Program-made: the position numbers and the translations under genes
In this document: in pieces, positions 1 through 51,592 of the stretch
Layout of the letters: each line of letters opens with the position of its first letter
Position numbering within the stretch: the first letter of the stretch is position 1
The notes under the pieces: model-generated
The model's input: the letters and a program-made list of their open reading frames with translations, nothing else
What the model was told of the DNA's origin: nothing
Databases searched by the model: none
Assembly (NCBI RefSeq): GCF_900115365.1
Contig: NZ_FOWD01000031.1
Span: 1 to 51,592, forward strand
Length of the DNA: 51,592 bases
Source: Anaerocolumna aminovalerica
Lineage (GTDB): Bacteria; Bacillota; Clostridia; Lachnospirales; Lachnospiraceae
Direction: 5' to 3'

Positions 1-37
1 ACTATTTTTTTCTTAAATTCAAATGAATATTTAGCCA
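1..37 (-). CDS. IS3-family transposase OrfA, N-terminal 12 codons only
   Basis: A partial gene running off the left edge. The visible residues MAKYSFEFKKKI match the usual opening of OrfA proteins, which bind the IS ends through a helix-turn-helix. The ribosome binding site GAGAGG lies about 10 bases upstream, within the IS leader. OrfB would follow outside the window. Confidence 0.6.
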
Positions 38-95
38 TAAAAATACCGACCTCTCAATCGCTAGATTTTTGGTCTAACTTTTGGGGGTCGGTACA
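1..95 (-). mobile_element. IS3-family element (IS150-like), left end, partial
   Basis: Read on the minus strand from position 95, the sequence begins TGTACCGACCCCCAAAAG, the type of terminal inverted repeat seen in IS3/IS150-group elements. It leads into an ATG at 35-37 that opens MAKYSFEFKKKI, a typical IS3-family OrfA (helix-turn-helix) start, preceded by GAGAGG. Only 12 codons lie in the window, so the element continues to the left. It sits just past the end of the phosphorylase operon. Family assignment comes from the terminal repeat and the OrfA start; completeness cannot be judged. Confidence 0.75.
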
Positions 96-163
96 AGGGT
101 ATTAATACTCTGGAAGGTCTATTAACGCAATATTACAAAGATACAAGTTCTTTAAAAATATAT

Positions 164-805
164 TTATTGAATAAAATCCATCAAGTCTGAAAATTTGGAT
201 AATCGATAGGTTATCCGGGAGGATTTTGCTGCTTCTCCTATCCCTGCGCAGTCCATATTGCCGGATAGGGCTGCTTCTACTCCAGACACAGCATCTTCTA
301 CTACCAGACAGTGCTCAGGCAATATTCCCAGATATTCGGCCGCTTTTTGGAATACTTCCGGGTCTGGTTTGGATTTGGTAATATTATTACCATCGGATAT
401 TGCATCAAAAAAGTTTTCCAATCCTATCTGTTTTAGAATCAGTTTCGTATTCTTACTAGAGGAACCGATTGCTAGTTTTAATCCAAGATTCCGAAGAGCA
501 TGTAAGGTTTCTACAACATCAGAGCTTACATCATTGGGAGTCATTTTATACAGAAGTTTCTTATAGATTTCGTTTTTTTCCTCTGTATATTTTACCTTGT
601 CTTCGTAGGATAAAGCTTCTCCCTGATATCGTTCCAAAATAATTTCAAAGCTTTCCATGCGGCTTATTCCCCGCAATCTGTTGTTGATTTCTTCATCAAA
701 ATAGATACCCATTTTGTCTGCAAGCTCTTTCCAGGCAAGATAATGATAATAATCCGTATGGCAGATTACGCCGTCTAAGTCAAATATAATCCCTTCGTAT
801 TTCAT
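164..805 (-). CDS. pgmB: beta-phosphoglucomutase (HAD superfamily)
   Basis: The protein has 213 residues, the usual beta-PGM length. The HAD motif FDLDGVI gives nucleophile Asp9 and acid/base Asp11. A cap domain follows (about residues 15-90), then the motif II serine in AIGSSSKN, the motif III lysine in KSKPDP and the acidic motif IV in VVEDAVSGVEAA. The enzyme converts beta-glucose-1-phosphate to glucose-6-phosphate in the cytosol. It is the last gene of a minus-strand operon directly behind a GH65 phosphorylase, whose product is beta-glucose-1-phosphate, and this pairing makes the assignment firm. An IS3 end lies about 70 bp downstream. Confidence 0.93.
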   Translation of the reverse strand: MKYEGIIFDLDGVICHTDYYHYLAWKELADKMGIYFDEEINNRLRGISRMESFEIILERYQGEALSYEDKVKYTEEKNEIYKKLLYKMTPNDVSSDVVETLHALRNLGLKLAIGSSSKNTKLILKQIGLENFFDAISDGNNITKSKPDPEVFQKAAEYLGILPEHCLVVEDAVSGVEAALSGNMDCAGIGEAAKSSRITYRLSKFSDLMDFIQ

Positions 806-946
806 AAATTCCTGCTTTCTGTCTATTTATATATCCAAGAATTATCCCTGTTATTAAGACTCTCTTATCACTGGAAGATAATATTCCGGAAATATAAATC
901 ACTGCTTTTGAAGTTTGATAAATGTTTCCTGCTACAATATTCTATT

Positions 947-3247
947 TTACACTTCAGTCATAATTAATACAATAGAATCTTTTAATTCATATGGTTTGTC
1001 ATTTACATATATGTTCTTAGCTTCTCCCTTTAACAAAGTAAATATGACATTTTCTTTTGTTACTTTTACTTCTATATGGCTGCCTTCATAAATAATCTTA
1101 AATTCATAACCTTTCCACTCTTTCGGAAGTTTAGGCGCAAAGTATAGGCCTTTTTCTTTCAGCCGCAGACCCCCGAATCCGTATACAATGGCCATATAAT
1201 TTCCGCCCATATTAGCCGTATGTATACCGTCTTTGGAATTCTGATGGGTGTTATATAAATCTAACATAGCAGAATCACCGAAATAATCGTATGCCTTATC
1301 CACATACCCTAATTTTGATGCCATAATACTAAAGATGCAGGCTGACAAAGAGGAATCATGGGTTGTAATCTTTTCATAGTATTCATAAGAATTCCTAATG
1401 GTATCCATCGGCTGGAAATCTTCAAATATAAAATGTGCCAGCACCGTATCTGCCTGTTTGCAGACCTGGTGCCTGTAAAGATACATAGGATGGTAATGTA
1501 GCAGCAATGGATAATTCTCTTTAGGTGTATGGTCAAAGTCCCAAACTTTTTTCTCTAAGAAAGAATCATCCTGAGGATTTATTTTTAATTCTTCATCATA
1601 TGGAAGATACATCTGATCTGCCGCTTTTTCAAATTCCTTAATTTCTTCTTCCCTAATTCCTATCTTATCAACAATGGGTGCCAGTTTTTTCTCCTTTATC
1701 AACAAATAATAAAATTGAACCGCCCATTGCAGATTATATTTTGCTGATGCATTGGTGTAATAATTATTATTTACCATACAGGTATATTCATCAGGTCCCG
1801 TAACTTCATTGATTCTAAACCGGCCTTTGTAAAAATACCCTGTATCCATCCACAGCCTAGCTGTTTCAAAGATGATTTCTCCACCCTTTTCCGCTATAAA
1901 ATCTATATCTTTCGTTGCAAGATAGTAGGATGTAATGGCATAAGCAATGTCACCGTTAATATGATATTGGGCAGAACCGGATGGAAAATATCCGCTGCAC
2001 TCTTTTCCCATAATAGTTCTCCACGGATACAGTGCTCCCTTCTTATGTCCCAGCAGCTTTGCATTTTCTCTGGCTGAATCCAGAATTTTATAACGGTATT
2101 CCAGTAAACTTCTGGCAATGTCCGGATTGGTCAATATAAAGTAAGGAAGTATATACATCTCCGTATCCCAGAAGTAATGCCCTTCATAGCCTTCCCCACT
2201 TAGGCCTTTTGCCGCTATATTGCAGTGTTCATCTTTGCCAACAGACTGCATCAGTTGATACAGATTATAATTAACCGCTAAACTTAACCCATCATCTCCA
2301 TCTATCCGGACAAAACTATTCTTCCAGTAGGAATTCAAGAATGCCTTCTGACGGTCATATAATTCATTAAGGGACAGGCTTAGGGCCTTTTTCATCTCCC
2401 CTTCTGCGCCTGCCTTACAGTCATCATATCGGATGGTGTCTGCAAAGACGGTATATTTGGTTAAAGTTACGGTTTCTCCGATCTGAATGGAGGAATCTAT
2501 TACCGCTTCCATACTGTTTTCTTCTTTTTTTATGGTACAAGTACCTGCATTTGCACCTTCTTTTGATAGCAGGTTCGTAACACCGGTGCATACATATAAG
2601 CCGGATTTTGAAGTTCTTGATGTAATATAAGAAGTTTGATTTTCTATCTCCATCTTTTCCGGAAGGATATGGACAAAACTTTCCCCTGCCACCCTTGGGT
2701 CATTGGGGTTACTATAATTCAGCACATTACCTATATGACCGGATATAAATCGGATATCTCCATTGAAATTTAATGCTTTCACACTATATTCAATGGTAAA
2801 TAAGGATAATTGATAAAAGGAGGTCATCCGCTTTATGATTATTTCTGCTTCTTTTCCCTTTGGAGATCTCCATTTTACCACTCTGCTTGTGAATCCCCGT
2901 TCCATGTCCAACAGCCGCTTGCTTTCTAATATGGTACCTTGAAACATAGAAAAGGTCTCTTCCCCTAGCTGAAGCAATATACTTTGTGTATCTGCCACAT
3001 TTACCATCGTCTGCTTTTCTTCAGCCATGCCATATAATCTTTCCGCCTGTTTCATTTCAGAAATATTATAAAATCCGTTAACATAGGATCCCCGAATGGT
3101 ATCATATCCATTTGGGTAGCCCTCTTCCAGATTTGCCCGAATGCCAATATATCCATTGGCATTGTGAAAAACAGTTTCGTTTAACATTAATTCATCATTA
3201 TTTAAACTAAAATCATTGATTTCATAAACTAGTAATTCTTCTCTCAT
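947..3247 (-). CDS. Glycoside hydrolase family 65 disaccharide phosphorylase (maltose/kojibiose/nigerose type)
   Basis: The protein has 766 residues, as usual for GH65. An N-terminal beta-sandwich (about 1-270) is followed by an (alpha/alpha)6 barrel containing GHYFWDTEMYILPYF and VTGPDEY. The Glu of the latter (near residue 486) is the family's general acid, and a small C-terminal beta domain closes the protein. GH65 enzymes cleave alpha-linked glucose disaccharides with inorganic phosphate, inverting to beta-glucose-1-phosphate. Lack of a signal peptide fits intracellular action on sugar brought in by the neighbouring ABC permeases, and pgmB follows. Which disaccharide is used (maltose, trehalose, kojibiose, nigerose or a glucosyl-rhamnose) cannot be read from the sequence. 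The ATG is preceded by GGATAAGGAAAGAG. Confidence 0.93.
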   Translation of the reverse strand: MREELLVYEINDFSLNNDELMLNETVFHNANGYIGIRANLEEGYPNGYDTIRGSYVNGFYNISEMKQAERLYGMAEEKQTMVNVADTQSILLQLGEETFSMFQGTILESKRLLDMERGFTSRVVKWRSPKGKEAEIIIKRMTSFYQLSLFTIEYSVKALNFNGDIRFISGHIGNVLNYSNPNDPRVAGESFVHILPEKMEIENQTSYITSRTSKSGLYVCTGVTNLLSKEGANAGTCTIKKEENSMEAVIDSSIQIGETVTLTKYTVFADTIRYDDCKAGAEGEMKKALSLSLNELYDRQKAFLNSYWKNSFVRIDGDDGLSLAVNYNLYQLMQSVGKDEHCNIAAKGLSGEGYEGHYFWDTEMYILPYFILTNPDIARSLLEYRYKILDSARENAKLLGHKKGALYPWRTIMGKECSGYFPSGSAQYHINGDIAYAITSYYLATKDIDFIAEKGGEIIFETARLWMDTGYFYKGRFRINEVTGPDEYTCMVNNNYYTNASAKYNLQWAVQFYYLLIKEKKLAPIVDKIGIREEEIKEFEKAADQMYLPYDEELKINPQDDSFLEKKVWDFDHTPKENYPLLLHYHPMYLYRHQVCKQADTVLAHFIFEDFQPMDTIRNSYEYYEKITTHDSSLSACIFSIMASKLGYVDKAYDYFGDSAMLDLYNTHQNSKDGIHTANMGGNYMAIVYGFGGLRLKEKGLYFAPKLPKEWKGYEFKIIYEGSHIEVKVTKENVIFTLLKGEAKNIYVNDKPYELKDSIVLIMTEV

Positions 3248-3286
3248 GCTTTTTCTCTTTCCTTATCCCTTCTCTTTTGGTGCACC

Positions 3287-4123
3287 TTATTTTAAAGCAC
3301 CTGCTGCAACACCTTTAATAATATATTTTTGGGCACACAGATAGAATATAATAACCGGAATAATGGTTAACATCAGCCCTGCCATTGCCAGATTCCACTG
3401 AATAGTAAATTGTCCGAAGAAAGAAGCAGTGGACAAGGGAATAGTGCGCAATTTTTCTCCGGAAAGAACAAGAGATGGCAGCAGATAGTCGTTCCAGATC
3501 CAGATAACATCCAGTATAATTACCGTTACAGTAGTGGGTTTTAACATTGGAAATACAATTTTTGAAAATACTCCAAATTTGTTACACCCATCTATGGTTG
3601 CCGCTTCCTCTAATGATACGGGTATGGATTTTATAAATCCATGGTATAAGAATACTGCCATACTCGCTCCAAATCCAACATTCATGTAAATTAAACCACC
3701 TAAGGATTCCAGCATAGGTATATGCAGATTATTTCTAACCCAACCCATTACCTGCATTAAAGGCATCATAATAGTTTGAAAAGGAATCAGCATAGTTGCA
3801 ACAAAGATCATAAATAAGGTTTTGCTTAATTTGTCATTGGTTCTTACTAACATCCAGGCAGTCATAGAAGCCAAAACAACAATGATTGCAATAGAAATAA
3901 TGGTGACAATGAGAGAGTTGCTAAATGCCTTAAGGAATCTCATTTTTTCCATAGCAGTAACATAGTATTCTTTCGTAAATTTACCCGGTAAGGCTAACAT
4001 ATTTTCATAAAGTTCCTGGCGGTTCTTAAAAGAGTTAACAAAGACCATGTAAACAGGAAATAAATAAAATGCACATGCCGCCAGTAATAGAATCTCTCCC
4101 AGAATCCTGACTACTCTTTTCAT
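3287..4123 (-). CDS. Carbohydrate ABC transporter permease, MalG type
   Basis: This 278-residue inner-membrane protein has about six membrane helices, the first at residues 9-29. The EAA loop (EEAATIDGCNKFGVFSKIVFP, near residues 170-190) docks the ATPase. It ends KGVAAGALKG-like, as in MalG/AraQ proteins. Its ATG overlaps the stop of the preceding permease gene by one base (TAATG), indicating translational coupling. With the MalF-like partner it should form the channel importing an alpha-glucoside for the GH65 enzyme. No ATP-binding subunit is encoded nearby, as is common in Firmicutes, where one MsmX-type ATPase serves many importers. Confidence 0.93.
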   Translation of the reverse strand: MKRVVRILGEILLLAACAFYLFPVYMVFVNSFKNRQELYENMLALPGKFTKEYYVTAMEKMRFLKAFSNSLIVTIISIAIIVVLASMTAWMLVRTNDKLSKTLFMIFVATMLIPFQTIMMPLMQVMGWVRNNLHIPMLESLGGLIYMNVGFGASMAVFLYHGFIKSIPVSLEEAATIDGCNKFGVFSKIVFPMLKPTTVTVIILDVIWIWNDYLLPSLVLSGEKLRTIPLSTASFFGQFTIQWNLAMAGLMLTIIPVIIFYLCAQKYIIKGVAAGALK

Positions 4124-4998
4124 TACATAACCACCTCTTTCTTCTTGGTTATTGAAACCTGAATTAAGGTTATGACTGCTACAACAACAAAAAATATAAT
4201 TGCTTTCGCCTGCCCATATCCATAATGATTCAGAGAGAATATTTCATTGTATATATTCATCGCAAGCATTTCCGTTGCCCTGTTGGGTCCGCCTTTTGTT
4301 AAGGATACATTTACGTCATAAATCTTAAAACAGTTGGACAACGTCATAAACAGGCATATTGTAAAAGAAGGCATTATAAGCGGAAATTTAATCCGAAACA
4401 AAGTCTGCCAGAAGTTTGCCCCATCCACCTGGGCAGCTTCCACCACATCTTCCGGTATCGCCTGGATACCTGTTATATAGATAATCATTATATAGCCCGC
4501 CATTTGCCAGGTAGCTACGATAATCAAGGCAAACAGTGAAAATTTAGGATCCAGAAGCCAGCTGAAGAATATATTTGTAAGCCCTGTAGTTTCCCCTATG
4601 GATTTAAAAACATCAGTAAATATGAACTGCCATATATAACCCAGAATTAAGCCGCCGATTAAGTAAGGCATGAACAACATGGTTCTGGCTATATTCCGCA
4701 CTTTAAGTTTACCGGTTACCAATAAAGCAAATGCTAAACCTAAAATATTAATAATCAAAACCGCAGCTACCGTGAATAACAAAGTATGCCCGGCAGAGCT
4801 TATAAAGTTTTTATCTGAAAACAATTGTATGTAATTAGAAAACCCTACAAAAGTTTTTTTATTTAACGGCATTCCATCCCATGATATAAAGGAGTATCCA
4901 ATTCCAATAAAAAAAGGAATTATGACAACCGTTGTAAATACAAATACAAGAGGTAATACAAACAATGCATACCAAGCCTTGTCACTTTTTCGCTTCAT
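4123..4998 (-). CDS. Carbohydrate ABC transporter permease, MalF/UgpA type
   Basis: I place the start at the ATG at 4998 (MKRKSDKAWYALFVLPL), giving 291 residues. It is preceded by AGGAGGGATTTA, whereas an upstream in-frame ATG at 5058 has no comparable site and would add 20 polar residues. The protein has about six membrane helices and an EAA loop (EAAQVDGANFWQTLFRIKFP). It pairs with the MalG-type permease and the lipoprotein gene upstream. A hairpin separates it from the lipoprotein gene and may lower its expression relative to the binding protein. Confidence 0.92.
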   Translation of the reverse strand: MKRKSDKAWYALFVLPLVFVFTTVVIIPFFIGIGYSFISWDGMPLNKKTFVGFSNYIQLFSDKNFISSAGHTLLFTVAAVLIINILGLAFALLVTGKLKVRNIARTMLFMPYLIGGLILGYIWQFIFTDVFKSIGETTGLTNIFFSWLLDPKFSLFALIIVATWQMAGYIMIIYITGIQAIPEDVVEAAQVDGANFWQTLFRIKFPLIMPSFTICLFMTLSNCFKIYDVNVSLTKGGPNRATEMLAMNIYNEIFSLNHYGYGQAKAIIFFVVVAVITLIQVSITKKKEVVM

Positions 4999-5143
4999 TA
5001 AATCCCTCCTGCCATGTCGGATATTCATAATCCTAACTATCAACAATCTGTATGTCATACTGAAGGCTTTTACCAGGAAGAGCTTTACATCTGAATCTCT
5101 CCACCAGGCTTAGAATGACATTTTGATATACCTTTTCTTACAG

Positions 5144-5175
5144 AATACAGCCGGGGTCTATGCTCCGACTGTATT
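5144..5175 (-). terminator. Intercistronic hairpin between binding-protein and permease genes
   Basis: The inverted repeat AATACAGTCGG / CCGGCTGTATT (minus strand) lies just after the lipoprotein stop. No long U tract follows, so it is more likely an mRNA-stabilising or partially terminating hairpin. Such hairpins give excess binding protein over permease in sugar ABC operons. Confidence 0.55.
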
Positions 5176-5187
5176 GGCAGATCAGTA

Positions 5188-6492
5188 TTACTTACCGGCT
5201 TCTACAAATGCTTCATTTAAAGCTTGCAGTAATTCCGTTCCGGTCATATTTGTTGTAAAGAATTCTTGTGCAACTGGCACTAAGTAAACATCAACAATAC
5301 CAGCCGGCCAGTAGGAGTTCATTGGCCATGGAATAGTTTTGCCGCCATTGGTATATTCTGCAACAGCTTGTGAAAGTGGATCCAGTTTTTCGTTTTTCAT
5401 ATTTGCAACAACCGGAATAAATCCGAACTCTTCCATTAAATACTTCTTTCCTGTTTCACTGGTATATAACCACTCTATAAAATCCTTTCCTGCCTGAATT
5501 TCAGCATCTGTAGCCTGAGAATTTACATACCAACAGGTTGGAACGCTTACAGCAATTTTATCATTGCCCAATATAGGAAGGGGCATCATACCCATTTCAA
5601 AGTTAACATCATAATCCGCAAACATGCCGTAACACCAGTTGCCCTGATGAATAGAAGCGGATTTACCCATGGCAAAATCACCGGTTTCTTTATCATATTT
5701 AACTTCAAGAGGATTATTAGTATTCTCTCTTATAGCTTCCATGAACTTTGCAAATTCTACAAACTCAGGTGTTTTTTCAAGAGTTACTTCTCCTTTAATA
5801 AGCTGTTCAACATAAGCCCCAGGGTCTCCTTGTAAGGCAAAAGGAGTATTCAGAATATGCCCGATTAAGAAATAGCTTTCAGAAGATAAACTAAATCCAT
5901 TAATACCGGCATCTTTTTGTTCTTTCAGCATTGTTTCGAAAGAAGCGAAATCTGTAACCTTTGAAGCATCTATTAAACCTTTATTATAAACAACACCAAA
6001 TCCCTCAACAGTATAAGGAATGCCCGTTACTTTCCCTTCTTTAACATCAGCCATATTCTCGGCAATATCACCTACGAAAGATAAATCACTTAAATCTGCC
6101 AAGTAAGCAGAAAGTTCATTGGACTCTGAACCAGGGGCAAGAGAGAACACTGTAGGTCCCTGATTATTACCCAGTTTAATTTTTAGTTGCTGTAAATAAT
6201 CATCCCCTGTTGTATTCCATACTTCCACTTCAACTCCTGTTTCTGCTTTGTATTCCTGTGCAAGTGCTTTTAGCTGATCAGTAATTTCTACTTTTGACTG
6301 AAATACAACTATCTTCTTTGCAGATTCTGTTGTTCCTTTTTCTTCTGAATTTGTCTTATCTTCTTCCTTTTCCGCAGTCTTTCCATCCGAATTGGCTGAC
6401 TTGTTATCTTTTGCCCCTCCACATCCGGTTAAGGTCATAATCCCAATCAGGGTCATAACTAGTAAAATACGAAATATTTTTTTCATTTTCAT
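5188..6492 (-). CDS. Sugar ABC transporter substrate-binding lipoprotein
   Basis: The protein has 434 residues and a lipoprotein signal (KKIFRILLVMTLIGIMTLTGC). The lipobox LTGC places the mature N-terminal Cys near residue 24. A charged linker rich in Lys, Glu and Asp follows (about 27-60), then a family 1 extracellular solute-binding fold (MalE-like, with VFSLAPGSESNELSAYLADL and IPYTVEGFGVVYNKGL). It is membrane-anchored outside the cell and delivers a di- or oligosaccharide to the two permeases. AAGGAGAGGG precedes the ATG. It is the first gene of the operon and has its own promoter and apparent LacI operator. Confidence 0.93.
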   Translation of the reverse strand: MKMKKIFRILLVMTLIGIMTLTGCGGAKDNKSANSDGKTAEKEEDKTNSEEKGTTESAKKIVVFQSKVEITDQLKALAQEYKAETGVEVEVWNTTGDDYLQQLKIKLGNNQGPTVFSLAPGSESNELSAYLADLSDLSFVGDIAENMADVKEGKVTGIPYTVEGFGVVYNKGLIDASKVTDFASFETMLKEQKDAGINGFSLSSESYFLIGHILNTPFALQGDPGAYVEQLIKGEVTLEKTPEFVEFAKFMEAIRENTNNPLEVKYDKETGDFAMGKSASIHQGNWCYGMFADYDVNFEMGMMPLPILGNDKIAVSVPTCWYVNSQATDAEIQAGKDFIEWLYTSETGKKYLMEEFGFIPVVANMKNEKLDPLSQAVAEYTNGGKTIPWPMNSYWPAGIVDVYLVPVAQEFFTTNMTGTELLQALNEAFVEAGK

Positions 6493-6524
6493 CGTTCCCT
6501 CTCCTTCATAAACATTTTTAATAA

Positions 6525-6567
6525 AACGTTACACTATTATATTAGGGCATATTCCCATATATGTCAA
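6525..6567 (-). promoter_or_regulatory. Promoter of the phosphorylase operon with overlapping LacI-type operator
   Basis: On the minus strand, TTGACA (6562-6567), a 17-bp spacer and TAATAT (6539-6544) form a near-consensus SigA promoter. An AACGTT core (6525-6530) in an imperfect palindrome covers the expected start site. LacI-family operators typically centre on a CG step, so repression by the adjacent LacI protein is likely. Confidence 0.7.
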
Positions 6568-6629
6568 CTATTTGTTTGCTGTTTTTGATTAAATTGCACA
6601 AATTTGATTATTTTGCATAGTAAAATTAA

Positions 6630-6682
6630 AATAAAACCACTATTAAAAGCTTGCTTTTGTAACTTTTAACAGTGGTTTTATT
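6630..6682 (-). terminator. Terminator behind the lacI-family gene
   Basis: The arms AATAAAACCACTATTAAAAG and CTTTTAACAGTGGTTTTATT pair with a single mismatch. The minus strand continues into a T-rich run, so transcription of the regulator should stop before the operon promoter. Confidence 0.8.
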
Positions 6683-6688
6683 AAAATC

Positions 6689-6716
6689 TAGTAAAATATT
6701 AATTATTATTTTACTA
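6689..6716. promoter_or_regulatory. Perfect 10-bp inverted repeat, possible regulator site
   Basis: TAGTAAAATA and TATTTTACTA are perfect arms 8 bp apart, just after the regulator's stop codon. A 15-mer starting here (TAGTAAAATATTAAT, 6689-6703) recurs in inverse orientation upstream of the regulator at 7783-7797. The recurrence suggests a protein-binding element; it is not the terminator, which lies further downstream. Confidence 0.45.
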
Positions 6717-6732
6717 AATTACATATTTATCT

Positions 6733-7710
6733 CTATTTACTCTTCTTTTCAGAAACACTATTTCTCCATATAATCTTAGCCGATATTTTAAAGGGTTCTA
6801 CATTCCGTTTACCTCTGATATTCTCTATTAAGTACCTGGCTGCAATATAGCCTCGTTCATAGTTAGGAATGGAAACAGTTGTAAGCCCCATAGGTTCTGC
6901 TAAATCACAATTGTCAAATCCCGTTACAGCAATGTCACCGGGCACCCGTATTCCATTGTCCCTGAAAGCTTTAATCGCTCCAATAGCCATATTGTCATTG
7001 GCACATACCAAGCAATCCGGAAGTTCCTGGCTTAATAAAAGAATCTTAGCTGCTGTATAGCCGCTCTTTTCACGATAATCTCCTGCAAAATAAGATTTTT
7101 GCTGAAAATTAATTCGATTTGCCTCTAAAACATCTCGAAATGCTTTATATCTTTCTTTATTGTCTGCTGTTTGCTCCGGTCCTCCCACAAATCCAAAATG
7201 GCGGTAACCTCTGTCAATAACTCCTTGAATAAGCTCGCTCATAGGATCGTAATTATTTACCACAACGGATTTGATATATGGGTTGTCCAAGATTCTGTCC
7301 AGAACTACAATAGGGTAATTTTCACCGGCTATTTTAATTAAAGTATCATCCTTCATATTCTTGTCCAATATGATGCTTCCGCTGCTTAGATTGCTTCGCA
7401 TATACTTTTCGGATGATTTATCCGTGCAAATTATCAAATCAAAATCATTGTCATTGACATAATCACTAATGCCATTAATAATTTTTAAATAAAAGCTTCT
7501 GTCAAAATCACTGAAATTAAATACAATCGTATTACTTTTTCCTGTTTTTAATGTCTTACCTACGCTATTAGGGTAATACCCCATCTCTTTGCATATATTC
7601 AGTATTCTTTCCCTGGTTTCTTCACCTACATTCTTTTTTTCGTTTAACACATTAGAAACCGTAGAAATAGAAACTCCTGCGGCTTTTGCCACTTCTTTTA
7701 TACCAACCAT
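6733..7710 (-). CDS. LacI-family transcriptional regulator
   Basis: The protein has 325 residues. An N-terminal helix-turn-helix (IKEVAKAAGVSISTVSNVLN, residues 4-23) and a hinge helix are followed by a periplasmic-binding-protein-like effector domain (about 60-320) with the signature TGFDNCDLAEPMGLTTVSIPNYERG. It should repress the downstream phosphorylase operon and release on binding sugar or sugar phosphate. The start is supported by GGGAGGCAGGGAAT before the ATG. A separate terminator and promoter divide it from the operon it faces, and repeats near its own promoter suggest autoregulation. Confidence 0.92.
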   Translation of the reverse strand: MVGIKEVAKAAGVSISTVSNVLNEKKNVGEETRERILNICKEMGYYPNSVGKTLKTGKSNTIVFNFSDFDRSFYLKIINGISDYVNDNDFDLIICTDKSSEKYMRSNLSSGSIILDKNMKDDTLIKIAGENYPIVVLDRILDNPYIKSVVVNNYDPMSELIQGVIDRGYRHFGFVGGPEQTADNKERYKAFRDVLEANRINFQQKSYFAGDYREKSGYTAAKILLLSQELPDCLVCANDNMAIGAIKAFRDNGIRVPGDIAVTGFDNCDLAEPMGLTTVSIPNYERGYIAARYLIENIRGKRNVEPFKISAKIIWRNSVSEKKSK

Positions 7711-7743
7711 ATTCCCTGCCTCCCAGAATACTCTTTCTTATAA

Positions 7744-7816
7744 ATTATTTTACTTCTTTTTTAAATATTTTACAACAATTTTATTAATATTTTACTAAAT
7801 AATTTGGCAAATTATA
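7744..7816 (-). promoter_or_regulatory. Promoter of the lacI-family gene with phased direct repeats
   Basis: The minus strand carries an extended -10 (TGATATAAT, core at 7811-7816). Downstream of the expected start are three copies of a GTAAAATATT-like word at about 7786-7795, 7764-7773 and 7744-7753, spaced 20-22 bp, about two helical turns. This would suit cooperative autorepression. The region is very A+T rich, so chance recurrence is possible. Confidence 0.45.
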
Positions 7817-8037
7817 TCATTGCTGTTATTGGAGGAATGAATTTTCTCCTCCGAAAAACTTCCTAATCTCTAAATGCTGGCATAAAAACAATATAAATCT
7901 AGTATCATATCATTAAGAATGACTAACTCCAAAGATTTTTTTGTAGTCTTACACACTCCCATATTTGTAACATATAATAAAGAAGTACCCTATTTGCAAA
8001 CTCTAAAGATGAGGCTCTTTCACCTATGCTTAATGTA

Positions 8038-8207
8038 GAAAATTTCTCTTTCTGTAATAGAAAAAATTTCTCTTTCTTTATAGTACTTGCTGTGCTATAA
8101 TGTTATTTGGTGATAATGACGCCATAAGAAACGAATTTACTAAGTATATTTCCATGAAAACACATTTCTTTTTTTATCATGGTAATGTAAATAGTTTCTT
8201 TTTTTAT
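8038..8207 (+). repeat. Short direct repeats and weak promoter upstream of the sigma gene
   Basis: The gap 7711-8278 holds no gene. It contains AAAATTTCTCTTTCT twice (8039-8053 and 8063-8077, 24 bp apart) and TTTCTTTTTTTAT twice (8165-8177 and 8195-8207). A TATAAT lies at 8096-8101 without a clear -35 box. These may be regulator sites or a long A+T-rich leader of the sigma gene. Confidence 0.35.
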
Positions 8208-8278
8208 TCGATTAAGTTTTATTTAACATATAAGATATTTTTCTTTTGAATAAAGCAGCAAACACTTGGAGGAACGCA

Positions 8279-9394
8279 ATGAACGATGTAGTACATAATT
8301 TTGAAGAGAGCTTAAAAGAGTTATTAGCTTTTGCAAATGCTAATAAGGGTATTGTTGAGGTTGATAAGGTAAATGACTTTTTTAAAGAGTTAAACTTGGA
8401 TGTTAGGCAAATAGATAAGATTTATGAGTATTTGGAAGCACATAACATCGTTGTTTTAAATCCTGTAGAAGAGGACGAGCCGGATGACGATACACTTTTA
8501 GAATTAGAAGAAAGTGAAGAAGCTGCATTACTTGAATATGATGATGCTTCCTTTGCATCTACCATAACAGATGATCCGGTAAAATTGTACCTAAAAGAAA
8601 TCGGTACCTATCCTTTGCTATCTGTTTCAGAAGAAATAGAATTAGCCAAAAAAATAGAGGAAGGAGATGCTCAGGCCAAGCAAATGTTAGCAGAATCCAA
8701 CCTCCGTTTAGTGGTTAGTATTGCAAAACGTTATGTGGGCAGAGGTTTATCTTTTCTTGATTTAATACAGGAGGGTAACTTAGGTCTAATTAAGGCAGTT
8801 GACAAATTCGACTATAACAAGGGTTACAAATTCAGTACTTACGCCACATGGTGGATCCGCCAGGCAATTACAAGATCCATTGCCGACCAATCCCGTACTA
8901 TCCGTATCCCGGTACATATGTCTGAAGTAATTAATAAAACATACCGAGTATCCAGAAACCTGCTTCAAGAGCTGGGCAGGGAGCCTTCCGAACAGGAAAT
9001 TGCAGATGCTATGAAACTTCCTATTGAAAAAGTAAGGGAGATTTTAAAAGTTTCTGCTGATCCAATTTCACTTGATACTCCAATCGGCGAAGAAGATGAC
9101 AGCCATTTGGGAGATTTCATAAAGGACGATTCCATTATGGGACCTGAAGAAGCCGCCTCTTATGCAGTTCTTCAGGATCAAATCGCTAAATTGCTGGAAA
9201 CCTTAACAGATAGAGAGCAACGTGTATTAATTCTACGTTTTGGATTACAGGACGGCAGAACTCGCACACTGGAAGAGGTAGGCAAAGAATTTAATGTAAC
9301 AAGAGAAAGAATAAGACAAATAGAAGCAAAAGCACTAAGAAAATTAAGACATCCAAGTAGGGCCAGAATGTTAAAAGGATATGATATTATATAA
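8279..9394 (+). CDS. rpoD: RNA polymerase sigma factor, RpoD/SigA type
   Basis: I start at the ATG at 8279 ([12 protein letters not shown]), 6 bases after GGAGG; an in-frame upstream start lacks such a site. This gives 371 residues. Region 1.1-like sequence (1-70) and an acidic linker precede region 1.2 ([12 protein letters not shown]). Region 2 has [19 protein letters not shown] and [14 protein letters not shown], region 3 follows, and region 4 has [19 protein letters not shown]. Group 1 features are complete, so it directs RNA polymerase to -35/-10 promoters. Unlike the usual dnaG-rpoD arrangement, it stands alone. The stretch [19 protein letters not shown] departs slightly from the usual [16 protein letters not shown], so it could be a second, SigA-like paralogue. 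Confidence 0.88.
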
Positions 9395-9571
9395 AAGAAG
9401 CTTCACTGGAACAGTAAACTTTTGTAATTTCAGAGAAAGCTGGAAATCATGAAAAGAACTTTCCGTTTATATCACCCACGAAACTTTAAAATATAAACAG
9501 AATTAGATTAATTACATGTTACTTGCAAATGCTGATTGGAATGTCAAGATGAAGAAAACATTTTATTTTCT

Positions 9572-9580
9572 TGATATAAT
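9572..9580 (+). promoter_or_regulatory. Extended -10 promoter of the acyltransferase gene
   Basis: TGATATAAT is a perfect extended -10 element (TGnTATAAT). Transcription would begin near 9587, inside an upstream in-frame ATG (9583), which argues that translation starts at 9604. Confidence 0.6.
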
Positions 9581-9603
9581 ACATGAAAGGCTGGGAGTCA
9601 GCT

Positions 9604-10317
9604 ATGAAACGAATCATTTTAATGGCAGTTAGGAGCATCTTCCAACTACCTTTTTGGTTTTATAAAATACGAAAATTATCTAATGCAGAGAAATACCATG
9701 AATCAACTAGATATGCTTTACTGCATCATTTAACCCCAATTGCAAACCGCCGCGGCCGGGTCAAAATAGAGTGCCACGGACTGGAGAACCTTCCTAAAGA
9801 GGACGGATATGTTTTATATCCAAATCATCAGGGATTATTTGATGTATTAGCAATTTTAGAGACTCATGAACGTCCGGTTTCTACTGTATCCAAAAAAGAA
9901 GTTGAAGACCTTTTTTTCATTAAATATGTTTTCCGAATGCTGGGTACCAAATTTATTGTCCGGGAAGACGTACGCCAATCCATGAAAGTTATGATGGAGG
10001 TAACCAAGGAACTGAAAGAAGGACGAAATTATATAATATTTGCAGAAGGAACCAGATCTCGTGATAAAAATAATATTCTTGAATTCAAAGGCGGCAGTTT
10101 CAAATGTGCTGCTAATGCCAAATGTCCAATCGTTCCGGTAGCAATTATTGACTCCTACAAAGCTTTTGATACCAATTCTTTATCTAAATTAACCGTTCAG
10201 ATTCATTATCTGAAGCCTCTTTATTATGAAGATTATAAAGATATGAAAACAGTGGAAATTGCCGAAACGGTTTCTCATATGATTCAAAAAACAATTAAAG
10301 AAAATGAAATAATTTAA
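9604..10317 (+). CDS. plsC: 1-acyl-sn-glycerol-3-phosphate acyltransferase (PlsC family)
   Basis: The protein has 237 residues from the ATG at 9604, chosen because GGGAG lies 6 bases before it and the promoter overlaps the earlier ATG. An N-terminal hydrophobic helix precedes the catalytic HX4D motif (NHQGLFD) and the substrate-binding FAEGTRSRD motif, with VPVAIIDSY closing the core. It adds an acyl chain to lysophosphatidic acid at the inner membrane face, forming phosphatidic acid. It is monocistronic, with its own promoter and a terminator. Confidence 0.9.
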   Translation: MKRIILMAVRSIFQLPFWFYKIRKLSNAEKYHESTRYALLHHLTPIANRRGRVKIECHGLENLPKEDGYVLYPNHQGLFDVLAILETHERPVSTVSKKEVEDLFFIKYVFRMLGTKFIVREDVRQSMKVMMEVTKELKEGRNYIIFAEGTRSRDKNNILEFKGGSFKCAANAKCPIVPVAIIDSYKAFDTNSLSKLTVQIHYLKPLYYEDYKDMKTVEIAETVSHMIQKTIKENEII

Positions 10318-10349
10318 AACAATAAATATACATATTGTTTTGTTTAATA

Positions 10350-10392
10350 ACAGACCTTGGACAAACTGCTTTCTAAGGTCTGTTTCCTTTTT
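10350..10392 (+). terminator. Rho-independent terminator after plsC
   Basis: ACAGACCTT (10350-10358) pairs with AAGGTCTGT (10375-10383) and is followed by a T-rich run, between plsC and feoA. Confidence 0.8.
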
Positions 10393-10483
10393 GATAAGAG
10401 CATTTTACTAATTAAATTGAATATGCACATGTTTTGAATTGGGGCATAGGATATTAAGACGTTTATTTAGAGGAATTTTTTCC

Positions 10484-10732
10484 ATGGCCAAAAATTATCC
10501 GCTCTCTATGTTATCAGTAGGAAGTTCTGCAATTATACAAAGTTCTGATGATACTTACTCTATGAAGAGGCGCTTATTGGATCTTGGCTTTTCTGCCGGT
10601 GCAAAAGTAAAATGCATTCAGTCTGCACCATGCGGTGATCCAATTGCTTACTCTATTCGAGGTACTATTATTGCTTTAAGAAACGATACAGCTCAGAAAA
10701 TAATAGTAGAGAATATAGAAGGGGTTGATTAA
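10484..10732 (+). CDS. feoA: Ferrous iron transport protein FeoA
   Basis: Counted from the ATG at 10484 the protein has 82 residues, the family size; a TTG-initiated 15-residue extension has no ribosome binding site, while AGAGGA precedes this ATG. It forms an SH3-like beta barrel with LSMLSVGSSAIIQ, MKRRLLDLGFSAGAKVKC and the closing strand GTIIALRNDTAQKIIVE. FeoA is a small cytosolic partner of FeoB in Fe(II) uptake. The stop codon abuts the GTG start of feoB, so the two are translationally coupled. Confidence 0.9.
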   Translation: MAKNYPLSMLSVGSSAIIQSSDDTYSMKRRLLDLGFSAGAKVKCIQSAPCGDPIAYSIRGTIIALRNDTAQKIIVENIEGVD

Positions 10733-12958
10733 GTGGGTCTGAGTCTTAATTCCGTTGGATATAGGGCATCAAAATCATCCCCAGAACTAAATGATAAGGA
10801 AGGTCATGTTATTGCCCTGGCAGGTAATCCTAATGTAGGCAAAAGTACCGTTTTTAACGGTTTAACAGGAATGAAACAGCATACCGGTAACTGGCCGGGC
10901 AAAACCGTCGTCAGCCAGACTGGGAATTGTGTATACGAAAACCAGAATTACTTACTTGTAGATTTACCCGGGACTTATTCCCTGATGGCACATTCCAGGG
11001 AAGAGGAAATTGCAAGAAATTATATTTGTTTTGAAAATCCGGATTTGATTATAGTTGTCTGTGATGCCACCAGTCTTGAACGTAATTTGAATTTGGTTTT
11101 ACAGATCATGGAAATAACCAATAAAGTTCTGGTTTGCGTAAATCTTATAAATGAAGCCCGGAAAAAGCATATTTTACTGGATTTAGAAAAGCTGGAAAGC
11201 ATATTAGGCGTTCCGGTTATTGGTATAAATGCCTTTCGAAAAATGGATCTGAAGGAGCTTCTGAAAAAAGCTTCTCATATAATTAACAACAATTCTTACG
11301 GGACTCCCAAACCAATTCTGTACTCTGAACAAGTGGAAGAAGCTATCAAGGAATTAGAGGTATTGTTACAGGAATTTCTTCCGGAACATTTAAACAGCCG
11401 CTGGATAGCCATGAAGCTGCTGGAATGGGATGATACTTTAATACATTCTTTAAATCATTATCTGGACATAGATTTATATCACTATACAGAGATTATTAAT
11501 AAAAGAAATAGAGCCCTGGAATCTTTACATAAACACGGTATAACAAGAAGGGTTTGCGAAGATGTAATGATTATAGAATTGTTACATAAGGTTGAAACAT
11601 TAAGTAAAAGCGTTATCAGTTACCAGAATATTAATTATGATACAAAAGACAGAAAAATTGATCGCATATTAGCCGGAAAACGGATCGGTTTTCCTATCAT
11701 GGTGTTACTACTGCTGTTAATCTTTTGGATAACCATATGGGGAGCAAATTATCCTTCTCAATTACTATTTCGGTTTTTATTCTTTATAGAAGATAAATTA
11801 ATGGAATTAACCTCTTACCTGGGCTTTCCAAAATTTTTACAAGGACTTTTTATTCAGGGAGCTTACCGGGTACTGGCATGGGTGGTATCGGTTATGCTGC
11901 CTCCTATGGCTATCTTCTTCCCTATGTTTACCTTATTGGAGGACCTTGGTTATCTGCCCCGCATTGCCTTTAACCTGGATCATTATTTTAAGAAGGCCTG
12001 TGCCTGTGGAAAACAATCTTTAACTATGTGCATGGGATTTGGCTGTAATGCTGCCGGGGTAACCGGATGTAGAATCATAGATTCTCCAAGAGAACGGCTG
12101 ATTGCCATGTTAACCAATAATTTTGTTCCCTGTAACGGAAGATTCCCTACTATCCTTTCCATTATTACCATGTTTTTTGTTACCGGAATATTGGGTACTC
12201 ATAACATACCATCCTCTAACTATATAGAAAGTACAGCAAATACTGCTTCGGCTTCGTCTATCCTTTCATACAATATATTAAGCTCTTTACTATCTGCTGC
12301 AATTTTAACAGGCGTTATTATCTTAGGTGTGGTAATAACTTTTGTTGTATCCCGCATATTATCGAAAACCATTTTAAAAGGGGTTCCTTCCTCTTTTACT
12401 TTAGAGCTTCCTCCCTATCGAAAGCCACAAATAGGGAAAATTATCATTCGCTCCATATTTGACCGGACATTATTTATTTTAGGCAGAGCAGTGATAATCG
12501 CTGCCCCTGTAGGATTCATTCTTTGGCTGGTGTCCAATGTCAGAATTGGCAATATTGCTATATTAAATTATTGCACCAATTTTTTAGATCCCATAGGTAG
12601 GTTAATGGGCCTTGACGGAGTTATATTAACTGCTTTTATACTTGGTTTTCCTGCTAATGAAATCGTACTGCCTATCATCATAATGACTTATCTGGCAAAT
12701 GGCACCATTATGGAATTTGATAATCTAGCGGCCTTAAAACAGCTTCTGGCAGCACAGGGATGGACCTCCTTAACTGCCATATGCACCATCTTGTTCTCCT
12801 TAATGCACTGGCCATGTTCCACCACTTGCCTGACCATTAAAAAAGAAACCGGAAGTTTAAAATGGACTGCTCTGGCAATTGTTATACCAACTGCAGCGGG
12901 CTTCTTTATTTGCACTATAGTTGCTGCAATAGGCAGAATAGTTATCCACATTATATAG
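10733..12958 (+). CDS. feoB: Ferrous iron transporter FeoB
   Basis: The protein has 741 residues and starts at a GTG directly after the feoA stop, with AGAAGGGG upstream. The N-terminal G domain has G1 GNPNVGKST (31-39), G2-type NWPGKTV and G3 DLPG. The G4 motif reads NLIN (137-140), where the consensus is NxxD. The membrane domain follows from about residue 310 with two Gate motifs, including CMGFGCNAAGVTGC and the late MHWPCSTTCLT. It imports Fe(II) across the cytoplasmic membrane. The Asp-to-Asn change at the guanine-specificity position is the one oddity. Confidence 0.95.
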   Translation: MGLSLNSVGYRASKSSPELNDKEGHVIALAGNPNVGKSTVFNGLTGMKQHTGNWPGKTVVSQTGNCVYENQNYLLVDLPGTYSLMAHSREEEIARNYICFENPDLIIVVCDATSLERNLNLVLQIMEITNKVLVCVNLINEARKKHILLDLEKLESILGVPVIGINAFRKMDLKELLKKASHIINNNSYGTPKPILYSEQVEEAIKELEVLLQEFLPEHLNSRWIAMKLLEWDDTLIHSLNHYLDIDLYHYTEIINKRNRALESLHKHGITRRVCEDVMIIELLHKVETLSKSVISYQNINYDTKDRKIDRILAGKRIGFPIMVLLLLLIFWITIWGANYPSQLLFRFLFFIEDKLMELTSYLGFPKFLQGLFIQGAYRVLAWVVSVMLPPMAIFFPMFTLLEDLGYLPRIAFNLDHYFKKACACGKQSLTMCMGFGCNAAGVTGCRIIDSPRERLIAMLTNNFVPCNGRFPTILSIITMFFVTGILGTHNIPSSNYIESTANTASASSILSYNILSSLLSAAILTGVIILGVVITFVVSRILSKTILKGVPSSFTLELPPYRKPQIGKIIIRSIFDRTLFILGRAVIIAAPVGFILWLVSNVRIGNIAILNYCTNFLDPIGRLMGLDGVILTAFILGFPANEIVLPIIIMTYLANGTIMEFDNLAALKQLLAAQGWTSLTAICTILFSLMHWPCSTTCLTIKKETGSLKWTALAIVIPTAAGFFICTIVAAIGRIVIHII

Positions 12959-13030
12959 AACAGATTTTCCTTTTATCTCAGAATTCTTATATTTAATACA
13001 AAAGAATTAGACGAAGTCGATTTCCTTAGT

Positions 13031-13060
13031 AGCACTGAATAAATATTCAGTGCTATATTT
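13031..13060 (+). terminator. Terminator-like hairpin after feoB
   Basis: AGCACTGAAT and ATTCAGTGCT are perfect 10-bp arms around a 4-base loop, followed by ATATTTCTAT. The U tract is imperfect. An extended -10 (TTTGATATAAT) for the next unit lies just downstream, near 13070-13080. Confidence 0.65.
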
Positions 13061-13145
13061 CTATGTACAAATTTGATATAATAGATTCAGTTAGTAAAAT
13101 CAGAATTATAAATATCAATAAATCCCGTGTTAATGGGGTGGTTTA

Positions 13146-13217
13146 ATGATGTTCGTAAGTGCATGTATAACTTTACTTTTAATAGGTGTAGGTTCTATTG
13201 TGTTCTTTTTTTGGTAA
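13146..13217 (+). CDS. 23-residue single-pass membrane peptide
   Basis: The small open frame encodes MMFVSACITLLLIGVGSIVFFFW and is preceded by GGGGTGG at a good distance. Almost the whole peptide is one hydrophobic helix ending in aromatic residues, typical of small membrane proteins that bind and tune larger transporters. It lies 190 bp after feoB, behind a TATAAT-type promoter and before a phosphatase gene. Function is unknown; an accessory peptide for FeoB is only a guess from position. Confidence 0.5.
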   Translation: MMFVSACITLLLIGVGSIVFFFW

Positions 13218-13320
13218 ATTTTATTTAATCCTAATTTCATAACAAAGGGTTTAAAAAGGCACGGGGAGTATGGCTGAAATGCCAGAAACCTTGAAAATAT
13301 AGAATAAGGAGTTTGAGAAT

Positions 13321-13788
13321 ATGATAAATGTAATGTTCGTCTGTCATGGCAATATTTGCCGTTCTCCAATGGCGGAATTTTTATTTCGTGACATAGTTAC
13401 TAAGAAAGGACTTGGCGGTGATTTTCATATCGCCTCTTCTGCTACCAGTACTGAGGAAATTGGTAATCCAGTCCATTACGGCACCAGAAATAAATTAAAT
13501 GAATACGGCATATCCACAAAAGGAAAATATGCTGTACAGCTGACCAGGAAAGATTACGACAAATACGATTATCTAATTGGAATGGATCAAAGAAACATTA
13601 TAAACATAAACAAAATCGTAGGCTCTGACGGGAAAAATAAAGTAAAAAAACTCTTAGACTTTACTGCTAACTCAAGAGATATAGCAGATCCCTGGTATAC
13701 CGGAGATTTTGATCAGACCTACCGGGACATTTATGAAGGCTGTGAAGCCCTATTGGATTATATCATGAACCAAGATAGCGATTCATGA
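13321..13788 (+). CDS. Low-molecular-weight protein-tyrosine phosphatase
   Basis: The protein has 155 residues, the family size. The P-loop VCHGNICRS (CX5R, nucleophile Cys8 or 9, Arg) is at the N-terminus, and the general-acid loop ADPWYTGDF lies near residue 120. It removes phosphate from tyrosine (or arginine) residues of cytosolic proteins. AAGGAG precedes the ATG. The final codons (LDYIMN) lie in an 18-bp sequence repeated 89 bp downstream, so the C-terminus may have been altered by a small duplication. Upstream bases 13230-13320 include a 10-codon open frame and a possible GGCA/TGCC hairpin of unknown meaning. Confidence 0.9.
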   Translation: MINVMFVCHGNICRSPMAEFLFRDIVTKKGLGGDFHIASSATSTEEIGNPVHYGTRNKLNEYGISTKGKYAVQLTRKDYDKYDYLIGMDQRNIININKIVGSDGKNKVKKLLDFTANSRDIADPWYTGDFDQTYRDIYEGCEALLDYIMNQDSDS

Positions 13789-13859
13789 TTTTGCACTACG
13801 TTCAGAACTTGCAAGAATAAGCTTGCAGTTCTTCACTCCATTTGGATTATATCATGAAC
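13753..13859 (+). repeat. 18-bp exact direct repeat flanking a hairpin segment
   Basis: TTGGATTATATCATGAAC occurs at 13753-13770, inside the phosphatase gene end, and at 13842-13859, before the next gene. Between them is a hairpin with arms AGAACTTGCAAG and CTTGCAGTTCT. The arrangement looks like a local duplication or a short inserted element. Confidence 0.7.
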
Positions 13860-13892
13860 AACAACGGTAACTAGCTGTAAGGAGGCTGAAAA

Positions 13893-14123
13893 ATGCGGGA
13901 AGTAACTTTTAAAATGGAACGTCAAGGTTTAGTAAAAGAAGGTGATGAAGTCAGTATCATCGAGCGTCCTTCCCCGGTTAATTATTCTTATATCATAGAA
14001 CCTGCCGTAGCAATGTCTGGATGTATTCCATTTAGCGAACGAATCAAATCTAAAACCGGCATTGTGAAAGAGGTAAAACATACCCAGCGAGGTTATTATG
14101 TAGTAGTGGAATTTAACGAATAG
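13893..14123 (+). CDS. Small conserved-type protein of unknown function (76 aa)
   Basis: I do not recognise a family. TAAGGAGG lies at an ideal distance from the ATG, so it is probably expressed. The sequence is a mix of beta-prone and charged segments (VTFKMERQGLVKEGDEVSII at the start, VKHTQRGYYVVVEFNE at the end) with no signal peptide or membrane helix. It looks like a small cytosolic beta-rich protein. It follows the phosphatase gene and is bounded by a terminator shared with the convergent cotJ operon. Confidence 0.7.
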   Translation: MREVTFKMERQGLVKEGDEVSIIERPSPVNYSYIIEPAVAMSGCIPFSERIKSKTGIVKEVKHTQRGYYVVVEFNE

Positions 14124-14183
14124 TTAATGAATGCTTACCTCTGGGATACAAATAATTGTTAATATCATAAAAACACCTTAAGA

Positions 14184-14225
14184 GGGTAAAGGAATGGCAT
14201 ATGCAATGAAGCCAATCCTTTACCC
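14184..14225. terminator. Bidirectional terminator between convergent units
   Basis: GGGTAAAGGAATGGC and GCCAATCCTTTACCC pair with one mismatch. The minus-strand exit is T-rich (GGTGTTTTTATG), so it chiefly ends the cotJ operon; it also follows the plus-strand small gene. Confidence 0.75.
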
Positions 14226-14289
14226 TTCAAGATATTTACAACTTAAAGCAGCATTATAATATGTTATCAATAACATATTGCATCATACA

Positions 14290-14901
14290 TTATTTTAATT
14301 TTAAATTTCTATCAAATTCCGGGTTAAAAGCATAGAAGTTTCTAGAATCTAATTTATCTTGAACAATTCTTAGTGCTTCACCAAATCTTTGATAGTGAGC
14401 AATTTCTCTGGCTCTTAAGAAACGAATTGGATCTGCTACATCTTCATCTGTTACCATACGTAAGATATTATCATAAGTGGTTCTTGCTTTTTGTTCTGCC
14501 GCCATATCTTCGTGAAGATCTGTAATTGCGTCTCCTTTTGATTGGAAAAAGGTTGAAGTAAAAGGCATTCCACTAGCTGCCTGAGGCCATAATCCTACGG
14601 TATGATCAACAAAATAAGTTTCAAAACCTTGGGCTTTAATCTCTTCAATAGTAAGGTCTCTCGTTAGCTGATGCACGATGGTACTTACAATTTCCATATG
14701 AGCCAATTCTTCTGTTCCTATGTCATTCAATACACCTGCCACTTCTCTATAAGGCATGGAGTATCTTTGAGAAAGATATCTCATGGAAGCTGCCAATTCT
14801 CCATCTGGACCACCAAATTGAGTGATGATGAACTTAGCCATTCTGGCATTTGGGGTTTTAATATTTACAGGGTGTTGTAATCGTTTTTCATAACTCCACA
14901 T
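14290..14901 (-). CDS. cotJC: Spore coat protein CotJC, manganese-catalase family
   Basis: The protein has 203 residues. It has the ferritin-like four-helix manganese-catalase fold, with metal-binding Glu/His segments GGPDGELAASMRYLSQRY, GTEELAHMEIV and EIAHYQRFGEAL. CotJC is an inner-coat component in spores and may detoxify peroxide. It follows cotJB with a 3-base gap, ends the cotJABC operon and has a terminator behind it. It supports assignment of the organism as a spore former. Expression would be in the mother cell, as in Bacillus subtilis cotJ (SigE-dependent). Confidence 0.92.
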   Translation of the reverse strand: MWSYEKRLQHPVNIKTPNARMAKFIITQFGGPDGELAASMRYLSQRYSMPYREVAGVLNDIGTEELAHMEIVSTIVHQLTRDLTIEEIKAQGFETYFVDHTVGLWPQAASGMPFTSTFFQSKGDAITDLHEDMAAEQKARTTYDNILRMVTDEDVADPIRFLRAREIAHYQRFGEALRIVQDKLDSRNFYAFNPEFDRNLKLK

Positions 14902-14904
14902 AAA

Positions 14905-15159
14905 TTAGCACTCTCCTTCCCATGGCCATGGCTCAGTAACCCAAGTCCAAACATTTTCTGCGTTTACATCATAAGAAGAGATAGGACCAAAACAATCTCT
15001 ATACTCTTTTATAGCTTCATTTCTTAATTGTCTATAATTTTCGTAATACTCTAAAGCGTCCTTGTCACACGGATGGGTATCAAGGTATAGCTTTACATCA
15101 TCAATAGCAAAACTTACTTCTGTAATACAGCGCATTAATTGTTCTCTGCTTCTTGTCAT
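14905..15159 (-). CDS. cotJB: Spore coat protein CotJB
   Basis: The protein has 84 residues, the family size. Typical CotJB elements are an N-terminal helix (REQLMRCITEVSFAIDDVKLYLDTHP) ending in the conserved TH-x3-DAL-Y segment, and a C-terminal WTWVTEPWPWEG. It is required with CotJA for placing CotJC in the coat. It overlaps cotJA by 4 bp (ATGA), showing translational coupling. Confidence 0.92.
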   Translation of the reverse strand: MTRSREQLMRCITEVSFAIDDVKLYLDTHPCDKDALEYYENYRQLRNEAIKEYRDCFGPISSYDVNAENVWTWVTEPWPWEGEC

Positions 15160-15473
15160 GATCTATCACCCCTCATTCCACATCCACATGTGTTGTTTTT
15201 GTATCCGCAGAATGGTAGTACTAATTCTTCGAATATAGTACCATGAGCAAGGCCTGTAGGTGCGTCAAATACCTTTCTCCATTTTTGGAACGGGACATAT
15301 GCCATAGCTAATGGCATTCTATCCAGGCATGTATTTGCAAGATCTTCGTTGCAAATTTCTCTTTTTACTTCTTCTCGCAACTCAGATTCACAGCCACAGG
15401 AATCATCAGAATTCCGGTATGGTTCCATCATTCTACGATTGGAACGTCCATACCTTTGTTGTCTGTAATCCAT
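15156..15473 (-). CDS. cotJA: Spore coat-associated protein CotJA
   Basis: The protein has 105 residues. The conserved core MPLAMAYVPFQKW is followed by GLAHGTIFEELVLPF and a Cys/Gly tail. The N-terminal Arg-rich portion (RQQRYGRSNRRMMEPYR) is longer than in Bacillus. AAAGGAGA precedes the ATG. The leader contains CATACA- and CATAAAATA-like words resembling SigE -10 elements, but no -35 match with good spacing, so I do not annotate a promoter. Confidence 0.9.
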   Translation of the reverse strand: MDYRQQRYGRSNRRMMEPYRNSDDSCGCESELREEVKREICNEDLANTCLDRMPLAMAYVPFQKWRKVFDAPTGLAHGTIFEELVLPFCGYKNNTCGCGMRGDRS

Positions 15474-15551
15474 TTAGTAAATCTCCTTTATTTTATATAT
15501 ACCACTATTTTATGAAACTAATTTTGTATGGTGACAATTAAAATAAAGAAA

Positions 15552-15590
15552 GACACATATTCTACGGATTTATCACATAGAATATGTGTC
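15552..15590 (-). terminator. Terminator behind the YitT-family gene
   Basis: GACACATATTCTA and TAGAATATGTGTC are perfect 13-bp arms. The minus strand continues TTTCTTTATTTT, a clear U tract, between the YitT-family gene and cotJA. Confidence 0.88.
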
Positions 15591-15651
15591 AAAATAAATA
15601 AACAAAATTGAATTTCCCTAAAAGAACACTACAAGCCTGTTTAACCTTATA

Positions 15652-16515
15652 TTAACCTCGAAATCCCCGCCCAATGATTTCACTTGTATTGGTTATTAGC
15701 ATAAATGCTTCCGGCTCAGTCTGTTTTATAAACTTACGTAATTGAATGGCCTGTACACGGCTCATTACAGTTAGAATAATTTTTTTATTCTTATGTGAAA
15801 ATGCCCCTTGCGCTTCAAATACAGTAGCACTTCTATTTAAACCATTTATAATATAATCACAAATAGGATTTGGATCTTCGCAAATCACTGTAAAATACTT
15901 GTGTAAATTCATATTTTCTATTGCACTATCTACTACTGCTGATTTTAATATCAACCCAAGTAAAGAAAGTAACCCCGTTTTTACATCAAAAACCAGAAAT
16001 GCAGCTAAAGTTAATAATAAGTCCGTATAGAATAACGAGCGTCCTATATCTGTATTCGTGTACTTTTTCAGTAACATGGCAACAACATCCGTACCCCCGG
16101 TGGATGCGCCTATATTAAAAAGTATGGCCGCTCCTGCTGCCGGAAGTGCAACAGCAAATGCCAGTTCCAAAACCGGCTCATTAGTTATTGGTCTATTCAT
16201 TGGTACAAGGACTTCTAATGCCTTTAAAGCCAGAGACATTAAAATACTTCCATATGCTGTCCTGTTTCCAAAATTTTTCCCTAAGATAAGGTATCCAACT
16301 ATAAGTAATAAAATATTAACTACTAAAACTATAGTTCCTGAGCTGACCCCTTCACCAAAAAAGCTGCTTAGAAGTATTGCCAGTGCAGTAACTCCCCCGA
16401 TGGAAAAATTATTTGGAAATTTAAAAAAGTATACTCCGACAACTACCAGCAACACTCCAATTGTAATCAGAACATACTCTTTCACTTTTTCTTTCATAGT
16501 ATTAAATGGTATCAC
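15652..16515 (-). CDS. YitT-family membrane protein (DUF161/DUF2179)
   Basis: I place the start at a GTG at 16515, because the strong AGAGGAGG lies just before it. The longer frame from 16536 would encode that ribosome binding site as protein (MYFRGGP). This gives 287 residues. About five or six membrane helices (15-185) with the glycine-rich GASTGGTDVVAMLLKKYT precede a cytosolic DUF2179 domain (EDPNPICDYIINGLNRSATVF...KKIILTVMSRVQ). YitT-type proteins are common in Firmicutes; transport is assumed but the substrate is unknown. It is a single-gene unit with its own terminator. Confidence 0.88.
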   Translation of the reverse strand: MIPFNTMKEKVKEYVLITIGVLLVVVGVYFFKFPNNFSIGGVTALAILLSSFFGEGVSSGTIVLVVNILLLIVGYLILGKNFGNRTAYGSILMSLALKALEVLVPMNRPITNEPVLELAFAVALPAAGAAILFNIGASTGGTDVVAMLLKKYTNTDIGRSLFYTDLLLTLAAFLVFDVKTGLLSLLGLILKSAVVDSAIENMNLHKYFTVICEDPNPICDYIINGLNRSATVFEAQGAFSHKNKKIILTVMSRVQAIQLRKFIKQTEPEAFMLITNTSEIIGRGFRG

Positions 16516-16845
16516 AGGTCCTCCTCTAAAATACACTTAAGCCTCTATACAAGTATATTTTTATCATGCTATTATAGCTAAATTTGCCATTACTCCACTC
16601 CATAGTATGCTATTGTCCAACTAAAAAGTCAAGGGTTTATTACAAAAAAACACTTATTTCGTCACTTGCAAGACATTGGTATTATAGCATTTACATCCTA
16701 TATAATAAATAGACTTTTATGTCTATTTATATGCAAGTTTAAATACATATTAAGATTCCCAGAACAGACAAGGAAATAATAAAATTCCTTATACCCTTGT
16801 AATATTATTTATATTTTTAAATAATGATAATATTTTATAATTTCG

Positions 16846-16876
16846 CTAAAACTATTTCTATGTTTACACCGTCTTA
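16846..16876 (+). promoter_or_regulatory. ECF-type promoter, probably autoregulatory
   Basis: AAAAC (16848-16852) and CGTC (16870-16873), 17 bp apart, match the AAC / CGTC pattern of ECF sigma promoters. A possible SigA promoter overlaps it (TTTACA 16863-16868, 17-bp spacer, TAAGAT 16886-16891). The rest of 16577-16845 is A+T rich and holds no gene that I can see. Confidence 0.55.
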
Positions 16877-16960
16877 TTATTAGAATAAGATAAAGCATGC
16901 AATTCTTATTTATAAATGATTTAATTATTTCATCCGGGATTGTGCAAGAAGGGAATTAGT

Positions 16961-17461
16961 ATGAAACCAAAGATTAACCAAAATATTGTAGAGAATTTTT
17001 TGATAGAGAATAGAGAAGCTTATTATCGATTAGCTTATAGTTATGTACATAACAAGGACGATGCTCTTGATATTGTGCAGGATGCAATCTGTAAAGCATT
17101 AGGCTCTTCTAAAAGTTTAAATGATCCTACCGCTATAAAGTCCTGGTTTTACCGCATTGTGGTAAATACATCCCTTGATTTTATCCGGAAGAATAAAAGA
17201 TTGGTATATGTAGAAGATGAGGACTTAGAAGTGCTAGGACCAAGCAAAAGCGATCAATATGAGGATTTTGACCTTCAGCAAGCCCTTGAAAAACTTCCAA
17301 CCATGAGCAAAACAATTATAACCTTACGTTTTTTTGAAGACATGACCTTTGAAGAAATTGCTCAAATATTGGATCAAAATATTAATACTGTCAAAACAAG
17401 GTTTTACACATCCATCCGAAAGCTTCGAATTGAGTTGGACGATATAGCAGAGTTTCATTAA
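16961..17461 (+). CDS. ECF-type RNA polymerase sigma factor (SigV-like)
   Basis: The ATG at 16961 follows AAGAAGGGA and gives 166 residues; a TTG start seven codons earlier is less likely. Region 2 (about 15-80) has RLAYSYVHNKDDALDIVQDA and SWFYRIVVNTSLDFIR, and region 4 (about 105-155) has LPTMSKTIITLRFFEDMTFE and NTVKTRFYTSIRKLR. There is no region 3, as in ECF factors. It should recruit polymerase to envelope-stress promoters. The next gene, 34 bp on, is an RsiV-like anti-sigma factor that probably holds it at the membrane. Confidence 0.9.
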   Translation: MKPKINQNIVENFLIENREAYYRLAYSYVHNKDDALDIVQDAICKALGSSKSLNDPTAIKSWFYRIVVNTSLDFIRKNKRLVYVEDEDLEVLGPSKSDQYEDFDLQQALEKLPTMSKTIITLRFFEDMTFEEIAQILDQNINTVKTRFYTSIRKLRIELDDIAEFH

Positions 17462-17495
17462 ATTCCCTAACCCGAAGAAAGAAAAGAGGTTGAAT

Positions 17496-18368
17496 ATGAA
17501 AAAACTTTATGATTTAAAAAATGATTATCTTAAAGTACAAATACCTGATGAATTAGAATTTCTAGTTAAAAAATCAATTATGAAAAAGGAGAAAAATATG
17601 AAACGAAAGAGAAAATTTTTAACTTGTACAGCATCTGTGGCAGCTGCAGCTGCAGTTTTTGTGGGAACAATTAATATTAGCCCTGTTGCAGCTCAGGCTA
17701 TGTCAAATGTTCCTGTTCTTAAGGATTTGGTTAAGGTGGTAACCTTCCGTGAATATCATTATGAGGACGACAGCCATGAACTGGACATTAAAGTTCCCCA
17801 AATTAATGGATTAGAAAATAGTGAGCTGGAAGACATACTAAATGATAATTATATTAAAGAAAATGAACAGCTTTATAAAGAATTCATGGAGCAAATCGGC
17901 AATGAAGACAATTTAAATGAAAAGTATTTTGCACTTTACACAGACTATGAAGTAAAAACAAATACAGACAACTTATTGGTTGTAGCTAATCACAAAACAG
18001 AAATTGCTGCCTCCGGTTATGAAACCGTGCATTATAACAATATTGATAAACAGAATAAACTTTTAATTACACTTCCAAGCTTATTCAAAGATGACAGCTA
18101 CATTGAATTGATTAGTGAAAATATTAAATCTCAGATGAAAGAACAAATGAAAGCAGACGAAGATAAGTCATATTTCTTAGAGAATGATATGACGGACAGC
18201 TTTACTTCTATTAAAGAAGATCAGAACTTTTATATCAATTCTGATGGCAAACTGATAATCTCCTTTGATGAGTATGAAGTTGCACCTGGATATATGGGTA
18301 TTGTAGAATTTACTATTCCAACGAATGTACTACAGGATGTACTGGAAAGTAATTATTATATTAAATAA
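17496..18368 (+). CDS. RsiV-like membrane anti-sigma factor (DUF4179/DUF3298 type)
   Basis: The start is the ATG at 17496 after AGAGG, giving 290 residues. A cytosolic N-terminus with basic residues (about 1-38) is followed by one membrane helix (about 42-60, CTASVAAAAAVFVGTINI) and a large outer domain. Its end, GKLIISFDEYEVAPGYMGIV, is typical of the RsiV-type DUF3298 domain. In Bacillus subtilis RsiV binds lysozyme outside the cell and is then cleaved, freeing SigV. A similar role is inferred here from family, topology and gene pairing. No oatA- or dlt-type target gene is adjacent. Confidence 0.82.
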   Translation: MKKLYDLKNDYLKVQIPDELEFLVKKSIMKKEKNMKRKRKFLTCTASVAAAAAVFVGTINISPVAAQAMSNVPVLKDLVKVVTFREYHYEDDSHELDIKVPQINGLENSELEDILNDNYIKENEQLYKEFMEQIGNEDNLNEKYFALYTDYEVKTNTDNLLVVANHKTEIAASGYETVHYNNIDKQNKLLITLPSLFKDDSYIELISENIKSQMKEQMKADEDKSYFLENDMTDSFTSIKEDQNFYINSDGKLIISFDEYEVAPGYMGIVEFTIPTNVLQDVLESNYYIK

Positions 18369-18428
18369 TACAGAAGAACTTTGCAGAATGATCCGCTCTT
18401 TGTTAAGTAGATGTGGAAAAATAGAGAA

Positions 18429-18476
18429 CATAAAAATATCTCCGGCCATGTTTATGTGGTTGGAGATATTTTTATG
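18429..18476. terminator. Strong hairpin terminator after the anti-sigma gene
   Basis: CATAAAAATATCTCC and GGAGATATTTTTATG are perfect 15-bp arms with T-rich 3' sides on both strands. It can end the sigma/anti-sigma operon and also the possible minus-strand small gene at 18540-18698. Confidence 0.85.
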
Positions 18477-18539
18477 CTGCTCTATTTTTTAATATTATCT
18501 AAATGGTTCATTTAATTTAATTTTTTCGGTAACGAGCTT

Positions 18540-18698
18540 TTAATTCATTTCTGCAATTACTAGTGTAGGAGTACCAGTTGAACCTATAATCAGAATAGGA
18601 TTGAACAGTAATTTCCTCATTTTAAATTCCAAAAGATAAGCGTTTTTATTTGCGAACTTTCTGAAATTATTTAAAAGACCTTTATATATCATCAACAT
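18540..18698 (-). CDS. Possible 52-residue small protein, unknown
   Basis: This is the only notable open frame in the 617-bp gap 18369-18985. It opens MLMIYKGLLNNFRKFANKN and is basic and hydrophobic, without Cys. AAAGGTGA stands 6 bases before the ATG, and terminator-like hairpins lie on either side. I do not recognise a family. The ribosome binding site and flanking hairpins support a real unit; the short length and A+T-rich context argue for caution. Confidence 0.3.
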   Translation of the reverse strand: MLMIYKGLLNNFRKFANKNAYLLEFKMRKLLFNPILIIGSTGTPTLVIAEMN

Positions 18699-18746
18699 CT
18701 CTTGTCACCTTTCTCTCTTTGATTTATTACAAATGTTTTAATTAAC

Positions 18747-18794
18747 AAGGAGCTATTGCAAAAGGATTATTCATCTGTTTGGCAATAGCTCCTT
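18747..18794. terminator. Perfect 13-bp inverted repeat
   Basis: AAGGAGCTATTGC and GCAATAGCTCCTT flank a 22-base loop. The plus-strand exit is not U-rich (CTGTTCAAAAAAATT), so it may be an mRNA structure or a minus-strand terminator rather than a plus-strand one. The remaining bases to 18985 are the leader of the following ABC operon; no consensus promoter stood out. Confidence 0.5.
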
Positions 18795-18985
18795 CTGTTC
18801 AAAAAAATTAATTTATAGCAAGATAACAACACTATGCAAAAAATAACAAATTCGTTTCATGACTTTTTACCAAATAACAAGTAAAATGAATATGGAAAAA
18901 CAACAAAAAAACTAGTGCGGAATATAGTTTAATTGGGCGATTTTCATATATTTGGCGCTGAGCTTTTTAAGGGAGGAGTAATAAT

Positions 18986-19951
18986 ATGTCTAATTCGATG
19001 GTGTCTGCAAAGTCACCTTCAAAGGGTTTAGCGAAAAGAAAAAAAACAATTGTCTTATTAAGTATGCTTGCTCCAGGAGCAATTTGGCTTGTTCTGTTGC
19101 GGTACCTACCGATGTTCGGTATTGTAATTGCATTTCAGAAATTTACAATTTACACAAAAGCTCCAACTCTACTTAACAATATTATACATAGCAAATGGGT
19201 AGGCTTTAAAAACTTCGAGTTTTTGTTTGCCACCTCGGACTCTTGGAATATGATCAGGAACACAGTTGGTTATAATGCTTTGTGGATTGTGCTTGGAACT
19301 GTTATTGCAGTAGCTTTTGCGATTATGTTAAGCTTGATAACCAAAAAATTTGTAGCAAAAACCTATCAGACCCTGATGTTCTTTCCTTACTTTCTAAGCT
19401 GGGTTGTTGCAAGCTATTTCTTAATGGCTTTTTTGGATCCCACATACGGTCTTATCTCTCACCTTCAGAAGCAGGCGGGAATGGAGGTAACCCAATGGTA
19501 TTTCATTAATAAGCCATGGCCCATCATTCTGACGATTGCTTATCTTTGGAAAAATATCGGCTATTCGACGGTTCTGTATCTGGCCGCCATAACCGGTATC
19601 GACAGCTCCCAGTATGAAGCAGCAAGTATTGATGGAGCAAGTAAATGGCAACAGATCCGATATATAACAATTCCTCATTTAAAACCTATGATTATCATCC
19701 TGTTTATCATGAGCGTAGGACGCATTATTAACTCGGACTTTGGCTTGTTTTATCAGGTACCTAAAAACTCCGGACCTCTGTTCCCTACCACACAGGTTAT
19801 GGATACATATGTATATCGCGCATTTATGGCTACTAATAATCCTGGTATGAGTACGGCAGCCAGTCTGTTGCAGAATGTAGTTGGTTTCTTCTGTGTCTTA
19901 ACTGCTAACTCAATCGTACGTAAAATAGATGAAGAAAGCAGTTTGTTCTAG
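18986..19951 (+). CDS. Carbohydrate ABC transporter permease, LplB type
   Basis: The protein has 321 residues and about six membrane helices (first near 25-45, LSMLAPGAIWLVLLRYLPMF). The LplB-like segment FGIVIAFQKFTIY and the EAA loop (EAASIDGASKWQQIRYITIP) are present. GGGAGGAG precedes the ATG. LplB/YtcP-type permeases import oligosaccharides such as pectin, xylan or glycan fragments. It is the first gene of a three-gene importer operon, again without an ATPase gene. Confidence 0.92.
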   Translation: MSNSMVSAKSPSKGLAKRKKTIVLLSMLAPGAIWLVLLRYLPMFGIVIAFQKFTIYTKAPTLLNNIIHSKWVGFKNFEFLFATSDSWNMIRNTVGYNALWIVLGTVIAVAFAIMLSLITKKFVAKTYQTLMFFPYFLSWVVASYFLMAFLDPTYGLISHLQKQAGMEVTQWYFINKPWPIILTIAYLWKNIGYSTVLYLAAITGIDSSQYEAASIDGASKWQQIRYITIPHLKPMIIILFIMSVGRIINSDFGLFYQVPKNSGPLFPTTQVMDTYVYRAFMATNNPGMSTAASLLQNVVGFFCVLTANSIVRKIDEESSLF

Positions 19952-19964
19952 GAGGAGGAGAATT

Positions 19965-20903
19965 ATGAAATCTGATACCGTAAAATTTGTTTTGGCAAAG
20001 CGTAAGTCTAGAATGAATTCCATTGGCCTACCTGCTGAGGTTGTAATTAATATTATACTTGGTCTTTTTTGTTTGCTTTGCGTTGTTCCGTTTATATTTG
20101 TTGTAATCATTTCCTTTAGTGCCGAAGATAGTATACGAGAAATTGGCTACTCCTTTAGGCCGATTAAGTGGTCACTAGAAGCCTATAAATTCGCATTCAC
20201 TTCGAACAAAGGAATTTGGCGTTCCTACTTTAATAGCTTTTTTATTACTATTTTGGGTACGGCACTAAGTGTTCTAATTTGTGTATTATATTCTTATCCA
20301 CTATTCCGAAAGGATTTTAAGTATCGCAAATTCTTTACCTTCTTCTGTTTCTTTACCATGTTGTTTGGAGGAGGATTAGTACCAACCTATTATGTGAGTA
20401 AGAATATCTTGGGCTTAAACGATAATTATGCGGCGTTAATTGTACCTGCGTTATTTAATCCATTTAATATCATTGTTATGCGTACGTTTTTTCAAAGTTC
20501 AGTGCCCACGGAGCTGATTGAAGCTGCTGCAATTGATGGCAGCGGAGAATATAACACCTTGTTTAAAATAATCGTTCCGATTGCAAAACCTGGTATTGCT
20601 ACCATTGCTTTACTGAATGCACTGGCATACTGGAATGAATGGTATCTGGCCATGCTGTATATCCGAACCGAAGAGCTTTATCCTCTGCAGTATCTGCTAA
20701 TGAGATCGCAGCAAAATATTGACTTTTTAACAAGGAATGCCACCATGCTGGGTTCAGAGATTGCAAAAATCGTAAATGACTTACCGCAGCAAAATTTACG
20801 AATGGCGCTTGCTGTACTGATTGTAGTTCCGATTGCATTCGCCTATCCATTTTTCCAAAGATTTATCATATCGGGTCTTACGGTAGGATCAGTAAAAGGG
20901 TAA
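19965..20903 (+). CDS. Carbohydrate ABC transporter permease, LplC/YesQ type
   Basis: The ATG at 19965 (MKSDTVKFVLAKRKS) follows GGAGGAGGAG and gives 312 residues; an earlier in-frame ATG lies inside the previous gene and would add a basic tail. There are about six membrane helices, an EAA loop (EAAAIDGSGEYNTLFKIIVP) and the typical ending SGLTVGSVKG. It forms the translocation pore with the LplB-type protein. It starts 13 bp after that gene. Confidence 0.92.
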   Translation: MKSDTVKFVLAKRKSRMNSIGLPAEVVINIILGLFCLLCVVPFIFVVIISFSAEDSIREIGYSFRPIKWSLEAYKFAFTSNKGIWRSYFNSFFITILGTALSVLICVLYSYPLFRKDFKYRKFFTFFCFFTMLFGGGLVPTYYVSKNILGLNDNYAALIVPALFNPFNIIVMRTFFQSSVPTELIEAAAIDGSGEYNTLFKIIVPIAKPGIATIALLNALAYWNEWYLAMLYIRTEELYPLQYLLMRSQQNIDFLTRNATMLGSEIAKIVNDLPQQNLRMALAVLIVVPIAFAYPFFQRFIISGLTVGSVKG

Positions 20904-20961
20904 GAACGGCTTTTTTAAAAAGTCGCTTACATAATATAATATTTTTAGGGAGGGTTATAAA

Positions 20962-22599
20962 ATGAAGAAAAAAGTACTATCAATTGTCCTGACAATCATG
21001 ACGCTGACCGTACTACTTACTGGCTGTGGCAAAACAAAAGACAAAGAAACGACAGACACAAAAACTTCAAGCAATAACGTAACTGATACACCGAGCACGG
21101 ATGGTAAGGATCCGGCACAAACAGAAGAAGCAAATATCGATATATCGGAGCCGGTTACATTAACTTGGTTTCTCAATGGAAATAGTGTTTCCGATGATAA
21201 GGCCGTATTGGAAAAAGCTAACGAATACCTGAAGGAGAAATTGAATGTAACCTTGAAGCCAATCTGGGGCACCTGGGGTAATTTCGAAGACAACGTAGTG
21301 CTCTCCATTAGTGGTGGGGATGACGTGGATATTTATTTCACCAGCTCATGGACTCAGAATGAATACAATAAATACGCTAAAGATGGTGCTTGGCTTCGCC
21401 TGGATAGAGAAGACAATAACCTGATTGAAAAATATGCTCCCGACGCATGGAACATGCTTCCTGATATTTTGAAAAACAGTGCTAAAGTTCCTGGATCTGA
21501 TGGAGAAGGTGTATATGCACTTCCAGGATTTAAGGATTATGCTACCCAGAACTGCTGGGATGTGAATGTAACATTGTTAGAGAAATATGGCTATACCATT
21601 GATGATATTAGGAATACAGATTATTATGGTTTTGAAGAGATCCTTAAGAAAGTGAAAGAAGGAGAAGGAAAAGACTTCTATCCACTTTTAGTTGAGGGTA
21701 TGGTACTTGAAAGAATGGTAAATAATTCGATTATGGTTACTGGTGACTCCCAAGCTTGTAATATGCTTTCTTACTATATCAATCCTACAGATGTATCAAA
21801 AGAGGGTAGTTATGGCAATAAGATATTTGGTAAGTTTGAGACACCTGAATATAAGAAATTTGTTGAAAAGACTCGTGAATATTATTTAGCTGGATATATT
21901 GATCCTCAAATGGCTATTGCTGACCAGGCAAATGATGCTCGTACTGCAGCTCAGGATGCAGGAAAATATCTCATAGGAACACAAAGCTATTCTCTTGGAT
22001 ATGAAACTCAGGCAAGTGCACGACGTGGAATTGAAGTACAGATGGTTCCTTGCACACCTGCTTATGTTGATACCACAGCTTCCCAAGGTGCTATGATGGC
22101 TATATCAGCAACTAGCAAAAATCCTGAAAGAGCTCTCATGTTCCTTAACCTGCTAAATACCGATCCAGAACTTATGACTTTATTAAACTTTGGTATAGAA
22201 GGTACTCATTATGAGGTGGTGAATGGTGGCGAAGTTAAATTTATAACAGAGGCTCGTGGCACCTATCAGCCTTGGACCAATGGTATGGGTAATGTTACCA
22301 TTCTTCCTCCACAGGAAGGTCAGGGACTTAATTTCTATGATACTTTTAAGGAATATTATGCATCAGCAACTGCAATTCCAATTAACGGATTTGTTTTTGA
22401 TCAATCAAATGTTGAAACGGAAATGGCTGCGTTAGCCAACGTAGGTGGAGAATACGCTCTTGCGCTTAATACTGGTGCTATTGATCCTGCAACAAAATTA
22501 CCTGAATTTATACAGAAACTAAAAGACAATGGAATTGATAAAGTAGTAGATGAGGCAAGTACTCAATTAGAAAAGTTCCTCGAGGAAAAAAATAAATAA
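20962..22599 (+). CDS. Extracellular sugar-binding lipoprotein (LipO/YtcQ type)
   Basis: The protein has 545 residues. The signal peptide ends in lipobox LLTGC (Cys near residue 22), and a Thr/Asp/Lys-rich linker (25-50) follows. The large bilobed solute-binding domain carries VTLTWFLNGN, GDDVDIYFTSSWTQNEYNKY and late aromatic segments. The length, over 500 residues, is typical of LplA-type binding proteins for longer glycans. GGGAGGG precedes the ATG. It supplies the two upstream permeases and perhaps signals to the chemoreceptor encoded next. Confidence 0.92.
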   Translation: MKKKVLSIVLTIMTLTVLLTGCGKTKDKETTDTKTSSNNVTDTPSTDGKDPAQTEEANIDISEPVTLTWFLNGNSVSDDKAVLEKANEYLKEKLNVTLKPIWGTWGNFEDNVVLSISGGDDVDIYFTSSWTQNEYNKYAKDGAWLRLDREDNNLIEKYAPDAWNMLPDILKNSAKVPGSDGEGVYALPGFKDYATQNCWDVNVTLLEKYGYTIDDIRNTDYYGFEEILKKVKEGEGKDFYPLLVEGMVLERMVNNSIMVTGDSQACNMLSYYINPTDVSKEGSYGNKIFGKFETPEYKKFVEKTREYYLAGYIDPQMAIADQANDARTAAQDAGKYLIGTQSYSLGYETQASARRGIEVQMVPCTPAYVDTTASQGAMMAISATSKNPERALMFLNLLNTDPELMTLLNFGIEGTHYEVVNGGEVKFITEARGTYQPWTNGMGNVTILPPQEGQGLNFYDTFKEYYASATAIPINGFVFDQSNVETEMAALANVGGEYALALNTGAIDPATKLPEFIQKLKDNGIDKVVDEASTQLEKFLEEKNK

Positions 22600-22624
22600 T
22601 AACCATTGATATAATCTAAAAAAG

Positions 22625-22669
22625 ACGTGTCGTATATTAACTAGAATTTTAATATCCGGCACGTTTTTA
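22625..22669 (+). terminator. Terminator after the binding-protein gene
   Basis: ACGTGTCGTATATT pairs with AATATCCGGCACGT (one mismatch, one G-U), followed by TTTTTATTAA. It separates the importer from the chemoreceptor gene 35 bp further on, though read-through is possible. Confidence 0.75.
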
Positions 22670-22703
22670 TTAAGGAATCTAAAGAGAAACGGGAGGACAT
22701 AGA

Positions 22704-24821
22704 ATGCGTGAGGGGCTAAAGAATTCTAAGTACATAGATCCATCGGATAAAAATTGTGATGGGGATAATAGAAAAAATGAGAAAAACATCAGTAAAATTA
22801 GTAAGTATTTCTTTTCAATACGTTTTAAACTAATTGCATCTTTTCTGGTGCCCATCGCATTCATTATATTATTAGGTATAGTTTCCTTTCGGGTGGCAGC
22901 TGACAGCATCGTCCGTAATTATGAAATTGCAACCCTTCAATCCATTGATATGGCTAGTGAGTATCTGCGTTTTGGCTTAGAATCAGCAGAAAATACTGGG
23001 GTCCAGTATATGCAAGACGATACCGTTACTAAACATTTTTTAAATCTATATAGTAGTGATGCATTAGAATATAGGAATAGAGAAGACAGAATAATAAATC
23101 AATTAAAAACGAAAAAAAATACGGATGAATTTATCGAGAATATTTATATCATATCGGATAAAGTCTCATCAATAGCAACGGTACCCAATCTCCAAAGTAA
23201 TTTATATGAAGGCTTTACTAAGACCGACCTCGGTGCTTACTTGAAGACGAATAGAATGAGGCATAAGTGGATTGGGAGGAATGAATATCTGGATAGTAAG
23301 CTTGGAAGCTCCGACGACCGTTATCCTTTGCGTTATGTTCGTAATTTTACATCCGCAGAGGCTCTAATGGTGATTGATATCAGTAAGGATACTGTGGATA
23401 AAATCCTTGAGAATCTTAAGATTGACCAGACTGGCTTTGTTGGGGTTGTTACTGAAGACGGGCGAGAAATCACATTAAATAATAGTGAAGAGAAGTTATT
23501 CTATGGAGAAGCCTTCTACCAGACGGCTGTAACTGCTAAGGAGGAAACAGGGGCAGAATACGTTGATTATCGGGGACAGGATTATTTGTTCATGTATTCC
23601 AAGATAGGGAATACCGGTATCATTATCTGTTCACTAATACCGGAAAAAACAATTACCAGTCAGGCAAATAATATTAAGTGGATTACCTATGCAATTGTAA
23701 CCCTTGCATGTATTATAGCTGGTTTAACCTGCTTTGGAATATCAATCGGTATCGATAAGACGATTAAGGAAATTATCATTGGACTTAAAAAAGCAGCAAA
23801 AGGTGATCTTACAGTCTGCTTCCATTCCAGAAGCAAGGATGAGTTTCAAATTTTGATTAATGAAATACAGAATACCTTCCTGAATATGAAATCTTTAATT
23901 ATGCAGGCGAAGGAATTAAGCCGTGAGGTATCAAACTCCTCCGTTGATGTGACAAAAGCCTCTGGAATGTTTTTCAAATCTACAGAGGATATTACATCAG
24001 CCATGCTTGAGATTGAACAGGGTATCTCCCAGCAGGCAAAGGAATCAGAACAATGCTTAACCCAGATGGATCAGTTATCTCAAAAAATTGGGTTAGTAAG
24101 CAATAATACCAGGGAAATTGCAGAGATTGCAGATAAAACGATACATAATACAAAGGACGGAGCCGTTGTAACAGAACACTTGAATCAACAGACTAAGACC
24201 ACCATTGAGATTACTACAGATATCATTAATAAGATTGAAAAATTAGCAGAAAAATCCTCTACCATAAGCAATATTGTGAATGTAATTAATGAGATTGCAG
24301 ACCAAACAAATCTGCTATCTTTAAATGCTTCCATTGAGGCGGCTCGTGCAGGAAGCTATGGAAGGGGCTTTTCAGTAGTCGCTAATGAAATAAGGAAGCT
24401 GGCAGAACAATCCCAAAAATCGGTGAATGATATTAAGGATATCATAAGCAGTATACAGGATGATACGAAAAACGCGGTACAAATTACTCTGGAAGCAGAA
24501 AAAGCATTAAAATTACAGGATGGAGCTGTAAAAAATACGATGGAATCATTTCATAATATCTCTGTCAGCGTTGAGGATCTGATGACTTATTTAAATCATA
24601 TCACTGATAATGTAGGAAACATGGAAGATGCAAGAATTAGCACTACGGAAGCCATAGAGAATATCTCGTCAGTAATGGAAGAAATCGCAGCTTCAACAAA
24701 TACGGTGAATCAGAGCTCCAACTTACAGTTATCATCAGTGGAAACTTTGAATAAGTCAGCAAGTAACTTAAAGGAGAATGCGAAACATCTGGTAGATGCA
24801 GTGTGTAAGTTTCAAATATAA
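22704..24821 (+). CDS. Methyl-accepting chemotaxis protein
   Basis: The protein has 705 residues. A polar N-terminus (1-40) precedes TM1 (about 45-67). An extracellular sensor domain of roughly 250 residues, probably double Cache, leads to TM2 (about 325-348). A HAMP linker and a cytosolic coiled-coil signalling domain follow, with the conserved tip [20 protein letters not shown]. CheA/CheW dock at that tip to control flagellar rotation. GGGAGG precedes the ATG. Placement directly after a sugar importer operon suggests it senses the same glycan or its binding protein. There is no CheB/CheR pentapeptide at the C-terminus. Confidence 0.93.
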
Positions 24822-24924
24822 TTATAATCCTGCTGAAAAACACAAAAACTCAGTACATCATTTACCATGAAATTTACATTTTTTGATATACTCCATCAAT
24901 ATCCCTTAGAAATCACTTAAAAGC

Positions 24925-24960
24925 GTATGTCAGACATAAAATGTGTACGTTAGACATAAA
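24925..24960 (+). promoter_or_regulatory. Two 16-bp direct repeats, possible response-regulator site
   Basis: GTATGTCAGACATAAA (24925-24940) and GTACGTTAGACATAAA (24945-24960) differ at two positions and start 20 bp apart. The spacing and the ACGTTAGAC word resemble LytTR-type (AgrA/ComE) sites, which often drive peptide-signal operons. A TCAGATA / TATCTGA palindrome lies about 70 bp further on. The repeats precede the peptide precursor gene; the binding protein is unknown. Confidence 0.45.
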
Positions 24961-25075
24961 GGCTATACATTTAAAATGCAGTTAATACCATTATCACAGC
25001 GTTAATACTAGTTCAATTTAATATTAGTCAGATACATTATCTGATACCAATAATTCTTCAATATATATATTTTTC

Positions 25076-25124
25076 AACAAATTTCAAAAGATGAAAGCGC
25101 GCAGTTGAATTTGTTGTGAAAATA
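25076..25124 (+). other. Leader hairpin upstream of the peptide precursor
   Basis: CAACAAATTTCAA and TTGAATTTGTTG pair with one bulge around a loop holding AGATGAAAGCGC. The same 12-mer recurs at 25420-25431 after the precursor gene, so it brackets that gene. The remainder of 24822-25244 holds no other gene. Confidence 0.5.
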
Positions 25125-25244
25125 GAACCTGTGATTGTAAATGAAGATTAGTCTTGCTATCTTAAACTTGAAAATTCAGTCTTCGTAATGAATGTATATT
25201 TTACAATCATCTCAAAAATAATTCAAACGAAAGGGGATTGTAAA

Positions 25245-25406
25245 ATGAATAAGCCAAAAAAATTAAACAAAAATAACAATGTTTCAAAAAGCGGTCTCAC
25301 TTCATATGCATGTACTACTTACTGCCAGTGCGATAAAAGCTGTTACGGCGGAAGCAGTGCAGGAATGCAGGTAAATACAATAGGTTCTACTGTTAGAGAA
25401 TGGTAA
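25245..25406 (+). CDS. Cys-rich ribosomally made peptide precursor (Clo7bot/CLI_3235-like)
   Basis: I start at the ATG at 25245, since AAAGGGGA lies 7 bases before it; this gives 53 residues. A basic Asn/Lys-rich leader (MNKPKKLNKNNNVSKSGLTS) is followed by a core with Cys23, Cys27, Cys29 and Cys33, a symmetric C-x3-C-x-C-x3-C pattern (CTTYCQCDKSC). A Gly/Ser segment and the end STVREW complete it. It sits directly before a radical SAM/SPASM maturase gene. The leader and Cys core resemble what I recall as the clostridial 'Clo7bot' Cys-rich peptide family. The mature product is expected to carry Cys-derived crosslinks and to be exported; antimicrobial or signalling activity is not shown. Confidence 0.82.
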   Translation: MNKPKKLNKNNNVSKSGLTSYACTTYCQCDKSCYGGSSAGMQVNTIGSTVREW

Positions 25407-25448
25407 TCTGCAATCAGGCAGATGAAAGCGCCTAGTGTAACATAACTT

Positions 25449-25488
25449 GGGGATAAGGATATTTGATTATATAAGTATCCTTATCCCC
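25449..25488 (+). terminator. Hairpin between precursor and maturase genes
   Basis: GGGGATAAGGATA and TATCCTTATCCCC are perfect 13-bp arms. No U tract follows, so it probably acts as a partial terminator or mRNA stabiliser, giving more precursor than enzyme, a common RiPP-operon layout. Confidence 0.75.
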
Positions 25489-25514
25489 TATAATACATAG
25501 CAGGAGGAAATCAT

Positions 25515-26903
25515 ATGAACCCTATTTATAAAACTTTTTCGACACTAAGCGGATTCTATGTTTATGATAGAAGTACGAACTCTATTATTAACATTGAAAG
25601 AAATGAATTTGATTTACTAAACAAAAATGATAATCAAACAATTATACAATTTAAGAAAAAAGGTTATATGAAAGATAATAGTATTGAGCGGATTAGGCAC
25701 CTTAGTACGGATTATCTTAAACATTACCTTCATAATAATATAGAACAACTTACTATACAGCTAACACAGAATTGTAATCTGCGATGCAGTTATTGCCCTT
25801 ATATGGGTGGGTATGATAATCGAAAGTATTCCAATAAAATAATCTCCATTGAAACAATCCGGAAAGGAATTGATTTTCTATTCGCCCATTCACAAAATTC
25901 AAAACAGATTGCAATCGGTTTTTACGGCGGTGAGCCATTATTGGAAATGCCTTTACTTAAAGAAGCCGTAGAATACATAGAGGAAGTAAAGGAAGGCCGG
26001 GAGGTTGTCCTTACTTTGACGACAAATGGAACTTTACTGACTGATGATAATGTGGAATTCTTTATGAAAAAAAGTTTTCAAATTCTTATAAGTCTTGATG
26101 GTGCTAAAGAATACCATAATGCCAACCGGGTGTTTCCTAATGGTGAAGGATCTTTCGATGTTATTATGAAAAAACTCAGACATATAAAGGAGAAATATCC
26201 AACATTCTTTTCCAAGTTAACAATTAATTCTGTTATCAGTACTAATAATGATTTATCTTGTAGCAATGATTTTTTTAACGCAGACGAAGTTTTGGAACAA
26301 CTCGTTGTAAATATGACTACGTTAAGTGAACATAATTCCAAAGATTCCATACTTTATGATGATAGCTTTAAAATAATCAACGACTTTGAAACATGTAAAG
26401 CATATCTATATATGATAGGGAAAATCTCACAGCGTCATGTATCAAAGCTATATAAGTCAAGTATAGGGCAAGTGAATAGCATATATAAAACATTGGAACC
26501 CCATGAAATAAAAGAAAAAGAAACCCATCCCGGTGGCCCATGCCTACCTGGTGTTTCCCGCCTTTTTATGGATGTCGACGGTAACTTTTACCCATGCGAG
26601 CGGGTCAGTGAATCATCAGAGATTATGAGAATCGGTCATATAGATTCGGGAATTGACATTGTGAAAGCAAAATATCTACTAAATGTGGGAGCCATTACGG
26701 AGCAGGAATGCATAAACTGCTTTGCCTTTAATTTCTGTAAAGCCTGCTGCTCTAGTGCCGACGGTAATACGGAACTGTCGAGAGAGAAGAAACTCGCCAA
26801 TTGTAACAATATCAAATATTCAGCATTAACAGATATGAAGTTAATAACAATGCTCAAAAAATTTAACTATAACTTTGAAGAATCAGCATATGAGGAAAAA
26901 TAA
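25515..26903 (+). CDS. Radical SAM/SPASM peptide maturase (CcpM-like)
   Basis: The protein has 462 residues. The N-terminal 80 residues resemble a leader-binding region. The radical SAM cluster motif CNLRCSYC (Cys87, Cys91, Cys94) and the glycine-rich FYGGEPLLE follow. The C-terminal SPASM domain (about 340-435) has Cys in GGPCLPG, FYPCERV, ECINCFAFNFCKACC and ANCNN, enough for two auxiliary iron-sulfur clusters. Such enzymes use S-adenosylmethionine radicals to crosslink Cys or other side chains in a precursor. AGGAGGAAA precedes the ATG. The precursor is encoded directly upstream. Family naming (Cys-rich peptide radical SAM maturase) is from memory. Confidence 0.9.
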   Translation: MNPIYKTFSTLSGFYVYDRSTNSIINIERNEFDLLNKNDNQTIIQFKKKGYMKDNSIERIRHLSTDYLKHYLHNNIEQLTIQLTQNCNLRCSYCPYMGGYDNRKYSNKIISIETIRKGIDFLFAHSQNSKQIAIGFYGGEPLLEMPLLKEAVEYIEEVKEGREVVLTLTTNGTLLTDDNVEFFMKKSFQILISLDGAKEYHNANRVFPNGEGSFDVIMKKLRHIKEKYPTFFSKLTINSVISTNNDLSCSNDFFNADEVLEQLVVNMTTLSEHNSKDSILYDDSFKIINDFETCKAYLYMIGKISQRHVSKLYKSSIGQVNSIYKTLEPHEIKEKETHPGGPCLPGVSRLFMDVDGNFYPCERVSESSEIMRIGHIDSGIDIVKAKYLLNVGAITEQECINCFAFNFCKACCSSADGNTELSREKKLANCNNIKYSALTDMKLITMLKKFNYNFEESAYEEK

Positions 26904-26905
26904 AT

Positions 26906-28015
26906 ATGGATAAAAATTTGATGATATATCCTTTTAATAAACGGGTTAGTGCAATTGCCAGGTACGCTCAATTGTTGAAAGGTTACATATTAACAGCGGC
27001 CGTATCCCCTAAAAACTACGGTTATGATGGTAAAGATGTTTCCTACATAGATGGCGGAGAATTTGTCGGTATCACAATCACTTCCTCATTTCGAGAAGGG
27101 CTTGAACAATGTGACTGTATTTTATTTTCTGCCAGTACTTTTCTTATGGATATGAACTACTACGAAGAAAAAATTCAAGAGGCTGGTAATTGCGGTAAAG
27201 AGATATGGATTACAAAAGAATTGGTCAAGGACTTTATTAATGCTCAAAAAAGTATCCCTACAGGTGTCAAAGTGCTTGGAAGTAATCCTGATCAGCTAAG
27301 GGTATCATATAATGATACAAATACTATACAAGAAATCAACGTTCCAATTTTATCACTCTTTCAGGTCGGAGAGTTTTGTCATGGCTTTGACACCCAGCTA
27401 TTGATGGCAGAACGATTTGAAAAAGAAGGATATCGGGTGAGTAAGGTCAGTTCCAATACACTTGGGGCATTATTCAACGTTCATATGGTGCCAGACTATA
27501 TCTATGACCCCCATATGCCTTACGAAGATAAAATTGTCAGCTTCAATCATTTTCTTAATTCTATTGTAGAAGATAATCAACCCGATATTCTCTTGTTGGA
27601 AGTCGAGGAAGCAATCCTTCCATACAATAACAGAATTACGAATCACTTTGGAGTCATTCCAACAATTATTTCAAAATCAGCTCAGGCAGATGTTAGTATA
27701 TTGAGCCTTTATTATAGTGACTATGACAAAGAATATCTTGACCGCTTGAGGACTTTTTGCAGGTATGCATTAAATGCAGAAGTAAATTATATCAACATGA
27801 CAAACGAAACCATGTTTGTTAAGGAAATTAATTACACAGACCCTCTCCATTATGTATCCGTGGATCGGGATATATTGCTTAATTCCATCGGTTCTAATTT
27901 TAAGGACTATGATTGCATGTTCTTCCATACCTATGATTTAGTCAGTGTGGATGCTGTATATCGTGATATCCTGTGCAAACTTTCACAAAATGAAGACGTT
28001 GTTATAACAGGCTAA
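26906..28015 (+). CDS. Peptide maturation system partner protein (TIGR04066-like)
   Basis: The protein has 369 residues, with no signal peptide or membrane helix. It starts two bases after the maturase stop, so expression is coupled. The opening MDKNLMIYPFNKRVSAIARY and the segment GEFCHGFDTQLLMAERFEKEG stand out. The latter sits where a P-loop might be, but the Gly-Lys-Ser/Thr is not intact, suggesting a decayed nucleotide-binding fold. It matches my recollection of a protein family found only with clostridial Cys-rich peptide clusters and named just by its position there. The biochemical role is unknown. Confidence 0.72.
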   Translation: MDKNLMIYPFNKRVSAIARYAQLLKGYILTAAVSPKNYGYDGKDVSYIDGGEFVGITITSSFREGLEQCDCILFSASTFLMDMNYYEEKIQEAGNCGKEIWITKELVKDFINAQKSIPTGVKVLGSNPDQLRVSYNDTNTIQEINVPILSLFQVGEFCHGFDTQLLMAERFEKEGYRVSKVSSNTLGALFNVHMVPDYIYDPHMPYEDKIVSFNHFLNSIVEDNQPDILLLEVEEAILPYNNRITNHFGVIPTIISKSAQADVSILSLYYSDYDKEYLDRLRTFCRYALNAEVNYINMTNETMFVKEINYTDPLHYVSVDRDILLNSIGSNFKDYDCMFFHTYDLVSVDAVYRDILCKLSQNEDVVITG

Positions 28016-28033
28016 CGGGGGAGGTAACTGATT

Positions 28034-28282
28034 ATGATGGATAAAGAACTAGTTATAGAAGAATTAAAAAGAATACTGTATAATTTATTACAGATAACCG
28101 TTGCTGATGGTGATGTCAATTTATTCAGCAGTAATATCAATATTTCTCCAGTAAATATGGTTTATCTGCTATTGGAATTAGAAAAAAAATTTGCCATTAC
28201 CATAGATGACCGTTTCATGGATGAACTTCCCAATATAACCATTAATCATTTAGCAGATGCAATCTGTATATGTTCCAAGTAA
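28034..28282 (+). CDS. Acyl-carrier-like protein of the peptide maturation system
   Basis: The protein has 82 residues, the size of an acyl carrier protein. Helix II aligns well (MVYLLLELEKKFAITIDD against the usual VELVMELEEEFGIEIPD). The DSL phosphopantetheine motif, however, reads SPV, so the modified Ser is replaced by Pro with a Ser one position earlier. It may therefore not be loaded in the usual way and could serve as a docking subunit. GGGGGAGG precedes the ATG. It closes the plus-strand precursor-maturase-partner operon; related 'acyl carrier-related' proteins are known to me only from such clusters. Confidence 0.75.
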   Translation: MMDKELVIEELKRILYNLLQITVADGDVNLFSSNINISPVNMVYLLLELEKKFAITIDDRFMDELPNITINHLADAICICSK

Positions 28283-28421
28283 ATATATCACGAATTATAA
28301 TATATAAGTGAGAAATCTGAAACCGCCTTTTACTCATTGAAACAAGGGCCATAACACCAGAAATGAGTTTTCGTTTACCGGAATACCAAAGGGTTCTAAA
28401 GATGACCACAGATGGGGAAGG

Positions 28422-28471
28422 CAATGAATGAAATAAGGCATTGCCCCGCATCAATGCGGGGTAATTCATTG
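28422..28471. terminator. Nested hairpin between convergent RiPP operons
   Basis: An inner GC-rich stem CCCCGCA / TGCGGGG (28444-28461) sits inside outer arms CAATGAAT / ATTCATTG. It lies between the convergent carrier-protein and ABC-transporter genes and can serve both. The stretch 28290-28430 also holds a short plus-strand open frame ending ...LKMTTDGEGNE, possibly a gene remnant. Confidence 0.65.
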
Positions 28472-28475
28472 TTTA

Positions 28476-30185
28476 TCATCTATTTAACAAATCTACCATC
28501 TCGGAAAAATCCTGATTACCATTATATAACTCCTCATAGGTTCCACTTACAAGTCCTTCAGTACCTAACAAAATAATCTGATCCACTTCTTTTAATACTT
28601 CTTGCTTATGTGTAACCACAATAACCGTTTTTTCCTTTAGCCTGCTATGAAGCAAATTATTAATCTGCATTTCAGAATACACATCCGTATTGGAAGTTGC
28701 TTCATCAAAAATGATAATTGACTTATCATGGAGCAACGCACGTGCCATTGCAATCTTTTGCTTTTGTCCTCCTGACAATAGGGAACCATTTTGCCCTACC
28801 GAATAATCTAAAGACACTTCATCTATGAAATCTTTTAATCCGCTATCAATCACAGCCTGCATTATTTCTTCTTCGCTTTTCTTTTTATACAGGCAGATAT
28901 TATTACGGATTGTATTATCAAATAAATATACTTGCTGGCTAACCACCGATATCATTTCCCGATATTCGGATAATGCAAAAGATAGAACATCTTCCTCATT
29001 TAATAAAATTTTCCCCTGGTCAGGCTCATACATCCGTGTAATCAATCCGATTATAGTCGATTTTCCTGTCCCATTTTTACCGATTAATGCTGTCTTGCTC
29101 CCTTTCTCAAATCTTATGTACATATTTTTCAGGATTGGCTTATCAAGTACATAAGAAAAACTGACATCCCGCAGTTTTATTGTTCCAAATACAGGATGGG
29201 TCAAAGGGTTGCCTCTTTCCTCTTCTTCCTGTAAATCCATAAATTCGTAATAGCGCTTTGTGGAAGGAATAATGCCAGATAGCATATATCCAATATTTAA
29301 TATTCCTGAAATGGGTGCGGTCACATAAGTGCTATAGGTAATAAAGGCAAAAACACTTCCCACTGACAGCTTAAAATCAAATACTAAATTAGCTCCCAGG
29401 ATATACAATACCATAATCAGAAGTTGGATCATAAGGGTATCCATTGAAGCATTCCATACCCCAAGCAAGTTTATCTTTTTCTTTTGTATAATGACTTTCT
29501 TTTGTTTGTCTTCAAATTCCTGCTTTTTCCCATCTGCAATATTAAATAGCTTGATTTCATGGACACCACCCACAGTATCCCCAAACCACTTTGCGTACTT
29601 CTGAGCATCCTCAATATATTGATCTGCATACAACTTTCTCCTCCGAGCAAGATATTTCATGAGTAAATATTTGCATGGAATATAAATGAGTACTAGTAAA
29701 GTCATCTTATAGTTGATAATAAAAAGACCAATGATACCTCCAGTGATGCTAAAAACCTGGGTAACAATAAAAAAAGCCGCCCCATCGGTAATAGATACCA
29801 TATACGCAATATCCGTATTTAAATTATTGAAAATTTCTGTATAGTTTTTCCCGGTAAAATAATTTGCTTTTATCTTTATTAAATGTTGAAAGGCTTTCTC
29901 TGATAGAGAGTATTCTAGTTTAGCCGAAATATCTATCCTTTTTTTCTCTTTTAGTAAATCAATTGCCGCATTAACGATAGGTAGAATAGCTGATATCATA
30001 ACCAACTTAATCAATAATTCTTTATCCCCTCCAATAAATCCATAATCCATGATACTCCTACTTAACAAAGGGATACATAAATTAAGCCCAGTAGAAATAA
30101 TTAGGCAACCGAAAATAAAATAAATTATTCTTTTATATTCTTTCAAAAGACTAACCAATTTTTTAACTGCATCTTTATTACTCAT
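28476..30185 (-). CDS. ABC exporter, membrane and ATPase domains fused
   Basis: The protein has 569 residues. Six membrane helices occupy about 15-300. The ATPase domain follows with Walker A IGKNGTGKST (near 365), the Q-loop in ISVVSQQVYLFDN, signature LLSGGQKQKIAMARALL, Walker B IIIFDEATSN and the switch His in VVTHKQE. There is no N-terminal C39 peptidase domain, so leader removal must come from elsewhere, plausibly the subtilase encoded just upstream. The two genes overlap by 8 bp. It probably exports the matured Cys-rich peptide. Confidence 0.92.
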   Translation of the reverse strand: MSNKDAVKKLVSLLKEYKRIIYFIFGCLIISTGLNLCIPLLSRSIMDYGFIGGDKELLIKLVMISAILPIVNAAIDLLKEKKRIDISAKLEYSLSEKAFQHLIKIKANYFTGKNYTEIFNNLNTDIAYMVSITDGAAFFIVTQVFSITGGIIGLFIINYKMTLLVLIYIPCKYLLMKYLARRRKLYADQYIEDAQKYAKWFGDTVGGVHEIKLFNIADGKKQEFEDKQKKVIIQKKKINLLGVWNASMDTLMIQLLIMVLYILGANLVFDFKLSVGSVFAFITYSTYVTAPISGILNIGYMLSGIIPSTKRYYEFMDLQEEEERGNPLTHPVFGTIKLRDVSFSYVLDKPILKNMYIRFEKGSKTALIGKNGTGKSTIIGLITRMYEPDQGKILLNEEDVLSFALSEYREMISVVSQQVYLFDNTIRNNICLYKKKSEEEIMQAVIDSGLKDFIDEVSLDYSVGQNGSLLSGGQKQKIAMARALLHDKSIIIFDEATSNTDVYSEMQINNLLHSRLKEKTVIVVTHKQEVLKEVDQIILLGTEGLVSGTYEELYNGNQDFSEMVDLLNR

Positions 30186-31632
30186 TTATATTTCCCCCTA
30201 GTATTTCTTTTATCTTCTGAAATATTATTTGTATAGACTCAAAACCTACCTCTTGAAGCAGGATTTGTTCTGTGATAATATCTTCACAGAAAAACGAAAC
30301 CTGATAATTGTACTCCTGCTTTTCAAATATAACCCGTAAATCAGCCTTTTCCTGTAATCGCTCTGAGTGCGGCATAATATCTGGAGATAGACCAAGCAGC
30401 AATGCGACGTTCTGCTTACAATAAGTCTGCCGATAAAAAAAATAATCGAGAGCTGATTCATATTCCTCTTTCAATGCTTCCTCTGGTATATACTCCAAGC
30501 CATATAATACGCTTTCCACATGAAAACTAACTGTATATACATGGTAGTTGTCCTGGTAAAAACTTCTTTTTAGTTCGGAAAGAAAAAACATCTCATCCAT
30601 GTATCCGTCCCATTCACATAAAATAGTTGGAATATTGAGTTCCGTTACTTCTTCATCATTTCTACTATCCAGAATATATTTCATTTTATTTTGGGAACTC
30701 CAGAAAAATCTATCCGTAATTGGTTGTTTCACTATCTGGTTACCCAAATAAACAATATTCTTATTGTAAAAGTTTCCTTCCTTTATTTGAGATAAATCAT
30801 CAATGATAACAGTATCAATTAGATGCATTTTTTCTCCTGTCATTCCTTCCACTGTGTTAAAATAATACTTCGCCCTACTTTTAATCTTTGAAGTTTTGAC
30901 CAAGGCTGTATGAATCCAGTCCGGTTCATAATATTGTGGGAGAAAAAATATTCCATAGTTCTTTGCAATAGGTTGTAAATTTTTTATGACTTCATGTATA
31001 TTAACAGATGATATATTGGTACATATTCTGCTTATTAGTGCCGTAATGTATGGTGCAGCATAGCTATTGCTTTGCTGTATAATAATTTTCTCTTCTCGAA
31101 TCATAAGTTCCTGTTTTACTGGTGCAAGCACATTAATTCCAAGATTCCCCTTGTACGTGAATCTGTTATATTTCTTGCTATCTGTTGCTACTCCAATTAC
31201 ATTGGAAAGAGAGGCCGGATAAGAAACATATTCACTGTTTGAATTCGCTGCAATGACAAGTAATCCCTGCATTGCGTACTGATTGATTAGCTTTTGTATC
31301 GGCTCTTTGTCTTCAAAGTATGTTGACCCAAGACTTAAGTTTATAATTTGAATTTGATGCTGCAGACACCACTCCATTGCTGGATGTAGTTTAGATAGTA
31401 AGCCCTTCCCATTTTCATTTAAAACTTTAACACTGCTTAAAATACTTTCAGGAAAATATTTTTCAATAATCATTGCACAGATAGTCCCATGCATAAAACT
31501 CACCTGCTCCATGTTATCATTATCAAAGAAACATTCTCCTTCATTCGACACTAAAATCTTATGTTCCAATGGACTTTTCAAAAGCGATTCATTTACACCA
31601 TTATCAATAATGGCAATTTTAATGTTTTTCAA
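30178..31632 (-). CDS. S8-family (subtilisin-like) peptidase of the RiPP cluster
   Basis: The protein has 484 residues and starts at a TTG with AGGTGA 5 bases upstream. The catalytic set is visible: Asp10 (IIDNGV), His48 (MHGTICAM), oxyanion Asn130 (AANSNSEY) and Ser190 (SNSYAAPYITA). No signal peptide or propeptide is present, so it should act in the cytosol. The catalytic domain ends near 205; the remaining 280 residues form a domain I do not recognise. Location with the exporter suggests it cleaves the leader from the modified precursor. SNS replaces the usual GTS at the active serine. Confidence 0.85.
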   Translation of the reverse strand: MKNIKIAIIDNGVNESLLKSPLEHKILVSNEGECFFDNDNMEQVSFMHGTICAMIIEKYFPESILSSVKVLNENGKGLLSKLHPAMEWCLQHQIQIINLSLGSTYFEDKEPIQKLINQYAMQGLLVIAANSNSEYVSYPASLSNVIGVATDSKKYNRFTYKGNLGINVLAPVKQELMIREEKIIIQQSNSYAAPYITALISRICTNISSVNIHEVIKNLQPIAKNYGIFFLPQYYEPDWIHTALVKTSKIKSRAKYYFNTVEGMTGEKMHLIDTVIIDDLSQIKEGNFYNKNIVYLGNQIVKQPITDRFFWSSQNKMKYILDSRNDEEVTELNIPTILCEWDGYMDEMFFLSELKRSFYQDNYHVYTVSFHVESVLYGLEYIPEEALKEEYESALDYFFYRQTYCKQNVALLLGLSPDIMPHSERLQEKADLRVIFEKQEYNYQVSFFCEDIITEQILLQEVGFESIQIIFQKIKEILGGNINE

Positions 31633-31744
31633 ACTATCACCTACTCCCCCTATATCAACAACCTTCTTTAATATAATATTAAAATTCTAAGCGTTTATAT
31701 TTTTTGATCGAGATACCGATTTTTGTCCTGTAATATGCTTTTTA

Positions 31745-31889
31745 TTATTCATAATGTTCATGTCCTTCCCCTGATGTAAACTCCCAGATATAGTAAGATA
31801 TAGAATATTCTTTCATAATTTCCTTTATTAGGTCTAATAGTGACAACATCTCATCTTTGTTATTCACATGCTGCAATTCGTAAAATCAT
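31745..31889 (-). pseudogene. Small open frame broken by a frameshift, start of the S8/ABC unit
   Basis: An ATG at 31889 has an excellent site (GGAGGGGGAAGAGT) and a TATAAT 5' of it, but the frame stops after nine codons (MILRIAACE). A one-base shift joins a second frame, open to 31745, with 40 or more helical residues (LQHVNNKDEMLSLLDLIKEI, then a Tyr-rich stretch and EFTSGEGHEHYE). Either a frameshift disabled a small gene or the downstream part is translated from GTG 31867. It is not recognised. It precedes the peptidase gene and may have been part of the peptide cluster. Confidence 0.35.
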
Positions 31890-31993
31890 ACTCTTCCCCC
31901 TCCACATTATTATACCTATTTAACTTCAATACTTCTACTAAATTTTACTATTTTATGCGATTCTTGTTTGCTGCATTGTTATACTTATATATA

Positions 31994-32119
31994 GTCTTCT
32001 AGGGTTCCGTAATAGAAATTATTAGTCTGATCCAAGAGAAAACACACCGCCTTATAAATTGTGTACACGACGAAATAAAGCCTAGGCATTTTTTCAAATA
32101 CTCCTAGGCTTATTTTTTG
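31994..32119 (+). promoter_or_regulatory. Decayed ykkC-class (guanidine-I-like) riboswitch, second copy
   Basis: This copy is closely similar to the intact element at 41362-41489. It keeps CTAGGGTTCCG and the GCCTAGG terminator stem with TATTTTTT. Core changes include CTGATCC for CTGGTCC and ACACGACGAAATAAAGCC for ACACGGTGGGATAAAAGCC. The conserved G residues are lost, so ligand binding is unlikely. Confidence 0.7.
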
Positions 32120-32141
32120 TTCATAAAAAGGATAAGATAAA

Positions 32142-32210
32142 ATGTTAGGATTATTAATTACGACCATTTTGAAAAGTAAAGCAGATGGACAGATAGCAAT
32201 TGCTTCTTAA
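32142..32210 (+). pseudogene. Truncated copy of the GAP/LysE-like transporter gene
   Basis: Twenty-two codons begin MLGLLITTILKSKADGQI, nearly identical to the first residues of the intact gene at 41511 (MLGLLITTIFTSTADSLN), and then run into a stop. The ribosome binding site is also weakened (AAGGATAAGAT). It is the coding stub belonging to the decayed riboswitch copy. Confidence 0.75.
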
Positions 32211-32236
32211 ACATTTTATAAATTTATCCCATTCTC

Positions 32237-33283
32237 TTATTCAGCTTTTAATTTGATACCCATTCCATTCTTAATATATGGAAGATACTTTAAATATTCC
32301 AAATCCACATGACCAATTACATTTACTCTATCATCCTGAGGTAAATCATGCCTTGCTATTTCCACTTCTCCCTCATATCTTAGATATTTGCTATTGGAAA
32401 TGCAAATGCTGCCTTTTTTACGTTCAATACAATTTTCCGGATTAATTTTATCTTTTATTATACGTGATTCCACAGAACGGAAAACGAAGCTGCTGGAATC
32501 AATACGATCGTGATGAATCATGCTGCAAATGTTCTGATATTTTTTATCTAACGCTGCTTTTATCTCAACCATATCCTGATTCAACAACTCTATACTTTTC
32601 CATGCTTCCTCTGATACATCAACGTCTCCAACCATAACCATATCACATTTTCCATCAAAATGCATTTCAAGCATATTTAACGTAATATCATTCTTATTAA
32701 AGCGATGTGCCTCCACTGTAGGTAATCCTGCAAACAATGGCCCTCTCATTGTCATATTCCCTGGTACAAATGCCATGGTCTGAAAGCCTTCCATTTTTAA
32801 GCTTTTATTTATCTCACGTACTCTTTCAATGGAAAGCCCAGTATATTCCTTTGGATAATAATTATGGCAGGCAATGAATCTTGACAAATCTGCTTTGGCA
32901 GTTTTCCAATCTTGTATATCTTTTGCCGTAATCGTGGAAGCATTCAATACTATTTGAAAAGTCTCTGACAGCTTTGCTATTTCTATCGGTGAATATCCAT
33001 AATCCAATCTTATTGATGTAATTCCCCAAGCTTTTAATTCTTCTATTGTATTGCAGGACAGTTTTTTTACTGTCTCAGGACTGGCATCCGCAATCAGCTG
33101 TATTCCATACTCTTTGCATTTTCCCAAAAGTTTTTTGGTCTCTTTTTCGTAATCATCAACATTTTCTTCCGGAATTTGCAAAGAGGTGAATGCATAAGAA
33201 ACTTTCGCGGTTTTTGCTTTTTTTAAGATTTCTATATTTTTCTCCAGGTTTGTGCCTAAATATATGGAAATTCCTATCTTCAC
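32237..33283 (-). CDS. mupG: MupG-type 6-phospho-N-acetylmuramidase (DUF871)
   Basis: The protein has 348 residues. It opens as a TIM barrel (MKIGISIYLGTN, SYAFTSLQIPEE, ITSIRLDYGYSP) with HNYYPKEYTGLS and VPGNMTMRGPLFAGLPTVE. A cyclophilin-like C-terminal domain ends RVNVIGHVDLEYLKYLPYI. In Staphylococcus aureus MupG splits MurNAc-6-phosphate-GlcNAc inside the cell. Here it is the last gene of a muramyl-sugar PTS operon and overlaps murQ by 4 bp, exactly the partner that uses its product. Confidence 0.9.
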   Translation of the reverse strand: MKIGISIYLGTNLEKNIEILKKAKTAKVSYAFTSLQIPEENVDDYEKETKKLLGKCKEYGIQLIADASPETVKKLSCNTIEELKAWGITSIRLDYGYSPIEIAKLSETFQIVLNASTITAKDIQDWKTAKADLSRFIACHNYYPKEYTGLSIERVREINKSLKMEGFQTMAFVPGNMTMRGPLFAGLPTVEAHRFNKNDITLNMLEMHFDGKCDMVMVGDVDVSEEAWKSIELLNQDMVEIKAALDKKYQNICSMIHHDRIDSSSFVFRSVESRIIKDKINPENCIERKKGSICISNSKYLRYEGEVEIARHDLPQDDRVNVIGHVDLEYLKYLPYIKNGMGIKLKAE

Positions 33284-34185
33284 TTTTTACTCTCCCTTAT
33301 TGCCTTACGAATACTTCCATGGGTTGATTTTAATATCTCTTTTGCTTCATTGGCAGGCTTATCCAATATAAACATAGTTATTGCTAATTTTGCACTTCCA
33401 TCTGCTTCCTCTAATAACCGCCTGGCAGTTTCTCTGTCAGATGATGTTGCACTCATCACAATATTTTCTGTCCTGACTGCTAATTTCTCATTAGTATTTT
33501 GCAGATCCACCATCAAGTTTTCATATACTTTTCCGATTTTAACCATACTTCCGGTAGAAATCATATTCAGAATCATTTTTTGCGCGGTTCCTGCTTTTAA
33601 TCTTGTGGAACCGGTCAATATCTCCGGACCAGTAACAGGCTCTATGGATATATCCGCCTCTTTTCCTATTACGGAATCCTTATTACATGCTATAGCGGCT
33701 GTTTTGCACCCTATACTTGATGCATATTTTAATCCATATAATACATAGGGAGTTCTGCCGCTTGCAGACAATCCGATTACCATATCTCTTCCTGTTAATT
33801 CCAGTTTCTTCAATTCCTGCTCCGCAAGTATTTTACTGTCTTCTGCTCCTTCTACTGCATGAAAAAGTGCTTCTTTTCCCCCTGCTATAATACCGGTTAC
33901 CAATTCCTGGGATACCCCAAAGGTTGGCGGACATTCACTGGCATCTAGTACACCCAAGCGTCCTGATGTTCCGGCACCAATATAAATCAGTCGTCCTCGT
34001 TGTTCCAGTGTTTCTGCAGCCATATCAATCGTATCTGCAATCTGGGGTATAACACTTCGAACAGCCTTTACCACATTTTCATCCTCTTTATTTGCAACCA
34101 GGGCAATTTCCATAGAACTCATATTATCCAGATTCATCGTATCCCTGTTTCTTTTTTCTGTTGTATATGTAGCTAAGTTTATCAT
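33280..34185 (-). CDS. murQ: N-acetylmuramic acid 6-phosphate etherase
   Basis: The protein has 301 residues, the family length. The SIS-domain signature GAGTSGRLGVLDASECPPTF and the HAVEGAEDS segment with an active-site Glu are intact. The C-terminal helix bundle carries LLEEADGSAKLAITMF. It removes D-lactate from MurNAc-6-phosphate to give GlcNAc-6-phosphate. It follows the PTS IIA gene by one base and overlaps mupG, and it feeds wall-derived sugar into amino-sugar catabolism. nagA and nagB are not in the window. Confidence 0.95.
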   Translation of the reverse strand: MINLATYTTEKRNRDTMNLDNMSSMEIALVANKEDENVVKAVRSVIPQIADTIDMAAETLEQRGRLIYIGAGTSGRLGVLDASECPPTFGVSQELVTGIIAGGKEALFHAVEGAEDSKILAEQELKKLELTGRDMVIGLSASGRTPYVLYGLKYASSIGCKTAAIACNKDSVIGKEADISIEPVTGPEILTGSTRLKAGTAQKMILNMISTGSMVKIGKVYENLMVDLQNTNEKLAVRTENIVMSATSSDRETARRLLEEADGSAKLAITMFILDKPANEAKEILKSTHGSIRKAIRESKK

Positions 34186-34186
34186 T

Positions 34187-34528
34187 TTATGCCTTTCCGA
34201 TTATGCTTTTTTCCTTTAAAATTTTATATAATTCTATAAATTCCTCTGCCAAAATTCCAAATGCTTCTGCACTCATCAATTGATCTTCTGCATGCATTAG
34301 AAGCATTTGACAATTTTCTATATCCAACTCACCGGATGCAGATTTCTGTATTAATTCCATATGAGTATGATGCCCTTCTTTAAATTGGTCTTTTCCGAAC
34401 TCTACCAATTCCATTGATTTATCAAAATCCCCATATCTGGCCTGTTCAATTGCTTCAATATAACTGCTTCTGGCACTTCCTACATAAGTAATAATCTGAA
34501 ACAGCATAGTTTCTAAGTTTTCCATCAC
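34187..34528 (-). CDS. PTS lactose/cellobiose-type IIA component
   Basis: The protein has 113 residues forming a three-helix bundle. His53 in EGHHTHMELIQ aligns with the phosphorylated His of ChbA/LacF (AHLVQTKLI), and MHAEDQLMSAEAFGILAEEF matches the metal-binding third helix. It takes phosphate from HPr and passes it to IIB. It sits in a muramyl-sugar operon with matching IIB and IIC genes. Confidence 0.92.
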   Translation of the reverse strand: MMENLETMLFQIITYVGSARSSYIEAIEQARYGDFDKSMELVEFGKDQFKEGHHTHMELIQKSASGELDIENCQMLLMHAEDQLMSAEAFGILAEEFIELYKILKEKSIIGKA

Positions 34529-34831
34529 CTATTCCTCCATACTCCGTCTTGCCTGTGCCAATGCACCTTTGCCATCAATCATTCCATATACCCGCATGTC
34601 TATCGCTTCAATTATTTTTTCAGGATATTCATTTTTCAGCTTATTAGACATATATTTGACCTGTGGACCTAATAAAACAATGTCCGCTTTAGGAATTACA
34701 CTGGGCGCATCTGCTATGGGATATGCATTTATTTCACATTCATAATTATCCGCTTTTGCAGCATCTCTCATATGTGATACCAGAAGGCTCGTTGACATTC
34801 CTGCCACACATATTAAAACGATTTTTTTCAT
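34529..34831 (-). CDS. PTS lactose/cellobiose-type IIB component
   Basis: The protein has 100 residues. The phospho-acceptor Cys8 lies in ICVAGMSTSLLVSHM, and the Rossmann-like core continues with IVLLGPQVKYM. It transfers phosphate from IIA to the incoming sugar. Its stop abuts the IIA start (the genes touch with no gap), so the components are co-translated. Confidence 0.93.
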   Translation of the reverse strand: MKKIVLICVAGMSTSLLVSHMRDAAKADNYECEINAYPIADAPSVIPKADIVLLGPQVKYMSNKLKNEYPEKIIEAIDMRVYGMIDGKGALAQARRSMEE

Positions 34832-34857
34832 ATTATTTACCTGCCTTTCTTTTTTCT

Positions 34858-35532
34858 CTACTCGTTATCAATTAAAGCACCATGCATATATGCTTTTACA
34901 AAACCATGACTCCCTGCCTCAATGGCTCTTACGGTTCCCATGGAATGATAATAATTATAATATGGAACATCATTAACCTTACCTTTAAAAATTTTATAGT
35001 TCTGTAATCCCTCAAACCAGGTCTTCATCTTCTGTTCACTCATCCTTACATATACGGTAGGAGTAAATCCAATCAGGTCTTCGCAATTCTCTCCATAATA
35101 TATTTGTATTGGACTTCCTTCATCACGAAGTATTCTTACCGCTTGTGTTACTGCCTCATAAGTATAATAGTGTCTGGGATGTAATGTTCCCCGGGCATGG
35201 GTTATTACACAGTCTACTTTTTCTCTCTTCAGATATTCCAGTATTATATTGGTAAATTCCTCCACCGCCGGTAATTCCGCGGATATGTAATTCATACTAA
35301 AGCTATCACATCCCATGGCAGCAGCCGCACTTTTAATCTCATCGTTTAATGCATCCTCATATGCCTTCTTCTCTTCCTCAGTTGCAGTTAAATCTGTAAG
35401 GCGTCCCTTCGTCACATGTACAAATGTACAGGTAGCTCCCTGCTCAGCATATTTTATTAGCATTGGTCCGCCCATAAGTTCCGCATCTAATGGATGTGCA
35501 CCAATGGATACGATTCTATTGTATTTTGCCAT
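34858..35532 (-). CDS. PIG-L (LmbE) family deacetylase-like protein
   Basis: The protein has 224 residues. The metal motif reads AHPLDAEL: His13 and Asp16 are kept, but the usual general-base Asp (position 15 in AHPDDE) is Leu. HPRH near residues 118-121 supplies the third zinc ligand. The family removes N-acetyl groups from GlcNAc-type sugars or related conjugates. In this operon a role in trimming the N-acetyl of a muramyl or glucosaminyl intermediate is plausible. The Leu substitution raises doubt about the standard mechanism. It lies between the GNAT and IIB genes. Confidence 0.85.
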   Translation of the reverse strand: MAKYNRIVSIGAHPLDAELMGGPMLIKYAEQGATCTFVHVTKGRLTDLTATEEEKKAYEDALNDEIKSAAAAMGCDSFSMNYISAELPAVEEFTNIILEYLKREKVDCVITHARGTLHPRHYYTYEAVTQAVRILRDEGSPIQIYYGENCEDLIGFTPTVYVRMSEQKMKTWFEGLQNYKIFKGKVNDVPYYNYYHSMGTVRAIEAGSHGFVKAYMHGALIDNE

Positions 35533-35544
35533 TCAATATTCCTC

Positions 35545-36489
35545 CTATATATTTTTTCGGTAGAGTTGATATGTCCTATACACACTCATTCCATGGCGTT
35601 CATAGAACCTCATTGCAGCGCCATGAGTCCATAAAAAGTATGCGTAATAAATTCCTCTTTTTTGCATTTCTCTCATCTGTAAATCAAATAAAATACCTCC
35701 GATTCCTTTTGAGCGAACGGACTCTTTTACCCCAATAGGGCCAAATCTGGCATCATTGCCATCAATTTTTCGCATGCAATACCCAATTACCTGATCTTCC
35801 TTATCTGTTGCAATTAAAATAGTATCTTCTGCTTCTCCATTACGGATTGCTTGTAAAATGTTCCTAACCCAGCCGGCATCAAACTCCCTTTCAACAAATG
35901 CCAATAGTTTTTCCATATATAATTGCGAATATGTATTGAAACTTATTCCTTCTTCCTTTAACTGTTCTATCATATCCTGTGTTTTTTGCGGAATACTATA
36001 GGAAAACAAGTCTTTTTGCATACTTACAGCATCCATTCCTTTTACATAACCATTTTGTTCAAAAAAAGCCAACGCTTTTTCATACTTTAGATCAACTCCC
36101 GGTGTAAAATAATTTGGACTGTAAGCACATAGTGTAATTTCTTTTACCTGCTCTTTCTTAAGACGTTTTTCCACTTCATTTAGTAACGCCTTTCCATATC
36201 CTCTTCCCTGATACTCTGTTCGGACAAACATAATGCTGATCCAACCTCTATTTTCCTCAAGACCTCGTGTTAAATATGGATATCTTCTTTTAATTCCAAG
36301 ACAAAATCCTGCAACCTTATCCTCTACCAATAAAACAAGTGCAAAATCAGGATTAAAATTTTCATCCATTAAAACCTGTTGCAAAAATCTTTCTTCACTA
36401 ATCGGATCAAAAATTAATGTTTCATTCCAGCCAGTAATGAGCTGTTCCATATATTTCTGTTTGAATGATTCTATTCGATATTTTTCCAT
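35545..36489 (-). CDS. Tandem GNAT N-acetyltransferase
   Basis: The protein has 314 residues and two GNAT domains. The first (about 1-165) has the acetyl-CoA loop in VRTEYQGRGYGKALL, the second (about 190-314) in VKESVRSKGIGGILF with FLWTHGAAMRFYERHGM. It probably acetylates a small amine, with acetyl-CoA as donor. Its ATG overlaps the IIC stop by one base and it precedes the PIG-L gene, so a deacetylase/acetyltransferase pair sits inside a wall-sugar operon. The substrate is not known; an amino sugar or its peptide remnant would fit. Confidence 0.88.
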   Translation of the reverse strand: MEKYRIESFKQKYMEQLITGWNETLIFDPISEERFLQQVLMDENFNPDFALVLLVEDKVAGFCLGIKRRYPYLTRGLEENRGWISIMFVRTEYQGRGYGKALLNEVEKRLKKEQVKEITLCAYSPNYFTPGVDLKYEKALAFFEQNGYVKGMDAVSMQKDLFSYSIPQKTQDMIEQLKEEGISFNTYSQLYMEKLLAFVEREFDAGWVRNILQAIRNGEAEDTILIATDKEDQVIGYCMRKIDGNDARFGPIGVKESVRSKGIGGILFDLQMREMQKRGIYYAYFLWTHGAAMRFYERHGMSVYRTYQLYRKNI

Positions 36490-37832
36490 TATTTTTCCCT
36501 GCCTAATTCTGCTTCGTATTGTTCTTCTTCTTTTAAAACCTGTTTTTCCATTACTTTGAAAAATGGAAGAAACATGAAGAAGATGATAGCAATATTCATT
36601 AAAGTAATAATTGGTGCTATAATATTAAACCCACTGCCAATAAAGGATGCCAATGGAGTAGGCATAGTCCATACAGTCATGGCAACAACAGGTGGCGTGA
36701 TTCCTATTACTCCAAGGATCACATTGAAAACATAAAGCCCTGCGAATCCAAGTACCCATGGCACAAACATAAGAGGGTTCAACACAATTGGCAGTCCATA
36801 CATAACAGGTTCGGCTATATTAAAAATAGTTCCTGGAAGTGATAGCTTTCCTAATACTTTAAAACGTTTTACCTTACTCATAGTACAAAGAAGTGCTATC
36901 GGAAATACGGAACATCTTACATAAAAATTAATCCATTGTTCCGTAAACATATATGGTATTTCCTGATGTGCAGCAAAGGCATTAATATTATCTGTTATCA
37001 TTGTAGTCCAGACCGGCTGCATAACAGAAGAAACAATATTGGATCCATGTAATCCCACAAACCAGAGTACCCTATCCAAAACAAAACCAATACCCTGTGC
37101 AATGGGTCCACTTCCTCCTACTACCAGATATGCGGTAGCCTTATTTAATATACTCAGGAAATCAAAATCGCCTAGACCCTGTCCTATCAAAGTACACAAT
37201 ATAATAACCGCGCAAACGGGAATCATACTGGTAAATGCTGATGCTATCATTGGTGGTACTGCTTCCGGCATCTTAATCGTGATCTTTCTTCCGATAAGGA
37301 GTCTGTAAATTTCTACTGCAAAAATACTAATCAATAATCCTCCAAATAAACTGGGGGATCCTAATATATATGCCGGCCAGTCAAAATTCGCGCTAAGTTG
37401 CGAAAAATCAATAAAGCAAAGAAATGCTATCACAGCCACAACTGACGATGCTATTGCAGTAACATTGGAATCTTTCTTGTTATAATGATCACCAAGGAAG
37501 TAACCATTCAACATAGCTGCAATCATTGCCAACAGATTAATAGTCACAAAAACAATCTGGACCAGCCATGGCCTGCATGGAGTAATCACACTATCAATAG
37601 CTTTAGCAACACCAGGCATATTTAATCCGGTTTCCGCAGCAAACAACCCGCTAAGATTTAAAATAAGGGTTGCAGTAGCACCTAATACCATATAAGGCAT
37701 CAATGTTATAAAAGTCCTCTGTAATGCTTCGAGATACCGTACCTGTGACAGCCTTAACAGGGGCGGTGCTATCTTTTGCTCAATAAAATCTGTACTTCTT
37801 TCCAATACTGTTTTTTTTGCTTGTGTTTCCAT
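36489..37832 (-). CDS. PTS lactose/cellobiose-type IIC permease
   Basis: The protein has 447 residues and about ten membrane helices. The sugar-site region GLHGSNIVSSVMQPVW and the late FNIAEPVMYGLPIVLNP are typical of cellobiose/diacetylchitobiose IIC proteins. It is the first gene of a seven-gene minus-strand operon. In the context of mupG and murQ its substrate is probably MurNAc-GlcNAc or a close wall disaccharide, phosphorylated during entry. Known MurNAc permeases (MurP) belong to the glucose-type PTS family, so a lactose-type one is unusual. Confidence 0.92.
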   Translation of the reverse strand: METQAKKTVLERSTDFIEQKIAPPLLRLSQVRYLEALQRTFITLMPYMVLGATATLILNLSGLFAAETGLNMPGVAKAIDSVITPCRPWLVQIVFVTINLLAMIAAMLNGYFLGDHYNKKDSNVTAIASSVVAVIAFLCFIDFSQLSANFDWPAYILGSPSLFGGLLISIFAVEIYRLLIGRKITIKMPEAVPPMIASAFTSMIPVCAVIILCTLIGQGLGDFDFLSILNKATAYLVVGGSGPIAQGIGFVLDRVLWFVGLHGSNIVSSVMQPVWTTMITDNINAFAAHQEIPYMFTEQWINFYVRCSVFPIALLCTMSKVKRFKVLGKLSLPGTIFNIAEPVMYGLPIVLNPLMFVPWVLGFAGLYVFNVILGVIGITPPVVAMTVWTMPTPLASFIGSGFNIIAPIITLMNIAIIFFMFLPFFKVMEKQVLKEEEQYEAELGREK

Positions 37833-37881
37833 AATAGAATACCTTACCCTTTCTAACTTCTCTCTTTATTCTGTTTTACAC

Positions 37882-37910
37882 ATTATACAATAATTTTTAT
37901 CTCATTTCAA
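37882..37910 (-). promoter_or_regulatory. Promoter of the muramyl-sugar PTS operon
   Basis: TTGAAA (37905-37910), a 17-bp spacer and TATAAT (37882-37887) on the minus strand form a near-consensus SigA promoter, with start expected near 37875. Confidence 0.75.
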
Positions 37911-37927
37911 TACTTTTCTCATTTTCT

Positions 37928-37943
37928 TTGGGAAATTTCCCAA
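37928..37943. promoter_or_regulatory. Perfect 16-bp palindrome, probable MurR operator
   Basis: TTGGGAAATTTCCCAA is exactly self-complementary. It lies between the two divergent promoters and about 60 bp upstream of each expected start, upstream of both -35 boxes. The RpiR-family regulator encoded alongside is the obvious ligand. Confidence 0.7.
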
Positions 37944-37958
37944 TATTAATTTACCATT

Positions 37959-37986
37959 TTGTTTTTTTATATTTATATGTTATAAT
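37959..37986 (+). promoter_or_regulatory. Promoter of murR
   Basis: TTGTTT (37959-37964), a 16-bp spacer and TATAAT (37981-37986) precede the regulator gene by about 43 bp. Confidence 0.6.
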
Positions 37987-38028
37987 TTTTACAGTTAAAA
38001 TCATTATGTTATTATATGGAGAAATTAT

Positions 38029-38787
38029 ATGAACCCTATTGAATTAATTAATCTACATGAATCAGAATTTACAAAATCTGATGAGAAAATAAAAACATTT
38101 GTCATTAATAATCCTGACTATATATCCTCTTACCCAATTGTTGATGTTGCTGCCAAAGCAGGTGTGTCCAAATCTGCCTTGCTGCGCTTTTGCAAAAAAT
38201 TAGGTTATAATGGATATTCAGAATTTAAATATGAGGTTTCCAAGTACCTCCAATCTGGCAGATTTAAAAATCCAACTGTTGTTAAATCTAATATGGATAT
38301 TATTGAACATTATATAAGTTGTATACAAAAAGTTCCGGCTTATATAAGTGAAGACAGCCTTATTTCTTTCGGTAATTATATTCGCAACGCTACCCGTATA
38401 CGAATTTTCGGCCTTCATGAAAGCGGCCTTTCTGCAACATATTTCACATATCGTCTCGCCTCTCTTGGAATTGATTCTGAAGCAATCATACATGGGGGTA
38501 TCTTTAGTGAAAAAGCCGCTTTTTCTACTACTTCTGATTTTCATATTTTTATATCTGTATCAGGTACTACCGATTGTATCACAGCAGCCGCAAAAACTTC
38601 TTTTGACCGCGGTACTCCCTGTGCAATTATTACCCAGAACAGCAAGGCTAAGTATTCCAATAAATATGATTGCTTTATTTCTATTCCTTCTCTTAACTTG
38701 GATAAAAACCAATTGTTCCTTGACTCACAGGCTATTATATTCATTACTATTGACCTGATTATTAATAAGCTATCAAAATTACTTTAA
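38029..38787 (+). CDS. murR: MurR/RpiR-family transcriptional regulator
   Basis: The protein has 252 residues. The N-terminal RpiR helix-turn-helix (VAAKAGVSKSALLRFCKKLG, about 45-64) is followed by a SIS domain (about 110-245) that would bind a sugar phosphate such as MurNAc-6-phosphate. It is divergent from the PTS-murQ-mupG operon. A perfect palindrome lies midway between the two promoters. GGAGAAATT precedes the ATG. A strong terminator follows the gene. Confidence 0.88.
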   Translation: MNPIELINLHESEFTKSDEKIKTFVINNPDYISSYPIVDVAAKAGVSKSALLRFCKKLGYNGYSEFKYEVSKYLQSGRFKNPTVVKSNMDIIEHYISCIQKVPAYISEDSLISFGNYIRNATRIRIFGLHESGLSATYFTYRLASLGIDSEAIIHGGIFSEKAAFSTTSDFHIFISVSGTTDCITAAAKTSFDRGTPCAIITQNSKAKYSNKYDCFISIPSLNLDKNQLFLDSQAIIFITIDLIINKLSKLL

Positions 38788-38870
38788 CTTATCGCTTTTA
38801 TAAACGATTTTCCCATAATACGCATTAAATGAACAGTAATAGTTAAACATTTATATGACAATCAAAAGTT

Positions 38871-38913
38871 AAAAAATGAAGCAAGTGGTTGATAGCCACC
38901 TGCTTCATTTTTT
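38871..38913 (+). terminator. Terminator after murR
   Basis: AAAAAATGAAGCA pairs with TGCTTCATTTTTT, with an inner AGTGG/CCACC stem and a U-rich exit. A textbook intrinsic terminator. Confidence 0.9.
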
Positions 38914-38934
38914 ATTCATATAAAATTGACTTAG

Positions 38935-39060
38935 TACAAGTTCATCCTCCAATCTCGTGCCTGTGTTCTAATTCTCACTGTAACCTCACCGCTACCGGGT
39001 AGTTTCGAGACTTACGCTCGTTAGATTACGCTCACGCTAGTAGCACTATAAGGACTTTTT
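38935..39060. other. GC-richer structured segment of unknown nature
   Basis: In an otherwise A+T-rich gap (38914-39174), this stretch is richer in G+C and contains TTACGCTC twice (15 bases apart), CTACCGGGTAG and GAGACTTACGCTCG. No open frame of note crosses it. It could be a remnant of a dispersed repeat, an RNA or a mobile-element end; I cannot tell which. Confidence 0.35.
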
Positions 39061-39174
39061 ATCAAAAATTCTTTGGTTGAAGTATTTTTGATTTCTGCAT
39101 TAAAGCTCCAGCATTACATATTAGAAATTGTATTATAAAAATTCTAGTTAGAACAATTATTATACCCATATAAT

Positions 39175-39543
39175 TTATTGTTTTTCATCATTTATATATA
39201 ATGATTTTAACTTACCCTTAATAATTTTAATTAAATGCATTTCATATTCTTGATTTGATTTATTTTCCTCATAATTAATAAACATTTCATTATTCTGGAC
39301 TTTAATACGAAATCCCGTTTTGTCTTTTAATTGAAGCATAATTTGCTTAATAGCATTATTATCATACTTTACATATACTGCTTCATTAATTTTAATATAA
39401 TCACTTTCTATATTCGTCATTTGAACATTTTCTTCAATCGTATAATTAAGCTCATTCCGATCCTGTATAAATAAAATTAGATATAATAATGCAATAATTG
39501 ACAAAGCAATTATAACATACTTAAAATATTTAACACTACGCAT
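39175..39543 (-). CDS. Small membrane-anchored protein, unknown
   Basis: The protein has 122 residues. A basic start (MRSVKYFKY) and one membrane helix (about 9-27, VIIALSIIALLYLILFI) lead to an external domain of about 95 residues rich in Asn, Glu and Lys. AGAGG lies 9 bases before the ATG, next to an 18-bp hairpin. I do not recognise a family. It follows the frameshifted secreted-protein gene and could be its partner or an immunity-like protein; this is only positional. Confidence 0.65.
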   Translation of the reverse strand: MRSVKYFKYVIIALSIIALLYLILFIQDRNELNYTIEENVQMTNIESDYIKINEAVYVKYDNNAIKQIMLQLKDKTGFRIKVQNNEMFINYEENKSNQEYEMHLIKIIKGKLKSLYINDEKQ

Positions 39544-39557
39544 ATCTGATAACCTCT

Positions 39558-39599
39558 AGCTAGTTAAGAGCTGTTTGTTATAACAGTTCTTAACTAGCT
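39558..39599 (-). other. 18-bp stem hairpin between small-protein genes
   Basis: AGCTAGTTAAGAGCTGTT pairs with AACAGTTCTTAACTAGCT (one G-U) around a 6-base loop. No U tract follows on the minus strand. It ends beside the AGAGG site of the 39175-39543 gene, so it may modulate its translation. Confidence 0.6.
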
Positions 39600-39616
39600 T
39601 GTTTAGAATGAAATTA

Positions 39617-40399
39617 TTATCTATATTCATGATAATAGTTATTATAATCTTCATTAATCGTAAGTCCTGGTTCTATACTAAATGAAATTCCATCTGCACC
39701 AAGTGATATACTTGGTGTTATACTAAAAATGGCATGTCCATATTTTATAAATCCAGCAACTTCTGGAACGCTCCCCATCTTATCCCATTTAAAAAATGCA
39801 TAACCATATTTTGCCACACCTTTTTCACCACCTGGTGTGTTGTATAAATTCATGTCAAATGTATTTGACATTATTCCAGTTGGTGCATCAGGTTTCATTG
39901 AATACTTTATTGTTTTATAATATTGGTTGTAATTATCCGGATAATAATAAGATACTTGATGATAAGATTCAGAATTATAGTACATATTTTCACTAATAGA
40001 GCAAGCTACTATATCATGAAATGTCCAAACTGGCATTGTATCCCAATTCCAAGAAAGCCTACATGAAAAAGTAGTTTTTCCATTAGCATATGAGAACATT
40101 ACAGGAGAATATGTCCCAATTAAAGTTGCAGCCGCTGCTCGCATTTCTGCTTCTGTTCCACTATAACTTTTAACTGCTGCTATCTTTGCATCACTATATC
40201 CTTTATCCTTTAACTTACTTTCAGAAGTTTTCTGCATACTACGCAAAAGAGCATCATAGTCAATCGCTCTTAGCTCATTAATTTGCTCTTGAGTATAACC
40301 TATTTCATATAATTCATTATCCGTAAGTGCTTGTAGATCATTAATCATATCATATTCACTAATCTTAAAAATTACTATTTCTTCATGTCCAGGTGCCAC
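39617..40399 (-). CDS. Secreted-type protein body lacking its signal peptide (frameshifted)
   Basis: A 260-codon frame opens at a GTG (MAPGHEEIV). A helical N-terminal part has two imperfect repeats: LTDNELYEIGYTQEQINELR and ESKLKDKGYSDAKIAAVK. An aromatic beta-rich C-terminal region follows (PVMFSYANGKTTFSCRLSWN ... SIEPGLTINEDYNNYYHEYR). The signal peptide lies in the overlapping frame at 40375-40521, so a one-base shift near 40375-40400 has separated the two parts. No family recognised. Unless a programmed shift occurs, the gene is probably inactive or makes a cytosolic form. Confidence 0.6.
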   Translation of the reverse strand: MAPGHEEIVIFKISEYDMINDLQALTDNELYEIGYTQEQINELRAIDYDALLRSMQKTSESKLKDKGYSDAKIAAVKSYSGTEAEMRAAAATLIGTYSPVMFSYANGKTTFSCRLSWNWDTMPVWTFHDIVACSISENMYYNSESYHQVSYYYPDNYNQYYKTIKYSMKPDAPTGIMSNTFDMNLYNTPGGEKGVAKYGYAFFKWDKMGSVPEVAGFIKYGHAIFSITPSISLGADGISFSIEPGLTINEDYNNYYHEYR

Positions 40400-40521
40400 T
40401 CATTTACTACAGAACTATTGCTTTCCACATTTTCTGTAGTAATAGTATTTGCACTAACTTTAATAGAAGAAGAAATAAAAACTACTAAACATAATACTGA
40501 TAAAACAAACATATTTTTCAT
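40375..40521 (-). CDS. Signal-peptide fragment of the frameshifted secreted protein
   Basis: The ATG at 40521 follows AGGAGGGTGT. The 48 codons give MKNMFVLSVLCLVVFISSSI, a classical signal peptide with an Ala-x-Ala-like end (KVSANT), then SSVVNEWHLDMKK and a stop. It overlaps the next frame by 25 bp. It is read as the original 5' end of the 39617-40399 gene. Confidence 0.6.
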   Translation of the reverse strand: MKNMFVLSVLCLVVFISSSIKVSANTITTENVESNSSVVNEWHLDMKK

Positions 40522-40715
40522 ATACACCCTCCTATTTTTGTACTTAATTTTAAAATTTAAGACTCTACATAAATTAAAATATAATTCTTTCAAATCCCAC
40601 TTACTGTTTGTCAAATAACTGAGTATTTAGTGTCAAATGGCTTTCCCATAATTTGAAATGGCCGCTTACTCAATAAGTAATTTAATCGTTACACTATAGA
40701 ATTGAAATAAGCTTG

Positions 40716-40838
40716 TTACGGTTTGTTAATATTCTTTTGATTTCTTAAACGATCTGGTTTCTTGGGTTGAAACATTAAATACAATGATGCCTGATCAGTT
40801 GATTTTCCCATTGACCTTAACGTATATTGTCTTTTCAT
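40716..40838 (-). CDS. Possible 40-residue basic peptide, unknown
   Basis: The open frame MKRQYTLRSMGKSTDQASLY... ends PDRLRNQKNINKP. GGGAGGGAA stands 5 bases before the ATG, one of the best ribosome binding sites in the region. The peptide is Lys/Arg rich, without Cys or a membrane helix. It lies in the decayed area between the frameshifted gene and the riboswitch. I do not recognise it. Confidence 0.4.
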   Translation of the reverse strand: MKRQYTLRSMGKSTDQASLYLMFQPKKPDRLRNQKNINKP

Positions 40839-41049
40839 GTACTTCCCTCCCTTCGCTTAATAGTTTTTATGTATCGCAGTTTCTTTACTCGAGTTTAGCG
40901 CTAGAAACTGTTAATACCATTAGAACAAATTAACAACCTTACACAGATGATTTATATTAATATAATAACATATAATAACATAAAAATATATTTATGAGGT
41001 ACGATGTTGAAATTAATACCTATTTTTGTAGAAATTAATATTTTTTGTA

Positions 41050-41269
41050 ATAATTCGGTAGTTTTATCAGCACGGTTTCCAGATTATAATTCGCTCTAAA
41101 TAAAGGAAAATTCGTGATGGAAGGTACGCCCACGGATATTATTACTGAAATATTAATTAAGCAGTTCTTTAATCTAGCTTGCACCGTTATCAGTGTTTCT
41201 GTATCCGGGTCCCCATTTATCATACCTAAAGGAAGACATCATTTGAACGGACAAACAGATGCATTATAA
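41050..41269 (+). pseudogene. Remnant of a siderophore-type ABC ATPase (FepC/FecE), C-terminal part
   Basis: The plus strand encodes LSARFPDY, then, after a frame break near 41085, KGKFVMEGTPTDIITE, FFNLACTVISV and SPFIIPKGRHH to a stop at 41267. This pattern (EGTPxDIIT, FxLxCxVI, PxGRHH) is the C-terminus of iron-siderophore ATPases. The Walker A, signature and Walker B regions are absent, so only a fossil remains. The rest of 40522-41361 outside this and the small peptide holds nothing convincing. Confidence 0.65.
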
Positions 41270-41361
41270 AAATCAGTACTAAGGAAGGGGGCATAAATAC
41301 CTCTTGACATTAATCATCCTTTTTGTTATTCTAACTTGGTAAAAAAGTTAATATAATTTAA

Positions 41362-41489
41362 GTTTTCTAGGGTTCCGTAATAGAAATTATTAGTCTGGTC
41401 CAAGAGAAAACGCACAGTCTTATAGATTGTGTACACGGTGGGATAAAAGCCTAGGAGTTATTTTGAATACTCCTAGGCTTATTTTTTGT
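41362..41489 (+). promoter_or_regulatory. ykkC-class riboswitch (guanidine-I-like) with overlapping terminator
   Basis: Conserved ykkC elements are seen in order: CTAGGGTTCCG, CTGGTCCAAGAGAAAACGCA, ACACGGTGGGATAAAAG, then CCTAGGAG. The 3' strand of helix P1 (CCTAGG) is also the 5' arm of a terminator (GCCTAGGAGT 41449-41458 with ACTCCTAGGC 41469-41478, then TTATTTTTT). Ligand binding should therefore hold P1 and prevent termination, a genetic ON switch. The GGGATAAAAG core fits subtype 1 (guanidine) better than the GGGACAAAAG-like subtype 2 (ppGpp/PRPP), judged from memory. Confidence 0.85.
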
Positions 41490-41510
41490 TCATAAAAAGG
41501 AGGAAATAAA

Positions 41511-42239
41511 ATGTTAGGATTATTAATTACGACAATTTTCACAAGTACAGCAGACAGCCTTAACCCAATTGCTATAACACAGCAATTTATCCTGCAGGGC
41601 ATGGTAAAAAAGCCAAAACATATTTGGTTTTTTATTATACCAACCGGGGTCACAAACTTGATTGGTGAATTTCTGGCATACTTTGGCCTTATCGCTTTCA
41701 TAAGTGATTTTTTCGGTAAGCTTATGAATAAATATGGACAAATGCTGTATACGTTTGAACTAATACTAGGCATTGTTTTTCTTATTGCCCTTTTTCATTT
41801 GGTTCATAATGCTAAGATTCAATCACTGAAAAGCCAGATTTCATCCTTGAATTCTGATGAAAGTAAAAGTAATGACGAAACAGAAGCTGCGAGTAAAATA
41901 AAATCTGTATCTCCAACGGCCTTACTGGCACTGGGTGTATGCGCAACCATTTCAGAATTGACAACCGCCTTGCCTTATTTTGCTTTTTTGACAATCCTTT
42001 TTAATTATCAACTTACATTTATACAAGTGGCATTCATACTTATCGTGTACAATACTATCTACACATTACCATTGATGATTTTATACTTTGTTTATGTAAA
42101 AGCCCAAGACAAGTTTGATAGTCTTTATACTATTATAAAATCAAGAATTACAAAATGGTCAAATATAATTGCTCCAACTGCCGCTGGCCTTATTGGATCT
42201 ATTATGGTTTATCATTCCGTATCACTTTTATTAAAATAA
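41511..42239 (+). CDS. GAP/LysE-like six-helix membrane protein, riboswitch-controlled
   Basis: The protein has 242 residues. About six membrane helices lie near 1-22 (with TADSLNPIAI, the DxxNP-type motif of LysE/CcdA/GAP proteins), 38-62, 75-97, 130-155, 160-185 and 212-235. A polar Ser/Asp/Glu-rich loop (about 100-128) lies in the middle. The family is thought to export small molecules. AAGGAGGAAATAAA precedes the ATG, 22 bases after the riboswitch terminator. Control by a ykkC-class element suggests that it exports guanidine or a related toxic cation. Usual guanidine exporters are SMR-type (Gdx/SugE), so this would be a different carrier. Confidence 0.82.
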   Translation: MLGLLITTIFTSTADSLNPIAITQQFILQGMVKKPKHIWFFIIPTGVTNLIGEFLAYFGLIAFISDFFGKLMNKYGQMLYTFELILGIVFLIALFHLVHNAKIQSLKSQISSLNSDESKSNDETEAASKIKSVSPTALLALGVCATISELTTALPYFAFLTILFNYQLTFIQVAFILIVYNTIYTLPLMILYFVYVKAQDKFDSLYTIIKSRITKWSNIIAPTAAGLIGSIMVYHSVSLLLK

Positions 42240-42376
42240 ATTGTTTAGTGCAAAAGCATAAAGCAAGTACCTATTAGTAACATATGGCGTGTAATAAAGA
42301 ACCGTCATTCATCTTGTCAACGATGTCTTATCCATTTTTATGAGATGGATATGTTCTGCCTAAGCGGAAAAATAAA

Positions 42377-42437
42377 GGTTTCCAGGGACTTGCATTCCCT
42401 TCAACAACTCATACGGTATACCCAGTCCCTGGAAACC
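42377..42437 (+). terminator. Long-loop hairpin after the GAP-family gene
   Basis: GGTTTCCAGGGACT (42377-42390) and AGTCCCTGGAAACC (42424-42437) are perfect 14-bp arms around 33 bases, followed by CTGTAGTTTAATTCTTTT. It probably ends the riboswitch transcript. Confidence 0.6.
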
Positions 42438-42562
42438 CTGTAGTTTAATTCTTTTCACTATTCTCATTTCTTCATTCACGAATCAGAACTACTGTTTCCA
42501 CATCCTGAAGTACAATAATAAACTATAGGCAACTAGATCTCTTAGTGATTTTCATAGGGCTA

Positions 42563-42608
42563 TAAAAAAACTAAGCACATAGGTTATTAAAGTCAACCTA
42601 ACACTTAG
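42563..42608 (-). terminator. Minus-strand terminator without an obvious gene
   Basis: CTAAG-TAGGTT / AACCTA-CTTAG arms with a small internal loop are followed on the minus strand by seven T. Upstream on that strand, 42637-42750, only a short frame interrupted by TGA is seen (MSVKVDTLVIRIAATRY, stop, then KRCIDVAGGEQLNLYYGNE). Possibly the end of a lost gene. The rest of 42240-42867 holds no gene that I can support. Confidence 0.55.
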
Positions 42609-42867
42609 CCTTTTGAAAGTTAATTATTGGCTTATCTCACTCATTTCCATAATACAAATTTAGCTGTTCTCCACCCGCGACATCAATACACCGTTTTCAG
42701 TACCTAGTTGCTGCAATTCTGATGACCAAAGTATCTACCTTGACGCTCATCTCTTATCTCTCAAAAAATCTGATGCAGCGAAAAAGTAGGAGCATTTCAG
42801 ATGTAATTTTATAAGGTATTTTGTAACATATTGTCGCTTGTGGAATAATCTATATTGAGGTGATTTT

Positions 42868-43533
42868 ATGATAGACGACATGGACATTACAAATGAAAGG
42901 TCTTATCTAGGAAAAATGACAAAAACGAATGAAATACCTGCTCCTGAATTAGTTGAGAAAACTAATAGATTTTATCAAATTCCAGTATTCCTAAGTCATC
43001 CAACCAGCGTTACTATGAATAATCTTCAAATAAGTTTTTTAATTCGCCTTATGAATGAATTAAAAAAGGAATTATTATTTCCAAGGACCCTCCCAAATAC
43101 GGAACAATATCCAGAGTCTACTATGACGAGTATACGAAGAATGGTAAATTCAAGCTTTGGAATGATAACTTTAAATCTTACTAGAAGGAAAGTAGAAGTA
43201 ATTGAAACAAACGGTGCAACTGTATATGATAATGACATCGGAAAACAATTTTGGACAGGATCTGTTTTCTCCTTTATTGAACCGGCAATGGCATACCAAA
43301 AAGGTCTTCCTGAACTATTTATTACTGAAGCAGATGTTTCCGAACAGGATGTTAATCAACAAGGAGGTATATTTCCTTTCCGTGTTTTAATATGGGACTC
43401 CTCCAAAGGTATTGATTATTTCTTCGCAAGTGTAGAATGGAAAGAAATGCTGCAGAACTGGGCTGCAGAAGTAAGAAGCGGTTATTATATTCAAACCCGT
43501 TCAAAATATGATTATATCGGTGAATGCCAGTAA
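42868..43533 (+). CDS. TIR / deoxyribosyltransferase-like orphan protein
   Basis: The protein has 221 residues with no signal or membrane helix. FYQIPVFLSHP (36-45) looks like the first strand and loop of a TIR or nucleoside-deoxyribosyltransferase-like fold. ESTMTSIRRMVNSSFGMITLN and SVFSFIEPAMAYQKGLPELF follow, with Glu138 placed like the catalytic Glu of NAD-cleaving TIR domains. Similarity is by pattern only. A weak GAGGTGATTTT precedes the ATG. It is monocistronic, with a hairpin after it (43580-43603). It could be a nucleotide-processing or defence-type effector, but no partner gene is adjacent. Confidence 0.6.
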   Translation: MIDDMDITNERSYLGKMTKTNEIPAPELVEKTNRFYQIPVFLSHPTSVTMNNLQISFLIRLMNELKKELLFPRTLPNTEQYPESTMTSIRRMVNSSFGMITLNLTRRKVEVIETNGATVYDNDIGKQFWTGSVFSFIEPAMAYQKGLPELFITEADVSEQDVNQQGGIFPFRVLIWDSSKGIDYFFASVEWKEMLQNWAAEVRSGYYIQTRSKYDYIGECQ

Positions 43534-43579
43534 TTAGTTGATATATCCCATATGATATAAATACTTATGAGATTCAAAC

Positions 43580-43603
43580 ATGGCCATCGGTTTCGGTGGT
43601 CAT
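43580..43603 (+). terminator. Hairpin after the TIR-like gene
   Basis: ATGGCCATCG pairs with CGGTGGTCAT (two G-U) around a GTTT loop and is followed by GATTTCTGCTTTG. Confidence 0.5.
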
Positions 43604-43751
43604 GATTTCTGCTTTGCCCTCCTCAATCTAAATCACTTAATACATCTCTCCAACATTAAAAATTAGAGCTTTCCCAGTACAAAAGCCTCCATTTTTCTTT
43701 CGGAAGCTCCAATACTTGAAAGCCCTGTATTTATTAACAATTTCAGTTCAT

Positions 43752-45137
43752 CTATCTCTCTACCCTTGATATTAATACTACCGTCTCCACATGGATACTA
43801 TGCCCAAATTGATCCACTACCTGAATTTTAGATATCTGATACTCTTTATCACACAGATACTTTAAATCCCTTGCCAAGGTAGCCGGATCACAGGATACGT
43901 AAACGATTCTTTTTGGTGCCATAGCCAGGATGGTATCCAACAGACTTTCCTCACAGCCCTTTCTTGGGGGATCAACTACAATCACATCTCCATAGACAGA
44001 ATCTTCTTTATATTTTTTAGGTAGTATCTCTTCTGCTGCCCCTACATAAAATTCTGCATTGGTGATATGATTTATCTCTGCATTTTTTCTGGCATCCTCA
44101 ATTGCCTGAGGAACAATCTCAACACCATACACTTGTTTTGCTTTCTGAGCCAGGAACAAGGATATGGTTCCGATTCCGCAGTATAAATCCCACACTGTTT
44201 CTTCTCCGGTAAGACCTGCATACTCCAGGGCTGTTTCATATAGTACCCTTGTTTGAATTGGATTCACCTGATAAAAAGACAACGGAGATATTTGATACTT
44301 AATGTCTCCGATATAATCCGTAATATAGGGTTTGCCCCATAGGGTTTTTATTGTATCACCTAATATTACATTGGTTTTTTCTCCATTAATATTAAGACTG
44401 ATACTTGTCATATGAGGTATCTGACAAAGGCTTTCAATAAGCTGCTCCTTATGGGGAAGTTCATTACCGTTAACAATTAAACATACCATAATTTCTTCTG
44501 TAGTAAAACCTACACGAGTCAGGATATGGCGTACTAAGCCCTCATGTTTTTCTTCATTATAAACACTAATATGATATTCCTCTAAAAACTGACGAACCCT
44601 TTGTAAAATCTCATCATTCACAGTTGCCTGAATATAACAATGGCTGGTATCTATAATGGAATGAGTCCTTCCCGCATAAAAACCAATAACTACTTTGCCA
44701 TCTTTATTGATGCCTACCGGAAACTGGGCCTTGTTTCTATAATAAAAAGGTTCCTCCATTCCTATGATCGGTTCCATTATATTTTCCTGACTGAATGTGT
44801 CAACAGGAAATCCGCCTATTCTCTCAAGACAGTTCTTTACTTTATTTTGTTTATATTCCAGCTGCCTCTTATAATCCAGGTGCTGTATGCTGCATCCACC
44901 ACATTTATCTGCAATGGGACATTTGGGGGTTACCCGGTAGGGAGATGGTTCTATGATTTCTATCAGTCTTCCATATCCGTAGGACTTTTTTGTCTTCATT
45001 AGTTTTGTTTTAATTCTGTCCCCCACAAGAGCATTCTTTACAAAGATGGTATAACCCTGATATTTCCCAATTCCTTCTCCATCTGAACCCATATCTTCAA
45101 TGTCTATTATTATTTCATCATTCTTATTAACTATCAT
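43752..45137 (-). CDS. rlmD: 23S rRNA (uracil-C5)-methyltransferase, RlmD/TrmA family
   Basis: The protein has 461 residues. An N-terminal TRAM domain (1-60, ending VKNALVGDRIKTKLMKTKKS) is followed by an iron-sulfur cluster motif CPIADKCGGCSIQH. The SAM-binding WDLYCGIGTISLFLA, the motif VVDPPRKGCEES and the catalytic Cys in RIVYVSCDPATLARDL complete it. It methylates C5 of a uridine in 23S rRNA (1939 or 747 class); the exact site cannot be set from sequence. Transcribed alone, downstream of yhaM on the same strand. Confidence 0.9.
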   Translation of the reverse strand: MIVNKNDEIIIDIEDMGSDGEGIGKYQGYTIFVKNALVGDRIKTKLMKTKKSYGYGRLIEIIEPSPYRVTPKCPIADKCGGCSIQHLDYKRQLEYKQNKVKNCLERIGGFPVDTFSQENIMEPIIGMEEPFYYRNKAQFPVGINKDGKVVIGFYAGRTHSIIDTSHCYIQATVNDEILQRVRQFLEEYHISVYNEEKHEGLVRHILTRVGFTTEEIMVCLIVNGNELPHKEQLIESLCQIPHMTSISLNINGEKTNVILGDTIKTLWGKPYITDYIGDIKYQISPLSFYQVNPIQTRVLYETALEYAGLTGEETVWDLYCGIGTISLFLAQKAKQVYGVEIVPQAIEDARKNAEINHITNAEFYVGAAEEILPKKYKEDSVYGDVIVVDPPRKGCEESLLDTILAMAPKRIVYVSCDPATLARDLKYLCDKEYQISKIQVVDQFGHSIHVETVVLISRVER

Positions 45138-45255
45138 CTATGTCTCCATAAATTATCTGATTTTTCTTTTTATATATTTTCTCACAGAAGATTATAAGAT
45201 ATCCCCTAAGAATTGAATCCCAACAACTTTACCGATTACAATTATTCTTAAAACA

Positions 45256-45317
45256 GCCATTTCCAATTGCAACCACTTCTCATTTCAAACATATATGAAA
45301 AACGGCTGCTTTTTCAA
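45256..45317 (-). terminator. Terminator after yhaM
   Basis: On the minus strand AGCAGCCGTTTTTC pairs imperfectly with GGAAATGGCTGTTTT, leading into T-rich sequence between yhaM and the methyltransferase gene. Confidence 0.6.
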
Positions 45318-45392
45318 CACTTGCTCTGTACTATATGGCTTGCTCACCTTATGTCATAGAATCGGTAGATCTAAAACTCATTAAACCTTATG

Positions 45393-46334
45393 TTATATAG
45401 TCGTTCTTCTTATATTGGATTCAAAAAAGCGGTTGTATCCAATCCAGTCACATTTGACATCTGCACCTTGCAATATTTCAGTCATAGTCTGCAATTTAGC
45501 ATCTGCATTATCAGCAAAATTGAGAGCAAAAGCCTCTGCTATAGCCGGTTTTTTTGGTGATCCGTATTCCAGTTCACCGTGGTGGGACAGAATACAATGT
45601 CTTAATTCTAATGCCAGATGTTTTGGAAAACCCGGAATGGTCTGAATTCTATTTCCTAGAATTTCAGCACCTATAAATATATGTCCCAATAATTGGCCTT
45701 CATCAGTGTAATCATTCTCAGGAAAAGAAGACAATTCTTCCATCTTGCCGATATCATGGAACATGGCAGCCGTTATTAATAGGTCTCTATTTATAATGGG
45801 GTACTGACAGGCAAAATAATCACACAGCTTAACAACACTTAGAGTATGTTCCAATAAACCGCCGATAAAACCGTGATGAACGGTTTTGGCAGCAGAATGT
45901 TTCTTAAATTTATGAATAAAAGCGGTATCATTCACAAAAAAGCTTTCCGCAAGTTTTCTCAAATGTGGTTCCTGTAATCTACTGATATATTTTAATATTT
46001 CACTGTACATTTCTTCAATATTTTTGTTCGTAGAAGGTACAAAATCAGCTGGATTATATTCCCCCTCCTGACTTCTTCTGACTCGTTCAATATTTAATTG
46101 AAGTGCACCCTGAAAACAAATAATTCTTCCTTCCACGTGTATATATTCCATAGCTTCAAATTCTTCAATACCATTATGAAGCTTCCACACTTTACCGTCA
46201 AGATTTCCGCTTTTGTCTTGCAGTGACAAGGAAAAATAATCATTACCTGCCTTAGTCATTAAATTTCTTTTTTCCTTGCAGAGATAGGTTTCGGATATAA
46301 TATCTCCTTCACGCAAATCCTTAATATATTTCAT
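45393..46334 (-). CDS. yhaM: 3'-5' exoribonuclease YhaM (OB fold plus HD domain)
   Basis: I start at the ATG at 46334 (MKYIKDLREGDIISE), giving 313 residues, the size of Bacillus YhaM; an upstream frame adds a hydrophobic stretch without a ribosome binding site. The N-terminal OB fold (about 12-100) has FSLSLQDKSGNLDGKVW. The HD domain (about 160-280) has HHGFIGGLLEHTLSVVKLCD, AAMFHDIGK and ILSHHGELEYGSP, covering the metal ligands. It degrades RNA 3' ends in mRNA turnover. It follows the HtrA-like gene, with a terminator between. Confidence 0.92.
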   Translation of the reverse strand: MKYIKDLREGDIISETYLCKEKRNLMTKAGNDYFSLSLQDKSGNLDGKVWKLHNGIEEFEAMEYIHVEGRIICFQGALQLNIERVRRSQEGEYNPADFVPSTNKNIEEMYSEILKYISRLQEPHLRKLAESFFVNDTAFIHKFKKHSAAKTVHHGFIGGLLEHTLSVVKLCDYFACQYPIINRDLLITAAMFHDIGKMEELSSFPENDYTDEGQLLGHIFIGAEILGNRIQTIPGFPKHLALELRHCILSHHGELEYGSPKKPAIAEAFALNFADNADAKLQTMTEILQGADVKCDWIGYNRFFESNIRRTTI

Positions 46335-46441
46335 TCTGTTACTACCTGACCTTTCTAATCTCACATGTTTATATTGTACACTATTATTACATAGAATCAA
46401 AGTGGTTATTTTCCCTAATTTCAAGGAAGCCCAAAAGAAAA

Positions 46442-46509
46442 ACCACTGAAAAGTACCTTTGCTGTCCATAACTTATGTCCAGCCTGGTCATTGGCACTTT
46501 TTCAGTGGT
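46442..46509 (-). terminator. Terminator after the HtrA-like gene
   Basis: ACCACTGAAAAAGTGCC and GGTACTTTTCAGTGGT (minus strand) pair closely around a 35-base loop and are followed by TTTTTCTTTTGG. Confidence 0.78.
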
Positions 46510-46577
46510 ATATAATATCACTTTCATGCTATTTAAATATCTTCTCTAAAAAACCGGAGCTTCACTTTTAGTTCATA

Positions 46578-47984
46578 TCAGTTATTTTTTTTCTCCAAAA
46601 CAACATCCAGAGTTAAATCCTTTGCTTCATTCTTAGTGCCACGTTTTACTGTTATATGAATGGGTGCTTTCGGTTCATATAAGGAAATAATGTTATAGAA
46701 AGAATTCATGGAACTAATAGGTGTTTCATTAACGGTAAGTATAATATCACCGCTCTTTAATCCGGCTTCCAAGGCAGGGGATTCCGGTTCTACTTCTGTA
46801 ACAGAAATTCCGCTTACAATGCCTGCTTTTTCTAAGGCATCCGCAGTCATGTCAATACCCTTTATTCCAAAATAAACACGGTTTTGATTATTTACCAGGC
46901 TTTCGATAATCTTTTTCATTCTGGAAATTCCTATGGCGGTATTCACATTCTCATTGACTTCATCCTTTAGGACCTGTGTAATGATTCCGATTACTTCCCC
47001 TTTCAGGTTTATGATGACTCCTTCACCATTCTTGTTGTCATTAATGTCTGTATTAAATAATTCTATTTTATTATCGGTAATATATGCGCTATTTCCTTTA
47101 CTGGTAATGGCTCCAAGTTCCATTGAACCTACATAACCATTGGGATTACCTAATGCGATAATGGGAGTTCCTACAACAAGAGCAAAGGATTCTCCTAATT
47201 TAGCAGGTTTTATATCTTTTCGGTTTTGTTCCGGAATATCTTTTAATTTTACCCCAATGGCTGCAATATTCAGATCCGTATCATAACTTTTCAGGGCTCC
47301 TTCTGCTTCAATGGAGTTAAAGAAAGTAACCTTAATGCTGTTGGCCTCTTTAATCTTGTCTAAACTAACCAAAATAAGCAGCTCAGCGCCATTATCAGCC
47401 ACAATTACCCCGCTGGTAACCTTTATAGCCTCATATTCATTTTTAAACCAATCCAGGCCCTTACTTACACTTGTTACGGTAACCATGGACCGGTTGGCAT
47501 GATTGGCAATAGACCTTAATTCTGCGTAAATATTAGAATAATCTTCTATAGTTGCAGGTATGAATTTCTCAATAACCACAGTCTCAGGATTATGTGCCTG
47601 TTCCCCAGCGGTACCCTCATTGGTATTTTCTCCCCCTGTGGAATTCTCATTGCCTGGGTCTTGTCCGTTATTACCCTCTGTATTTTCCTTATTTTCCTCT
47701 GTTAAACCGCCAGAATCAGGATTTGTGTTATCTTTATGCTCATCATCCGGTGACATAGTTGGAAATTCTACTGTCTTTTTATCCTTATTCACATTCAGAA
47801 ACCCATTCAACTTAGGAACAGAAATACAAAATGCCACACCTGCTATAACACCAAATATACATCCTAATACTATCGTCCAGACTAAGGAAAGCAGCATCCT
47901 TTTCCACCTGCTTTTCTTTTTGGATGTGATCTGTTCTTGAATAAAAGAAAAATTATTATCCTTGTTATTATATTCATCCGACAT
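46578..47984 (-). CDS. HtrA-like PDZ protein with degenerate protease domain
   Basis: The protein has 468 residues. A cytosolic N-terminus precedes one membrane helix (about 31-54). A long low-complexity Asn/Glu/Gly/Pro linker (70-140), a trypsin-like domain (about 150-360) and a PDZ domain (about 375-465, SPALEAGLKSGDIILTVNET) follow. The catalytic His region reads LLILVSLDKI instead of ...TNxHV, and the GNSGGP serine motif reads NKNGEGVII. Only the Asp (TDLNIAAI) remains, so proteolysis is very unlikely. It is probably an envelope chaperone or adaptor. A CCGTAGAT / ATCTACGG hairpin lies in its leader (48027-48054). Confidence 0.85.
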   Translation of the reverse strand: MSDEYNNKDNNFSFIQEQITSKKKSRWKRMLLSLVWTIVLGCIFGVIAGVAFCISVPKLNGFLNVNKDKKTVEFPTMSPDDEHKDNTNPDSGGLTEENKENTEGNNGQDPGNENSTGGENTNEGTAGEQAHNPETVVIEKFIPATIEDYSNIYAELRSIANHANRSMVTVTSVSKGLDWFKNEYEAIKVTSGVIVADNGAELLILVSLDKIKEANSIKVTFFNSIEAEGALKSYDTDLNIAAIGVKLKDIPEQNRKDIKPAKLGESFALVVGTPIIALGNPNGYVGSMELGAITSKGNSAYITDNKIELFNTDINDNKNGEGVIINLKGEVIGIITQVLKDEVNENVNTAIGISRMKKIIESLVNNQNRVYFGIKGIDMTADALEKAGIVSGISVTEVEPESPALEAGLKSGDIILTVNETPISSMNSFYNIISLYEPKAPIHITVKRGTKNEAKDLTLDVVLEKKNN

Positions 47985-48264
47985 CTTTATAAGTATGCTC
48001 CTTTCAAAGTCCGTAGATATATATAGACAAATCTACGGTGAGAAGAATGAAATTCCTTCCACCTCTCCTTTAGGACAATCCATAAGGCTATTTTATCACC
48101 GACTTATGAACAATATATGAATGTTTTGTAAACATAGGGAAGGTTTATAGCTACTTTTGAAAATATAGTTTTAATTTTGTGTGAAATAAGGTAAAATAGG
48201 TAATGACATCATATCAAATACTCTGCAATTTGGCAATATAGTTTGTAAATGAAGGAGGATTCCT

Positions 48265-50643
48265 ATGAATTCCAAAGTATTAAAAACCTTAGAATATAAT
48301 AAGATTATAGATAAATTAACAGAACTTGCTGGTTCCAGAATGGGCAAGGACTTATGTGCTGCCCTTCTTCCCAGTGATGATTTAGAGGAAATCAACCTAA
48401 AACAAAAGGAAACCAGTGATGCCTTGTCCCGTATCTTTAAGAAAGGCAGCCTTGGCTTTTATGGACTGCACGACATACGTTCTTCCTTAAAACGTCTGGA
48501 GATTGGTTCTACCTTAGGCGCAGGAGAATTGCTGCATATGAGTTCACTCTTAGATGCAACCCTGCGGGTAAAAGCCTATGGATGCAGAGACAATGAAGAA
48601 AACAGCCAGGATTCTTTAGACGGGATGTTTACCTCTCTGGAGCCATTGAGCCCTTTAAACAACGAAATCAAACGTTGTATCATCAGCGAAGAAGAAATAG
48701 CTGATGATGCAAGTCCCACTTTAAAGGGAATCCGCCGTTCCATGAAAATAACCAATGACAAAATCCACGAACAGTTAAATTCCATCGTTAGTTCTTCCAA
48801 TTCAAGAACTATGCTTCAAGAGAATATTATAACTATGCGAAACGGAAGATACTGTATTCCCATTAAACAAGAATACCGCAGCCAATTCCCCGGAATGATA
48901 CATGATCAATCTTCCTCCGGCTCCACCTTATTCGTTGAGCCAATGGCTGTTGTAAAATTAAATAATGATCTAAAAGAGCTGGCAGTTAAGGAACAGGAAG
49001 AAATCGAGAAAATATTGGCTGAATTAAGTAATTTGGCAGGTATGGAGATTGAAAAACTTTACAACAATGTAACTACCATGGCTCACTTGGACTTTATATT
49101 TGCCAGAGCCAATTTGTCCAAGCAAATGAAGGGCAGCGAACCAAAATTTAACGAAAAGGGAATTCTTAACATTAAAAAGGGAAGGCACCCTCTGATAGAT
49201 GCAAAGAAAGTGGTACCTATTGATATCCATTTAGGAAAAGACTTCAGCCTGTTAGTAATAACCGGGCCAAATACCGGTGGTAAAACCGTATCCTTAAAAA
49301 CAGTAGGTCTATTTACCTTAATGGGTCAGGCAGGACTTCATATACCCGCCTTTGACGGTTCACAGTTAGCAGTGTTTGAAGAAGTTTATGCGGATATCGG
49401 TGACGAACAGAGTATTGAACAAAGTTTAAGTACTTTTTCCTCTCATATGACCAATACAGTATCCATACTGGAACATGCCAATTATAAGTCCCTTGTATTA
49501 TTTGACGAATTAGGAGCAGGAACCGATCCAACAGAAGGTGCTGCTCTTGCTATGGCTATCTTGTCTAATCTTCATAAGAGAAAAGTAACAACTATGGCAA
49601 CTACCCATTACAGTGAATTAAAAGTATATGCACTGTCTACGGAAGGGGTAAGTAATGCCTGCTGTGAGTTCGATGTGGAAACTTTAAGACCAACCTATCG
49701 TCTTTTGATTGGAATCCCCGGCAAGAGTAATGCATTTGCTATCTCTTCTAAGCTAGGTTTACCAAATCACATCATTGAAGATGCAAGTAATCTCATTGGT
49801 AAGCAAGATAAAAGCTTTGAGGATTTAATCAGTGATTTGGAGCAGAGCAGAATCACTATGGAAAACGAGCGGGAGGAAATCACTGCTCTTAAACAGGAAG
49901 TAGAACAACTTCGTAACCGATTGGCTCAAAAGAACGAAAAAATAGATAAAGCAAAAGAAAAAATATTAGAACAGGCAAATGAAGAAGCCAGAAAGATACT
50001 TCAGGAAGCTAAAGATTTTGCGGACCGTTCCATTAAGAACTTTAATAAGTGGAATGCAGAAGGCGGCTTCAATAAAGATATGGAAAATCAGCGAGGGGCT
50101 TTAAGAGAAAGATTATCGGAAACGGAATCTAAACTTTCCATAGGAAACAAACCAAAGCAGCGAAAGGTTTTAAAACCAAAAGATTTTAGACTTGGCGATG
50201 CAGTAAACGTACTGAGTTTAGGTTTAAAAGGAACAGTAAGCAGTCTTCCTAATGCAAAAGGAGATTTATTCGTTCAAATGGGAATATTAAGATCCCAAGT
50301 GAATATAAAGGACCTGGAGCTAATTGATGAACCGGTTATTACAGGACCTACATTAAACCGTACAGGAAGCGGTAAAATCAAACTATCTAAAACTGCTTCT
50401 ATCAGCCCGGAGCTGAATCTAATCGGTAAAACCGTAGATGAAGCACTTCCTGAATTGGATAAATACTTGGATGATGCCTATTTATCACACCTTCCAAAGG
50501 TAACCGTTATTCACGGCAGAGGTACAGGTGCTCTTAAGAATGCGGTTCACACTTTCCTTAAGAAAGCCAAATATGTGAAGTCCTATCGTTTAGGAGACTT
50601 TGGAGAAGGCGGACAAGGTGTTACCGTAGTGGAATTTAAGTAA
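48265..50643 (+). CDS. mutS2: MutS2 family protein (DNA/ribosome-associated ATPase)
   Basis: The protein has 792 residues, typical for MutS2. The lever and core region (1-310) is followed by an ATPase domain with Walker A ITGPNTGGKTVSLKT (near 335), YADIGDEQSIEQSLSTFSSH and Walker B LVLFDELGAGTDP. A long coiled coil (about 515-600) and a KOW-like segment precede the C-terminal Smr domain (about 720-792) with HGRGTGALK. The Smr LDLRG nuclease motif reads LNLIG. It suppresses recombination or rescues collided ribosomes in other Firmicutes. GAAGGAGG precedes the ATG. The 31-bp gap to the regulator gene suggests cotranscription. Confidence 0.94.
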   Translation: MNSKVLKTLEYNKIIDKLTELAGSRMGKDLCAALLPSDDLEEINLKQKETSDALSRIFKKGSLGFYGLHDIRSSLKRLEIGSTLGAGELLHMSSLLDATLRVKAYGCRDNEENSQDSLDGMFTSLEPLSPLNNEIKRCIISEEEIADDASPTLKGIRRSMKITNDKIHEQLNSIVSSSNSRTMLQENIITMRNGRYCIPIKQEYRSQFPGMIHDQSSSGSTLFVEPMAVVKLNNDLKELAVKEQEEIEKILAELSNLAGMEIEKLYNNVTTMAHLDFIFARANLSKQMKGSEPKFNEKGILNIKKGRHPLIDAKKVVPIDIHLGKDFSLLVITGPNTGGKTVSLKTVGLFTLMGQAGLHIPAFDGSQLAVFEEVYADIGDEQSIEQSLSTFSSHMTNTVSILEHANYKSLVLFDELGAGTDPTEGAALAMAILSNLHKRKVTTMATTHYSELKVYALSTEGVSNACCEFDVETLRPTYRLLIGIPGKSNAFAISSKLGLPNHIIEDASNLIGKQDKSFEDLISDLEQSRITMENEREEITALKQEVEQLRNRLAQKNEKIDKAKEKILEQANEEARKILQEAKDFADRSIKNFNKWNAEGGFNKDMENQRGALRERLSETESKLSIGNKPKQRKVLKPKDFRLGDAVNVLSLGLKGTVSSLPNAKGDLFVQMGILRSQVNIKDLELIDEPVITGPTLNRTGSGKIKLSKTASISPELNLIGKTVDEALPELDKYLDDAYLSHLPKVTVIHGRGTGALKNAVHTFLKKAKYVKSYRLGDFGEGGQGVTVVEFK

Positions 50644-50674
50644 CAGGTGCTAAAGCGCCAGAATCGAGGTAGTA

Positions 50675-51394
50675 ATGGCTACGAAACAAAAAATTTTAAT
50701 TGTAGATGATGATGTAAATATTGCCGAATTAATTTCTCTTTACTTGACAAAAGAATGTTTTGACACCTTAATGGTTCATGATGGAGAAGAGGCTATAAAA
50801 AGCTTTGCTTCTTATGAGCCTAACTTAATATTATTGGATTTAATGCTGCCCGGAATTGACGGATATGAGGTATGCCGTGAGATACGTAAGACCTCCTCTG
50901 TCCCAATTATTATGTTATCTGCCAAAGGTGAAATCTTCGATAAAGTATTAGGGCTTGAACTGGGAGCAGATGACTATATTATTAAGCCTTTTGATTCAAA
51001 AGAATTGGTAGCCAGGGTAAAAGCGGTATTGCGCCGTTTCCACCCTGCTGCAGCAAAGCCAGCAGAACCGGAAGTTCCTGAGCAAACAGGGGAATATGTT
51101 TCATACCCTGATTTGATTATCAACCAATCCAATTATTCCGTACAATACTACGGTCATACCATTGAAATGCCGCCAAAGGAGTTAGAACTCTTTTATTTCC
51201 TGGCTTCCCATCCTAACCAGGTGTTTACCAGAGAGCAATTATTAGACCACATCTGGGGATACGAATACATAGGTGACACAAGAACCGTAGATGTTCATAT
51301 AAAAAGACTTCGCGAAAAAATTAAAGATCACCCCAGCTGGAGTTTATCAACTGTATGGGGCATTGGTTATAAATTTGATGTGAAGAAGAATTAA
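50675..51394 (+). CDS. OmpR/PhoB-family response regulator
   Basis: The protein has 239 residues. The receiver domain (1-120) shows the acidic pocket VDDD (11-13), phospho-acceptor Asp55 (LILLDLMLPG), the Ser in MLSAKG and Lys in IIKPF. A proline-rich linker (125-138) leads to a winged-helix DNA-binding domain (about 145-237, PPKELELFYFLASHPNQVFT, RTVDVHIKRLREKI). A sensor kinase should phosphorylate it; none lies before the window end. No strong site precedes the ATG beyond GAGGTAGTA. A GTTTCT / AGAAAC hairpin and another at 51438-51468 follow. Confidence 0.93.
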   Translation: MATKQKILIVDDDVNIAELISLYLTKECFDTLMVHDGEEAIKSFASYEPNLILLDLMLPGIDGYEVCREIRKTSSVPIIMLSAKGEIFDKVLGLELGADDYIIKPFDSKELVARVKAVLRRFHPAAAKPAEPEVPEQTGEYVSYPDLIINQSNYSVQYYGHTIEMPPKELELFYFLASHPNQVFTREQLLDHIWGYEYIGDTRTVDVHIKRLREKIKDHPSWSLSTVWGIGYKFDVKKN

Positions 51395-51592
51395 ACTTTG
51401 TTTCTAATCTATGTAAAGATAGAAACACATCATAGAACCTGTCATTTAACGTTGTTCAGAATGGCAGGATATAATATTAATATACTGTTCTCATAACAAA
51501 TAGAAAGACCAACTATTAAAAGTCAATAGGTAAGTGAAAAAGTTTTTGAATATCAGATGTAAATTTATGCATAACAAAAAGACCTGTTTTCA

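Follow-up and report, generated by a model that had tools for sequence, protein, structure and literature searches.

What does the gene set around a 53-residue, cysteine-rich peptide in Anaerocolumna aminovalerica make, and what do the proteins beside its maturase contribute? The stretch of DNA analysed here, which we call the window, is the forward strand of positions 1-51,592 of contig NZ_FOWD01000031.1 (assembly GCF_900115365.1). In it, a RiPP-type gene set spans 25245-31632 and encodes a precursor, a maturase, a TIGR04066 protein and an ACP-like protein, followed by a convergent subtilase and ABC exporter. The reading frames of all six genes named in the initial annotation are present and open, with key residues in place, and the set very probably makes a small crosslinked peptide that is secreted. 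The features discussed are these:

24919-24958, + strand: a tandem pair of 20-nt repeats ahead of the precursor gene (copies 80% identical, spacing 20)
25245-25406, + strand: precursor, 53 aa (open reading frame, ribosome site AAAGGGG, held-out profile)
25449-25488, + strand: stable stem-loop between precursor and maturase genes (folding energy, arm pairing)
25515-26903, + strand: CcpM-type radical SAM/SPASM maturase, 462 aa
26906-28015, + strand: TIGR04066 protein, 369 aa
28034-28282, + strand: ACP-like protein, 82 aa
28435-28465, both strands: terminator-like hairpins between the convergent operons
28476-30185, - strand: ABC exporter, 569 aa, fused membrane and ATPase domains
30178-31632, - strand: subtilase, 484 aa, TTG start

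Class and gene order

Judged by profile scores, the cluster is a further member of the CLI_3235/CcpM class (TIGR04065/04068/04066/04069), which is already known and mostly uncharacterised; examples are those of Roseburia intestinalis L1-82 (PMC4573289) and SacP23 (PMC10731318). A search of the cluster proteins against family models, proposed with the initial annotation, divided them. The maturase scores 539.1 bits with TIGR04068 (cut-off 500), in agreement with the CcpM-type radical SAM cluster first suggested, and its neighbour scores 277.2 bits with TIGR04066 (cut-off 200). Below their curated cut-offs are TIGR04065 with the precursor (16.2 bits, cut-off 26), TIGR04069 with the ACP-like protein (32.2 bits, cut-off 70) and QhpE (NF049966), the best NCBIfam match of the subtilase (89.0 bits, cut-off 165). 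TIGR04334 reaches 62.3 bits against a curated cut-off of 600, and membership of Clo7bot, a label that had also been applied, is rejected. Rfam gave no match inside the cluster at gathering thresholds.

As far as the two published accounts describe them, other clusters of the class share the maturase, TIGR04066, ACP-related, subtilase and ABC genes (PMC4573289, PMC10731318); the window differs in its convergent subtilase and exporter, in a precursor and an ACP-like protein that score below curated cut-offs, and in its four-Cys core. The class had been described at the outset as known only computationally, with no solved product. It is not purely computational, because the SacP23 cluster of Paenibacillus polymyxa was expressed in Bacillus subtilis and gave antimicrobial activity, with empty vector as the negative control; its peptide had a blocked N-terminus, and no structure was solved there (PMC10731318).

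Genomes were scanned for related loci with CcpM as the query, the TIGR04066 alignment being too variable for this purpose, and CcpM-type clusters came up in named genomes that include those of Lachnospiraceae, Ruminiclostridium and Paenibacillus; no relatives of TIGR04066 were found in viral contigs. Absence of gene co-occurrence in relatives had been named beforehand as evidence that would count against the cluster. Co-occurrence is strong, with gene order kept across 84 CcpM-type genes from 79 named loci: the TIGR04066 gene directly follows the maturase gene in 81 of them, and the ACP-like gene comes next in 67. The ACP-like protein of the window misses its family cut-off yet occupies the same operon position as in relatives. 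Of the CcpM-type genes, 49 have enough flanking sequence to look for the protease; only 31 of these (catalytic-domain model) or 32 have a subtilase within 9 kb, which means that it is not a constant member of the cluster. The iterated profile for the subtilase picks up free TIGR04066 proteins as well, by way of its C-terminal half, and subtilases were recounted with the catalytic-domain model; the hhalign comparisons below use separately made alignments and are unaffected.

Precursor and maturase

The 53-residue precursor with four core cysteines was correctly recognised. Its leader ends SGLTSYA and its core starts CTTYCQCDKSC; an in-frame ATG at 25188 would extend the product to 72 aa. A profile built from 50 other precursors, leaving out that of the window and that of its paralogue in L026, ranked the window precursor first of 993 short ORF starts (E 1e-7), in a test that is not fully independent since the training set had been gathered by iteration from this same precursor. 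Rank 2 was an alternative start of the precursor ORF, and the best unrelated ORF reached E 0.67. We conclude from this ranking that the precursor is no chance ORF. Its family comprises 53 non-redundant sequences with a common leader and three to seven core cysteines. The spacing CxxxD/E, as in PapB products, occurs in only 13 of the 53 cores, and a PapB-type Cys-X3-Asp/Glu rule was rejected for this family.

The radical SAM/SPASM enzyme also bears out its first description: the CX3CX2C motif (C87, C91, C94) and seven cysteines of the SPASM region (C343, C361, C399, C402, C408, C411, C430) are the same in all 29 sequences of the alignment. Its next-best NCBIfam relatives are the lachnocin, PapB, GG-samocin, RumMC and nif11-like peptide maturases; lachnocin returned no literature match. 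The maturases of SCIFF (CteB), PapB ranthipeptides and RumMC sactipeptides are related radical SAM/SPASM enzymes, but the window CcpM scores far under their cut-offs (PapB 201 bits, cut-off 340; RumMC 181, 720; SCIFF 134, 425). The CcpM profile matches CteB (5wgg) with E 6.6e-55, starting at profile position 5, and the N-terminal region of CcpM resembles that of CteB. Because CcpM thus seems to own a leader-binding region, the TIGR04066 protein would not be needed for leader binding.

A full radical SAM/SPASM enzyme with such relatives argues against a Cys-rich peptide that binds metal or acts as a signal and has few thioethers or none, an alternative to a crosslinked, bacteriocin-like product that we consider unlikely even though the cores lend it something: CxC is the dominant spacing (133 of 232 Cys-Cys gaps), CxxxD/E is scarce, and no acceptor residue stands out around the cysteines, no residue or offset exceeding 3 standard deviations of 300 shuffles among the many offsets tried on the 53 cores.

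Partner proteins, protease tail and proposed pathway

The TIGR04066 and ACP-like proteins are among the most conserved proteins of CcpM clusters, and previously had no assigned role in family libraries. The 369-residue partner, whose reading frame stands as first called, was then unassigned and can now be given a fold. Its predicted structure (pLDDT 93.9) retrieves 2obn with Foldseek (E 7.2e-12), and also 2g0t and 7xrj; against 2obn_B the TM scores are 0.63/0.67, with an rmsd of 6.4 over 388 columns at 11% identity. Only 2obn is titled as a DUF1611 protein; 2g0t and DgcN we take to be others. A separate sequence hint at the DUF1611 relation, to 2g0t, is weak (E 0.0017), and the window protein has no Pfam match, the DUF1611 gathering score not being reached. 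On the predicted model, TIGR04066 is assigned the DUF1611/DgcN fold, which is new at family level. By title and opening of the abstract, neither of the two papers found on DUF1611 concerns RiPPs, and there was nothing relevant among the five of 55 matches listed for DgcN.

TIGR04066 shares the overall fold of 2obn, 2g0t and 7xrj but differs from them in an eroded P-loop. The DUF1611-type pattern GxxxxxGKx[ST], as in 2g0t, is in the right place in one of 71 homologues, which is not that of the window, and the P-loop Lys is retained in 52 of 71. This pattern was used for the counts in place of GxxxxGK[ST], which misfits 2g0t and gives no contrast, being absent from 71 of 71 TIGR04066 proteins and 8 of 8 fused subtilases. 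The ACP-like protein has a comparable loss. In a profile alignment its P39 falls on the phosphopantetheine Ser of 6lvt, so the initial call of an ACP-like protein needs amending in that the carrier serine is lacking. Ser occupies this position in 9 of 98 family members, or 2 of 50 in another count, with mainly Pro or Ala otherwise; a working carrier is rejected for most of the family, and a family mostly lacking the carrier serine is, at this level, a new observation from alignments. Both proteins are probably enzyme look-alikes that have lost their active sites, a view drawn from motif loss.

The calls of a convergent subtilase and of an exporter without a peptidase domain are both upheld. 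The subtilase matches PF00082 (51 bits), with D10, H48 and S190 invariant in 34 sequences; only PF00664 and PF00005 are over threshold in the exporter, with no C39 peptidase domain among its Pfam matches. The catalytic part of the subtilase covers residues ~1-224, the only part matched by the QhpE model (219 positions), and residues ~225-484 form a C-terminal domain like TIGR04066/DUF1611. By hhalign this half matches the TIGR04066 profile at 99.0% (E 2.6e-17), against 0.1% for the catalytic domain as control, and the curated TIGR04066 model matches a paralogous subtilase in the same genome (G000:C56:42553-42966, E 7.2e-6); our own TIGR04066 profile gave no direct match to the window subtilase at 1e-4. 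When the model of the entire subtilase (pLDDT 89.7) was searched by fold, the best 50 matches were all subtilisins, so the DUF1611 fold of the tail rests on the profile comparison. Read in this way, the tail is a second, eroded copy of the DUF1611-like domain, again new at family level.

The domain recurs in sister systems of Lachnospiraceae nearest TIGR04463/Clo7bot (L037, L092-L095, L097, L098), in which, as in the window, a subtilase carrying a TIGR04066/DUF1611 domain has a radical SAM maturase as its neighbour. Unlike in CcpM clusters, the domain is fused to the subtilase, the DUF1611-type P-loop is kept in 7 of 8 fused subtilases, and the maturases are not CcpM (scanned in 4 of the 7). 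The fused subtilases match both TIGR04066 and PF07755. PF07755, considered as a source of an outgroup, is over its cut-off in one of 41 relatives (a fused subtilase) and in 4 of 199 genomes of the phylum, the latter with short, weak matches. Within the CcpM class, natural fusions join CcpM to TIGR04066 within a single ORF of 726 aa (L139, again as L085) and TIGR04066 to the ACP-like protein within one of 465 aa (L161); both are new at family level.

The explanation that best fits these results, and which we think probable, is a thioether-crosslinked peptide made on a scaffold of pseudo-enzymes. CcpM would bind the precursor through its KKL.K...SYA leader and, with S-adenosylmethionine and iron-sulfur clusters, form thioether bonds between core cysteines and residues nearby, acting in a complex with TIGR04066 and the ACP-fold protein, which would hold or pass on the precursor and do no chemistry. 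The subtilase would recognise the crosslinked precursor through its DUF1611-like domain and cut off the leader in the cytoplasm, and the ABC exporter would secrete the product, which may have an antimicrobial or signalling role. This order, suggested in part by the initial annotation, is supported by analogy with the Qhp pathway of quinohemoprotein amine dehydrogenase (QhpC/D/E/F), in which the radical SAM thioether enzyme QhpD crosslinks, the subtilase QhpE cuts off the leader while the protein is still in the cytoplasm, QhpF is the ABC exporter, and a partner, QhpG, promotes crosslinking by QhpD (PMC7876137); there, unlike in the window, the substrate is an enzyme subunit. Dependence on partners could explain any failure to reconstitute such pathways with the maturase alone. 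The fold, the domain common to the protease and the loss of the serine yield testable ideas about which proteins a crosslinked peptide needs and what the protease reads.

More tentatively, and with greater doubt than hope, one may see in the DUF1611-fold module, a former NTPase, a shuttle common to a family of radical SAM peptide pathways: free TIGR04066 and an apo-ACP mimic would present the precursor to CcpM, and the subtilase tail would receive the precursor once crosslinked, so that its leader can be cut off. CcpM clusters would then have split and eroded a module that stays fused to the protease, with its P-loop, in the sister systems. If so, the two classes record an NTPase turning into a scaffold.

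Alternatively, TIGR04066 and the ACP-like protein could be a working enzyme pair, DgcN-like enzyme and carrier, that adds a second modification such as N-acylation. The scarcity of the carrier Ser and of the P-loop, together with the lack of any acyl-loading or ligase family among the NCBIfam and Pfam matches of the six window genes, makes such a pair improbable, despite the resemblance in fold to 7xrj (an entry titled N-acetyltransferase DgcN), the adjoining genes in 67 of 84 loci, the single fusion in L161 and the blocked N-terminus of the SacP23 peptide (PMC10731318).

Genomic setting and intergenic elements

The site of the cluster varies among relatives. In one genus relative (G009) a different CcpM cluster adjoins the gene orthologous to the sugar-binding gene of the window; in four other genomes (G003, G014, G012, G011) the stretches with that orthologue have no maturase, TIGR04066 or subtilase match, and in G007 the right-hand MurQ/PTS genes are present with no cluster beside them. 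The comparison gave no clean empty site. A 43-aa short ORF at 31745-31876 has no family match.

Between the convergent operons, terminator-like hairpins are called on the + strand (28440-28465, 11 pairs) and the - strand (28457-28438); the whole region has 6 such sites where 3.4 are expected from shuffles, so that each alone is weak. Their orderly placement and the hairpin after the precursor, along with six open genes that keep their key residues, speak for an intact cluster and leave little probability for a silent or decaying one with a rearranged exporter and protease pair and, at 31745-31876, a gene remnant, a view prompted by that unmatched ORF and by the convergent orientation, since in the named loci the subtilase has the orientation of the maturase in 48 of 49 matches, or in 49 of 50 when the catalytic-domain model is used. 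That TIGR04066 is an immunity protein, as the authors of SacP23 proposed for 23sacE (PMC10731318), is very improbable, its modelled DUF1611 fold, its place right after the maturase gene in 81 of 84 cases, its fusion to the maturase (L139) and the domain it has in common with the protease all pointing to maturation.

Two further elements may bear on expression of the crosslinking pathway favoured here. The first of the tandem repeats holds the palindrome TATGTC-A-GACATA (24926-24938), which occurs once in the window, and the repeats and palindrome are, from their form, a possible operator. The stem-loop at 25449-25488, absent from the terminator-like sites called in the region, has arms that are 94% complementary; the 61-nt stretch around it folds at -25.3 kcal/mol (z -5.57, with none of 200 shuffles equally stable), which makes it a candidate for an attenuator, or for a hairpin that stabilises the mRNA, with the effect of more precursor per enzyme.

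Cluster identity and conserved gene order

The gene set named in the initial annotation, a RiPP island with a radical SAM maturase, an ACP-like protein, a subtilase and an exporter, was confirmed by reading frames and family matches:

25245-25406 (+), precursor
25515-26903 (+), CcpM radical SAM maturase
26906-28015 (+), TIGR04066 protein, 369 residues
28034-28282 (+), ACP-like protein
30185-28476 (-), ABC exporter
31632-30178 (-), subtilase, 484 residues

CcpM (TIGR04068) and the TIGR04066 protein score above their curated cut-offs, the precursor (16.2 against 26 for TIGR04065) and the ACP-like protein (32.2 against 70 for TIGR04069) score below theirs, and the cluster is well supported as a real CcpM-class RiPP cluster. 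It is itself an ordinary member of its class, and its interest is the light it sheds on two family proteins without an assigned role.

Co-occurrence of these genes in related genomes, a check proposed in the initial annotation, was also found. TIGR04066 (E up to 0.001) is present in 10 of 98 relatives (9 above cut-off), 30 of 397 family genomes (11 above) and 6 of 398 phylum genomes (3 above), sets that overlap and that each include the window's own genome, and in none of 14 control genomes. Scanning the genome collection for CcpM, the best 80 matches gave 79 named loci, two of them (L130 and L132) near copies, with 84 CcpM-type genes at 300 bits or more against a profile built here. Within this set of best matches, 81 of the 84 CcpM-type genes have TIGR04066 directly downstream (78 of the 80 for which 1.2 kb or more was available), and in 67 of 84 an ACP-like gene comes directly after TIGR04066 at E up to 0.01 (65 of the 77 with 2.6 kb available). 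The three CcpM genes without a downstream TIGR04066 are fused to it (L139), followed by a sequence end after 202 bases (L163), or partial at a contig start (L181). Of the 49 genes flanked on each side by more than 8 kb, 32 have a subtilase (31 by the catalytic-domain model) and 40 an ABC gene within 9 kb, the latter count being an upper bound because any ABC transporter was counted. A family precursor was found within 4 kb upstream of 42 of 75 CcpM genes from the best 80 matches, a count that misses some because a ribosome site and three Cys were demanded.

The window's own genome (4.62 Mb, 83 contigs) carries two more CcpM-TIGR04066-ACP sets on contig C56 (24.7-43.2 kb; L026 and L027). The first has a precursor-like gene; the second comes with a 1040-residue protein, two ABC genes and a subtilase, which lies after the set, and no precursor passed the filter in the stretch searched, which had less than 0.8 kb upstream. 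In the genus relative G009, a different CcpM cluster (L199; maturase 39% and TIGR04066 27% identical) adjoins orthologues, 67% and 76% identical, of the sugar transport genes on the left of the window (19929-22599), and the site beside these genes may be a hot spot for CcpM-type clusters.

Precursors of the family follow the pattern MKKLGKK...TIEAYA with a Cys-rich core immediately after; in the 53 non-redundant members this core has 3-7 Cys, for the most part in CxC spacing. Within this family the window's precursor is divergent, and a profile of 50 others ranks it first of 993 short ORF starts (E 1e-7), supporting rather than independent evidence because those 50 were gathered by iteration from it. 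A hairpin (z -5.57) lies between the precursor and maturase genes. Upstream of the precursor, 20-nt tandem repeats with the palindrome TATGTC-A-GACATA (24919-24958) are a possible dedicated operator; the palindrome was not found in L026, L027, L031 or L109. A 17-nt direct repeat flanks the precursor gene (25089-25105 and 25420-25436; 88% identical, 331 bases apart) and could be left over from a duplication of the precursor or act as a processing signal.

TIGR04066, the subtilase tail and DUF1611

No Pfam model matches the 369-residue TIGR04066 protein at E 1. The best match of its profile among solved structures is 2g0t (E 0.0017), and an AlphaFold2 model built from 71 sequences, the window protein and those of the named loci (mean pLDDT 93.9, pTM 0.92), returned 2obn (four chains), 2g0t (two chains) and 7xrj as the first seven PDB rows in Foldseek. 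The best of these, to 2obn, titled DUF1611, reached 7.2e-12 (TM 0.63/0.67); 2g0t is titled a putative nucleotide binding protein and 7xrj N-acetyltransferase DgcN, and we take both to be DUF1611 proteins. The pattern GxxxxxGKx[ST], from the 2g0t P-loop (GTDCVVGKRT), occurs in 2 of 71 TIGR04066 proteins and is correctly placed only in that of L140; 52 of 71 retain the P-loop Lys, where the window protein has Gly.

In profile comparison, that of TIGR04066 matches residues 225-484 of the window subtilase at 99.0% (E 2.6e-17, single comparison), against 0.1% for the catalytic domain, and a second set-up gave 98.3% for the tail (E 1.9e-14, single comparison); five control comparisons with maturase, catalytic-domain or ACP profiles gave 0.1-0.4%. 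The curated TIGR04066 model matches the paralogous subtilase on C56 (42553-42966, E 7.2e-6), and the TIGR04066 profile built here has no match to the window subtilase at 1e-4. Subtilisins dominate the 50 matches listed in the fold search with the whole subtilase model, which speaks neither for nor against a DUF1611 link of the tail.

Subtilases of about 600 residues in sister systems carry a TIGR04066-like domain; of the seven maturases beside them, the four that were scanned are nearest TIGR04463 or Clo7bot, all under cut-off. Two of these fused subtilases were scanned, matching TIGR04066 at 3.8e-29 and 4.1e-20 and PF07755 at 5.1e-12 and 3.0e-10, the latter above the gathering score. A DUF1611-type P-loop is kept in 7 of 8 fused subtilases and in none of 34 subtilase tails from CcpM loci. 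The exception among the eight, with an eroded P-loop, is at L096 (G155, 5757-7427), beside a lachnocin-type radical SAM maturase (825 bits, cut-off 550). Taken as a series, these results link TIGR04066 with both the subtilase tail and DUF1611. In the open papers searched by name, we found no statement of TIGR04066 as a DUF1611 protein or as a domain shared with the subtilase.

Partner proteins and a proposed order of maturation

Against solved structures, the CcpM profile matches 5wgg, which we take to be CteB, at 6.6e-55, aligned from profile position 5 and so including the N-terminal region, which in CteB is a leader-binding RRE domain. HMMER aligns the ACP-like profile with true ACPs (6lvt, 3e-9), the carrier serine falling in the same column as P39 of the window protein. 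That column holds Pro 38, Ala 28, Ser 9 and Gly 6 among 98 members, and Ala 20, Pro 19 and Ser 2 in a stricter set of 50. Since Ser is rare there, most members cannot be phosphopantetheinylated at that position. The preceding residue is Ser in 23 of 98 members, including the window protein (S38), and an unusual attachment through it may conceivably occur.

When two genes are naturally fused, their products commonly act together. A single 726-residue ORF in Bacterium 1XD42-54 (L139, 8974-11154; L085 is the same gene) joins CcpM (10-471) to TIGR04066 (436-677), and a 465-residue ORF (L161, 1769-3166) joins TIGR04066 (10-315) to the ACP-like protein (390-460). These fusions support a putative complex of CcpM, TIGR04066 and the ACP-like protein. 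For Qhp, PMC7876137 describes a partner protein that promotes crosslinking, and crosslinking in the cytoplasm followed by leader removal by a subtilase and then ABC export. The window cluster, whose subtilase has intact catalytic residues and whose exporter has no peptidase, would follow the same order: cytoplasmic crosslinking, leader cleavage by the subtilase, export. For the DUF1611-like domain common to TIGR04066 and the subtilase, we favour a role in recognition or transfer of the precursor.

B. subtilis is itself able to produce subtilosin A, a peptide of roughly 3.4 kDa whose N-terminus is blocked. The SacP23 cluster (PMC10731318), which belongs to this kind, gave activity when expressed in B. 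subtilis, the empty vector serving as the negative control; the product's mass (m/z 3404) misfits the prediction, and the paper shows no crosslink. The identity of the peptide purified as SacP23 therefore merits a check, although the vector control argues against a host product alone. Other papers contain a Roseburia cluster of this class (PMC4573289), a mention of TIGR04065 in Blautia (PMC7872077), one mention of CcpM (PMC9062424), and a Paenibacillus sactipeptide-2 cluster, possibly of the CcpM class, whose predicted precursor overlaps an acyl carrier protein gene (PMC7829367).

Neighbouring features

Upstream of the subtilase, a 43-residue ORF (31745-31876, -) has no NCBIfam or Pfam match; an ATG just upstream of it, behind a GGGGGAAGAG stretch, reads nine residues only, so this may be what is left of a gene, or may encode a tiny peptide. 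Further along, a guanidine-I riboswitch (41356-41459, +; 90.2 bits, gathering 63) is followed after 51 bases by a 242-residue protein (41511-42239, +) matching PF11139 SfLAP (46.5 bits, cut-off 35), which, as an idea only, might export guanidine as a member of an unusual exporter family.
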